Source of the DNA: Xiphophorus maculatus
Lineage: Eukaryota; Chordata; Actinopteri; Cyprinodontiformes; Poeciliidae
Direction of reading: 5' to 3'
DNA: 64,000 bases
Assembly (NCBI RefSeq): GCF_002775205.1
Contig: NC_036461.1
Location: 20,804,015-20,868,014, forward strand
The notes beneath the pieces are model-generated. The model saw nothing but the letters and a program-made list of their open reading frames with translations. It searched no databases and was not told where the DNA came from. Positions 1 through 64,000 of this stretch are shown here, piece after piece. Position numbers and translations under genes: made by a program. How positions within the stretch are numbered: the first letter of the stretch is position 1; the number at the start of each line of letters is the position of its first letter.

Positions 1-326
1 CTAAGTTCACAATGACATTTTTGAAACTTTCACTGCTGGTGTGACATTATATTTCTGCTTTCAGTTTCCGACCTTCAAATGGGGAAAACTTCTCTCTGTC
101 GTAAAGCATGGTTTGGAAGAAAAATTCAAATTCAAAATTCAATTCAAAAATACTTTATTGATCCAAAACAGGGGTCACCAACACGGTGCCCGCGGGAACC
201 CGGTTGCCCCAGGGGACAAAAAGGAGACATTTGGAAACTGCTACTTGGATGATTGTACAGCTTCAATACCTCTGAATATAGATTTGATTTAGATTTTTTT
301 TTTACTTATCTTTTAAGTCCTTTTGT

Positions 327-672
327 TCATAGTTTTAAGTCGTTGGCTATTTTGGAAGTAATGTTCTTGAAAGCGATGGACGACCCGGATATCCTTTGGA
401 AGCGGACGCCGTTCAGGGAGAGACGGGGGAGCCTGCAGACCTCCATCTCCCACTGGACCAGGTTCTCGGCCCGCCCGTCGCCATGGACGCAGAGGAGCAG
501 GAAACTCTCTTGCTGTTCGTAGTCGCAGTTGTTGGCGTCGAGCACCTTGCGGATCTCCCTCATGATGTCGCAGGGCTCCATGGAGCTGGTGGTTCTCATA
601 TTCCAAGTGAATCTGAGGGAGCGGGGCTTACCGTCTTTAATTTCCCCTTTCTGATCCCCAGGTACATGGCGA
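327..672 (-). pseudogene. Orphan last exon of a MARK-family kinase (KA1 domain), copy 1
   Basis: On the minus strand the frame reads [11 protein letters not shown], then [33 protein letters not shown] and [12 protein letters not shown], ending KIANDLKL and a stop at 327. This is the KA1 (kinase-associated 1) domain that closes MARK1-4, which binds acidic phospholipids and helps autoinhibit the kinase. A good acceptor (polypyrimidine tract then CCCCACAG) precedes base 672, so this is a genomic exon rather than a retrocopy. No other MARK exon (kinase, UBA) is visible upstream on that strand. The frame is open and residues typical of the family are kept, so decay is slight. It could be a fragment carried by the segmental repeat, or the last exon of a small KA1-only gene; see 3429-3570. 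Confidence 0.75.
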
Positions 673-1250
673 CTGTGGGGAGAAAGACACGGAGGAGAGC
701 TTGGCTTAGAATAAATTAAAATCCTGCTGGGATTGTTTGCAACAAATCTTTCACAGAAGTGACTTTTTGTTTCTTTTAGATGCGGCAGTGAATGAAACTA
801 TAAAGTCTAATAAAGCTGAAGTTTTTCTTACTGTGACCTGAGCCGCTCTGAGCTCAGTTTATCTTTATGTCACATTTAGGTGGCAGCACAAAGCTGTGGA
901 GCCTTTAACTAGACAAAATGTAGTCAACAGTCATTACAGCTTTTTTGATTTTTTGCTTGTGAAACCAACTTTTATTTTATTCCAGTTTAACGGTAAAGTT
1001 AAATCTTGTTTTAATAATAATAAAAAACAGTTGTAAATAATCTATTAGCATATTTACTCTCTCGTTACTTTTACTACATTTTGTCTGTGACTTCCAAACT
1101 GAGAAAGGGGAAGTAAAAGAAAGTAAAAACAGACTGAAGCCATCTCTGAAAAACCCAGAATATCACTGCAACATTAAGATTTGATTCACTGTACATAAAT
1201 AAATTTTTAAAAAGTTCTTCAACTGTCGATAAGATGTTTGAAACATAAAC

Positions 1251-2500
1251 TAGTGATGGGTCCGGTAACACCGATGCGTCGGCGCATGTGTCAAGCTCAT
1301 AGACCAAAATCAGCGTCGGTGCGCGTATCGTTTTCAGCAAGTCACGTGACCGATACAGGAACTGTTTCCAAATGACACTGGTGCGCCAAACTGTTTATAT
1401 ATGGAAGCCAATCTGTCAACGGGATGCATTTGCCAAAATAATTCTTGACCTTTTACGGTACAGCGTCAACTATGGAGCCTCAAGGCAAACGAAAGGTTTG
1501 GTAGTATGGGGCCATTTTAATCTTACGTCAGAAAATAAGGTATTGGTTCTCACTTCGTAGTTGTTTCATCCGGTTCTTTTCAGTTTCTACTCCATCTATC
1601 TGAATCCAAATTCAGCTGAAACCGACTCTTAGTTTACTTTCATATTATGCTCTGCAGGTTAAGTTTTGCATGTTTCTCCTTTGAAATTATACATTTCATA
1701 ATTTTATTCTTAAATTACCCTCCATAAATAAAAATCTTTAGGCAGAAAAAAGTGAAATAAAGACAATCCCGCTATAAATAAATACACAAAAGACATTTCC
1801 AGCAAAACACATCCATAAAGATCTGCGTACAAAATATAAAAGACAAAATGTAAGTTATGTGAACAATATACAGTGTCACTAAAATCTGTTTTATTTAAAT
1901 AAATTCACCTCCTCAATGCTGAGGCATAGGGCATCAGAATGAAGTCACAGATACACCTGGATAAACTCAGGTATACAGCCAGTCTACAAATTACTCAGCT
2001 GCTTTTTATCAATTATTTCATATAAATGTTTTGTTTACTTCATTTTTTCTACAGCAGGAGAAGTTGTGTCAAAAAAACGGAACAGATTAAATTTCAAAAT
2101 TTTAGAAAAACATTTTTTTTTTTTTAAATGAAAATTTGTGGGAAAAAACACCAACAAAAAACCCCCAGTCCACAAGCATCCTCATTCCAAACACGATCGC
2201 TTTCATTTTCATCACTTGGTTCATGTTCACATTACTTATTGACTGTATCGAAGAATATCAAATATATTTTGATTTTAACTGAAGATATGACATTATACAA
2301 TATATAATATACGATGAAATTAAATGACTTAAATCTTATTGTATAGACTAGGTCATCAAATCAGTCTGTGAACTGAGTTGCCTGTAGGGATTTTTAATGT
2401 CCAGCAGGTGTCAGTATTCAGTGACACAGTATTGACGCGGTATCAATACAGTTTTGCTTTGGGTCAAAACGATACATGACGCCTCATTTACCCATCACTA
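1251..2500 (+). mobile_element. Non-autonomous hAT transposon with BED-finger remnant, copy A
   Basis: The element is bounded by a perfect 8-bp target duplication, ACATAAAC at 1243-1250 and 2501-2508. Its ends are inverted: TAGTGATGGGT at the left and ACCCATCACTA at the right. Both are diagnostic of hAT elements. Near the left end an open frame (1372-1560) reads VVWGHFNLTSENKV, which resembles the start of a BED zinc finger as found at the N terminus of fish hAT transposases. The rest of the transposase is missing. The same element with the same target site is at 21536-22783, so it inserted before the host unit was duplicated. Confidence 0.85.
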
Positions 2501-3338
2501 ACATAAACATCTTCATACCTGACAATTGGAGATTAAAAACTTATTTCTGATAGGAAATGACAACAGCATCTCAAAAGATAATGTAAGAATTTCAAAGTAA
2601 CTAAACTACTTATAACATTCCTCAATAATCAATTAAAAAATATTGACTGACTTTAAAGCAGTCAAACTTTTTTAAATCTATTTTCATTTCTGATCAGCTC
2701 TTTCCATGTTTCCTCATGTAGCAGAAGCTCCACGTCTTCTTACTAATTTATAAGATCAAAGGGATTCCTTCAAAACATGTATTTTACATAACAGCATAAA
2801 ATCTTTTTGTAACTTCAGTATTCTAATGTATATTAGTTTTATTTGAAATAAATCTATTTTGTTTGTCTTTTGTGTCGTTTTGATTTGAAACCCCAGTAAT
2901 TATTGACTTAACATTTAAATCTATTTATTTAGTAAATAACACAAAGAAATTCTGGTCGTTTCTTCTTCTCTGGCTTTATAAACCAGAGAAGAAACAAACA
3001 AACAAACAAAAACAAAAAAAACATTTCTACTTTTCATATCCATTTTTCTTTTAAATTACCAAAATTTGACATTTTAAAATAGTTTTTACTAAAAGCCTCC
3101 ACCGCTTTCTGGGTTTTTCATAGATCATGTAAAGGAATATTTTTGGAGAATCTCAACAGAAACCGGAGACATTTCAGCAGAATTAAAGCAGACTTTGAAT
3201 CTTCAGCTAGCATGCAGCGTTAGCAGAGCGGCACGTCACACAGCCATGCAACCGCAGCAACAAAGCTGCAACAACACACTGCTGCAACTCCTACACACTC
3301 AGGGCAAAGCAGCGCGGGCCTGACGCTACATGGGAAGC

Positions 3339-3340
<2 letters not shown>

Positions 3341-3403
<63 letters not shown>
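3341..3403. repeat. (TG)n microsatellite, unit copy A
   Basis: Uninterrupted TG dinucleotides for about 63 bases. The matching tract in unit copy B (23601-23661) is slightly shorter. Confidence 0.97.
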
Positions 3404-3404
<1 letters not shown>

Positions 3405-3428
3405 GGGGGGCAGCAGGTATAAGCTCAC

Positions 3429-3570
3429 CTTGAGCCCTCAAGTCTCCCGTTTCTCTCAAACTCGGTTGAGACTCTGAGGCGCCGTGAGAAAATTCACACG
3501 GGGAGTCAGAGGAGAAGAAAACAACAAAACAGATTGTGGATTGTGCACAACACAAATCATTTCTCGTCAA
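3429..3570 (-). other. Candidate minus-strand 5' exon within the repeat unit, copy A
   Basis: On the minus strand a CpG-containing stretch ends in CTCAAG followed by the strong donor GTGAGC at 3428-3423. It has no long reading frame that looks coding, so it would be a 5' UTR exon. The only plausible downstream exon on the same strand in the unit is the MARK KA1 exon (acceptor at 673). Splicing the two would skip the hAT element and give a message whose main frame is the KA1 domain alone. This is inference from splice motifs; the exon start is not defined. The same sequence and donor occur in copy B, ending at 23684. Confidence 0.35.
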
Positions 3571-4172
3571 TTTCAGTGAATGGAAGAGAAAAGAAAAGAG
3601 AAATCAAGTGTGTGACGGAATACGTTAGCGACGGTGTGAGCCACCACCAACACGTCACTGAGCAGTGAGCTCAGTGACGTGAGCAGTCAGCGTTTGCTGC
3701 CTCAAGTTAACGTTAGCTTCCAAGTCTCAGTTTCTTACAATGTAATGTTATTTCATTGTATTTCACAAATTACTTCAGGAGCATAACGAGGTGCAAAGCG
3801 TTTGCTAGCATGAGCTATTTTCACAAAACCCTTCAAAGGTGAACGTTGAACGTGTTTGGAGATTTGAGGACATTCAAGCGACACCGGTTTCCTTGACCGG
3901 TGGTTCCGTTTGGCAAGCAAAATAGCCGCTACAAACTCAACCCCTACCTTCTCCGAAGCTTGACTTTTTTGGTTCAAACTAGCTTCAACCAGTCTGCATT
4001 TATACGTCAAATAAATGCTGCTTTTAATCCCGCTGGAAGTGACAGCTACGGCGTTCATGGGCAACGCACGTGGTGTTGTTTTCAACGGAAGTGACGTGAA
4101 AAGGCCCGGATGATGATCACCCGGTGACGTCAAAATGCTAAGAGTTATATTAATAGTAGCGCCATTCTATAG

Positions 4173-4390
4173 CGGGCTGCACAGTGGCTCAGTCCGTAAG
4201 GTTGTTGCCTTACAGTCGAAAGGTTGTGGGTTCGCTTCCCATAACTACTGTAGGAGTTTGCATGTTCTCCCTGTGCATGCGTGGGTTTCCTCCGGGTACT
4301 CCGGTTTCCTCCCACATTCCAAAAACATGACAACAAGGTAAGAGTTCATTGGTCACTCCAAATTCTCCCTAGGTGTGAGTGTGTTCCCCT
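4173..4390 (+). mobile_element. tRNA-derived SINE, unit copy A
   Basis: The head has RNA polymerase III promoter boxes: an A-box-like TGGCTCAGTCCGTAAGG and a B-box GGTTCGCTTCC about 30 bases later. The body (GAGTTTGCATGTTCTCCCTG and the CTCCGGGTACTCCGG block) is the widespread teleost SINE-like core. It is repeated at 19421 and 24429. The exact family name is not assigned. Confidence 0.7.
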
Positions 4391-4902
4391 TAGATAGAAA
4401 TGGATGAATGGAAAATAAAATTTTTTTTAATGATTTATGTTAATCGCCATATAGAGACCTAATAAATTCAGATGCTTTGACTCGCCAGTAAGCGCTTTGC
4501 TCTCCTCCCACAGAGCCTCCTTCCCAGTTTTTTGCCAGGTGACTGTTGAGGAGTTTGTCCATGGACAAACAGCAAACAGGAGCTTTGTTGGGGGGTTTTC
4601 TACGGCAAAATTAATAACAACGAATCAAAAGTTATTCAGTTCTTTTTGCTTGATTTGAAAAATATGCACAATTTGATGAATCGTTTTTTTTCCACTGTGA
4701 AACCAACTTTTTTTTTTAGCTAAGTCTAGGCTAACAGACATTAAGGGTGTGAGAAGCTTCTTACCACAAGAAGGATCGATCAGCGATTAGTGCGTCGTTA
4801 AGCGCATCATTCAAGAGCGCATTAGTACGCGGCTGGCGTGCAGCGCCAGCAAACAGCGAGGTGTGAACCGGAAGGAAAACATGATGTCTACCAGGTGAGG
4901 GC

Positions 4903-5783
4903 AAGTACACCCAAGTACACCTCGCTGCAACAAACAGAAAGGGGCGGGGACGGACCACTGTCAGTCTCATACCTTATATGGAAATGTGACTATTTCATTC
5001 CGGAAATGAAGGGGGCGCTAGTGACACTATTTCCTGTACCGACCTTGTTATAATAATTATACTAATAATAACGTATTTTATTTGCCAACACCTTTTAAAA
5101 CACCCAAGAAGACTTTCAACATTAAAAATACAAATTAAATAGTAAAGAAATGGCTGCAAAACGTGATATGTCACGTGGTATGTTTGTCACGTGGTAAGTT
5201 ACTCTTTTATTTTCAAATCTTTATTAAATCTTTATTTAAAATGATATTAGTAACAAACAATCCAGAATAAGCAACAATAAGGAAACATTATGGAGATTTA
5301 TTTATCTATCCTTACACCCAATCTGTCTCAAAGAAAAGTAATAAAACATGAATCAAATCAATATTTTGGAGACAAATGTACATGACATTAAGAGCACATT
5401 TATCCATCCATTAATTATCATGAATTATCCCTATAGTGGGGTCATGAGGGCTGCTGACCCTGGACATATCGCCTGTCCATATTATTAGTTGAAAATGGTC
5501 TCAAAACAACAACATTGTTGGTTTTTACCACATGGGATAGTTTATCGTCTGACAATACATTCAAAGTGTTTAATCAGTTTTTGTTTTGTTGTGTTTTTTC
5601 TTCAGGCGGTGCTGCATCTGTGGGTCATGATTGTTCTTCTAACTTACACACCGGAAATGCACGGCAGCCCTGACGGAAGATAGAAGGCAACCGGAAATTT
5701 CTAGATTTTTCTGTGGCCTGCAACGTAAAGAAGCTGCTGGAAAATGGGCCCTGGGACCCGACTCTCCCTGTTTTGCACACACA
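4903..5783. other. Non-coding stretch after the repeat-unit breakpoint
   Basis: AT-rich sequence without a credible gene. It begins at the point where unit copy A stops matching copy B. Two CACGTG E-boxes sit close together near 5173-5195, and two ACCGGAAAT sites (ETS-like) at about 5651 and 5691 lie shortly before the candidate signal-peptide exon at 5784. Confidence 0.6.
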
Positions 5784-7166
5784 ATGCTACGAACTGAAGG
5801 CATTTGCTCGCTTTTCTTGTTGGTTTCTTGGGCTGATGGCCGAGAGCTGCAGTGAGTTTTAACATGAATACAGAGTGGTTATACTGTGTTGGTTTTGTTC
5901 TCCACGTTAAACTTTCCTTCCGCTGTACTCTTAAGAGATTGTATGCAACACTATGTAAAAACAAAGGATTTTAATAAATATGCAAGAGGAGAAAACGTTG
6001 CGTTATTTCTTGGTGGTCCCTAAATTCACCCAAACCAATCGTTCTGGTTGCAGTGCTTTTGCAAAAGCATTCAGTCATTTTCACATTTTGTCTTGCAACA
6101 ATCGCAAACCTTTATTTATTTTATTTTTTTTTTGCATTTTACTGGAATTTTATGTAACAGAGAAAAGCAAAGCAGCACTTAAAATGTGAAGTGGACGTAT
6201 GAAAATGTCAGCGTTTCAGATGGTTGGGAAACAAATACATCATCATCATCAAATGTTAACTGTTAGGTTTAACGTTTAGGAAAACTGGAGAAAAAAAAGA
6301 CTAAAATCAAAAAGATTCATGTACTGTTTGGCTTTATGGCTTTTCTTTTTGTTTCATAACTCGGCATGGTGACTTAAAGGTTTGTAGCTTCTGTCTTGGT
6401 TCTTTGTTGACCACTGTGTAGCGGTTAACAAAGAACCAGACTTAGTCATTTTATGTTTTGTTTTTTTCGGGTGTTTTTTTCATATTTCTCAGTCGTTGCA
6501 AAAATATTTCAGCCAAACTCTTATTGTAATAGATTATTTTGCCGGTAATGTCCGTCTCATGTCTTCATGCCGGGCAGCTGGACGGTGTTGCTGGTGAAAG
6601 CCGTCCTGACTGGCGCCGTCTCTCTCTGCTCACTCCTCCTGTTTGTCACTCTGGTTCACAGCAACTGAAGAAGCAGCAGGCCGTAAAAAAAACCCCTCCA
6701 CAGTCTCGGCTCAAACTGGAGGAAAGGTTTTCATAAGTCAGAGTCTGAGCTGTGAAGCTTCAAAGGTGATCGGTGTTGGCTACTTGGAGTTGACCGACTT
6801 GATCCACCAACTGGTTCAGCTTCCAGTTCTTCCAGTTTGTTTTATTGGTCATGAGTCCATGAGGAAAAAGAGCGTTCTCTGGGTAACATTTCTACCCAAC
6901 CCTTCAGTGAATCAGTTGAAGCTAAGGGTCGAAGGTCAACACCAGGAAACTTCTTCAGTGTGACTGGCTTGTGTTTGTTTTTAAAATGTGAATTTTGTAT
7001 TTATGTAACTACAAATGAATTAACACTAGAAAAACATTTCTTTTAAACCTGTTCTCCAGTTTGTGCTTTGATCAGTTATGAAGTTCTATTAAAAATGTGG
7101 GCGTTCCTTTAATGTATAACGTTTCCAAAAATGATTATGGTTCAAATAAAAAGACTCCAGAAATAA
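5784..7166 (+). pseudogene. Possible remnant of an antigen-receptor-like membrane protein gene
   Basis: A short exon, 5784-5851, starts MLRTEGICSLFLLVSWADG, a plausible signal peptide, and ends at a clean donor (GCA then GTGAGT) in phase 2. An exon starting at 6578, after GGGCAG, continues in matching phase and reads WTVLLVKAVLTGAVSL followed by more hydrophobic residues, then stops at 6666-6668 after HSN. A single membrane span with a central lysine and almost no cytoplasmic tail resembles T-cell receptor constant chains, which use such a lysine to pair with CD3. An AATAAA at 7145-7150 could end the transcript. No extracellular Ig exon is visible between the two exons, so if real it is a deleted or decayed gene. 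The acceptor at 6577 has a poor pyrimidine tract. The family assignment is tentative. Confidence 0.3.
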
Positions 7167-7511
7167 CAGATTGAAAGAAGAACATTTTATTCAACTCAAG
7201 AGTTACAGCACTGATGAATTTTGTGTTATGGAGCATTAATAATGAAAACAACAACAAATAGAAAACAAATCTGCCTTCTAACTATTTATTCTGACGTTTT
7301 GTTTTGGCTCTTGAATAATCAGAATCTCGTCTCCAGCCAGGCACCAGAAACCTCGCTGTCCACTTCTCGAGTCATTGATGTTTTAATGGACAGGAGAGTC
7401 GAGCTAAAGAAACAGAAGAACAAATTTGAGAAACGCAGAGTTCCAACGCACGTCATTAAATGCTGAAACTTTTCTGAGATGTCTCAGCAGCTTCAGTTTC
7501 TGCTCACCTAC

Positions 7512-7556
7512 CTGTTACATCCAGAGTAATGGTGCCAGGTGAGGTCCATCTCCCCA
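7512..7556 (-). pseudogene. Possible Ig-fold G-strand / J-like exon end
   Basis: On the minus strand the frame reads RWTSPGTITLDVTG and then hits the donor GTAGGTGAG (7511-7503). The pattern W..PGT.TLDV resembles the last strand of a V-set Ig domain or a J segment. A stop codon lies just upstream in the same frame and no clear recombination signal is seen, so it is at best a fragment. It lies downstream of the lysine-containing membrane exon, on the opposite strand. Confidence 0.2.
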
Positions 7557-7889
7557 GCGGTCAGTCTGCCTCAAACCTGTCACAACGGGGGGGAATTTAA
7601 TGAGAATTGTTTACTGCACTGTATGTATAAAAGTGTTTTAGCGTTGCTCACTGTAAATAAACTTTTTGCACGTTAAAATTTGTTTATTTTTTTGCTTATA
7701 TGACCTAACAGGAAGGAAAACCAAGGTTTCAATTCTTGGATAATTAAGAAAATAATCTCAACTATAGAATGGCTGAAAAGTTAAGGTTGTAAAAAATGTA
7801 TTTAGTACCAGCAGATGGTGTGTAAACCTGGGGCCACTGGATCGTCTGCCTTTTTTGGCAGGCAGAGTATTTTCGTTTTAGTCCTCAGT

Positions 7890-8150
7890 CCTCTCTGTCT
7901 TCTCTCGCCTGATTGGTCCAGTGATGCTGGCGAATCATCACATGATCAGACACACATTCCTTAATCTCTGTCTAAAGCACGGATTATTGGAAGAGACTTT
8001 CTGATCAAAGTCATCATCATGTCCTCACCTTTCCCACAAGCTGTTACAACCAGTAGATCAGCAGGTGGAGCAGGTCTTCTGCTTTAATTGTTGGTCAACT
8101 CCAGTCATCACATCAGTCCACAGAGAAATGAAATAAAGAGAGCAGATAAA
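7890..8150. repeat. Segment shared with 25690-25970
   Basis: This stretch, including a block around GTTACAACCAGTAGATCAGC and the following CTTCTGCTTTAATTGTTGGT, recurs at 25690-25970 with moderate divergence. It is less similar than the 5 kb units are to each other, suggesting an older duplication. On the minus strand it carries a short open stretch reading PAPPADLLVVTACGK before a GTGAGG donor at 8028, function unknown. Confidence 0.7.
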
Positions 8151-8640
8151 GTTAAGGAGGAAAATATGCATGAACAGCAGACAGCTTCTAACTTTCAGCT
8201 CAGCTCTCTGCAGCTATATTTGAAATGTTTAGTTATGTTGCGTAGATAGAAATGTTCTTACTTTTTTTGTCAAGTGGGTTCTCTTATCTTCCTCCACCTG
8301 ACTGGTGGTGTTGAAGGTGGAGGATTCCAGGCGGCGCTGGTCTTCTGCTTTAATTGTTGGTCAACTCATGTCATGTGACATGAGTTGATGTAGAAATGAA
8401 ATCCAGAGAAAAGACAACAGGGTTAACAAATAGAACATAGGTGGACAGAAGGAAGAACAATTTTGAAATTTGACCTCAATTTCATCCATATATAAATGAA
8501 AATAAGTTTTCTTACTTTTTTTGTCAACTGGGTTCTCTTATCTTCCTCCACCTGACTGGTGGTGCTGAAGGTGGAGGATTACAGGTGGAGGAGATCCAAC
8601 CTGGGATGATCAGAGAATCAGAAATCTGAGAAGCCTGAAC
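8040..8640. repeat. Local tandem duplication of ~260 bp
   Basis: The block with CTTCTGCTTTAATTGTTGGT occurs at about 8078 and 8340. The block with GGTTCTCTTATCTTCCTCCA and CACCTGACTGGTGGTG occurs at about 8276 and 8530. The spacing near 260 bases indicates a partial tandem duplication. On the minus strand both second blocks read [11 protein letters not shown] before a stop. Confidence 0.65.
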
Positions 8641-8642
8641 TT

Positions 8643-8718
8643 CCATCCATCCATCCATCCATCCATCCATCCATCCATCCATCCATCCATCCATCCATCC
8701 ATCCATCCATCCATCCAT
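8643..8718. repeat. (CCAT)n tract at the 3' end of the Rex3 element
   Basis: Nineteen or so tandem CCAT units lie directly against the Rex3 3' end. RTE-clade LINEs typically end in short tandem repeats, so this is probably the element's own tail (GGAT on the minus strand), later expanded. Confidence 0.9.
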
Positions 8719-10045
8719 CTTCTTCCGCTTATCCGAGGTCGGGTCGCGGGGGTAGCAGCTTCAGAAGGGAGGCCCAGACTTCCCTCTCCCCAGCCACTTC
8801 TTCTAGCTCTTCCGGGGGAATCCCGAGGCGTTCCCAGGCCAGCCGAGAGACATAGTCCCTCCAGCGTGTCCTGGGTCTTCCCCGGGGCCTCCTCCCGGTG
8901 GGACGTGCCCGGAACACCTCACCAGGGAGGCGTCCAGGAGGCATCCTGACCAGATGCCCGAGCCACCTCAACTGGCTCCTCTCGATGTGAAGGAGCAGCG
9001 GCTCTACTCTGAGTCCCTCCCGGATGACTGAGCTTCTCACCCTATCTCTAAGGGAGAGCCCAGCCACCCTACGGAGAAAACCCATTTCGGCCGCTTGTAT
9101 CCGCGATCTCGTTCTTTCGGTCATGACCCAAAGCTCATGACCATAGATGAGGGTGGGAACGTAGATCGACCGGTAAATCGAGAGCTTCGCTTTTTGGCTC
9201 AGCTCTCTCTTCACCACGACGGACCGGTACAGCGCCCGCTTGACAGCAGACGCTGCGCCAATCCGCCTGTCGATCTCCCGCTCCCTTCTTCCCCCATTCG
9301 TGAACAAGATCCCGAGATACTTAAACTCCTCCACTTGGGGCAGGACATCCCCCCTGACCCGGAGAAGGCACTCTACCCTTTTCCGGCTCAAGACCATGGC
9401 CTCGGATTTGGAGGCACTGATCCCCATCCCGGCCGCTTCACACTCGGCTGCGAACCGCTCCAGCGAGAGCTGCAGATCACGATCTGATGAAGCCAAAAGG
9501 ACCACATCGTCTGCGAAAAGCAGAGATGAGATCCTAAGGCCACCAAATCGGACCCCCTCAACACCTTGGCTGCGCCTAGAAATTCTGTCCATGAAAGTGA
9601 TGAACAGAATCGGTGACAAAGGGCAGCCCTGGCGGAGTCCAACTCTCACCGGAAACGAGCCCGACTTACTGCCGGCAATGCGGACCAGACTCTGACACCG
9701 GTCATACAGGGACCTGACAGCCCGTATCAAAGGGCCCGGTACCCCATACTCCCGGAGAACCCCCCACAGGGCTCCCCGAGGGACACGGTCGAACGCCTTC
9801 TCCAAGTCCACAAAACACATGTAGACTGGTTGGGCGAACTCCCATGCACCCTCCAGGACCCTGCCGAGGGTGTAGAGCTGGTCCAGTGTTCCACGACCAG
9901 GACGAAAACCACACTGCTCTTCCTGGATCCGAGGTTCGACTATCCGACGGACCCTCCTCTCCAGGACCCCTGAATAGACCTTGCCAGGGAGGCTTAAGAG
10001 TGTGACCCCTCTATAATTGGAGCACACCCTCCGGTCACAGAACAC
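8719..10045 (-). mobile_element. Rex3-type (RTE clade) non-LTR retrotransposon, 5' truncated
   Basis: A 438-codon minus-strand frame (10045-8729) is a reverse transcriptase. Visible motifs are SNYRGVTLLSLPGKVYSGVL, EEQCGFRPGRGT, FVDLEKAFDRVPR, GLRQGCPLSPILF, LLFADDVVLLAS (catalytic FADD) and FKYLGILFTNGG, followed by the basic C-terminal [15 protein letters not shown]. The DNA CGGTGACAAAGGGCAGCCCTG near 9611 matches, as I recall, the conserved stretch used to amplify fish Rex3. The endonuclease and the start of the RT are missing, as usual for 5'-truncated insertions. The RT frame is uninterrupted, so the insertion is fairly young. It lies between the repeat unit and the minisatellite gene. 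Confidence 0.92.
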
Positions 10046-10993
10046 AGAAAAATCACAAAAGAAGAATAGACATTAAAAAAAATACCCGACCCAAGTTCAG
10101 GCTTTTTTTTTTTTTTTTTTTCTGTGTTGTAACACATGAACATGGTATTGGCCATATAAACTATTTGTTTCATAAGATTAATAGTTTATCTACATAAAAC
10201 TTTACTCCACATGCTCTCCATTTCCTTTCCTCTGATCCTGTTCTCTAGTGTCTCTCTGAAAAAAAAATCTTAATTAAATCCTTCAATCATAAATTATGTC
10301 TATGTTCTCCTTTGTCTTCTAATTTCTTATTGTCCTGATGCTTTAATTTGGTTTCTGATACAACGTATTGTCAGGCAAGCATTCCTTACTTAATGTAAAT
10401 TTTAACTCTATGTGGTTGAGCACTTTGTAAATTACTAATAACTTCTATTTCTGTTTTGATTTAGTAAAGCTGATGGTCCCCACCACCAGCAGGAGGCAAG
10501 CAGTATCATGTGAATGTGGAAAAACTTACAAGCAGTGTGAAAAACAAGGGGTCCAGAAGGACAGGAACCACATGGACGACGACGAAAGGATCCAGCGATG
10601 AGCAGCTAAAACCTGAAAGATTAAAACCTTGGAGAGTGGATTAGTGGAGGAACAGAATAGAATAATTTACTATATCAGAGAGCACCGCGTGGGGAAGAAC
10701 CGCTATTTCACCCTGAAACATGGGGAAGATGAGAGGAAGACACAAAAACGAAGAAAACTCCGGTGCAAGGCGCTACCTAAGGCTTCCTGAGTCCTGCCAG
10801 AATCCTCAACATCTAAAATGCTACATCTAGCAGCGAGATAAAGAAAAGCCCCGGTGCAAGGCGCTACCTAAGGCTTCCACAGGCTTGCTAGAAATCCATT
10901 GGCTTTAATAAAACAAAAAAAAAAAAACAGAGAAATGATGATATGTCCTAATGTGACTTCCCACATAGGTCCTCAGTTTTTACGGATCCCAAT
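10046..10993. other. Non-coding interval with a poly(A)-ended plus-strand stretch
   Basis: No gene is seen. A plus-strand stretch around 10455-10925 ends in TTTAATAAAAC and a run of A, which looks like a retro-inserted transcript. It holds a 25-bp sequence present twice (GGTGCAAGGCGCTACCTAAG at about 10762 and 10853). Read on the minus strand the same region would be the 3' UTR of the minisatellite gene, with ATTAAA near 10908 as a possible poly(A) signal. The two readings cannot be separated from sequence alone. Confidence 0.45.
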
Positions 10994-11668
10994 CTAATCA
11001 GAGTCACTTGAAACGTAGCGAGGTCTAAACCACACGTGTCTGGAACTCGCTCTTGCTGTAGTTCCACTAGATGTTGAAGGTGTCGGTTCCTCTTCTATGT
11101 CCTTTTCAGTCTCCATCCGGAAACGGAGGTCAGGGGATGACAAAGTTGGATTTTCACGGTGTGTTGATGGTGAAGGACTGAAAACGTGGGGTGACAAAAC
11201 GGGATTTTCACAGTGCGTCGATGGTGAGGGACTGACGTCAGGGGATGAGAGAAAAAGATCCTCTTGCATCGTCCCTCGTGAGGGACTGAGGACAGGGGAT
11301 GACAAAACAGGACGTTTACGTGGCATTCTATACGAGGGACTGAGGACGGGGGATGACAGACCAGGATCCCCACACGACGTCCTTGGTGAGGGACTGAGGA
11401 CGGGGGATGACAGACCAGGATCCCCACACGACGTCCTTGGTGAGGGACTGAGGATAGGGGATGACAGACCAGGATCCCCACACGCTGTCCTTGGTGAGAG
11501 ACTGAGGACAGGGGATAACAGAATAGGATCTTCATGGTCTGTCTTTCGGTATGGAATGAACAGAGGGGTTGACGGAATGGGCTCGTCCTCCCATTCTTTA
11601 CCATATCTCCATGCCATCCTTCTGCCGATACTTTGAAGGACCTCGTCCCAAATGGGATCTTCATTATA
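10994..11668 (-). CDS. In-frame continuation of the minisatellite gene beyond the TAG
   Basis: Directly after the TAG, in the same frame, 224 codons stay open: YNEDPIWDEVLQSIGRRM, WRYGKEWEDEPIPSTP, then about eight 18-residue units such as SPSPRTSCGDPGLSSPVL, and a Ser/Arg-containing end SSRHVWFRPRYVSSDSD with a stop at 10994. The total from 13096 is exactly 701 codons. The repeats are rich in Ser-Pro pairs, typical targets of proline-directed kinases. Continuity of frame and style indicates one original protein, so the TAG is a recent nonsense change, a base error, or a read-through site. An internal ATG at 11617 could also start a separate 207-residue product. Function unknown. Confidence 0.5.
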   Translation of the reverse strand, partial: YNEDPIWDEVLQSIGRRMAWRYGKEWEDEPIPSTPLFIPYRKTDHEDPILLSPVLSLSPRTACGDPGLSSPILSPSPRTSCGDPGLSSPVLSPSPRTSCGDPGLSSPVLSPSYRMPRKRPVLSSPVLSPSRGTMQEDLFLSSPDVSPSPSTHCENPVLSPHVFSPSPSTHRENPTLSSPDLRFRMETEKDIEEEPTPSTSSGTTARASSRHVWFRPRYVSSDSD

Positions 11669-13096
11669 CTACTGTGCCGTCTTGGCTGGGAGCTCCTCTT
11701 CAGCAACAGTGTCTCTAGTCCTCTTGGCTGGGGGCTCCTCTTCAGCAACACTGTCTCTGGTCCTCTTGGCTGGGGGCTCATCTTCAGCAACACTGTCCCT
11801 GGTCCTCTTGGAGGGGAGCACATCTTCAGTTTGATTCTCCCTGACCCTCTTGGCAGAGGGCTCCTGTGTAGCATCATCATTATTCCTGGTCCTCTTGGCT
11901 GGGAGTTTCACTTCAGTAACACTGTCCCTGGTCTTCTTGGCAGGGAGCTCCTTTTCAGCAAGAGTGTCCTTACTCCTCTTGGCTGGGGGCTCCTCTTTAG
12001 CAACAGTGTCCCTGGTCCTCTTTCCTGGGGGCTGCTCTTCAGCATCACTGTCGTTTGTCCTCTTTCGGTTTATGCCAGTCACAGATGTCGCATGAGTCAC
12101 GTCCTCTTTCGAACCTACCCGATCGCTAGGCTTGGATGGTGTGTCATCCTCCTTCGCATCAACCACCTTCTTTGGAATTCTAATGGCACGGCAAAAAGTC
12201 ACTAAATTTCTCCAACCTGCCAGAGGTTGTGGCGAGGCACTGATAGGAATGGAGTCCTCTGGACGCAAAATGGGCTCTTCCAGTTTGTCAAAGCTGGAAG
12301 GAAGCACTGTACCAGAACTAAGCTTTAATGGTGGGTTGTCCTCCTTCGCAGCATCCACCTTCTGTGTAATGCTCCTGGCGCGGCCAGAAGTCAAAGAAGC
12401 CCCGTCCTCTTCCAAACCTACCTGATGGTATTGCGAGGTACCAATAGGTCTGGAGTTCTCTGGACGCAAAATGGGCTCTTCCTGTTTGTCAAGTCCAGAC
12501 GTGAATTCAAGTGAAGTACAAGGAGACGTGTCTTCTTCAGGCTTCTCAGCTACCCCAATGTCTTTAATGTATTTGAAATTTGGGGGAAGAATCTCAAGAA
12601 TCTCAGAACGCAGTGACGCAGCACTGCCACGGTCCACAGCGGAGCTCAGCTGATCAAGCTTCGAATTGAGATGTTTCAATGACTGTTCAAGCACTCCTAT
12701 GCCCCACAGGAATTTAATGTTTGGTGCAAGGACCTGGACAATCCGAAGTCTGGAATAAAAGTCATCCTGGTCTTCATTATTAGCCTCGTCTTCACTGGAG
12801 CTGGTAGTAGAGCTACCGCTGGAGCTAGTAGTAGAGCTACCACTGGAGCTAGTAGTAGAGCTACCACTGGAGCTGATAGTACAGGCATTACCTACCTCAT
12901 CTTCACTGGAGCTGGTAGTAGAGCTACCACTGGGGCTGGTAGCACAGTCCACAGACTGCGGAGGTGAACTACACCTCAACCCCTCTCCGTAGTCTTCAGA
13001 AACCATGTCGGTTTCATTTGACCACACCTTACCGTGTTCCTTACCATTGTCTGGAAGTCCCTCCAACTTTGGGGATCCATCTGCTGGAAACGCCAT
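11669..13096 (-). CDS. Unfamiliar serine-rich, NLS-repeat protein, copy 1 (up to TAG)
   Basis: I do not recognise this protein. The 475-residue frame starts MAFPADGSPKLEGL, eight bases inside an exon whose acceptor (TTCCTTTACAG) ends at 13105, so an upstream 5' UTR exon is expected. Order of parts: an acidic start; a serine tract of 8-residue units (SGSSTTSS) broken by SEDEVGN; a more ordered part with two related motifs, VLAPNIKFLWGIGVLEQ and ILPPNFKYIKDIGVAEK; two copies of a block containing EEPILRPE and VDAKED; and at least eight 14-residue units like PPAKRTRDSVAEEE. The PAKRTRD cores resemble the monopartite c-Myc nuclear signal PAAKRVKLD, so a nuclear, mostly disordered protein is inferred. 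It stops at TAG 11669-11671, but the frame continues open; see 10994-11668. A tandem copy is at 15278-16442. Confidence 0.6.
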   Translation of the reverse strand: MAFPADGSPKLEGLPDNGKEHGKVWSNETDMVSEDYGEGLRCSSPPQSVDCATSPSGSSTTSSSEDEVGNACTISSSGSSTTSSSGSSTTSSSGSSTTSSSEDEANNEDQDDFYSRLRIVQVLAPNIKFLWGIGVLEQSLKHLNSKLDQLSSAVDRGSAASLRSEILEILPPNFKYIKDIGVAEKPEEDTSPCTSLEFTSGLDKQEEPILRPENSRPIGTSQYHQVGLEEDGASLTSGRARSITQKVDAAKEDNPPLKLSSGTVLPSSFDKLEEPILRPEDSIPISASPQPLAGWRNLVTFCRAIRIPKKVVDAKEDDTPSKPSDRVGSKEDVTHATSVTGINRKRTNDSDAEEQPPGKRTRDTVAKEEPPAKRSKDTLAEKELPAKKTRDSVTEVKLPAKRTRNNDDATQEPSAKRVRENQTEDVLPSKRTRDSVAEDEPPAKRTRDSVAEEEPPAKRTRDTVAEEELPAKTAQ

Positions 13097-14555
13097 GGTC
13101 TGAGCTGTAAAGGAAGAAACAAAGCAAAAAAAGCTATAATTCAGGATCTAGACCTTCACAAAAGTCCAAAGCAATGTTTTGAGGGAACTAAAATACCAAC
13201 AATACAATAACCCAGGTTTGTGAATGTGTTTTTTTTCTTGAATATATTTAATTAACAATATTATTGCTATGCCATTGTATTTGATTATACAATAAGGACG
13301 GGAATTAAGAGATAAAACAAATATAGCTTATCTTTAGTCACAAAAAAACAGCAAAAAATACAATTTTACATAAAAACCAGAACACACTCTAAAACTCAAT
13401 GATCAAACATGTATGGAGCATCGCCACTCAGACAAACGAACTTGCAGCTTCATCTTGGTACCAATCAATCATTAAAGACAACAAATCAAATTTAGACTTA
13501 TTGGCAATTCATCCCTAACCATAAACTATTAAACATTTGGAAACATAAATTAAAGAGCTATACACTGTGTTTAGAATGTCTTAATAGCTACTGAAACACC
13601 TGTAATCTTAGACTGTGCCATAAGTGTGAATAAAATAAGACTGCAACAAGTTACTCAGTTTACCTTTATATAACAACCCATCCTCACAAATCTTTGATGC
13701 TCAGGTACATTTGATCATTCTTAACAATAGCCAGGGATAAGATATGTGATCCATTCATAATTATTACACTTAAATCACTGCTTACACAACTTTAATAGTT
13801 TAAAAGTATCAAAGTTTAGAAATATATGTTTCCAATTGCATTTGTAAATTACCAAAATGTTAATTGTAGTTAATCAAACTAAATTCCTTTGAGCTCCACA
13901 ATTTTTCACAATCACAAAGACAGCAAGTCTGACACCCCATCAGTCTTACCTTCATACTCCCACATATAGCCAACAGCAGAAATGTAAACCTGTAAAATTA
14001 ATTAAGTTTAAAGACTGGGGATCTAAATAAACAGGCCGACATAAGTGGCCTTTCCTCCGTTTCCAGGGGCTCCCTCCTACAAAAATAAAACTGTTTATTT
14101 GGTTAAGAAATCCATATCCAGTGTTAAAATGGCCATTATATTTTGTCTGGAGATAAGCCAGACAAAATCATTAAAATAATAATCTGCATCCCTTATGTGT
14201 GCATCATGCCTCAAAGATGGAGCAAAACACTGTTTTTCTGGTCTTGAGTAATTACAATAAACTAAATAATTGAGTTACTTTGTGAAATCAACAGGTACAC
14301 ATTGATTGTTCTTTAAAGATTTTTCTAAGAATAAAGTTGTGTGTTATTTATTCAATGTATCCATGGAGACTACAAACATTTTTTCAAACCAAAACAACTC
14401 CAGTCAGCATTACTGACATTTTCCAGAATTTCAAAGAACTAGCATATAAATCACAAAACAAATTCAATTAACTCACAAATACGTTGCACCCCAAAAATGC
14501 AATTATATTTTCCTAGACAGAGAGTTTTAATTTCCAAAAACTGAACACCAAAGTC

Positions 14556-14622
14556 ATCAAAGCTGATTTTTTTTTTTTTTTTTACAAAGAAATCCTTATT
14601 TTCTTTGTAAAAATCAGCTTTA
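14556..14622. repeat. Imperfect palindrome with a long T run
   Basis: AAAGCTGATTTTT and TTTACAAAGAAA on the left are mirrored by TTTCTTTGTAAA and AATCAGCTTT on the right, with a T run extended to about 17 on one arm. The duplicate at about 17904-17968 has one change in the right arm (TTTGTTAAAATC). It may be a small MITE or a hairpin-forming poly(T) site. Confidence 0.7.
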
Positions 14623-14682
14623 ATTGATGATAACTACAGTATGTCTATACACGATTCATTGCCTACTAATGTTCTATCATTA

Positions 14683-14683
14683 A

Positions 14684-14740
<57 letters not shown>
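14683..14740. repeat. (CA)n microsatellite
   Basis: About 28 CA units. The duplicate position near 18031-18048 has only about 9 units, a marked length difference between otherwise near-identical copies. Confidence 0.95.
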
Positions 14741-14741
<1 letters not shown>

Positions 14742-14778
14742 ATGCTTATTACTGGGGCAACAGTGGTAGGAGTTTGCT

Positions 14779-15277
14779 NNNNNNNNNNNNNNNNNNNNNN
14801 NNNNNNNNNNNNNNNNNNNNNNNNNNNNNNNNNNNNNNNNNNNNNNNNNNNNNNNNNNNNNNNNNNNNNNNNNNNNNNNNNNNNNNNNNNNNNNNNNNNN
14901 NNNNNNNNNNNNNNNNNNNNNNNNNNNNNNNNNNNNNNNNNNNNNNNNNNNNNNNNNNNNNNNNNNNNNNNNNNNNNNNNNNNNNNNNNNNNNNNNNNNN
15001 NNNNNNNNNNNNNNNNNNNNNNNNNNNNNNNNNNNNNNNNNNNNNNNNNNNNNNNNNNNNNNNNNNNNNNNNNNNNNNNNNNNNNNNNNNNNNNNNNNNN
15101 NNNNNNNNNNNNNNNNNNNNNNNNNNNNNNNNNNNNNNNNNNNNNNNNNNNNNNNNNNNNNNNNNNNNNNNNNNNNNNNNNNNNNNNNNNNNNNNNNNNN
15201 NNNNNNNNNNNNNNNNNNNNNNNNNNNNNNNNNNNNNNNNNNNNNNNNNNNNNNNNNNNNNNNNNNNNNNNNNNNNN
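14779..15277. other. Assembly gap (499 N)
   Basis: The run of N replaces the 3' part of minisatellite gene copy 2 (the equivalent of 10994-12131) and the far upstream part of copy 1. By comparison with copy 1 at least 1.1 kb of coding sequence is missing, so the gap length is not literal. Confidence 0.99.
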
Positions 15278-16442
15278 GCTTTGATGGTGGGTCGTCCTGC
15301 TTCCCATCATCCACCTTCTTTGGAATTCTAATGGCGCGGCAAAAAGTCACTAAATTTCTCCAACCTGCCAGAGGTTGTGGCGAGGCACTGATAGGAATGG
15401 AGTCCTCTCGACGCAAAATGGGCTCTTCCGGTTTGTCAAGTCCAAATGTGAATTTAAAGCTGGAAGGAAGCACTGTACCAAAACTAAGCTTTAATGGTGG
15501 GTCGTCCTCCTTTGCGGAATCCACCTTCTGTGTAATGCTCATGGCATGGCCAGAAGTCAAAGAAGCCCCGTCCTCTTCCAAACCTACCTGATGGTGTTGC
15601 GAGGTACCAATAGGTCTGGAGTTCTCTGGACGCAAAATGGGCTCTTCCTGTTTGTCAAGTCCAGACGTGAATTCAAGTGAAGTACAAGGAGACGTGTCTT
15701 CTTCAGGCTTCTCAGCTACCCCAATGTCTTGTATGAATTTGAAATTTGGAGGAAGAATCTCAAGAATCTCAGAGTGCCAGTGCAGTGATGCAGCACTGCC
15801 ACGGTCCATAGCGGAGCTCAGCTGATCAAACTTCGAATTGAGATGTTTCAATGACTGTTCAAGCACTCCTATGCCCCACAGGAATTTAATGTTTGGTGCA
15901 AGGACCTGGACAATTCGAAGTCTGGAATTAAAGTAATCCTGGTCTTCATTATTAACCTCGTCTTTATTGGAGCTGGTAGTACAGTCGTTACCTACCTCGT
16001 CTTCACTGGAGCTGGTAGTAGAGCTACCGCTGGAGCTGGTAGTAGAGCTACCGCTGGAGCTGGTAGTAGAGCTACCGCTGGAGGTGGTAATACAGGCATT
16101 ACCTACCTCGTCTTCACTGGAGCTGGTAGTAGAGCTACCGCTGGAGCTGGTAGTAGAGCTACCGCTGGAGGTGGTAATACAGGCATTACCTACCTCGTCT
16201 TCACTGGAGCTGGTAGTAGAGCTACCGCTGGAGCTGGTAGTAGAGCTACCGCTGGAGCTGATAGTAGAGCTACCACTGGGGCTGGTAGCACAGTCCACAG
16301 ACTGCGGAGGTGAACTACACCTCAACCCCTCTCCGTAGTCTTCAGAAACCATGTCGGTTTCATTTGACCACACCTTACCGTGTTCCTTACCATTGTCTGG
16401 AAGTCCCTCCAACTTTGGGGATCCATCTGCTGGAAGCGCCAT
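15278..16442 (-). CDS. Unfamiliar serine-rich protein, copy 2 (3' part lost in gap)
   Basis: A tandem duplicate of 12132-13096 starting MALPADGSPKLEGL at 16442, offset 3346 bases. The N-terminal half is intact up to the gap. It differs from copy 1 chiefly in the serine minisatellite: SEDEVGNACITT plus two or three SGSSTTSS units is present in more copies. Small in-frame insertions also occur (LHWHSEILE against LRSEILE; an extra KFTFGLDK-type stretch). All indels are multiples of three, which suggests the frame has been under selection or that the copies are very young. The exon begins at 16450 after the same TTTACAG acceptor. The 14- and 18-residue repeat regions are not visible. A promoter-like sequence upstream lies at 18741-18990. 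Confidence 0.6.
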
Positions 16443-16450
16443 GGTCTGAG

Positions 16451-18057
16451 CTGTAAAGGAAGAAACAAAGCAAAAAAAGCTATAATTCAGGATCTAGACC
16501 TTCACAAAAGTCCAAAGCAATGTTTTGAGGGAACTAAAATACCAACAATACAATAACCCAGGTTTGTGAATGTGTTTTTTTTCTTGAATATATTTAATTA
16601 ACAATATTATTGCTATGCCATTGTATTTGATTATACAATAAAGACGGGAATTAAGAGATAAAACAAATATAGCTTATCTTTAGTCACAAAAAAACAGCAA
16701 AAAATACAATTTTACATAAAAACCAGAACACACTCTAAAACTCAATGATCAAACATGTATGGAGCATCGCCACTCAGACAAACGAACTTGCAGCTTCATC
16801 TTGGTACCAATCAATCATTAAAGACAACAAATCAAATTTAGACTTATTGGCAATTCATCCCTAACCATAAACTATTAAACATTTGGAAACATAAATTAAA
16901 GAGCTATACACTGTGTTTAGAATGTCTTAATAGCTACTGAAACACCTGTAATCTTAGACTGTGCCATAAGTGTGAATGAAATAAGACTGCAACAAGTTAC
17001 TCAGTTTACCTTTATATAACAACCCATCCTCACAAATCTTTGATGCTCAGGTACATTTGATCACTCTTAACAATAGCCAGGGATAAGATATGTGATCCAT
17101 TCATAATTATTACACTTAAATCACTGCTTACACAACTTTAATAGTTTAAAAGTATCAAAGTTTAGAAATATATGTTTCCAATTGCATTTGTAAATTACCA
17201 AAATGTTAATTGTAGTTAATCAAACTAAATTCCTCTGAGCTCCACAATTTTTCACAATCACAAAGACAGCAAGTCTGACACCCCATCAGTATTACCTTCA
17301 TACTCCCACATATAGCCAACAGCAGAAATGTAAACCTGTAAAATTAATTAAGTTTAAAGACTGGGGATCTAAATAAACAGGCCGACATAAGTGGCCTTTC
17401 CTCCGTTTCCAGGGGCTCCCTCCTACAAAAATAAAACTGTTTATTTGGTTAAGAAATCCATATCCAGTGTTAAAATGGCCATTATATTTTGTCTGGAGAT
17501 AAGCCAGACAAAATCATTAAAATAATAATCTGCATCCCTTATGTGTGCATCATGCCTCAAAGATGGAGCAAAACACTGTTTTTCTGGTCTTGAGTAATTA
17601 CAATAAACTAAATAATTGAGTTACTTTGTGAAATCAACAGGTACACATTGATTGTTCTTTAAAGATTTTTCTAAGAATAAAGTTGTGTGTTATTTATTCA
17701 ATGTATCCATGGAGACTACAAACATTTTTTCAAACCAAAACAACTCCAGTCAGCATTACTGACATTTTCCAGAATTTCAAATAACTAGCATATAAATCAC
17801 AAAACAAATTCAATTAACTCACAAATACGTTGCACCCCAAAAATGCAATTATATTTTCCTAGACAGAGAGTTTTAATTTCCAAAAACAGAACACCAAAGT
17901 CATCAAAGCTGATTTTTTTTTTTTTTTTACAAAGAAATCCTTATTTTCTTTGTTAAAATCAGCTTTAATTGATGATAACTACTGTATGTCTATACACGAT
18001 TCATTGCCTACGAATGTTCTATCATTAACAAACACACACACACACACATAATGCTTA
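16451..18057 (-). other. Intron/upstream region of the minisatellite gene, copy 2
   Basis: Non-coding and nearly identical to 13105-14740. It represents the intron between the coding exon and the candidate first exon at 18741-18950. No other exon was found in it. Confidence 0.75.
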
Positions 18058-18280
18058 TTACTGGGGCAACAGTGGTAGGAGTTTGCTCTGCAATGGTCCG
18101 CCTCTGTCGTTGTGTCCTTGAGCAAGACACTTCTCCCACCTTTAGCTGGAGTTTATTGCTGGCACGATATAACATCTGTGGCTACAATCCATTAGCTTAA
18201 TATCATCAGTGTGTGAACGTGTGCATGAATGGAAATTTTATGTAAAGCGTCTTCGAGTGTCCTAATAAACCGCTAGTCTG
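18058..18280. repeat. Dispersed teleost repeat fragment
   Basis: Contains TGTCCTTGAGCAAGACACTT, then GTGTGTGAACGTGTGCATGAATGG and TGTAAAGCGTCTTCGAGTG, phrases common in a dispersed fish repeat family. Copy 1 preserves its first 40 bases before the gap. The class is not assigned. Confidence 0.55.
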
Positions 18281-18289
18281 ATGTGATTA

Positions 18290-18440
18290 CCATGGAAACC
18301 AAGTATGTTTGTCAGGGCATTTTTCAAAAAATAACGGTCAAAACCTAATGTTAAATATTTAACGTATTTCACTTAGCGTATCCATGGAAACTGAGTGTTT
18401 ATCATGGCATTTTTCAAAAAATAACGGTCAAAACCCATGC
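18290..18440. repeat. Short tandem duplication (~88 bp unit)
   Basis: CCATGGAAAC followed by GGCATTTTTCAAAAAATAACGG and TCAAAACC occurs at about 18291-18344 and 18380-18432 with a few changes. Confidence 0.8.
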
Positions 18441-18740
18441 TAATTTTCCAGAAATTTGACGTTAATTTAACTAATTTGACTATAATTAAGTAAAATACAT
18501 ATATTTCATAAATCACTACACCACAGTTTAACATTCCTGACATTTCCAGCGAAATTCAGTTAAGAAAAAGCCTCATTAGTTAAGAACGATCTATGCTAGC
18601 AAAGAATGCTACTAGTCTTTTTTTTCTACAGCAGTCAGTATTTCTTTAAAACACACACACACAAAATAAACTAAACAAGTCACTAATATCTTAGTAATAT
18701 CTTGCTTTCGTTTATTAAAAAATAAAAGAACGATTTTAAC

Positions 18741-18990
18741 CTTCCAGCTGGTCACCCTGTTGGTGCTTCTCCTGGCCAGGAACCGTCTTTCGCAGGTTTC
18801 TTATCCACGGGCTTCTTCAGCAAGTGCGTATTTCAGCAAGCGCTTCTTTAACAAGTTTTGCACAGCAGACTTTTCAACAAGCTCAAACCGTCCGAGGCTG
18901 TAAAGGCTCCTTCAGGCGTCTCTCTCAAAAGTCCCGTCGCAAAGGGGAAAAAACTCAGAAGGTCAGCGTCATTTATAGGCTTGAGGACGC
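18741..18990 (-). promoter_or_regulatory. Candidate TATA promoter and first exon of the minisatellite gene
   Basis: On the minus strand CTATAAAT (18978-18971) is a good TATA box. About 30 bases on, a transcript would start near 18945 and run through a GC-richer stretch to CAGCTGGAAG at 18741, followed by GTTAAA, a weak donor. It would join the acceptor at 16451 as a non-coding first exon. Only copy 2 has this sequence in view; the equivalent for copy 1 is inside or beyond the gap. Inference from motifs only. Confidence 0.35.
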
Positions 18991-19078
18991 TAACGTCGTT
19001 TCCATGACTTTCATTGACGAACGCACGCACTGGTGCGTCAGAGAAATCGGACTACAAATAATGCAGGAAATGCAAGTA

Positions 19079-20237
19079 TCGCGTTGTCATGTTTATCACT
19101 CCTTATGCTGCCACCTACTGGCCAACCGGTCTAAGTTCACAATGACATTTTTAAAACTTACACGACTGATGTGACATAATATTTCTGCTTTCATTATTAA
19201 CTATGTCAGTTTCGGACCATCAAATGGGAAAAACTTCTCTCTGTCGTAAAGCATGGTTTGGAAGAAAAATTCAAAATTCAATTCAAAAATACTTTATTGA
19301 TCCAAAACAGGGGTCACCAACACGGTTCCCATGGGAACCCGGTTGCTAACGTAGTCAGCCGAGAACGCAGGTGACGTCAAAATGCTAAGAGTTATATTAA
19401 TAGTAGCGCCATTCTATAGCGGGCTGCACAGTGGCTCAGTCCGTAAGGTTGTTGCCTTGCAGTCGGAAGGTTGTGGGTTCGCTTCCCACAACTACTGTAG
19501 GAGTTTGCATGTTCTCCCTGTGCATGCGTGGGTTTCCTCCGGGTACTCCGGTTTCCTCCCACATTCCAAAAACATGACAACAAGGTAAGAGTTCATTGGT
19601 CACTCCAAATTCTCCCTAGGTGTGAGTGTGTTCCCCTTAGATAGAAATGGATGAATGGAAAATAAATTTTTTTTAATGATTTATGTTAATCGCCATATAG
19701 AGACCTAATAAATTCAGATGCTTTGACTCGCCAGTAAGCGCTTTGCTCTCCTCCCACAGAGCCTCCTTCCCAGTTTTTTGACAGGTGACTGTTGAGGAGT
19801 TTGTCCATGGACAAACAGCAAACAGGAGCTTTGTTGGGGGGTTTTCTATGGCAAAATTAATAACAACGAATCAAAAGTTATTCAGTTCTTTTTGCTTGAT
19901 TTGAAAAATATGCACAATTTGATGAATCGTTTTTTTTCCACTATGAAAACAACTTTTTTTTTAGCTAAGTCTAGGCTAACAGTCATTAAGGGTGTGAGAA
20001 GCTTCTTACCACAAGAAGGATCGATCAGCGATTAGTGCGTCGTTAAGTCGTCATTCAAGAGCGCATTAGTACGCGGCTGGTGTGCAGCGCCAGCAAACAG
20101 CGAGGTGTGAACCGGAAGGAAAACATGATGTCTACCAGGTCAGGGAGGGCCCTTAATATACAGACAGCGCCACAACCAATTAAATTCAGGCACTTGTGTG
20201 ACGCGTTCAGATCCCACAGGGCATACTGCCACACAAG
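19079..20237. repeat. Segmental repeat unit with ~3.9 kb internal deletion (copy C)
   Basis: It starts with the unit's first bases (TATCGCGTTGTCATGTTTATC, compare 20238 and 25252). It matches the unit up to the CAGGGGTCACCAACACGG block near 19325, then jumps to the sequence equivalent to about 4125 before the SINE. The MARK exon, hAT element and (TG)n are therefore absent. It ends where copy B starts. Confidence 0.88.
19421..19638 (+). mobile_element. tRNA-derived SINE, unit copy C
   Basis: Same element and position as 4173-4390, including the B-box GGTTCGCTTCC. It keeps CCCACAACTACTG where copies A and B have CCCATAACTACTG. Confidence 0.7.
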
Positions 20238-20611
20238 TATCACGTTGTCATGTTTATCACTCCTTATGCTGCCACCTATTGTCCAACCAGTCTAAGTTCA
20301 CAATGACATTTTTGAAACTGTCACTGCTGATGTGACATTATATTTCTGCTTTCAGTTTCCGACCTTCAAATGGGGAAAACTTCTCTCTGTCATAAAGCAT
20401 GGTTTGGAAGAAAGATTCAAAATTCAATTCAAAAATACTTTATTGATCCAAAACAGGGGTCACCAACACGGTGCCCGCCGGAACCCGGTTGCCCCAGGGG
20501 ACAAAAAGGAGACATTTGGAAACTGCTACTTGGATGATTGTACAGCTTCAATACCTCTGAATATAGATTTGATTTAGATTTTTTTTTTACTTATCTTTTA
20601 AGTCCTTTTGT

Positions 20612-20957
20612 TCATAGATTTAAGTCGTTGGCTATTTTGGAAGCAATGTTCTTGAAAGCGATGGACGACCCGGATATCCTTTGGAAGCGGACGCCGTTCA
20701 GGGAGAGACGGGGGAGCCTGCAGACCTCCATCTCCCACTGGACCAGGTTCTCGGCCCGCCCGTCGCCATGGACGCAGAGGAGCAGGAAACTCTCTTGCTG
20801 TTCGTAGTCGCAGTTGTTGGCGTCGAGCACCTTGCGGATCTCCCTCATGATGTCGCAGGGCTCCATGGAGCTGGTGGTTCTCATATTCCAAGTGAATCTG
20901 AGGGAGCGGGGCTTACCGTCTTTAATTTCCCCTTTCTGATCCCCAGGTACATGGCGA
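20612..20957 (-). pseudogene. Orphan last exon of a MARK-family kinase (KA1 domain), copy 2
   Basis: Duplicate of 327-672 with the same acceptor and open frame. It ends SKIANDLNL where copy 1 ends SKIANDLKL, and reads FKNIASKI (the usual family form) where copy 1 reads FKNITSKI. The two copies therefore differ at the protein level in at least two positions and neither is broken. Confidence 0.75.
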
Positions 20958-21535
20958 CTGTGGGGAGAAAGACACGGAGGAGAGCTTGGCTTAGAATAAA
21001 TTAAAATCCTGCTGGGATTGTTTGCAACAAATCTTTCACAGAAGTGACTTTTTGTTTCTTTTAGGGGCGGCAGTGAATGAAACTATAAAGTCTAATAAAG
21101 CTGAAGTTTTTCTTACTGTGACCTGAGCCGCTCTGAGCTCAGTTTATCTTTATGTCACATTTAGGTGGCAGCACAAAGCTGTGGAGCCTTTAACTAGACA
21201 AAATGTAGTCAACAGTCATTACAGCTTTTTTGATTTTTTGCTTGTGAAACCAACTTTTATTTTATTCCAGTTTAGCGGTAAAGTTAAATCTTATTTTAAT
21301 AATAATAAAAAACAGTTGTAAATAATCTATTAGCATATTTACTCTCTCATTACTTTTACTACATTTTGTCTGTGACTTCCAAACTGAGAAAGGGGAAGTA
21401 AAAGAAAGTAAAAACTGACTGAAGCCATCTCTGAAAAACCCAGAATATCACTGCAACATTAAGATTTGATTCACTGTACATAAATAAATTTTTAAAAAGT
21501 TCTTCAACTGTCGATAAGATGTTTGAAACATAAAC

Positions 21536-22783
21536 TAGTGATGGGTCCGGTAACACCGATGCGTCGGCGCATGTGTCAAGCTCATAGACCAAAATCAGCG
21601 TCGGTGCGCGTATCGTTTTCAGCAAGTCACGTGACCGATACAGGAACTGTTTCCAAATGACACTGGTGCGCCAAACTGTTTATATATGGAAGCCAATCTG
21701 TCAACGGGATGCATTTGCCAAAATAATTCTTGACCTTTTACGGTACAGCGTCAACTATGGAGCCTCAAGGCAAACGAAAGGTTTGGTAGTATGGGGCCAT
21801 TTTAATCTTACGTCAGAGAATAAGGTATTGGTTCTCACTTCGTAGTTGTTTCATCCGGTTCTTTTCAGTTTCTACTCCATCTATCTGAATCCAAATTCAG
21901 CTGAAACCGACTCTTAGTTTACTTTCATATTATGTTCTGCAGGTTAAGTTTTGCATGTTTCTCCTTTGAAATTATACATTTCATAATTTTATTCTTAAAT
22001 TACCCTCCATAAATAAAAATCTTTAGGCAGAAAAAAGGGAAATAAAGACAATCCCGCTATAAATAAATACACAAAAGACATTTCCAGCAAAACACATCCA
22101 TAAAGATCTGCGTACAAAATATAAAAGACAAAATGTAAGTTATGTGAACAATATACAGTGTCACTAAAATCTGCTTTATTTAAGTAAATTCACCTCCTCA
22201 ATGCTGAGGCATAGGGCATCAGAATGAAGTCACAGATACACCTGGATAAACTCAGGTATACAGCCAGTCTACAAATTACTCAGCTGCTTTTTATCAATTA
22301 TTTCATATAAATGTATTGTTTACTTCATTTTTTCTACAGCAGGAGAAGTTGTGTCAAAAAAACGGAACAGATTAAATTTCAAAATTTTAGAAAAACCTTT
22401 TTTTTTTTAAATGAAAATTTGTGGAAAAAAACACCAACAAAAAACCCCCAGTCCACAAGCATCCTCATTCCAAACACGATCGCTTTCATTTTCATCACTT
22501 GGTACATGTTCACATTACTTATTGACTGTATCGAAGAATATCAAATATATTTTGATTTTAACTGAAGATATGACATTATACAATATACAATATACGATGA
22601 AATTAAATGACTTAAATCTTATTGTATAGACTAGGTCATCAAATCAGTCTGTGAACTGCGTTGCCTGTAGGGATTTTTAATGTCCAGCAGGTGTCAGTAT
22701 TCAGTGACACAGTATTGACGCGGTATCAATACAGTTTTGCTTTGGGTCAAAACGACACATGACGCCTCATTTACCCATCACTA
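21536..22783 (+). mobile_element. Non-autonomous hAT transposon, copy B
   Basis: Same ends (TAGTGATGGGT / ACCCATCACTA) and the same 8-bp duplication ACATAAAC (21528-21535 and 22784-22791) as the element at 1251-2500, with the BED-finger-like VVWGHFNLTSENKV. It was duplicated with its host unit. Confidence 0.85.
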
Positions 22784-23599
22784 ACATAAACATCTTCATA
22801 CCTGACAATTGGAGATTAAAAACTTATTTCTGATAGGAAATGACAACAGCATCTCAAAAGATAATGTAAGAATTTCAAAGTAACTAAACTACTTATAACA
22901 TTCCTCAATAATCAATAAAAAAATATTGACTGACTTTAAAGCAGTCAAACTTTTTTAAATCTATTTTTATTTCTGATCAGCTCTTTCCATGTTTCCTCAT
23001 GTAGCAGAAGCTCCACGTCTTCTTACTAATTTATAAGATCAAGGGATTCCTTCAAAACATGTATTTTACATAACAGTATAAAATCTTTTTGTAACTTCAG
23101 TATTTTAATGTATATTAGTTTTATTTGAAATAAATCTATTTTGTGTCATTTTGATTTGAAACCCCAGTAATTATTGGCTTAACATTTAAATCTATTTATT
23201 TAGTAAATAACACAAAGAAATTCTGGTCGTTTCTTCTTCTCTGGCTTTACAAACCAGAGAAGAAACAAACAAAAACAAACAACATTTCTACTTTTCATAT
23301 CCATTTTTCTTTTAAATTACCAAAATTTGACATTTTAAAATAGTTTTTACTAAAAGCCTCCACCGCTTTCTGGGTTTTTCATAGATCATGTAAAGGAATA
23401 TTTTTGGAGAATCTCAACAGAAACCGGAGACATTTCAGCAGAATTAAAGCAGACTTTGAATCTTCAGCTAGCATGCAGCGTTAGCAGAGCGGCACGTCAC
23501 ACAGCCATGCAACCGCAGCAACAAAGCTGCAACAACACACTGCTGCAACTCCTACACACTCAGGGCAAAGCAGCGCGGGCCTGACGCTACATGGGAAGC

Positions 23600-23600
<1 letters not shown>

Positions 23601-23661
<61 letters not shown>
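23601..23661. repeat. (TG)n microsatellite, unit copy B
   Basis: About 30 TG units; counterpart of 3341-3403. Confidence 0.97.
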
Positions 23662-23663
<2 letters not shown>

Positions 23664-23683
23664 GGCAGCAGGTATAAGCTCAC

Positions 23684-23825
23684 CTTGAGCCCTCAAGTCT
23701 CCCGTTTCTCTCAAACTCGGTTGAGACTCTGAGGCGCCGTGAGAAAATTCACACGGGGAGTCAGAGGAGAAGAAAACAACAAAACAGATTGTGGATTGTG
23801 CACAACACAAATCATTTCTCATCAA
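23684..23825 (-). other. Candidate minus-strand 5' exon within the repeat unit, copy B
   Basis: Counterpart of 3429-3570, with the donor GTGAGC retained at 23683-23678. It would splice to the KA1 exon at 20957 if transcribed. Confidence 0.35.
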
Positions 23826-24428
23826 TTTCAGTGAATGGAAGAGAAAAGAAAAGAGAAATCAAGTGTGTGACGGAATACGTTAGCGACGGTGTGAGCCACC
23901 ACCAACACGTCACTGAGCAGTGAGCTCAGTGACGTGAGCAGTCAGCGTTTGCTGCCTCAAGTTAACGTTAGCTTCCAAGTCTCAGTTTCTTACAATGTAA
24001 TGTTATTTCATTGCATTTCACAAATTACTTCAGGAGCATAACGAGGTGCAAAGCGTTTGCTAGCATGAGCTATTTTCACAAAACCCTTCAAAGGTGAACG
24101 TTGAACGTGTTTGGAGATTTGAGGACATTCAAACGACACCGGTTTCCTTGACCGGTGGTTCCGTTTGGCAAGCAAAATAGCCGCTACAAACTCAACCCCT
24201 ACCTTCTCCGAAGCTTGACTTTTTTGGTTCAAACTAGCTTCAACCAGTCTGCATTTATACGTCAAATAAATGCTGCTTTTAATCCCGCTGGAAGTGACAG
24301 CTACGGCGTTCATGGGCAACGCACTTGGTGTTGTTTTCAACGGAAGTGACATGAAAAGGCCCGGATGATGATCACCCGGTGACGTCAAAATGCTAAGAGT
24401 TATATTAATAGTAGCGCCATTCTATAGC

Positions 24429-24646
24429 GGGCTGCACAGTGGCTCAGTCCGTAAGGTTGTTGCCTTACAGTCGAAAGGTTGTGGGTTCGCTTCCCATAAC
24501 TACTGTAGGAGTTTGCATGTTCTCCCTGTGCATGCGTGGGTTTCCTCCGGGTACTCCGGTTTCCTCCCACATTCCAAAAACATGACAACAAGGTAAGAGT
24601 TCATTGGTCACTCCAAATTCTCCCTAGGTGTGAGTGTGTTCCCCTT
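24429..24646 (+). mobile_element. tRNA-derived SINE, unit copy B
   Basis: Same SINE as 4173-4390, including the diagnostic CCCATAACTACTG. Confidence 0.7.
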
Positions 24647-25251
24647 AGATAGAAATGGATGAATGGAAAATAAAATTTTTTTTAATGATTTATGTTAATC
24701 GCCATATAGAGACCTAATAAATTCAGATGCTTTGACTCGCCAGTAAGCGCTTTGCTCTCCTCCCACAGAGCCTCCTTCCCAGTTTTTTGACAGGTGACTG
24801 TTGAGGAGTTTGTCCATGGACAAACAGCAAACAGGAGCTTTGTTGGGGGGTTTTCTACGGCAAAATTAATAACAACGAATCAAAAGTTATTCAGTTCTTT
24901 TTGCTTGATTTGAAAAATATGCACAATTTGATGAATCGTTTTTTTCCCCATTGTGAAACCAACTTTTTTTTTTTAAGCTAAGGCTAGGCTAACAGACATT
25001 AAGGGTGTGAGAAGCTTCTTACCACAAGAAGGATCGATCAGCGATTAGTGCGTCGTTAAGCGCATCATTCAAGAGCGCATTAGTACGCGGCTGGCGTGCA
25101 GCGCCAGCAAACAGCGGGGTGTGAACCGGAAGGAAAACATGATGTCTACCAGGTGAGGGAGGGCCCTTTATATACAGACAGCGCCACAACCAATTAAATT
25201 CAGGCACTTGTGTGACGCGTTCAGAGCCCACAGGGCATACTGCCACACAAG

Positions 25252-25461
25252 TATCACGTTGTCATGTTTATCACTCCTTATGCTGCCACCTACTGGCCAA
25301 CCAGTCTAAGTTCACAATGACATTTTTGAAACTTTCACTGCTGGTGTGACATTATATTTCTGCTTTCAGTTTCGGACCTTCAAATGGGGAAAACTTCTCT
25401 CTGTCGTAAAGCATGGTTTGGAAGAAAAATTCAAAATTCAATTCAAAAATACTTTATTGAT
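25252..25461. repeat. Stub of a further repeat unit (copy D)
   Basis: Repeats the first ~210 bases of the unit up to ATACTTTATTGATC, then changes into a LINE 3' end. The break falls on a LINE/SINE-tail-like sequence (TTTATTGATCC), which may have promoted exchange. Confidence 0.85.
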
Positions 25462-25690
25462 CGAAAAGTAAAATTAAATGTTGTAGCTCATCAATCCAGA
25501 TTCTTCAAAGAGTTATTGTAAATGGCTGATTGCTGTTGGCAGGAAAGATCTTTTGTAGCGGTCTGTGTTACACCAAATTTGAAGAAGCCTCTGACTGATG
25601 TTACTATATTCTTTCAAGACAGTCTCATGAAGAGGATGGTCAGAGTTACCCATAATTTTCTTAAAGTTGTGAAGACTCCTCCATCATTTC
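25462..25690 (-). mobile_element. 3'-end fragment of a non-LTR retrotransposon
   Basis: On the minus strand a decayed frame reads KIMGNSDHPLHETVLK, then SQRLLQIWCNTDRYKRSFLP. This is the conserved C-terminal tail of a common teleost LINE (DHPLHETV and RYRRSFLPTAI-type motifs). The clade is not assigned. Related scraps are near 37490, 48330 and 60880-61040. Confidence 0.6.
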
Positions 25691-25970
25691 TGTCTTCTCT
25701 CTCCTGATTGGCCAGTGTTGTTGTCTTGTCTCAGTGATGCTGGAGAATCATGACATAAAAAGACACACATTCATTAATCTCTGGCTAAATAAAAGATGAT
25801 TGAAAGAGACTTTCTGATCAAGTTATCATAATATTCTCACCTTTTCCACAATCTGTTACAACCAGTAGATCAGCAGGTGGAGCAGATCTTCTGCTTTAAT
25901 TGTTGGTCAACTCCAGTCATGTGACGAGTTGACGCAGAAATTGAATAAAGAGAAAAGAAAACAGAGTTAA
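25690..25970. repeat. Segment shared with 7890-8150
   Basis: Moderately diverged match to 7890-8150, centred on GTTACAACCAGTAGATCAGC. It lies between the LINE tail and the mavs promoter, so the left accessory block ends here. Confidence 0.7.
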
Positions 25971-26029
25971 AAGGGGAATATAAACCATACAGGCGCACAG
26001 CGCTGTAAGGTCACAGTTAACGGGCGGAT

Positions 26030-26241
26030 AAATCAAGCCCCGCCTTCACGTCGACTGCTCAACGTTTCCATTGGAGCGTGTTTTTAATTGACGTTCCTCT
26101 CGTCCAATAGGAGGGCGCGAACCGACTCCTGGGGACACAGCCGCGCAGATGTGTGAGCAGGTCGCAGCGCAGGAAGAATCAGTGACAGCAGGAACAACGT
26201 CTGCAAGCTGGTGACAAATTAGAGTGTGTTGAACAAGCAAG
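26030..26241 (+). promoter_or_regulatory. mavs: mavs promoter region and non-coding exon 1
   Basis: Two CCAAT-type boxes lie close together (CCATTGGAG near 26068 and TCCAATAGG near 26102) in a locally CpG-rich stretch. The probable 5' UTR exon ends AACAAGCAAG at 26241 before the donor GTGAGC. The next exon starts exactly at the mavs ATG. The transcription start is not defined; no TATA box is clear. Confidence 0.6.
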
Positions 26242-28693
26242 GTGAGCTTTATTTTATGTTTTCTGTTCACCGTTTCACCTGTAAACTCTGCGCTGGAGGA
26301 ATGCTTAATGTCGTCATTATTGTACTTCCTGGTTGGAGTTAGGTTGTGTCGTATTTATTAATCTGCTCGAGCACAACTTATGAGCTAGTTTCTTTAGCTA
26401 GTCCTCCTGGTTATTTATAGCGTCACATTTCTGTATTTTGTTGGGGTTTATTCGACTTTTGTGTCTGTTTTGTATGTGTTTCCACCTCTTGTAAACCACT
26501 ACCAACTTTTGTAGCTATTTCCTTTAACACCAAACCCAAGTTTTAGTAGACTAATAATAACGCTACTAATTTACATTTTGTTTTAACCAAAACGTGTCTA
26601 TTTTGCTGGCCTTACTAAGTGACCTTAAAACTTGTCAAGCGAATGTCTGCTGCCCATTATCACCAAATAAGTCACCGAGTCAGCTGTTTAACGTCTTAAC
26701 GAGCTTGATAAGTGATTTCCTGATTCGCTTCTCCTTCGAACTTCATGCGGTCAGAACCAGTTTATGTCGCTGTAGTTGTGCAGATCGCGCTGCTTGAAAT
26801 CTGATCCACGCCAGTGAACAGCCAAGCGAGACTGCCAAGAAAATGGCATTAACCTGGCAGTTAGAGGTCGTTCACATAATTTGCCCTTGTCTCAAGGTGC
26901 ACTTTTGTCCCTTCTGACAACACCTTCCCTGTCCTGTTAATCTGCAATCTCTCAGCGCTTTACACTTAAATGCCTCCTTGGAAATAATGCACACTCTGAA
27001 GAATTTTCTCTTTTTTTTTTCTTGCCTGGATTCTGAGTATTAGGACTGTCAGACAATGTAAGTGTGTCAGGTAAACCATGTCCTGTGTTGGCTAGTAACA
27101 TTAGGTTGACTTTGTTCTTTCGTTCTTGCAACTGCATCCCAACAGTTGCTGCTATTAAAACAATCCAAACCTACAAGATCAAAAAAGGACTTGAGAGACA
27201 AAAAAATAGTTGTTTTTTTTTTTTTACCAACTCAACAATATACGATTTGTTGCTGGAAAGGGATGTGTAAATAATTCTAAACCCAAAACTTTGAAGTTTT
27301 GTTGTGTTTCTGCAGGTTTGCCAATAAAATAGAATACGATATTGACAATAAGAATAGGGATTTAAGATCAGGATCAGGGTTTCTTTGAAAATGCTTGCTG
27401 TATTTAGTCAAGTTTAGTAAATCCAATATTTATAACTGATCAAACTAATCAAAATTTACATTTTGAGTAAGTCACTGGATATATGTAGTTTTGCAAGAAA
27501 ATGCAAAAAGCATGATTATTTAAAAACATATATTTTGCTTTTTAGTTATTTTTTTCCTATTTTGTGAAGATTTTTCTTTGTAGTAATTTTGTCCAGTTAT
27601 TAGCTCACACTGAAAAAGAAAACAGGTGATCCAACTCTAAAAATTAATTTCTCACAAGCAATCAAATTAAGTTTATCCAAGTAAATATGTTAAATTTATT
27701 AAGGGTGTCATGTTAAATAAATTTAGTTTGACAAACTTAACTTGATCACATGTCACAAATTAACTGATTTTTTTTGAAAGTTGGAGCGCCATTCTGTCAT
27801 ATTTTCAGTGTACCAAAAATGTTTATATATAACATGTTACATTGAATAATCAAAAGGTAGATTGAAAATGTACAAAAATAAGCACAAATAATAGTAATAA
27901 TAATAATAATGCACCCATCAGACCTTTCCTGATTTCTATTTTCTTGCATATCTCTTTGAAGATTTTTGATTTTGACTGATTCTCTCTTTTGTTTTTGCTT
28001 TTTGTTGTTTTTTTTAAATTTTGGGATAAGATCACATGCAGGAAAACATAAAATGTGTGGCAGTTTTTTAAAAAGTTGTTTGGTTTTTTTTTATCCAGGA
28101 AACGTTGCCCAAATAACTCAGAAACTTTCCACAGCTCTCCTGTTCAGCTCTGCCTCACACCGCTGCGTTTGAAAATGTCACCGTTTGACCAAACCTTTCA
28201 GTGGACTCCGTAAATAGCCTGTTTATGTAAAAACAAATAGTGGGGATTTAAAGTGTGCCCGACACAAAACCTGTGGCCAAATTCTCGTCTCTGACTCTGA
28301 AAATGCGTAGGTGTGTCTGGGAATGAGTGTTGACAGACAGACGTTTACTGAGTTCCCAGCTGAGGCCTCTGCTTGCTCTCAACCAACCTTGAAGAATGGA
28401 GGAGGTTTTTACTGAAAGCCTTGTGCGGTCAGGCCCAAAGAGGCGGCTCTACTTTTGCTCTTCATTGCTGTCGGGGAGAGAAAAGCCTTGTGATTTTCTC
28501 TTTCACTTTCAGTTTCGTTTGATGGAAAATCCCTTCACTGTCTTTTTTTTTTCCTTAGATCTTTTTCATGTTAACTGGAGACAAGTAAATTTAGCCACAG
28601 CTGCATTTTCTTGTTTTTGTTTTTTTAATTAATGTAAATAAATGCATGAAGTGTCTGTTTAACTCTTTCTTTCTCCTTTCTGTAACTTTCCAG
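26242..28693 (+). other. mavs intron 1
   Basis: About 2.45 kb of AT-rich intron between the 5' UTR exon and the first coding exon. No further exon or clear mobile element was recognised. Several short poly(T) and (TAA)n runs are present. Confidence 0.6.
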
Positions 28694-31600
28694 ATGTCCT
28701 TTGCCAGCGACAAACTTTATGATGGTTATTTGCGGCTGAATATGCCGGCCATTGTTACCCAGGTGAAAGTGAGACAAATAGTGCCGTACCTTCCCTGCCT
28801 GACGGCTCATGACAGGGTAAGTTTAATCATTCATTACGTTAAGTGGAGTTTTTTTTTTTCTTTTATCGATTATAAAAATAGTAAAGATGAGGTTTATTCC
28901 CTTTTTTATAGTAAGTTGCCAGTGTTTTGCTACACGAACACAGAACATTGTTAAAGTATTCGTTAGGGCTGCCACAATAACAACGTTTACTGGACGTTAA
29001 GTAGTTCCAGAAATTACTGTGACAAACTCTAATGTTGTTTTTGAGATTTTTTTTTCAAGCAATATGTTGATAATGGCATAATAATGCAAGTTTGTCCTCT
29101 GAAAGACCAACAAAGAACACTTTGCACTGGAACCGGAAGATATTTTAAATATCCAAAATTAAACATAGCAACAAAAATCGCTAAATAAAATTAAAATGGA
29201 AAGACACATATAAAACCATAAGTACACTGTATTAGGATGTATCTTTAAACAAAATTACCCTTCAAAACATATCAATCAGAATGGAAATTATTACATTCTT
29301 AGTATTTACACCTATTGAACTTGATTGCTCTTTGTGACGTTACAAACATCAACGTATTTCTCTGGGACAGACCAGAGCGAGTAGCTCACATTAGTAAAGT
29401 GAAAGGAAAGTTACATATAGTTTTTAAGATATGTGGCAGGCTTACATATTTATTTTTTTTAATATAGAGTGATTATTAAAGGTATTCACCCCACAAGTCG
29501 TTTTACACTTTTATTGCTTTCACAAATCAAGTATGATTATCCACATGTGGCATTTTTATTTAAAATATCACAAAAAACTCTAATAAAGTTGAGATAAATT
29601 TTGTAACATGATATATTTAGCTTTCACGGTTTTTTTTTTTTTGCAGAAAAGACATATTTTGTTGATCATGATGGATTTGTAAAAGCCATAAAAGTGTAAA
29701 ACATCCAACATGGTGGTGGCAGCATCATGCTGTGATGTCTCTTAATCAGAGACAGGGAAGCTGTTCAGTTAATGAGAGCTTTTTGCAGAATACACTGAAC
29801 TGTAGATGTGTTATAACTACTCCAGAAAACCTTTCTCTATGGTTTTTTTTTTTAACTGATTGTAGGAAGACATAGAGGCCAAACGGGAAACTTCTGGGAA
29901 TTTCAATGCCATGGTGCTTCTCCTGGACTGTCTGAAGAGACGGGAGAACTGGCCGGAGCAGTTCATCAAGGCGCTAACGGCTTGTGAGCACAAAAGCCTC
30001 GCAGCTGCCATCAAAAAAGAATACGACTCCCTGCTACAGGTTAACAGTAAGTCACTTTATCATCTGAAGCTTAAAACTTTGCTTTATGTGATGTTTATGC
30101 TTTTGTATTATGACACGTATTGATATAAATGACAGCTTAAGCTTCTCTTTTATGTTACTGCCACCTGACTTTATTGCTTGTATTAACTATACAGTACTTG
30201 AAGCTGAAGCCTTAGTCACTCTTATTGGCTGAGAGCTAATGTCGGAGTGCCTAAAGTGCTTCTAACACTGTGTTTATTAATGTTTCCATGAATGCTGCTG
30301 GTAGGATGTGTTGTGGGTCATATGTAGATCTGAAGGAAAGAACATCTCTGCTAGGAGTGGGCATTTATCGTATCGTTTATCAATTATTGATAATAATTTC
30401 AATTTATTGTTGTCACAATAAATTCCAATTAATGACGTGAACTTACTTTCATAACTTCAGTTTGCTCAGTGGAAACACAGCTATTGATGGTGTGATAGAA
30501 ATTGATCAAACTGTATTTTATCTTTTGAAAGGCTAAAGTTGTAAGCTTTCTGACTGTGAGTGATGTTAACAACCTGAGTAAAACAGTAAATGATAAATAA
30601 ATGTGTATAATTTCTGATGCCTACCCTCCACAGCGCTCTGGTCTTAACCTAGCCACTGTTTGCTTCATCTTAGATCCCAGCTCAGGCTCGGCTGCAGCTA
30701 CCGTGGTCAGGGCTCATGTCCACCCGGCTCCAGCTGCCAGCCAGCTGCCCGTCTCCGAGAGCATTGCGGATGTTCAGCCGGCTCCCCCTGAGCCAGCCTC
30801 TCAGGCTCCGGCTCCTGTCCACGCTCCTGCACAGCAGCAAGTGCCTCAGATGGCGGCCGATTCCCCACCTGAACCCATCTCTGAGCCGCCCGCTCAGGAT
30901 GAGCTTCCACGCCTTCCGTCTACTCCGCCCCCATCTCCTGAGATCCAGCATGCAGCCGAGGGAAAACACGCTTCCCACCAGGAGCCGGAGGAAAACTCAG
31001 AGTCTGATATCCAGAATCCTTCTGGTGATACCGGCGCAGGGAGGAAAGAGGCTGTCGTCGTGGTGACCTCCCCTCAGGAGCAGCAGCAGCAATGTCCGGT
31101 CCCTCAAAGTGGAGCTGATCATCTCCAAGCAGCAGCCGCCACAAAGCCGAGTCTGTCTTTAACGTCGGTCAGCTCTGATGTGTCTGGTGGGTCATCTGTG
31201 CTAACTCTGACTCCAGAGAAACAGCCAGTCCAGGACACCACCCCACCAGCACACAAGGTTCCTCTGCAGCCCCAGATGAGCACTGAACATACAGCTGCTC
31301 AGGCCAGTAACAACATCTTCTATACTCCAAATCATCTAGAAGAAAAAACATTGTGCTACCTGCTGTTGATTTTGTGGTACCTTTGGTTTTCAAGTACCTT
31401 TATCAGGTCCACAATGCAGTGTTTCGATGTAGATATAAATGCCGTTCGCTCAAATTGATGCCAGAGAAATGATAAAACATACAGTAGCTTCTACAATATT
31501 TGTGCAAGCTATCAAACATCTCATATTACATATTAGGTGATGGTATTGGATGTTTTTTAACATTACGTCTCTCTTTCCCTACAGGCTGTTAAAAGTAGAC

Positions 31601-32283
31601 CACAGACTGTAGCTTCTTCTTCTCCTGAGCCGTTTGCCAACAAGAGAGATGGCTTTCATCAAGACGCCGATGATAACTCGGTGTGCCTGAGCAAACCCAC
31701 TCAGCTCGTCAGCATCCAGCCAGTTAATCACCCCAGTCCTCCAGTCCAGTCGCAGAGCTCCTCGCTGCAGCCTTACTCCGGCGACAGTGAGCGACTGGAA
31801 CTAAGCGACCCTTCGTCAGACACCTGTCTTCCTTCCTGCACCGCTCAAGTCGAGAAGCCTGATTCAGCAGAACCACATCAGGAGAACGGGAATGTTCCAG
31901 ACCACAGCGAACCAGAGGAGAACCACTACGAGTCTCCAAACCAGAGCTTCGACGTGGCGGAGAACGTGGTTCACGTGGCAGAGATGCCATCCATCCTCAA
32001 TCTTGACGGCCAAGCTCCAGAGCCACAACTTCAAATCGTCAACGGAGAACCGGCCAAAGGAAGCTTTTCTGCATGCATCAACGCTGCAGATGACACTGCG
32101 TCGAGTTTTAACAGCCACCACAGCGAGAACTACACCCCCATCGAGTCAAAGCCTCTGCCCAGTTCAGAGAAAACCACTCCTCCCGACCCCAGCGACGGCC
32201 AATCCATGACAAGAAAGTACATTCTGATCGGTGCTGGAGTGGGGGCCTGCGCTCTGTTGATGGCGTTGAAGTTTAAGCGTTAA
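28694..32283 (+). CDS. mavs: Mitochondrial antiviral signalling protein (MAVS)
   Basis: MAVS relays RIG-I/MDA5 detection of viral RNA from the outer mitochondrial membrane to TRAFs, TBK1/IRF3 and NF-kB. Coding exons: 28694-28816 (ATG directly after the acceptor), 29866-30046, 30674 to about 31257, and 31585-32283. The first two encode the CARD: RQIVPYLPCLTAHDR, then AMVLLLDCLKRRENWPEQFI and ALTACEHKSLA. The middle is proline/serine/glutamate-rich. Visible TRAF-binding motifs are PVQDT (PxQxT, TRAF2/3 type; human has PVQET) and two PxExx(acidic/aromatic) motifs, PEENSE and PEENHY (human PGENSE and PEENEY). The C terminus is one membrane span, YILIGAGVGACALLMAL, followed by KFKR, the tail anchor. 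The donor of the third coding exon is uncertain: AAG then GTTCCT at 31257 keeps phase but is weak, while GTAACA at 31307 breaks it. PANK2 next door supports the assignment. Confidence 0.9.
29480..29800. mobile_element. Tc1-like transposon-derived fragment in mavs intron
   Basis: Contains GGTGGTGGCAGCATCATGCT, the DNA encoding the GGGSIMLWG-like part of Tc1 transposases, together with an AAGGTATTCACCCC-type dispersed repeat. It is too decayed for a reading frame. Confidence 0.45.
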
Positions 32284-34630
32284 AGACAGGCAAGTTAAGG
32301 GGGTAAAGATAGTGACTGAGAATCATCATGGTGTCATATTGTAATCTTTGCACCCAGACGGCACAGGACAGACGCTCAACAATTACAGGTACCATGCCAA
32401 ACCTTTGTTCGTGTCATTAATTCATATCTGTTGTTGGTGTTCAGCAATGAATGACTTTGACTTTGGCATAAAAAAAACCCAAATCAAAACTCTTGACATT
32501 AGCATTGGTTCACTTCAGTGAGGTGAGGTGGCATCTCAGGTGATTTCTTAACAAGCTGCAAATGTGGGTTTTTATAAAGGTACCTGATGGAAAATAATGT
32601 TGCCTCACAAAAGTATTCACACACTTTAACTTCAATGCATTTTATTGAGATTTTATGTGATAGGTCTATACTAGGAGTGAATTACTAAATTAGAAGTTAA
32701 AAAATTGATGGAAAGAAAATTGTGGCATTTGTTCTCCAGTGTTCTGTAGCAAACCACTGAGGTCTACACAAAACAGCTGGATTTGAAATTAAAGGTGAAA
32801 TCATACCTGATAGTCTGGTAGAGTCTGTTCGATTGGGGACCAAACTTTTTGTTTTGCATTTGTTATATTTTCAGCTGGAGCGGTTCGCTTTTGTTCTGCG
32901 TTGTCCAATGATCCCAACTAATTGAAAAACCGGTTCCTTCCCTCACCTGTGGGGGCACTGCACCAAGAACCACTGAAGGAAACGACACAAAAACCTCTGA
33001 AGAAGACACTGAGGCCAACTTCCTCTTCACGACATCTAAACAAAAATAGAGTAGCATCAGATTTTAGTGGTTGCAGGATTTCTCTTTTGTCTTTGGCTGA
33101 AGACCATGAGCCATTTCTCCCGCTAGTGCTACATACTCATGTTTGTTTGTATTTACCCAGAATGCCATGGCTTATAGTCCGCTTCCTGCTTTTTGATCTT
33201 TCTCCGGTCCGCTTGCATCCACATATGCATTCGTTCCGCACCAGAGCTCACTTCAACCGAACTGAGACCTAGGTTTGTTGGCGGTCCAGAGTTAGCTTTT
33301 TTTTGGTCTGCACCAGAGTTCGATTACGCATTCACATCTCCCCAAACAAACCAGACTGTCAAGGCAAACACACTAGGGTTCAATTAAAGCGAACTTAACA
33401 GGGCTGGAGGGATGCATCCTAAACGAAGCATGATGCTCCACAGTATGGCGGTAGTTTGCACTAGTACCTTGAAGCAAAGAAGTCCTTGGGTTCAAATCCT
33501 GGCAGGTAGTCTTGAGGTTCTCCGTGTGCATCATGTCTGGGTTTGTTAGGTTTATTAGTTTGTTCAAAGTGCCTCTAAGAGTGAGCATGTCTGTGGTGAA
33601 CCACGCCTCATCCTTAATGATCACTGGAGATGGGTACCTAGACCTAGCAGAGACCTCTATTGCACTGAATTTCATTCAAGGATAGCAGAATAACACATGC
33701 ATACACACACTGTAAAATCTCTAAAAAATACATTGATGTTTTTTAACTTTATCAGATGAGGAAAACGTTCAAGGGATGAGAATACTTTTCACAAGCCACT
33801 GCATGTTCTTTGATTTATCTTGGAGGTGGAGGAAGTGGGAGGCAGGAGCTTTTCATATTTAACTCTTTACTTTCTGTCGGTATTTGGAAGCTGGCCTGCA
33901 AAAAGCCCGCTGTACTCCATATTTATTTGTACATATTTGACACATTTACTCTACGTAGGTGTGTACCTATTAAGAAAAACTAAAAAAATGTAAAAAGCCT
34001 AAATATTGTGCAAGAAATCGAATTTATTTGTTCTTCTTCTTGAGGAAAAAAAACAATCTTTCAAATTTTAGCTCAAGTTTTTTTAACAAAGTATTTTTAT
34101 GACAAGTAGATTGTGGGCTTATGTAATAAGATGGATTTTAACTAGAACTTGCTGATTTTTACATGATTTTATCAGTTGAAATGTTTTAATGTGTAATAGA
34201 AAATGTAGTTAATGTTACTGCATTATATATTTAAAAAAGAAAAGTCTTTAAAGTGTGTAAATGAGCATCCTGGAGGGTCCTTAGCAGTTTGTTAATCAGT
34301 GATTTGCTAAATCATTCTTTCTGCCATCTAGTGGACATATTTGGTTTTACAGGTTGCTTTCGTTCGGGTAGAAATGTCTCCTGAATCACAATTTGAAAGT
34401 GAAAGATTTTTATTGTAAATAGTTTGTCGATAAACAAAGCACACTTTTCAAAGAGTTAATTCATTATGTTTTGCACGTGTAAATTGCATAGGTGGAGATA
34501 GAGTCAGATAGATGGAGAGTCTTCATTGTTTTTCTTTGGGTTTTGCTCTTAAGTTCTGTCTGAACTTGTATGCACTGTTTGTATCTATGCACTCCGACCG
34601 TCACATCAATAAAATACATTGATACAATTT
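32284..34630 (+). other. mavs 3' UTR and downstream, with repeats
   Basis: No coding sequence. AATAAA at 34608-34613 is the best poly(A) signal, giving a long 3' UTR. Inside are a CAAAAGTATTCACACACTTT-type dispersed repeat (about 32610-32670) and a decayed DNA-element-like segment (about 32790-33400). Confidence 0.5.
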
Positions 34631-35989
34631 GAATTACATGTATATTTTACATATTTTGTGTGTGAGGAAACATAACTCGGTGTCTGTCTTGCACTTGGGT
34701 CGGCTCCGGGGCCACATTTGGCTCTATAGGCCCTTAAGAGTGACTCCTAATAACTTTTAGCTGTAGCGTTGCAGAACTGAAAAATGCTTTGTTGCTTAAA
34801 GGGAACAAGAAAGGCTTTCATCTAAACTCTACAAAGAATTGTAATCAAAAAATGACAACAATGCCAAAGAAAATTTTCTTATTGTACAGATTTCTTTCTA
34901 TTTTGTGCACATAATGAAGCTGAACCCAATGTGCTTTTTAAAAAAAAATAAAATAAAATTCTTTAATCTTTTTCAAAAGAAGTTAATCAAAAAGTCGAGA
35001 CTTTATGTAAAACATTTTAATATTGACATTTTACAATGGTTCAGATGACCGTATTGTTGGAGTTCATTCATATTTGTCTCTGTGCTCCACCAGTTTCAGG
35101 ACCCGACCAGAACCCCTGAGTGTAAATTACCTTGAGAAATAATGAGATTTGGTTATATATAAAAACAGGCTTTAATGCCGATAAATGATCAAATGTTACA
35201 AGCCATACATGTCATACTAAATGGAACAGATACAGAGTTACATTCACAGTCCAGCGCTGGGGCCACACTTAGCTCACCTTATGGCTGAAACCAAGTGAGG
35301 CAAAGATTGTGGCACGAGTTTAGCTTTTTATTCTTCTCTGCTATCAGTACCCTCCAAGGGTAGTCTAATCGGTTTCAGTCTGTTTATGCATGCCTGGCGT
35401 CAGTCATGTTTGTGTACGCTGTGGCGTGTGCTTGTCACCAGATTAAAAAGGAGGTTAAAAGACATAGAGGAAAAGATAGAATCTATAACAGTATATTGAT
35501 GTGTTAAAAAGGTCTATTTAAAGTCCATATGCACGTTTAATTGAGAATTCTGTGGAAGACCCTGAAAATTGCTACTTCACAAATTCTCTCCATTTAATCT
35601 GACTAATTTTGAGCTACTTTTCAATTTAAAAAAAAAACAAACCAAACAAAAGCCAAAAAAGCCTCAAAGCTGACACAGACATCACATACCCCAAAATACT
35701 TGCAGGTGAAATTGCAGAAGGATGGTTCAACGAAATATTGAACTGATGTGGCTGACCACCAAAGCACGTGATACATTTAAAATCGTCATTAGCTAGGAGG
35801 GGATTCAACCGTGTTTTATTTGTCAGAATCACAGCTAGCTATAATTTGATTGTAAAGCACTTTTATCATTAGAAAAATAAATACAATAAGCAATTGTTGC
35901 GCTACATATAAATATTTAAATGTCCATTCTAATTGGATTATTTAATGTGGTAAAAATACAGAAAAAGAGACATGAGTTTTTAAACTGGT
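34631..35989. other. Intergenic region between mavs and pank2
   Basis: AT-rich, no gene recognised on either strand. The longest frame (68 codons, minus strand near 35700) is not protein-like. Confidence 0.6.
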
Positions 35990-36217
35990 GAACTCGCGCT
36001 CTGATTGGTTCTCACGTCCTTCCGTCAACTCCTAGCCCCGCCCACATCTGTCTTGACAGCGAACATAAAAAGGACATGTAGCTCAGCCATTTACGACTCC
36101 AGATATCCAGCTAATTATCTCGGCTGCCAGGCTTTTGTTTGTATTTACCCCACAAATCATAGGCATTTATTCACTTATTCGCAACATAAGTCATATATGT
36201 AGCTAATTAGCCATTCA
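35990..36217 (+). promoter_or_regulatory. pank2: pank2 promoter and 5' UTR
   Basis: Contains an inverted CCAAT box (TGATTGGTTC near 36003), a GC box (GCCCCGCCCAC near 36035) and ACATAAAAAGG near 36063 as a weak TATA-like element. All lie 150-220 bases before the pank2 ATG. Confidence 0.55.
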
Positions 36218-39200
36218 ATGGCGTTTAATCAACGCGACGATGATATCGTCGACGGAGAAGACGAAACGCCCTCGAAGCTGCCGCGGTGCAACAAGGAGAT
36301 GCCCGGTTACTTCAGCAACGAGCCCCAAAATGAGGCTGCCGCGTCCGCCGGGAGAGCCACATCCGAGCGGCGGACGACCAACTCGACCGCGTGGCATCGG
36401 AAAGACTCGTTTAAGAAGACAAGGCCGCGTAGGTGTTAACAATGCTAGCTTCGGATATATACTGAGAGGGGAAAGGGGGTCGCTGCATCTACACAAAACA
36501 CAAGGCGGTACATACAAGAAACCTTGGGCACTGAAATTGTTTTAATAATGAAATATTATAATGTCGCGGTTTTTTTTTTTAACGACTGAAGGTTGATAGG
36601 CTGTTGTGAGTGTGAAACTTGGTGTCCGTTCGGCTTCGGCATTTGCCATGATATAAATGAGCCATAGAGGCAGTAAAAAAGCCAGAATTTTTTTTTTTTT
36701 TTGCACAAGATGGCGTTCGCGGTACACACTGTACTCCTTGTAGGAAAGAAGCTGCTTACCATTTTCTAGGCTAGTTGTGTCACATAAAATTAATCCCCAC
36801 TCAAACAAAATGTCAGTCATAATTTTCTATAATTTCTACATTAACAAGAAAATAAAATAAAAATGTCTCTGCATATGCTCCACACATTTCAGCTTTTCCT
36901 TGGTTTGGGATGGACATTGGGGGCACCCTGGTGAAACTCGTGTATTTTGAGCCCAAAGACATCACTGCAGAAGAAGAGCAGGAGGAGGTGGAGAACCTGA
37001 GGAGCATCCGGCACTACCTGACCTCCAACACCGCCTACGGCACCACCGGCATCAGGGACGTGCACCTGGAGATGAAGGACCTGACGCTGTGCGGCAGGAC
37101 GGGGAACCTGCACTTCATCCGCTTCCCCACTCATGACCTGCCCGTCTTCATGCAGATGGGCCGCAACAAGCACTTCTCCAGCCTCCATACCACGCTCTGT
37201 GCCACAGGAGGGGGCGCCTACAAATTCGAGTCTGATTTCCGTACGGTGGGTGTGCAGTCTTTTGTCCGCTTTATTTTTGCAGCTTGGAATATAAGAGCTG
37301 GAAAAGGGTCATCCAAAATACACCAACTGTTGGTTGAGTAGATTAACTATTTTGATTTCTTACACTACCGTTTTGTCTTTTTACAGTGACAAACACGAAA
37401 CCTGCAAAAAAAAAAAAAAAGAATGATTTCACACATTTTTAAAAATGGGAATGGATGGGTCTCCAGTAGAAGTCAGTTTTGCAACAAATCTGAAGAGGCC
37501 TCTGACTGAAGAATGTTGTCGTAGCAGTTTAACGACTGTCGAGGCATGCTAACAGCTCAATATCCAGGCAACAGAGATGATATTTCATAGTCCTGGACGA
37601 CACCATCAGTTGTTACCACTAATGCTAATCTACTTAATTTGCTTCTTCTGTTCCTCTTTATATCCCTGGAAGAAACATCACAGTGCACCTTTAAGCAAAC
37701 TGGAGAGAATTCCTAACAAACTAATACTAGTGTAGCCAAAACTAGCTTGCAAAAGAAAATTATTAAGGGCATAATGAAGTGTATGTAAACTTCTCAGGTG
37801 CATCAAATTATGTTTATCCTGCTGTGTCTCTCTCTTTTTCTTAAAACAACACAAAAAACAAAACAAAGATGGCCGACCTGGAGCTCCACAAGCTGGACGA
37901 GCTGGATTGTTTGGTTCGGGGGGTGCTATACATCGACTCGGTGCTCACCAGCGGCCCCTCGGAGTGCTACTACTTTGAAAACCCCAGCGACCTGGACCAC
38001 TGCGCTCAGAAGCCCTACACACTGGAGAACCACTATCCTCTGCTGCTGGTCAACATCGGCTCCGGAGTCAGCATCCTGGCCGTCTACTCCGAGAACAACT
38101 ACAAGCGGGTCACCGGGACCAGGTGATGCTTAGCAGCGAAATCATTTGCGCTTCCTGCTGCTTTGTAACTTTAGATGTATTGTTATTATTATTATTATTA
38201 TTATGACATCGGGGCCTCTGGGATTGTTTTAAAAATGCTGGGTTGGATACAAATATTGACAATTTAAAATGCCATTATGCAATTGAATGGAATAATCCTT
38301 TATTGATCCCACTGTGGGGAAATTTAGCTGTTACATCAGTAACAAGTAAATGTAATATTAGACTCAAGCATTACTTCACAAGCTTCACCTATGAAATCTC
38401 TCCGTTCTGCATGGTGGAAGCGGTTTGATCAGTTTGTGCAGCTTTGATAATACTTTTAGAAATGGCTAATAGGATTTGGAAGCTACAAGAAATGTTTTGA
38501 CATAAATCTTCCCAGGGACATATATTTTTTTAGATTTTTAACAAAAAAAACAATATAATGAATTAATAAAGTACTGACAGATAAACTTGAACAGCAATTT
38601 GAAAATCTCTTTTTTATTACATTGCACAACAATACAAAGTTTTGGTTAAATTAATAAGATTATTTATGTTTAATTACCAGCAGTATAGTTACAAATATTT
38701 TACACTTTTTTTTTTATGTGACCCTAAAAGTGTTGAGATGCAGTGGCTTCTAAAGTATTAGTTTTTCCAACTTCTAAATGTTTAATGTGATTGACAAGCA
38801 TAAAAATATGCATCAGTAAGTGAGAGGAAATGGATTCAGGATTCCCCCCCCCCCCCCTTCCAAACACAATCTGAAAAGTGTGGCGTGCAAGCTGTTTTCA
38901 GATGCCTTTGCTGATTTGTCTAAATGAAATCCACTGCAAACACAGCTCCCTTCTAACTGGTTGATGGGGGTCATCCTGACTGTAATTTAGCGCAATCTTT
39001 CGCTGTACATGCATATTGAGCCCACTGTGGAAACGTGGTGGTGGCAGCATTATGCTGCGGCTTCCCTTTTCCTTCTGTAAAGAATAACGTTGATCTTTCC
39101 TCAGAGTGGCATACAGTGTAATTTCTGATTGTAACATGCAAAAGTTCTTGGGGTTTGAATATTTTTTTACAATGCACTTATCTAGTACTACAGATGTAGG

Positions 39201-41838
39201 GAAATATCACAGAAAAACTGTAAAAAAAAAAACAATTCAAAATGACTCGTATTTAGTTTTTTTTATGTGTCTGCTCTACTCTACACACAGGTTTGTTGCT
39301 ATAGCAAATGACTGACAGCAGCTCGACTTACGAACAGATAAGCTTACGTTCAAGTGCATCATGGTTAAACACCAAAAAACACAAACCTTTTCCACAAAAA
39401 GATGAGCACATTCAGTTGATTGCAGTATTATTTTTTCAGGCTTGAACTTTATTTTGCAATTACTAGTAAGTGATGATCTGTACACAGCAGTGGTTGATTA
39501 CCTGATTTAAACACCTGCTCTACTGATGGTATGTCAGACTTGGTGTGTGGGTTGCCTTATTTTTATTTTTTTAACTGAACCGAATCACGCCGAATTTCAC
39601 AGCTCATCTACATGTTAGTTGTCAAAGTCAAGCTAGCATAGCCAACCTACTTCCCTCTCTGTTTTCATTTTATAAAACGTGTACATTTACGATTTAGTGC
39701 ATTATGTTGACAAGTTGTTAAAACCCATGGTAATAATCATTGACAAGCAGTTTTTTCTCAGCAGGGAGCTGAGGAGTGGGTACTTGCGTACGTGCATGAT
39801 GTCACTTTGCAACATCTCTACATGCTATTGTTGAGGCTAACGCTAATATTGAGATTGTTTCTCATAGCTTTTGTTATCAGTTTGTAACATCTTACTGAAT
39901 GAAGTTGACTATTGAGTCAAATCCCGGAGAATTTCAGTGATGTCTGATTCATCTGTTTGCGTCTACAGCCTCGGGGGCGGGACCTTCCTCGGCCTGTGCT
40001 GCCTTCTCACTGGCTGCTCGACTTTCGAGGAAGCCCTAGAAATGGCTTCTCAGGGGGAGAGCACCCATGTGGACAAGCTGGTCCGGGACATCTACGGAGG
40101 AGACTATGAGAGGTTTGGGCTGCCGGGCTGGACTGTGGCCTCAAGGTGCGGTTTACAGCTCCTACTGTTCTTACTGTTGGTCTTCAGCCTGTTTTGTGAT
40201 GGCTTCCAGCTTCGTCAGAGCTTCAGCAGAGAACCTGAGCACTGTTAGGTTTACTGGCTGGACTTGAGCGGTCTCCACGCCGACTGACAGCTCCGTTTCT
40301 CTTCGTTTTCTAGTTTTGGCAGCATGATGTTCAAAGAAAAAAGGGAGTCTGTGTCTAAGGAGGACCTGGCTCGGGCAACGCTGGTCACGATCACTAATAA
40401 CATCGGCTCCATTACCAGAATGTGCGCTCTCAATGAGGTTAGTAACAATCATGGGGTAATAATGGTTTAGTGTGTGGAAGATATTTGCACTAGAAACTAG
40501 ACAAAAAATGCTTGGTGAGTTTTTGTGTTTTTTCCAGTGCAGCAGTGATGTTTGGCACTAAAGAGGCACCAATCAGAATTTGCGTCACCAATTTCTGACC
40601 AAGTGGTTTTCTGAAAGTTAGCCATTTTAGTCAATTTCAGCTCATTTGAGAGCAATATTATTAGAAAGTATCGACAAGGCAGCAATCAGTCCTTTATGTT
40701 GGAAGCTGAGGTGATGTCACACTGTGTGTGGTGGGACAGGGGCCACTGTGAAACAGTGGTTTAGCCTTTTGTAAGAAAGCGATCTTAAAGTTACCCTTCT
40801 GATTGAAGAGGGACAATGATCTGGTGAGGTAGAGACTCTAGCAACACTTGAAATGTTGAGAAATCAACTCTTGTTGACCAGTGTGTTCAGCTAGGGGCGG
40901 AGCCTTTATTAGCGTAATTTCAAAACAACTACAGAAAAGTTTTTTGTATTTTATGCTAAAGTAACAGATGTGCAGATATCTGTATATGAATTTAAGAAGC
41001 TTGATAAATTAGACAATCAGCCAATCAAAGATGAGCCAATAACATTTCGATTGTTTCAACTTAAATTTTATTACAAATGAAAAACAAATAGATTTTTTGA
41101 TATATAAAAAAAAATCAGAATTCTAAATGAGTGTTTTTGTTTTATTTCTGTCTGTGAACCTGGGAGTGCATTCACCGATTGGAAAAACACAGAGAACCAG
41201 CTTCTTGTGCTCCCCAGCCAGGTTCTTGGTGCAACTCTGGTCTAAGTTGATGTGGTTTTATATAAAATCCCGTTGTGTTCAGACTGGTGTTTCTGTAAAA
41301 CGGCTGGAGAAGACCTGTCAAGTCTTATTCCTTTTTTGCCTTCAGCCTCTTTACGGTGCTGCCTTGTGGCGTCTTGATCAAGCAGCATTGTACAGGGCTA
41401 TGACGGCGTAGAGGAGCTCACATTGTGTGGCGGCCATCGTCATGGGCAACGTTATACACTTCTGTTACTGCTTTTTAAACAAAATCTGTTTGATTGCCGT
41501 TATTTCTGACCACCTCTTGTTTTTTGCTCAGAACATTGAGAGAGTGGTGTTTGTTGGGAACTTCCTAAGAGTGAACATCCTCTCTATGAAGCTGCTGGCC
41601 TACGCCATGGACTACTGGTCCAAAGGCCAGCTCAAGGCTCTCTTCCTTCGCCATGAGGCAAGGCACTAATTGGTTTATTTTAAACAGAAAAGAGTCGGGG
41701 CAAACACTTTTCATTCCCAGTAGCTCACCTGTTCAAAGCTTTCCAGTGTCTGGTCTGGACTAACGGTGTCTAACTCTCTTTTCCCAGGGTTACTTCGGTG
41801 CTGTCGGAGCCTTGCTGGGACTTCTGCATCCGTCCTGA
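36218..41838 (+). CDS. pank2: Pantothenate kinase 2
   Basis: Phosphorylates pantothenate, the committed and feedback-inhibited step of coenzyme A synthesis. Seven coding exons with matching phases: 36218-36428, 36893-37245, 37869-38122, 39969-40145, 40314-40437, 41532-41657 and 41788-41838, giving 431 residues. Visible features are the ATP-binding [19 protein letters not shown], the glycine-rich [74 protein letters not shown] and [21 protein letters not shown] and CYYFENP fit PANK2 better than PANK1 or PANK3, and mavs lies next door. The first ~70 residues are acidic then basic and do not look like a classic mitochondrial presequence; an alternative first exon is not seen. The last intron has a GC donor (GAG then GCAAGG) and the protein ends [10 protein letters not shown]. 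Confidence 0.95.
37480..37700. mobile_element. LINE 3'-end scrap in pank2 intron 2
   Basis: AATCTGAAGAGGCCTCTGAC resembles the minus-strand LINE tail at 25462-25690, but it is too decayed to translate. Confidence 0.35.
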
Positions 41839-43250
41839 TCCCTCGACAAAGGAAGGGAACAAAAGGAAAAAAAAGTCAATCTGCTGCAGCAATCAGAAGC
41901 ACTTTAGATTGTCAGGAATCAGTTTTTTCTTAAATGTAGCGTTGCCTGCTTCACCTACCGGTACATTCTTGCATGTGGACCGGCACACGTTTTATGTTCT
42001 CGTACGCCGGTAGGATGTTGGAGGTTTTCTGAACACTCCATGGCTTAAGTTGGATGCAGAAAAGCTGGCAAGTTTGGTATTTTCGCACCTTTTTGTCGTA
42101 TTTGGCGATTTCAAGGAAATCCAGTAGTGTTGCCTGAAGTAATTTAATTAGAAGTACCTGTTGGTAGGTAGTTTTGTCTGAATGGCGCTCGCTACCCTCT
42201 GTGGGTAACCGGTTCTGGGCCAAAATACTGCAGGCTGTACACAAAGGTACCAAAATGAATGATAAATGTTACTTTTCCCCTTTTAGAATGACTTTTTGTT
42301 ACATAAGCACATTTATGTAACAAGAATGTTCTTAATTGGTTTCCCAGAGAGACGATGAACAGAAAGACTTGATAGAAAGTTACTTGCACCATTTAAAGAG
42401 GTAATTCCAGCTGTATTCATCACAGGTAATTAGAGGAAATGGGTCATCACTTGAACTCCTGTCTACATGGTTAAGGTGAAACACTATTATTAACATCCAC
42501 CTCCTGTCTTGCATAATAAGCTTTTTTGATGTAGTTCAACTAATTTGAGGGTTTTAATAAAAGGGCAACCAAGGTTTTATAAGGTGCTGCATACAAAATG
42601 TGTTTTATTCATAAATTAAGCCCTTTTATAACACTAATGCAATATTGTACACTTTTTTTTTTGTCTATGAATGATGGAGCCCACTTGCTGTACAAATGCA
42701 CCTACTGTCATCTGCGTTACTGAAGTGCCTTCAGGCCAGTGCATGTCTGTGAGGAGAAATTGGTGCACATTGAGAAATGTGCACAGAAACTACAGGTCCA
42801 AAAAGCACATCGTCTCAATATGAGTTCAAAACATTGTTTTTTTTTGTTTGTTTTTTATGGTGAAACTCAGCGCTTCCCTCCAGTGGAGGTATACAATGTG
42901 TTCTCCATACCTGTTCCTGTTCTGTGTGGTTCAGTTATAAACACAAACTCTTCTGCTCTTCCTGTTGTAATGATAGATCATCCTTTTTTATGTCCATCTA
43001 TGATTACAAGGACCAGAATTTGTCTCTTTCCTTTGTTTTGTCAGTGATTGTCTGGAAACTACAGAGTAATTAGATTTTAAGTGCCTGTCATAATTTTTTT
43101 GTAGAATGAAATCTGTTAGGCATGATGGTTATCATTCTCAATAATACAAGATCATCTTTGTTTCACGTTTGCTTGTATTTTGCATAGAAATGATTTTTTT
43201 CCTGATTTATTTTTTTTATGTTGAATCTATTAAAAATGTTTTTTCATACC
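41839..43250 (+). other. pank2 3' UTR region
   Basis: No coding sequence. Possible poly(A) signals are AATAAA at 42556-42561 and ATTAAA near 43228. Either would fit; transcripts are needed to choose. Confidence 0.45.
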
Positions 43251-44780
43251 ATCTTTGAGTCGTATTGCTTCTTTCTCTGCATAAATTATTAGGACCAAGT
43301 CAAAAACTAAACTACATTGGTCCAACTTTGTTGGATGTTTGTTGCTACATTTAATCAGCTAATAAATTGATAGCCTGATAGCCACATTATTACACATTAC
43401 AGCAAAAAAAAATGTGTCAACCTCATTAAATTTTAATCACATTTTCAGAAATGGCATTCCACTGGATTTTTTAAAAAATATATATAACAGTGCTTGTCAC
43501 CAACTTAAAAAAATATATTCCTAGAGGTCCAATTGACGTAAAAGTCTCACCAGAACCCATCTAGTTCCGACATCACTGACGTTCGCGCGCGAGGTTTGTA
43601 ATGCGCCAGTTCGACGCCATGAAACGAGCTGCTCTGTAAATATCAACCCTCCATCACAAAGAGAGAAGTTCCGAGCTGAACAAGTCGGTAATGTTAATTC
43701 AATATTTGAAAGCCTGGCCAACACGGGACGGCTTCGCTCAGTTCATCTGCTGCCATTGCTAACTACAGAGAGGCTAAAAATGCTAAAACAGCGCAGGAAA
43801 TCAACTTCTGCTCGCTGATTGGCCAGATTAAAACAAAATCTACCGTAGGCAATCCAATTAAACGGTGATGTGAAGCGAGATTTTAATCGAGCGGAGTAGC
43901 CTGAAAAGTCTTAAGTCCTCATACGAACAAGAAAAAACATAAATACGTCAAGAAATTACGTGTAATAATAACACAAGGGAAGCAGGAATGAACACATAAA
44001 GGGAGGTTCAGAAACAAACGAAAAATCCTATAGCTGAAGTCTATCAGTACAGAAAGCCATCTTAAATCAAATAAAAGATGGTCAAGTACAAGCCTGTACT
44101 TGACCATCTTTTATTGGTCAAGCACCAGTATTGTCATTGGACAATAGCGTAACATTCACAAACACCAGACCTTCATGAAATATTGTTGTAAAAGACTAAA
44201 GTCATTTCTAAATTACTTAAAGTATAAACTGGGCACAGTGTGGCTTTAATTCGGAGGTGGGAAGAACATCATTATACAGCAGCTTGAGAAAGACCTGAAA
44301 CCAGCAGTTACAGTTTGTTTCAAAGAAATAAAAGGAATGGGGCCTATATCCACCATTACTCAGCAGCAGTGTTCACCGTATACAAATACATTTGATTGAT
44401 TGATTATCAATCACTTAGTGAAACGTATTTATATAGATTAATTACACACATTCTGATGTTTTCCAGCCTTTACTTCTGTTAATTGTGATTATTTTCCAGT
44501 TTGAAGTTCATAAAAACATGACATTTAAAATGTGAGTAGTACGTCAGACCAATAAAAAAGAAAATAAAAAAAGAAAAAAAATTCTTTATAATGCAGAAAT
44601 TTGGGTATAATGAAAAGTACCAACTTAAGTACCTTTAATATGTGAAATTAGCCTCGCCAGATTCTAATTTATTGAACATGACTATAATGGCTGTTATAAT
44701 TGACAACACAAAATGCATTTTTAAAGCTGAATACTGCAGCAGAAAGAGGCTTTTATATGTAGCGATACGGACAGAAATGA
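43251..44780. other. Intergenic region between pank2 and loxl3
   Basis: No gene recognised. A locally GC-rich part with GTTCGCGCGCGAGG (about 43580) looks like part of a decayed dispersed element. A perfect hairpin lies at 44070-44115. Confidence 0.5.
44070..44115. repeat. Perfect 21-bp inverted repeat with 4-base loop
   Basis: The left arm AATAAAAGATGGTCAAGTACA is the exact reverse complement of bases 44095-44115, and the loop is AGCC. It is either a very recent palindromic event or a hairpin RNA precursor. Confidence 0.95.
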
Positions 44781-44799
44781 GTTGTGAGAGTTTCCACAC

Positions 44800-44950
44800 A
44801 TGTGGCAGCTGTCAGAAAGCGAAGAAGAAGAAAAAGAAAAAAAACATTTAGTGTGTGGCTGGAAACTTTTCCCAGCACACGTGTACTTCATCAGGCACGT
44901 ACACATCTGCCCGAGCAACGAGTCAAATTCAGCTTTTTACCGTTTCGTAA

Positions 44951-44986
<36 letters not shown>

Positions 44987-45344
44987 CCGTTACAGAACCA
45001 GACGTGAAAAGAGTCAGTGTCTTTCCAGGGAATAAATCCAGCCCCTTGCAGCTGTGGAGTCCCATCCTCCTCTTCCTCCTTCCTCTCCTCTTCCTCCTCC
45101 TCCTCCTCGGTGAAAGCTGCTGCACAGCTGGCAAATTAACGACAAGAGTCGCCACACGGAGCAACTGGTGGGTCGCTGCCCCGCCGACTGGACTCGTGCG
45201 TGATGATGGACATGAGTTAGAAAGAAATCCAGAGTTATTTCTCACTGATCTGGCGGAGGGGGGCTCAGGATCAACACACGGAGCAGGCAGCACCCCTCGC
45301 TCCACTGGAACCGCTATAACCTCCTTAATACTTGGCACCACAAG
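44800..45344 (+). other. loxl3: loxl3 5' UTR exon (start not defined)
   Basis: A GC-richer stretch with a (GA)n run (about 44953-44990) ends GGCACCACAAG at 45344, followed by the strong donor GTAAGA. The next plus-strand exon begins at 49880, eight bases before the loxl3 ATG, so this is the likely non-coding first exon. The frames across it are low-complexity and not taken as coding. Confidence 0.5.
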
Positions 45345-45562
45345 GTAAGACAGACACGGTTTTATTGGACGTGATTTAGCCACCTGGATACGTTAAGAGA
45401 AGTCAATGGGGCTGTTTACTCATGATATCATTTGTCTGCATTGTAAAAACTGTATTTATTCTTCACCTTGCAAAGCAAAACTTTAAGCTTCTGGTCTTTT
45501 TATGTGCGTTCTCAGATAAATGCTAAATACTAGAGGTTAAAAATGCTAGGTTATAAATATGC

Positions 45563-46234
45563 TAGAGCTGGAACGATTAATCGGGTTAATTGAGTCGAAT
45601 TGACTATTGAAATAATCGTCAACTAATTTAATAACCGATTAATTGTTAAGTGGAGTATCTACCGACTCACAAAAGAGAGATCAATAGCTCAAACAACAAC
45701 AACATAACCGGAGTGGTAATTAAGACAAAACTACAAAAAATACATACATTTTGCATTTAAGATTAAAAACAAAGCTTGTAAATATGTTCTACGCCAAACT
45801 CCTCAAGTGGCTACTTTTAGCAACTCTCTTTAGCCCCTTTTGCGATCCAATTATTAACCGATTAATTGAAAAAATAATCAACAGATCAGCCATATAATGT
45901 ATTGATATCATAAAGTCTACTTTACGTTAGAAGTATTGTTTCAGTTACAGGTGCATTCTTTGCTACAAATGATCAAGTCTACGCTAAAGAAATTGCTACG
46001 TTATTGCATTTTAGGCAATACAATTTTTATTTTCTTACTTATCAAAACAGTAGATTTTTTTTGCTGCATGTTTAAATGCATTTCTAATACTGCGTGAAAT
46101 GGCTCATGTGGTTAAGTGAAACATTCTGCGGAATGTGGACATTTTAAAATCAGATTAATCGTCAGAATAATCAATTAATCATCAAAGTAAGCAATTGATT
46201 AATCATTACTGAATAATCATTAATTGCAGCCCTA
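45563..46234. mobile_element. hAT-type MITE in loxl3 intron 1
   Basis: A 672-bp element with a perfect 8-bp target duplication (AAATATGC at 45555-45562 and 46235-46242). The left end is TAGAGCTGGAACGATTAATC; the right end, reversed, is TAGGGCTGCAATTAATGATT. No transposase is present. Confidence 0.85.
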
Positions 46235-46714
46235 AAATATGCAGTTCAGAACATTCATGATCAGCACCATGGTGCAAACGCATAAGAGTTTGCACTCTTT
46301 ATGACTCTTTATGTCATAAAAGAGTTTAAAAAAAATAAATAAATAAAAAAATGTTTTAGTTTCCAGAAAGATGAGACACCACATGGACACCCTGTTATTT
46401 TAGAAGGTGAATTTCTACTTGCAGCCAGCGTCTGTTAATCTGTATGATGTCTTGCAAAAGTATTAACACCCCTCAAACCTTTTCTGTCCTTGTCCAACGT
46501 TCATATTTAATATGTAGTGTAGTGTTTGTTTGTACTACATAGTGTTTTATAACTCTGCTGTCGAAGGAAAGATTTTCAGAGTTTTTTGGGGTTTTTTAAA
46601 CAACAACAAAAAAAATCTCAAGAGTGTGGCAGGCACCTTGGTTTAGCGCCAGCTTTCACTTCTATTCCAGCTGCAGGCCTTCGGGGGACATGTCACTAAC
46701 AAATAACTTACAGC

Positions 46715-47010
46715 TCAACCATTTGGATGGAGAGCGCCCGGAAGGGAGCAGATTCCAAGTTTTGACCGAGTTTCTAAATTTGGATTTGGTTCTGGACTTT
46801 GGCTGGACCGTTCAAACAAATGGCTTTGCTTTGAGCTAAAACGTTTAGTTTTTTCTTCTTCCAGGATTGCTTTGCATTTAGCTCCTCCTACTTTTCCACT
46901 CAGTCTGACCAGCTTCCCTGTCCTTGCTGAAGGAACGCATCCCCACAGCATTATGCTGCCACTTCCTTGTTTTACAGTGGGGATGGTCCGTTTAAGGTTG
47001 TTTCTATTGC
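46715..47010 (-). mobile_element. Tc1/mariner transposase fragment
   Basis: The minus-strand frame reads RTIPTVKQGSGSIMLWGC, SARTGKLVRLSGKV and GAKCKAILEEE, then degrades, with SQSPEPNPNLE near the end. These match the central catalytic part of fish Tc1 transposases (GGGSIMLWGC, SARTGKLV, SQSPDLNPIE). It is truncated and decayed. Confidence 0.85.
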
Positions 47011-48814
47011 CCACATTGTTTTTCATCAAAAGATGGCAGCGGCTGCACTGGACTTGATTTAAGGCTATTAGAATAAAGGACTACAAATGCACACTTAAGA
47101 TTGTTAATTCTAAAAGAAAAAAAAAATCACAATAAGTCACTACTTTTCATCAGTTAGTCTCTGAAAAGCCTTACAAAACTCACTGAAGTTTGTAGCTGCA
47201 ACACTATCAAATGTGAAAAAAGTTCAAGGCGAGGAAGTTTTAAACCGCAAACCTTTTCGATACCGTTTAAAATTCTCCATCGAATGTCTCTGAGGCCCCC
47301 AGCTCGCTGTGAGGAGGGACGGAAATCATTACGGGACGAACTGTAAATATGCAGCGCTGCACGTGGAAGCACGGAGCTCTGTCTGCTGGACTCTGGCGAC
47401 TCCAGTGATTCAGAACACGGCGCAGCCATGGACCTGCTTTGGTTTCGGTTAAGACAGAAAGGGGAACAGATGTGTGAGAGAGTTCCCACTGAACGCTTGT
47501 GTTCAGCCTCCATAGAGCTGGAAGGAAACAAACGAAGAGATTTTCTTAGTACAAAAGTAGATGTCAATAATATATCAGCTTTATAATTCTGGTGTGTTTT
47601 TGTGCTAACTGAGTCCAGACCAGTTTGCCAAGACATAAAAGAAATAATGTGCAAAAATACAGCAAGGGAAGCTTCTGAGAGCCAAATCTGCTGTCTGCGA
47701 AGTGAAGCAATTAACAAATTCTTTGTTCGTTTGGGCCTAGGATCTGGCTTAAACAGATTGGGATTTTTTTTGTTGCTTTGACGGTCGGTCAGGTTACAGA
47801 ACATGTTTCCAGACATGCAGCTCTGACCCCACTGTGGTTCTGCCGTTAAAAGCTTGTCATAAAAAAACCCCCACTGTGTAGTCGAACTCAGAACGTGTAC
47901 TCAGTCCCCACGCTGTGGTTCCTGTACAAACACGTCACACTACGGTATTTGTACCCCTGGAGAACGCTGCTGCCCCGAAATTAGTTTAGTTATCAATAGG
48001 AGGCCTGTGTGTGGTGCCCAGTAAACAACCAGCTGCAGATACAAACATGGATCAAAGCAGATTCAAGACTTTCAGGAACATTTTGTGGAAAAATATGTGG
48101 AGTATTTTATTTTTTTATGAAGTGTGATCTATTTCCTATTTTCCACACAACAATCCATTCCAAAACAACAATAAATTACATGAATGTCATCAAACAGTAA
48201 TTATGATCAGGAACATGAACGAGTAAATGACAAAAACAATAAATAAACAGAAAAAATAAGCAAAAGTTACAAAAAACATAAATCAAATAATTAAAAATCC
48301 GAAGCTTCTTCAACTTTGCTGCAATACAGACAACGTCACGTCTACAAGAACTCTTTGAAGAATCTCAATTAATGAGTCGCAACATTTAATTTCCCCTTTG
48401 GGATCAATAAAGTAATTTTGAATTTGAAATATTTCAAGAATTTTGAACCACAATTTAAAAAAAAAGCAATTTTTTAAAATGAAAATAAAACAATTTTCAA
48501 AATTATTCATACCGTTCAAACTGTTTCCTGTCTTCTAATGTTACTATAACAATCTTGTCTGGTTTCTGTTAGGATTTTTATGTGATAAACCGACACAAAA
48601 TAATCTGTAATTGTGAAGAATTCATGGTTTTCAATATTTTTTTTCTTTTCTTTTTTTCTTTCTACAATTAAAATCTGAGACACTGCGGTGTGTATTTCCA
48701 TTCAGTCTGATCCCTCAAACTAAAGCACAGTTTGATCATCTACCTTCAGTAGTCACCTAATTATTTAATTTCCATTTGGGTGTAATCAAGTATTTTTGAA
48801 GTGAATTCATTTTA

Positions 48815-49035
48815 TTATGTGTTTTCCAGCCACATTACGCCATTTTATAGCACAATAAAGTAACCGTGTTAGCTTCAGTTGTCAAAGAAATGCTAAATAT
48901 ATCAGATAAAACTTAAAATGAATTTAACTTAATAATTTAACGCCTTGAAATTGGGCCTCTGTCTCTTTAAAAACGCCTGCTCTTTCTGTAACTGCCTTCA
49001 GGAAGTCATCACAACATGGCTCCTCTATTAAAGTG
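48815..49035 (-). mobile_element. TTAA-type MITE fragment in loxl3 intron 1
   Basis: Reverse-orientation copy of the family seen complete at 57140-57712, sharing GGAAGTCATCACAACATGGC and TTGGGCCTCTGTCTCTTTAA. Confidence 0.7.
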
Positions 49036-49879
49036 AATAGAAACTGACCGTTGTCTGTCTTTTTTAAATTGCTACATTGGCGCTTTTTCTTATGAAAAAC
49101 CCCTTGTTTTATGTTTTGAGTGAATAAAAACTGAATCTGCCATGAAGTATGAATAATTCTAAGTTCATCTGGACTCCAAAAGACGTAACTTCTGTGATTC
49201 CCACTGAACGTGACTCTATAGTTTTGATTCAGTTTGACAACAAACACCCCAGAAACCTCTGAGAACCAGATATCAATTTTCTTTGTGTTCATGTTGGTCA
49301 ATCACAGAACATTCCAATAAAATAATTTAAAAAAAAAAGAAATACACTGGTATTTGTTGTTTGTAACGTGACAGAATGTGGTAAAGTTTAAAGGGGAGGA
49401 CTATTTTTGCTGGGTATCTTAAGTATCGAAGGATAAAAAATGTCTTCTCTGAGAATTGTTATGAAATGAGGCAAACAGGCATTTATTTTTGTAGCGATTA
49501 GCCCCCCAATTTGTTGACGTATGGCCTGACCAGATGGTACGAATTAAAATGCCAAAGTAGCTCAACTCACATGAACTTCCTCACAAGTGCTGACCAGGTT
49601 CCCGCTTCATTCTGTAAACTTTTTAAAATGATTTCTTATTACTTGTTGCGTTTCTTTATGTAATTTATTAATGATTTTTTTTGTTCAAGCAGCAGTGCTG
49701 TGGCTTTTTGGAATTGACCTTAAACTCCTTGCAATTGTTGGAAAAACGTCCAGAGACTCTTAAGTGGTCAAGTTAGGAGTAGGAACAAACCATGTGAATT
49801 GTTAGTTACTTCTTACATTTTCCTGGAGTTAAACATCTTCATACCCTTGTTTTTCTCTCTCTCTCTCCTTTGTTTGCAG

Positions 49880-52800
49880 CTGAAAGGATGGAGAAGTCGA
49901 GGCACACGCGGCAGTTAGCGGTCAGCCTTCTGTTTGGATTGTGGTTTCCTTGTTGTTTAACCCAGACCACAGCGCCCAGCAGGGCCAGCGTGGTCCCTAC
50001 TCCGTCCGGGGCCCCGCAGCAGCTGAAGGTCCGCCTGGCCGGATACCCCCGCAAACACAACGAGGGCCGGATAGAGCTCTTCTACAAGGGAGAGTGGGGA
50101 ACCATCTGCGACGACGACTTCTCTATAGCCAACGCCAACGTCCTCTGCCGACAGCTGGGCTTCGTCTCAGCCACTGGATGGACTCACAGCGCCAAATATG
50201 GCAACGGACAAGGTCAGAGCCCCGTCACTCAGTATTAACATGGGGCTTCAGTGTTAGTAAATATAGACAGTGTTATGTGTTTCCAGGCACACAGGGCCAT
50301 TTTATAGCACAATAAAGTAAGTCTGTTACCTTCAGTTGTTATAAAAAATGCTATATATGTCAAACATGACTAATTTAAGGCTTTGAAATCGAACCTCTGT
50401 CTTTTTAAGAAGCTTTGACTCTTTCTGAAACTCCGCCTTCAGGAAGTCGTCACAACACGGCTCCTCTATTAACCTTTTAACAATGTTTTTACCAGCATGT
50501 CACTGAGAGGTAGCTCCTACAATGAGCTCAGCAGGGCAACAGCTCCACCAGGTGTTTGCTAATTGCTGCTGGCTAGTCTGCAGGAGCTGTTACTAGCGTG
50601 TGCTATATAATGGCACTATGGAAAATACATGATTAAAAGACAAAAAAAACAAAAAAAACATGAATAAGTACCGACCAATGTGAAAAAAAAAATTGTTCTA
50701 TGAAATAATTTCAATTTTAGGATTTTTTTGTTGTTGTTATAAAGTTCAGTAAAAATAGAATCCAAAATGTATTAACAACCCAGGTATGGATTTGTTTTTA
50801 TCCTCCGGACTGAGAATTTCCTGGAGCCTAAGTAAGTGTCTTCCTTTACAGGAAAGATCTGGTTGGACAACGTGTTGTGTAGCGGAGGGGAGAAGAGCAT
50901 CGAGTTGTGCAAGTCTCGAGGATGGGGAAACAGCGACTGCACTCACGATGAAGATGCTGGAGTGGTTTGCAAAGATGAGAGGATTCCTGGCTTTGTGGAC
51001 TCAAACATTATTGACGTAAGTTGCTTAAAAAAAACTAAGACTCTTATTCCTCTGAGTAATTGAGATCTGTTATAAATTCATATAAAGGCTTTTTAAAAAT
51101 ATATATTTAAATATATTGCCATGGGTCATGAAAAAATGTGTTCAATACTTCTGTGGCTGTATGTCCTCTGGTTGCCACATGCCTTTACTGTACAGTTCTG
51201 AATTACAAATATATTGTTATAACATGCATCTGCATCTTACTTTACTTGTTTTAACTTATTACATAATTCAATTTTTCTCAAATGTTGAACACAACTTCTG
51301 TTATCTGTGTTTCTTTTAAAGGGTCAGAATTAAGTACAATCGACATTTTCTTTAGCTTCACATCATGTTATAATGTTGTTCCCTCATCAAAAACATACCT
51401 GGAGTGTCGCTTTGATTCTTTCATGCATGTTAATAGAGGAGCCATGTTGTGATGACTTCCTGAAGGCGGAGTTTCAGAAAAAGCAGCAGTTTTTAAAGAG
51501 ACAGTGACCTAATTGTAAGTTGTTAAATTGGGAAGTAAAATTTCTTTTAAGTTATATTTGATTTAATTGTGAATTGGAAGGAAAGCGACTCATTGTTTTC
51601 AAAAAATACTTGCCTGTGAACATTTTAAAGGGTGGTGTATATTTGTATTGATCCCCCCCTTTATTCTGATTTATCTAAATAAAATCCACTGCAGCCAGTT
51701 GCCTTTGGTTTTATGCATGCTTTTTGTTTGGGTTTACCACATAAACATTCTAATTGTATGGGGGGAAAAAATAGAATCAAGTTTAATACATTTTGGACAC
51801 TTGGCGATACCTTTGTGAGGCGCTCGCTTTCAAGGAGTTCAGCAGGTTTTAAGAAAACGCTAAAACTAACCTTGTTTGCTATAACCTGAGCATCCCAGTC
51901 CAGCAGGACCATGTGGTCCAGCTGGAACCAGTTTAATCTGGTCACACATCTATACCGGCTTCTAGAATCACATTTAATGCTTCCAAGGTGCTGCTTTGTT
52001 GTGCATTATTAGAAAAGAATGTTCATAACATTAAAGGACTGTCATTTTAATCTTCATAAACTCTGTCCTCTAGTGTGTTTCGGTCAAACATGGCGACCAG
52101 ATTTTAATCTCTGACTGCTGCCAATTTTCTTTCCAAATAAAACCCCAGTGGAAGTGACTCATGGCTTTCACATGTACAGTGATCTGAACTGCAGTGACTG
52201 TTTTATTCAGTTTCTTTATTTGTCGTGGCAGAAAAAATCTGGAAGACGTTGCAATATGAACATATGGAACAACGAATTTCTCAAATGCTTTAAATGTATA
52301 TTTTCTTTCCTGTGTTATCTGATCATTCAGACCAGGGACGCACCAAATTACTTTTTTCACTTCCAATACCGATATCTGAGATATAGTATCGGCCGATAGA
52401 GATCCAATACAGAACCACAGTTCTGCATTGACTTAAAATGTTTCTTTTTCTTAAACAAAGAGATAAATGCACTGAATTATACATTTAATAGCTCTCCATC
52501 AGTACAGCACACTTAAATATGCCAATAGATTCACAAGCTTGATGAAACATGGAAAAACAAAAAAACTTTAATTTGTTCAGTTGGTCATAATTAGGAATAG
52601 AACATCAAATGTAAAATAAATAATAAAGAAACTGAAACTGACAAATGACTACGTTGGTCCAACATGTCAAAATAAACTGCAACAAATCTTCTGTCAAATA
52701 GTTCAGGAAGTGCATTTAGAAATCATATTTGTGGTGTAAAATAAATAGTAAAGCATGTGGTCGCTCAGAGCACAAAACGTAGAATTACATTTAATAGATC

Positions 52801-55800
52801 TGCCCTTATGGATTGAGCACATTGTCACGATCACGATGTAGAATTTTTGTCAATATCGGGGCCGATACAGATATTAATATCAGATCGGTGAATCTCTAAT
52901 TCAGACGTTCATTTTTGAATCTTTAATTTCTGCGTTTCTGGCGGATAAATTGCTTTTTTGCACAACTGTTTCTTATTCAATTTCCCGTTGCTGCTCAATA
53001 AAGTATTTTTGAATTAGAACTGAATATTTTTATTTGATCTTTTCCATTCCAGGCTCAAGTTGACGAGAAGAAGGTGGAGGAGGTGCGGCTCCGGCCCGTC
53101 GTCGGCACGGCCAGGAGGAAGCTGCCCATCACCGAGGGCGTGGTGGAGGTCAAACACAAGGACGGCTGGGCTCAGATCTGTGACGTGGGATGGACCATCA
53201 AGAACACCCGCGTGGTCTGCGGCATGCTGGGATTCCCGCATGAACGGAAGGTCAACAAGAACTTCTACAAGTAAGAAACGGGCCCAAGTAGAACCTTTGA
53301 AGCTCCAGTCTGTGGTGAGGTAGGAATGTTTACGCTGAAATTGTGTTTTGCTTTGTTCTTTTTTTTTACGAAGATGATATAGACAAAGTCACGGGAAAAA
53401 GAAAGTACATCCTCCTATATGTTAGTTTTCATGCATCATGACATACTGACAATAATCTGGCCTTGTTGGGTAATAAACTTTTGTAATCTAAAGTTATGTG
53501 AACCTACAGATTCCACAGTTTTTGAGGCGTCATGTTGGTGAAATAGAAATGCTGTGAGTGGAAAACCCAGATAAACTCCAGGCTTTCATCAGTGTGGAGG
53601 AACGTCGGCCTTCTCTTCTGGCCATGTTGCTTCGGTTCAGTGAACTTTGCAGACGTTTGTTGTGTGAACAGCTGTCTTCAGGTGTCACCAGAGCATTTGG
53701 TCTGGATGAGGTCTGGATTTGACTGGGACATTGCAACACTTTGGCTCTTTATCATAACAGATTATCTCACATTTCTACAGGTGAGGATGGTAGACCACTG
53801 GTTTTAGAATTCTAATTTTAATCTCAGAATTCACATTTCTGAGATTAAAGTCAGTACATTTTCCTCTGGAGTGTTTTTTTTAAGCATTATTATTATTATT
53901 ATTATTTGTTTTTTTGTCACATCTATTTGAAATCTCGTAGTTTGTTCATATTCAACTTTTCAGTCTTAAATTCTGTTGCCACTCTCTTTTTTTAATCAGA
54001 AAATCTATGACAACTCTTCTAAAAAAAATAGACGAATGTTGAGTCTTTTTCTAAATCTTCTGTCATAAGGTTTAACATTTAGCGCTCTAATTTGGACATG
54101 TAGAACCTCTCTGCTCACTTTACTCACTTTGGAGAGAATTTTCTGGAACATTTACTCCTGGCAACATTAGTGGCTGTCATAAAACTTTTCCCTTCATGGA
54201 AAAACCTACCAGAATAATTGGCTTTAATTAGTTTGTAAATGCCTTGGAAGCACATGAAAGCTTGGTGGGCAGCAGGGATTTCTTCTGAGGATGTGGAAGG
54301 GTATTTTTTTTTTGGAAGTGGTCACTCTTTCTCATAATCAGTCGCTGCTGCTTCATAAACCTTACAGAAACATTAGAAACATGACATGATATAAATGTTT
54401 TTTCACACAGCATTTCTGTTTTGGCTTAATCCTTAATTAATAGCAAATAATCACAGGGCTGGATTCTTCTGAATGTTTTTGACAGTTGAGATTAGATTAA
54501 AAAATATATATAAAACCGTTGTACTGAAAGCTGTTTGCGGTCAATACTGACATCATATTTGATTATCATAATTACCCGTTGAATTTGTCAGCCATTTTTT
54601 GCTGACTTATCAAAACAGAATAGGCATAGAAAGAGCTGTAATGATGTTCTAACAGTCCTGACAACAGGGATTGTCGAGTTTGGGGAAGTTTGTGTGACAC
54701 TATCATTCCTCTCAGAGTAAGACATTCAGAAACACAGTTTCTTTCCTTTGACTAAGCCACAAGCAGGATCTCCTTTGTTTGTCAGCGAGTGGAGATTGTG
54801 GAGGCGGATGTCTCTGCCAAAAGTCTCGAGTGACAACAGCTCTCATGGCAGAAGTTAGTTTTCCGGATCTTTCTGTCGTATATTTTCCATATGTTTATGT
54901 TTTTCTTTTTCAAAGATATTATGCTTTAATTCATCTCCTCGGCCTCTATTGTCACTGGAGAATAATCACTAACCTGCTTCCTGTTTTGCCACTTTTATTT
55001 TGGGATTGAAAAATGTATTATGTGAGCCTGAACATCTTTGAAGTATATGTGATGTATTTAGTTTTTATAAATTGCAGGCGCTCAGATGAAGTTTGTAATA
55101 GTGCAGTGTTTTACTATATCAAAATGGGGAATTTGATCTCTTTTTAAAAAATTTCTTCCACGTTAAAGGATTGGCTCAACATAGGAATTGATGGTACTTA
55201 TAAATATTTGCTAAATTAATCAGAAAGTTGGCCAGGCTGCCTGCAGTTGGTGCCACATTGGGTATTCAGCATGTGGAGTTGATTGAATCATCAGGGCAGA
55301 CAGAGCGCCTGCATGGTGTAAAGTGAGATGAAACATTTGTATTCTAACATTTGACTAAAACATTCATATTAATTTTATAATTGTACATTATATGTGGGCC
55401 CATCAGAACTGTGACAGTTTGCTGAATCTTTCTAAAAAATGTCAAAAAGATTAATAACAGCGTGGCTTTAACTTTCTTTATTCTCTGTGTTTTCAGTTTT
55501 AGTGATTGTCATGGTAACCATCCCCCAAAAATTGCGTTCAAAGTCCATACCAAGGTTATAATAGTTTTGGGTTGTCATTTTAGTGTGCGTTTGCTTGTTT
55601 TTATTAGTTGTTGTTTGTGAAATATTTTTTTGTTTAGTTTTTATTAGTTAATAGTAGTAGCTTTAGTTGGTTCATATTTTGGTAAATTTTTAGGTGCAGA
55701 ATTAAAAAAAGGTCAAAGCACTGTATTGTGATTCTGTATTCATTGACTAGTGATGAATACTCAACAAAAGTTACTGTTTTCAAAAAATGGTGAACAACCA

Positions 55801-58800
55801 AAGGACTCTGGGTTTTTCTTCCAACCTTTTCAGTCGTCATTTTGCAGACCAGCTTATGTCAACAGCTGACGTGAACCACTTGTGTGTGTGTGTGGGGGGG
55901 GGGGAAACTTCACAACAATTCGCAACACTAATAAATAGATTCATAAACATGAAAACAAGGGATATTACAGCTACATTTTAAGTGTGTTTTAGTTAGTTTT
56001 ATAAAAGCAAGATATAGTTCCAGAAAGCTTTTCCCCATTAATTAATGTTTTCATTTATTTCAGTTAATGAAAGTATTTTCTCAATTTCAGTTTTCATTTG
56101 TTTTAGTTAGTTTCTTTTTTCCATCCGGTCCTCCCTGAAGGAGGACACACATTCCTGGCTGCTCTCCAGTTCAGGCCTTCACAAAGAGCAGTAGGAGGGG
56201 TTTGCAGAGGGGAACTCGCGTTTTCTCCCAGCCATGTGTGAGGCTCTGGGGAGCAGCCCGGGGTCTGGAGGAGGTCAGGCGCTCAAAATGAGAACAGCCA
56301 CCGAAAAAAAACCTGTAAGAGGAGCAGCTCTGTAATTCTGACTAAGAGTTGATATGGAACTAAATTTTGCCATAAACTTTGTTCAGAAAAAAAGAAAATT
56401 GAAGCTGAAAAAATACCCTTAAATCTGAAAAGTAGTTTTGAACATTTTTTTCAGTTTCAAATCTTTTTTTATTTTTCACATAATTTTTCAGTTCCGAATC
56501 GTTGTTTTTGATTATTATTGTTATTATTGTTATTATTGTTATTGTTATTATTTTCAGTTTCAAATCTTTTCTTACAAATCTTTCTTAATCAGGTTTTTCT
56601 TCAATTCCAAAACAAAAAATTTTTTCAGTTTCACTTTGTTTTTCTTTTAAACTAACTTATTGGCCCTCCATACGCGCTGTAACGCGATCTACCGGAGACC
56701 TGTGGAATGTCAGAAATGCTCCTCGCCGCTCAGCGTTGTAGGACACAGACGTTGTGTTTGAGAAGATCGAACCCTGACGGTGACAGCCAGTGTTTGAAAG
56801 TGTAGTTTCTCTCCCTTGTGTGATGGAATCCCACTGTCTCGCTGTTGCAGACGTCTGAAAAAGCGAGCTGCTGAGAAGGCCTCCGGTCCAAAGGTCTCAG
56901 CTGCTGGAAGGTACGCTGTAGCAGGAATGCCTGTCGCTGTTGCCAGTGGGTTTCCTGTTGGCTTAGAAAACAGTCATTTACTTCTAGATAATAGTCATCT
57001 GTTCCTCCTTTTTGCTTTCTGAATCTTCCCATTCAGGGAAACTTTTTTTTATTTCCTTTTTTTGTCACACAGATGGGGATCAGTCATCTTACAAAAACAT
57101 ATTATTTACATCTTCTGACCTCAACTATTCCTGCTTTAAAGGGGCAGTATTATGATTTTTTTTCAGTTTTATACCATCTAATAATGTTATTCCCTCATCC
57201 AAAACACAGCTGGAGTGTTGCTTCGATTCTTTCATGAATGTTTGAGGAATACTTTAATTTCCATGGCAACCACTCAGCTGTGCAAAACACCTTGATGGAC
57301 CTGGCTCCGCCTTTGACGACGAAGCTCCTTCTCTTATCTTCAGTCTCAAGGCTACCGAGCTTCCTCCTCACAGAGCGCCTCTTCCCCACTCAGCTCCTTC
57401 AGACTAGCCAGAAGCAATTAGCAAACACCTGGTGGAACTGAGCATCTACTGAACTCACAATACGAGCTACTTCTCAGAGCAACGCAAGTAAAAACGTTGT
57501 TAAAGGGTCAGTAGAGGAGCCATGTTGTGATGACTTCCTGAAGGCGGAGTTTCACGAAGAGCAGGAGCTTCTTAAAGAGACAGAGGCCCAATTTCAAGCC
57601 ATTAAATATCAAAGTCATATTTGATATAAATAGCATTTTTATAACAACTGAAGGTAACTTTATTGTGCTGTTAAATGTCACTATGTGGCTGGAAACGCAT
57701 AATACTGCCCCTCTGAACACATTTTATGATGTTAAATGCATCCAAAATAGTTTATTTATTTATTTATTTCATCGCCCAATTTTTGCGAGATTTCGTCCAT
57801 GACTGTGTCTGTCTGTGTTGTGCCTGAAACTATCATATTCTTTCACTCAATAGTGCTTTTTGTTAAATAGGAGCTGGAGATGCCTTTCATCTGTATGACT
57901 GGCTTTAATGAGGAGCTGCTGGGTTCTTCAGCTAAACGACCTGCAGATCTTTGGGTCGGGATAACAAGACCTCCATCTGGTAGAGTCTGCAAATAATTTC
58001 TAGTGTTTGGTTTTGATTAGCTGAGCCTCAGGAGACGAGACTAATATGGAGATCAATAAAAGCCATAATTCTTGCTCACTTTGATAATAGAGTTTTGTTT
58101 GTTGCTTTAAAGTTGGAAAAAAAAGACTTGTTCTTGCAAAATCTAAAAGTAACCTGAAAGTATAAAATCTGAAGCTGAAAAAAGGAATTGTGAAAATTTA
58201 AACTTTTAAGGATAAGCTGAAATAATTTGTCCTTTTTATTTTCTAATGAGAAAGTAGGAACAAGTTACCAGAGCACAAACAGAGAAAGACAAGAAAAAAC
58301 ATGAATTTCTGATAAAATGTCGATTTGTTGTTTTCTTTTTTTACTAAATATCTGAGTTGAAGTGATGAAGACAAACACCATCCTATGCTTTAAATAACAT
58401 TTTCAGAAGTATTAAAAATGTAAATGAATTCAGTTTGTTTGATACATTTTAATCTTAATTTGCTTTTTCAAGATGAACAATTTTTATGTTCAGACAAAAG
58501 TGATTAATTAGTTTATAAAACTAAATGATTGTTTTACCAACTTGACTGTTTGATAATTGTATATTTTTTGTATTATTGTTTCATTGTGGGTTTTTTTTGG
58601 CATATTAACACAGAATCAGACATTTTTCTTTGACTTGGTTTTGCATTGTGCAGATTCTACCTGATTTAGCTCTTGACCAGATTAAAATCTAAAATCTAGG
58701 AATTATGAGCCTCTCACTGTTGCTCTGTACAAAGAGAGCTGAAGAACCCATCAATGCTCTGTCACAGAGTAGAAAGCAGATCTATACAAGTCAAACGCTG

Positions 58801-60244
58801 GAACTTTATGTTCACATTGACAAAGTATAGCTGCATTCAGAATATTTCACTTTTTCCTTACTGCATGTTTAGTACCAAAGCCGTAGTAATATATGGACTC
58901 ACCAAACAAACAGTCAGTACTTCCACTGGACTGCCAACCAGAATAATATACACTGTAAGTAGAAAGATGTCCATATACTTTCCTTTGGTCATGTTTATGT
59001 TTTGGATTCTAGTTCTGCTTCCTGATTGGTTGTTGTTATGATTTCTGTGCAGACTCACTCGTTTTTACCTTGCAGGCAGCCATCCAAAGCTAAAGCTAGC
59101 TCTATGTCTAAACAGAGCAACCGCAGCAAAAGGTAATCTGAGGATACACAACTCATTTGGTAGATAGATGGTGTCTAAAACAAACATATATCACCTTGCA
59201 AAGTAACTATAAAACTGATCAATGGACTTGATGTGTTGGAGCGATGCATAATTGTGAAGTAGAAGAAAAAAGTCAGACTTCACATTTTCTATCTGACCAC
59301 CTTTCATTCATCCATAGCTGTAATGAAATAGCCTGGATCAAAGCACATTAATGTAACATTATGCAGCTTCTACAAACTTCAAAAATGAAAAAAGTGACTA
59401 TTAGCAAACAAAAAAACAAAAGCAATGATGTTGAACAGAACTGTAGATGTGATTATTTTGTCTAACATGCAGCGACTGATGCATATTTTACATCTGAATG
59501 TAAACCATGTTCATAAACTCAAGTTAGTTTTGTAGTGAACAGAGGAAACAGATAGAAACGGCACGTACTGCACAAACATAATGAAAGATGGGATTGTTAT
59601 TAACACTTTGAACTGGTTGTTCATCGGTTGCCAAGCAACTGAGGTAAACACAGATAACAAAGATCTACAAAATAAAGAAGAAATTTTTTGCATAAAAATC
59701 CTAACAAAAGTTCATCAATAACTAAGAAGGATGAGCCTGAGAGACACTGATGTCTTCAGTGTTACATACTTCATATGGATATATGAAATTATCATTTTTA
59801 TTAGATTATTATTATTATTGTCTTTTTTCAGTGAAACTATATTTTCAATATTATTTTTTTCCCCAATTCTGTGTCATTCTTATATTTAAAATTTACACTG
59901 CAGTTTTGTGGCTGCTTATTAAAGTAATAATAAGTATTATTTTGTTACTGTTAGCTATTAAAATTTTAGCCGCTGCCAACATGAGGCGATAACAATTCTC
60001 CCTTCTTACATACCAAATATTTTGATTTCTAATTTCCTAAAAAAGATTAGAACTGATACATATTAGTATAGATGTGTGTCATGTCAAAAAAAAGACAAAT
60101 GTATGAAAATGTCATTTTGGAAAAACTTCTACTGTCCTCTTTATATATCTTGGTGTTTTGTATCTCACTTCAACTTGGTTTGTTTTTGCCGTTTTGTTCC
60201 TGTAATCATTTGTGGGAAAATATTTTATTGTATCACATATATGC

Positions 60245-60283
<39 letters not shown>

Positions 60284-60286
60284 TGC

Positions 60287-60338
<52 letters not shown>

Positions 60339-63300
60339 CTCCGTCTGCCTCCCTCAGGTTGTACCTGGAGCGGCAGAAGAACCTGTACCTGCTCCGCTCT
60401 GTGGCGTGTTTGGGGTCAGAGGTCCACCTGGTGGCCTGCCCCCTTGAGTTCAACAAGCGAAACGCCACGGCGACCTGCGCCGGCGGCATGCCCGTCGTCG
60501 TGAGCTGCATGCCCGGCCCTCTGTTCATGCAAAACAGCTCTCTGAAAAAGAAAGTTAAAGTCTCGGTAAGGAGATCCTCAGGAACAGAAGGATGAAATTA
60601 AGGATTTTTTTTTTTTTTCTTCGCATTTTGTTTCGCTGCAACTTCAATATATTTTACTTGTTTTGTGTGTGGACTGTTCTCTGAACAGATGAGACCAAAA
60701 GGTTTTCGCTGTATGTCAAAAATGATGTTATATAAGCTAGAGATTTAATGAGGAGCAGCAAAAGCAAATGAGGTGGATTAGCAGAACTTTCCAACAACTG
60801 ATGATGTCGTCCAGAACATGTTGCTGTGGATTATCGTCTCGGCTGCCCAGATGTTGAGTTGTTAGCATTTTATGACAGCAACGGTGTCTTCAGTCAGAGG
60901 CTTCTTTTGATTTGTGGTGAGACTGACTGCTGCTGGAGGCCCTTCCTGCCCACAGCATCAACACCCCAAGAACTTTCTGAGAATGAAATGAGTTGCATTT
61001 AATTCCCCTTTGAGATAAAGTAATTTTCAATAGAATTGAACTGAACGGAACTGAATCCAACTAAATTAAATGAAGCTGAGATGATTTGAACTGAACCAAA
61101 CTAAACTGAGCTGAACTGAACATACAGTCAGGTCCTCTCCATCCTATCAGATGGATTCATTTTTCAGATTTATAAAGCTGGCAGAGAAAAAGTCGCCCAA
61201 TAGTTCTAATTCAGGAAGGATATATTTTGGAGATTTTTATTTATTAAATGCATCATCTTCCTTCCATTTCACAGTTAAGCCTTTTGGTCAATCTCCTCAA
61301 ATATCAATAAAATACACTGAAGTTTGCAGGCATTTCATGACAAAATGCAGAAATGTTCAGGAATATGAATGCTTTTGTAAGGTGTTGTACCTCAGCGGCA
61401 GTAATGTCGTCTAAACTAAGTGGTTAGGACGTGCCAGACTGCTCCATGTTCACACACACACGCAGAAACGCGTTTCCTTGTTGTCAGAGCAACGTGCGGC
61501 TGAAGGGCGGCGCCAGGCTGGGGGAAGGCCGGGTGGAAGTGCTCAAAGACAACGAGTGGGGGACGGTGTGCGACGACCGCTGGAGCCTGCTGTCCGCCAG
61601 TGTCGTGTGCCGGGAGCTGGGCTTCGGCAGCGCCAAGGAAGCTCTGACGGGAGCCCGCATGGGACAAGGTGAGCACTGATGAGCAGAACGACTGCAGCAC
61701 AAACAACTGATCGGCACTGTACCTCTGAGCTCTGGTTGTTTGTGTAAATTGTAAATTCAATTTTGAGGGTTTTTTTTTTTGTTTGTTTTTTTTTTTAGGA
61801 TCATGTGAATATTACACAACATATTTGGAGCTACGTCGTGAACTGTTGTGCTTTTCTTGGATTCATTTCACCGACGAGTTTCACAGGGATTTCTGAAGTG
61901 TTTAAAATAACATATGCAAATCAAATTTTTTCTCTCTAATTACAAACTCTGATTCAATAATCTTGATGTCGAGATTCAAAGTGCAAGTATCACAGCAGCT
62001 GCTACGATTTCAGAGGAAATGAGAATGGAACATAAAATCGTTTGGATTTTTCTGTCCCTCCGCAGAATTTTTTTTGGAGAATACTTTTTATGGATATTAT
62101 GATTAAGATAAAACAATGGAAACGGCTTGATGGAGGAGCCGCGTTGCGATGACTTCCTGAAGGCAGAGTGACGGAAAGAGCAGAAGCTTCTTAAAGAGAC
62201 AGAGGCCCAATTTCAAGGCGTTAAATTGCTAAGTCAAATTTCTTTTAAGTAGTGTAAGATATATGCAGGATTTTTTTCTTACAACTGAAGGTAACATTAT
62301 TTGATTGTGTTATAATTAAGTACCTGAAAAACACACGGCACCGGCCCTTTAAGAATTAACTTACATAATTTCTCAGTGGAAACATTCGCAAAAAAAAAGT
62401 CTAGTGATGCTTCACAGGAAAACATCGAGGTCTACATGTGGAAACGTGCGTAATTATAATCTAGGACTTTCCTCAATAAGGTGTTTTGGGCAAACAGGCC
62501 AGAAACTCTACCATGGAAGAAAACAGGCCGTCTTTTCAGCAGCAGTTCTCGGAAACACCAGGAAGTAACTCTCTTCTCAGAGAAAGTTGGATCTGTTAGA
62601 GGAAGTGCTGTGGTCGGACTAACGTCTGACCAAACGCTGGCTGGACGTGTCTGAGACTTTCTAATGGAAGTCAGAAGCACGAGCTGCTGAAGGACGGCCA
62701 TTCATGGACGCTAGTGATGCAAACATGCTAAAAGTCCAGAATTCCTTCTTGGCACGTCCAATGAATCCCTCCATTTATGGCGTGTTCGAGAAGTTGACGC
62801 GGACAATGCCCTGCGGAACAATTATAAGGCCTGAAACATTTTATTTTATTGCAATATGCAATAATATAATACATCATTTTCTAAATTTTCTTGAAAAGTC
62901 AGTGAGTCCAGGCTTTGCAGATCCACTTTAACTTGCAATAACAGCTGCAGGTATTTTGTTTCTGTTTTTTTTTATACCAAAAAGTTGTTTTTTGATTACC
63001 ATTTTTGAAACGACATAAAAAGAATGAAGCTTTTTTTTAATCTTTATAAAATAGCTTAATCTAATACAGATTGTGTGAACATGAATTTTGACGTCTCACC
63101 ATAGATCCACAGTTAAATTTTGGGCTTTACTTTGACTGTGCCATCCTCACATTATTCTGCTTTAATATAAGGCATTCTTTCTCAGCTGGTTTAGAGTCTG
63201 TTGCCTAACTTAAATCCTTCATGTCTCTAAAATAATTTTTCTCTATATTGTCTTTACTGAACGTGAATTAATCAAAAATATAAGGGTAATTATTAGGTGA

Positions 63301-63744
63301 CATGTTGGTCATTAGTTGCACTGCATTTATGCTTAGAGATGTTTAAGCAAAAGTGTATTAGCAAAAATGCTAACCAACGCAAAACTTTTCAGACTTTTAT
63401 TTTGAAGCTACGCATCCTGTCTTCCACGCTTCACAATTATTATACATTATGCTGGTCAAACGCCCAAAATAAAAACAGATGCATTGACGTCAGTCATTGT
63501 GATGTTTTGGATGTTTTTTCTCTAAAAACAAAGTATAATTTCCCATTGCTCCTTGAACTGGTCTGACCTCAGATTATATCTTTTCCCAGGAATGGGTCCG
63601 ATCTACATGAACGAGGTGAAGTGTGTCGGGAACGAGAAGTCGATCTGGAGCTGCCCGTTTAAAAACATCACGGCGGAGGATTGCCAGCACATGGAGGACG
63701 CCGCTGTTCGCTGCAACATCCCGTACATGGGCCAGGAGAACTCG
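49880..63744 (+). CDS. loxl3: Lysyl oxidase-like 3, N-terminal SRCR part (3' end beyond window)
   Basis: LOXL3 is a secreted copper amine oxidase that oxidises lysines in collagen and elastin. Coding exons: 49888-50212, 50852-51015, 53053-53270, 60358-60565, 61488-61668 and 63590-63744, 417 codons so far, all phases consistent. The ATG at 49888 opens a signal peptide ([15 protein letters not shown]). SRCR1 runs from [17 protein letters not shown] through [20 protein letters not shown] and [21 protein letters not shown]2 runs from [19 protein letters not shown] to [13 protein letters not shown] and [14 protein letters not shown]3 has [43 protein letters not shown] and [25 protein letters not shown] and the SRCR2 end match LOXL3 rather than LOXL2 or LOXL4. 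SRCR4 and the LOX catalytic domain are not in the window. Teleosts may have a and b paralogues; I cannot tell which. Confidence 0.92.
50275..50480 (-). mobile_element. TTAA-type MITE fragment in loxl3 intron 2
   Basis: Reverse copy with GGAAGTCGTCACAACACGGC and ATTTTATAGCACAATAAAGT, as at 48815 and 57140. Confidence 0.7.
51320..51600 (+). mobile_element. TTAA-type MITE in loxl3 intron 3
   Basis: Begins TTAA then AGGGTCAG (TTAA at 51316-51319). It contains TGTTGTGATGACTTCCTGAA and AAAGAGACAG like the other copies; the right end is decayed. Confidence 0.65.
52333..52898. mobile_element. hAT-type MITE in loxl3 intron 3
   Basis: A 566-bp element flanked by a perfect 8-bp duplication ATTCAGAC (52325-52332 and 52899-52906). 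The ends CAGGGACGCACCAAAT and GATCGGTGAATCTCTA are inverted and imperfect. ATATCGGCCGATA-type repeats lie inside both ends. Confidence 0.85.
56851..56910 (+). CDS. loxl3: Candidate loxl3 cassette exon 1 (60 nt)
   Basis: A 60-base stretch follows a good acceptor (CTGTCTCGCTGTTGCAG) and precedes a donor (GGAAG then GTACGC). Entered in phase 2 after the exon ending 53270, it is open and leaves phase 2, so it can be included or skipped without changing the frame. It would encode [19 protein letters not shown] plus a split codon, a basic stretch inserted in SRCR2 after NKNFYK. Human LOXL3 as I recall it joins the flanking exons directly. Not proved as an exon. Confidence 0.5.
57140..57712 (+). mobile_element. 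Complete TTAA-type MITE in loxl3
   Basis: The 573-bp element has inverted ends AGGGGCAGTATTATG and CATAATACTGCCCCT. The left flank is TTAA (57136-57139) and the right flank CTGA, one likely mutated. TTAA targets are used by piggyBac and Kolobok superfamilies; ends starting AGGGG rather than CCC favour a Kolobok-like mobiliser, but this is inference. No transposase. Confidence 0.75.
59076..59132 (+). CDS. loxl3: Candidate loxl3 cassette exon 2 (57 nt)
   Basis: A 57-base stretch lies between a strong acceptor (CTCGTTTTTACCTTGCAG) and a donor (AAAAG then GTAATC). In phase 2 it is open and ends in phase 2. It would encode [18 protein letters not shown] plus a split codon that joins LYLERQKN of the exon at 60358. 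It resembles the 56851 cassette in being Lys/Ser-rich and symmetric. An alternative acceptor four bases later would break the phase. Confidence 0.5.
60251..60335. repeat. (TA)n tracts just before a loxl3 exon
   Basis: Two (TA)n runs separated by CATATATGCCAAC end about 20 bases before the acceptor at 60357, leaving a short polypyrimidine tract (CCGTCTGCCTCCCTCAG). Confidence 0.95.
60780..61040. mobile_element. LINE 3'-end scrap in loxl3 intron
   Basis: CAGTCAGAGGCTTCTTTTGA and the tail CCCCTTTGAGATAAAGTAATT resemble the LINE tail family seen at 25462-25690. Short ACTGAACTGAAC-like repeats follow. Confidence 0.4.
62130..62354 (+). mobile_element. TTAA-type MITE fragment in loxl3
   Basis: Shares GATGACTTCCTGAAGGC, AAAGAGACAGAGGCCCAATT and GAAGGTAAC with 57140-57712 and ends GGCCCT followed by TTAA, consistent with the family's target site. 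Confidence 0.7.
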
Positions 63745-64000
63745 GTCAGACCGAACCGCCTCACCCACATGTTCATTTCAACTGTTTGGTTGCTTCATGT
63801 CACGTTGTTTGGTTTTAGATTAGCAAGTAAAAAATGACTTACTGAGTTTTTCACACCAGGTTGTATTAGTTTAAGATTTTTATAGAATAGCAGAATGGAA
63901 CAAACTTCTGAAATATCTGTTGTTCCCATTCCTTTTAGTGCATTCATTTGTGTTTATTACCAAGTACATCTAAAAGAAAACTTTAATATTATGAAAAAGT
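63745..64000 (+). other. loxl3 intron running off the window
   Basis: Begins with the donor GTCAGA after the exon ending 63744. No further exon is visible before the window ends. Confidence 0.8.

Follow-up and report, generated by a model that had tools for sequence, protein, structure and literature searches.

The window (the whole 64,000-nucleotide stretch of Xiphophorus maculatus DNA analysed here) carries two copies of one gene on the reverse strand. In copy 1, an ORF of 475 aa occupies positions 11669 to 13096 and ends in a TAG (11669-11671), beyond which the same frame stays open for a further 224 codons (10994 to 11668, reverse strand). The first-pass annotation had described a single frame of 701 codons; this frame is interrupted by the in-frame TAG after codon 475. 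The start codon at 13096 lies in an ACCATGG context, eight bases past a TTTACAG splice acceptor. None of 20 Markov versions of the window has an ORF as long as the 475-codon one, their maximum being 193. For the non-repeat stretch of 239 codons, 1000 Markov versions gave no ORF of that length, the longest reaching 235. A short intron across the TAG (~50 bp) was considered and dismissed by eye, given weak splice sites. The continuation past the stop is homologous to the C-terminal part of full-length family members (see below), and TGG is found at the position of the TAG in L023 and L024, as well as in four copies on contig C16 (L025-L028, whose frames are broken upstream). The window form is therefore truncated relative to open members and, judged by these alignments, copy 1 is a C-terminally truncated member of the family.

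The in-frame 24-, 42- and 54-bp arrays claimed for the gene are all present in the window. In copy 1 they lie, all on the reverse strand, at 12793 to 12881 (24-bp units, SGSSTTSS), 11680 to 12064 (42-bp units, PPAKRTRDSVAEEE; 9.1 copies) and 11222 to 11530 (54-bp units, SPSPRTSCGDPGLSSPVL; 5.7 copies, past the stop of copy 1). Further 24-bp arrays occur at 16006-16089 and elsewhere, with a higher-order unit of 87 bp. The 54-bp units are free of stops in one further sense frame and one antisense frame as well, so the openness of the array is weak evidence of coding. Two internal doublings reported earlier were borne out. The copies of a 14-residue motif, VLAPNIKFLWGIGV (12692 to 12733) and ILPPNFKYIKDIGV (12551 to 12592), share 7 of 14 residues, a level reached 6 times when the 78-residue domain was shuffled 1000 times, and the EEPILRPE block (12126 to 12492, made of 12126-12291 and 12318-12492) is doubled with 76% identity across 175 bp. 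A motif of the bipartite nuclear-localisation type, KRTNDSDAEEQPPGKRTR, lies at 12011 to 12064; all these features are on the reverse strand.

The coding exon of copy 2 (15278 to 16442, reverse strand) is visible for 388 codons and then runs into an assembly gap of 499 N (14779 to 15277), which conceals its 3′ part. The assertion that both copies contain the arrays stands for copy 1, while the 42- and 54-bp arrays of copy 2 are hidden behind the gap. Indels between the copies are multiples of three, as had been stated, within the part that could be compared. The dN/dS between the copies outside the repeats, the measure proposed for this pair, came to 0.55 over 274 codons (21 nonsynonymous and 11 synonymous changes). 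The differences are unevenly spread: divergence is 0.3% over the 600 bp upstream of the ATG, with a single change in the first 55 codons, whereas the next 219 aligned non-repeat codons have a dS of 0.077 and a dN of 0.041. A near-identical 5′ flank beside such a dS later in the exon suggests gene conversion or nested duplication, and the window copies form a mosaic that is best read, from the sequences compared, as recent homogenisation of the 5′ part.

Upstream of the coding exons we predict a promoter and two further exons, all on the reverse strand. A TATA box (CCTATAAAT; 18972 to 18977), preceded by a conserved promoter-proximal stretch at about 18980-19043, is followed by a predicted non-coding exon 1 (18741 to 18945, the 5′ start being approximate), which has no ATG in 205 nt and a donor at 18740. 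Predicted exon 2 of copy 1 (13950 to 13989) is 40 nt long and has an ATG (MWEYE) in frame with the main ORF, the join to the coding exon reading in frame; its predicted counterpart in copy 2 lies at 17296 to 17335. Of the 19 loci L010-L028, the TATA box was found in all but L025 and L028 (17 loci) and the end of exon 1 in all but L028 (18 loci); the sequences of L009 and L029-L033 stop short of this region and fall outside these counts. Both elements are found also in the window and in L040, the flank of the array on contig C7. A predicted TATA promoter with an ATG-free exon 1 is common to most copies whose 5′ region was examined. The 40-nt exon 2 with GT/AG borders was found in 18 of 25 loci (L009-L033, of which L029-L033 are too short to reveal it); it is lost in L020 and L021 and has an altered acceptor in L019, and a search of L040 did not find it, the best match there being mismatched at 18 of 40 positions. 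Exon 2 is not universal, since it is absent from L020, L021 and L040. The starts of L041-L045 are uncertain; in L043 and L045 a GTA replaces the start ATG of the other members, as might be expected if translation began in exon 2.

The two copies had been taken for a tandem duplication. A partial second copy does exist, but it does not make a simple pair, because the gene is a member of a dispersed family. Searching the whole Xiphophorus genome (704,300,149 bases in 101 contigs) at the DNA level gave 65 candidates, of which 40 were scored, all in family clusters. When the N-terminal 191 residues of L032 served as a protein query, 99 matches resulted; merged by hand, they mark at least 59 places on 12 contigs: 14 each on C7 and C19, 10 on C14, 6 on C10, 4 on C16, 3 on C17, 2 each on C13 and C59, and 1 each on C6, C11, C18 and C22. 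Many of these places form tandem arrays with units of ~12-25 kb, spaced at about 12.3-13.0 kb on C14, 14.5-15.0 kb on C7, 15.2-17.0 kb on C19 (23.1-23.2 Mb) and 24.5-24.9 kb on C16.

We read 40 copies, in sets of 26, 6 and 8, and found open frames of 390-842 codons in 20 of them, including all eight dispersed members of the last set. Open copies make up 5 of 5 read on C7, 5 of 6 on C14, 4 of 6 on C10, both on C13, the single one read on each of C6, C11 and C17, and, of 13 read on C19, the one at 20.57 Mb. The first 12 C19 copies to be read yielded no frame visible at full length; one of these copies is cut by an assembly gap, the only such case among the 40. Eight copies, all on C19, have a common TAG that stops them at 461-549 codons, with the frame downstream open in each. 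In L020 and L021, on C10, a TGA that results from a frameshift stops the frame at the same place as the C19 TAG. Nine copies are broken earlier (three on C19, four on C16 and one each on C14 and C59). Places known by a listed open frame alone include long frames of 874-984 codons on C7 and 966 on C18, and shorter ones in the best-preserved arrays, on C7 at 6.97 Mb (365) and on C14 at 3.19 Mb (340); frames as short as these two indicate copies that are probably broken.

The earlier failure to place the protein in any known family was confirmed by searches of Pfam, NCBIfam and PDB, which gave no accepted relative, nor did a search of PHROGs. Weak Pfam matches to New_glue (E 0.0023, 2 of 11 members), Miga (E 0.0066, 2 of 11) and SH3_YKFC (E 0.01, 1 of 11) were taken as compositional, Pfam gave no match for 9 members at E 0.01, and an IMG/VR scan of copy 1 returned 8 pattern matches with no relative among them. 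A literature search at the level of listings found nothing specific to the family, which is apparently undescribed so far. The suspected nuclear address of the KRTRD region gained support: a putative bipartite-type motif, KR-x(10-13)-KRxR, which we take to match the bipartite importin-alpha signal, occurs in 19 of 20 open copies versus 41 of 2000 shuffles. Each of these 20 copies has between 2 and 18 KRxR units and between 3 and 78 [ST]P sites, so separate clusters expanded separate modules. The C-terminus is DSD or DSN in 18 of 20, L030 and L048 being without the usual tail. In the AlphaFold models, whose core includes a helical stretch, mean pLDDT is 41 and 47.5, too low for a useful fold search. 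From these models and motifs, the family product may be a disordered nuclear phosphoprotein scaffold.

The inference of fast evolution held up. The non-repeat parts of the exon diverge 1.2-3.0 times as much as the flanks, flank distances being computed from alignable pieces only; the exon exceeds the flanks in 10 of 10 pairs, with Fisher p<0.05 in 8 of 10 (the pairs are not independent). Intron distances were left unused for some pairs with L020, L029 or L031, in which non-homologous stretches inflate them. Synonymous sites likewise outpace the flanks, so hypermutation or CpG content may account for part of the acceleration, and hypermutation of the GC-richer exon may be a contributor. In 11 pairs of copies that were picked for being open, gap lengths divisible by three make up 96 of 143 in the coding part, compared with 19 of 78 in the 5′ flank and 9 of 47 in the 3′ flank. 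When eight member ORFs were simulated under neutrality, no more than 3.7% stayed stop-free once each lineage had diverged by 8%; the eight members themselves are open, yet 13-29% apart pairwise (in loose alignments that include the arrays). In a set of 66 pairs, 5 of them without a defined value, dN/dS lies between 0.5 and 1.3 in 53 of 61 and exceeds 1 in 10 of 61. The block around the bipartite motif, itself chosen through a motif pattern that missed 11 of 21 copies, has a pN/pS of 0.55, with pN below pS in 19 of 21 pairs, and the tail, whose pattern missed 7 of 21 copies, a pN/pS of 0.97; both values come from seven representatives per block, selected by motif match. The array units have little frame-specific constraint. 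Together, the dN/dS range, the tail and the unconstrained arrays indicate weak purifying selection outside the block around the bipartite motif. So the frame is kept and part of the protein is constrained, with much of it drifting or driven.

Copies on C19, C10 and C16 have homology, with interruptions, across most of 9.3-9.9 kb around the gene; the comparison covered 3.2-3.5 kb for copies on C14 and C7, together with L040. Some units are duplicated together with a passenger, a fragment of a MARK-type KA1 terminal exon, found in the window at 20615 to 21082 and again at 330 to 797, both on the reverse strand. This fragment has 14 matches at 93-100% (13 on C19 and 1 on C10), and accompanies some units on C19 and one on C10; three further matches at 69-77% are probably ordinary MARK genes, and two more are at 36-39%. 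The gene is common to the clusters compared and the MARK KA1 fragment only to some (the flanks being partial for C14 and most others); as far as these alignments reach, the clusters have the anatomy of a core duplicon. Some ORF fragments in nine loci inspected by eye resemble LINE pieces.

We consider it likely that the feature in the window represents two copies, one truncated and the other interrupted by the gap, of a large family of disordered nuclear proteins that segmental duplication has dispersed. Members have one long coding exon, laid out as a conserved N-terminus, an acidic-serine array, a helical core (in many members), the EEPILRPE block, the bipartite motif seeding a variable KRTRD array, a further variable array rich in [ST]P, and a conserved tail with LSSDSD at its end. 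Genes and flanks would have been dispersed as segmental duplications and later amplified in tandem; the arrays would lengthen and shorten via in-frame slippage or unequal exchange, and some copies would die through stops and frameshifts while others remain open. The protein would enter the nucleus by way of importin alpha and serve there as a multivalent scaffold that is disordered and can be phosphorylated; chromatin or RNA would be its most likely site of action, perhaps in germline cells.

Alternatively, the family could be a decaying segmental duplication with no product, in which frames survive through stop-free units and the youth of the copies. This would account for the 19 of 40 copies that are stopped or broken, for a dN/dS mostly between 0.5 and 1.3 with arrays free of codon constraint, and for a 54-bp array open in several frames. 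It fits poorly, however, with the openness of all eight dispersed members read last, the compared ones being 13-29% apart, with the bias towards in-frame gaps, with constraint on the block around the bipartite motif and with conservation of the promoter and exon 1, and we regard it as improbable. Less probable still is an accessory ORF carried around the genome by a mobile element. Dispersal across 12 contigs would suit such an element, as would the point at which homology of L022 and L040 to the window stops, about 60-90 bp before the TATA box; but introns are apparently kept, so the copies are not simple retrocopies, the unit edges that were compared have no inverted or direct similarity above shuffles, and inspection by eye of the ORFs of 115 aa or more in the nine loci revealed no transposase. 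A narrower alternative, rather unlikely though the least so of the three, concerns the truncated C19 form (461-549 aa), which could be a functional derivative that lacks the SP-rich tail and was amplified as such. The TAG is common to eight C19 copies with the downstream frame open in each, an openness that could equally mean a recent stop, and three more C19 copies are frameshifted early.

The spread of a gene family by segmental duplication recalls NPIP (morpheus) of the primate LCR16a core duplicon, which PMC7419210, PMC3906575 and PMC6920530 describe as combining a shared core with accelerated exons and a coding VNTR near the C-terminus. By the NPIP accounts in PMC7419210 and PMC3906575, the likeness extends to a gene common to many duplication blocks with differing flanks, to exons that outpace adjacent introns in NPIP as exon parts outpace flanks here, and to a C-terminal coding VNTR that varies among paralogues while the frame is retained. 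The two are likened by behaviour and anatomy, not by sequence relation, and the host here is a teleost, not a primate. PMC6920530 describes human core duplicons as generally confined to one chromosome, in contrast to a fish family on 12 contigs with tandem arrays, and as varying in copy number among individuals, being broadly expressed and having a signature of positive selection in at least half of the families. Here, the exon/flank ratio is 1.2-3.0, but dN/dS exceeds 1 in only 10 of 61 pairs. We entertain as a speculative extension, with low confidence, that this is a core duplicon of fish, in which the gene, through its product or its unstable coding arrays, helps its own carrier blocks to spread (selfish or meiotic-conflict dynamics). 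If so, a nuclear protein would drive repeated segmental duplication in a non-primate vertebrate. If the family is expressed, a large vertebrate gene family is missing from the profile libraries searched, and one genome displays coding minisatellites, segmental duplication and gene death reshaping a nuclear protein. The family gives a system outside primates in which to ask whether core-duplicon dynamics are general for some genes.

Acidic-serine/basic-repeat nuclear phosphoproteins include Nopp140 (NOLC1) and treacle. The family resembles these in alternating acidic serine clusters with Lys/Arg-Pro repeats and in predicted disorder; no Pfam family of this kind was listed for 11 members at E 0.1 or for 9 members at E 0.01, and the SP-rich array and LSSDSD tail have no known counterpart in these proteins. 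Copy expansion, rapid change and a putative nuclear address are likenesses to germline multicopy families such as the sperm nuclear basic proteins. The latter, however, are small and basic, whereas the seven open products of the fish family whose charge was counted are roughly balanced or net negative.

In two members of the repeat-built gene family, the loci L043 and L045, the usual start ATG of the coding exon is replaced by GTA, while the frame is still open. This substitution may reflect either loss of the start or translation from another place, for example the predicted exon 2. Another locus, L035, carries a local change, judged by eye, of EADTV to EPTRF (residues 28-32), which looks like two compensating small indels that would have left the frame preserved.

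A LINE reverse-transcriptase fragment and a TCCA repeat (window 8643-10116) are missing from L010, the homologous unit on contig C19, suggesting that they were probably inserted later, 3′ of copy 1. Segments 1-4901 and 20292-25159 of the window, which are 98.3% identical, each contain a MARK-type KA1 terminal exon (327-797 and 20612-21082, respectively), and four further copies, spaced by ~5 kb, were found at 21.02-21.04 Mb of C19.

Ordinary genes occupy the neighbouring stretches 30601-40248 and 49798-50238: one is of the pantothenate-kinase type, with a Fumble domain, and the other has an SRCR domain. The ORFs at 30601-32283, for which no match was found in Pfam, may resemble MAVS. Antisense to the predicted promoter and predicted exon 1 of the family lies an open frame of 144 codons (18740-19174, plus strand); frames of similar look (135-151 codons) are present in L010, L014, L017, L020, L023, L026 and L040.
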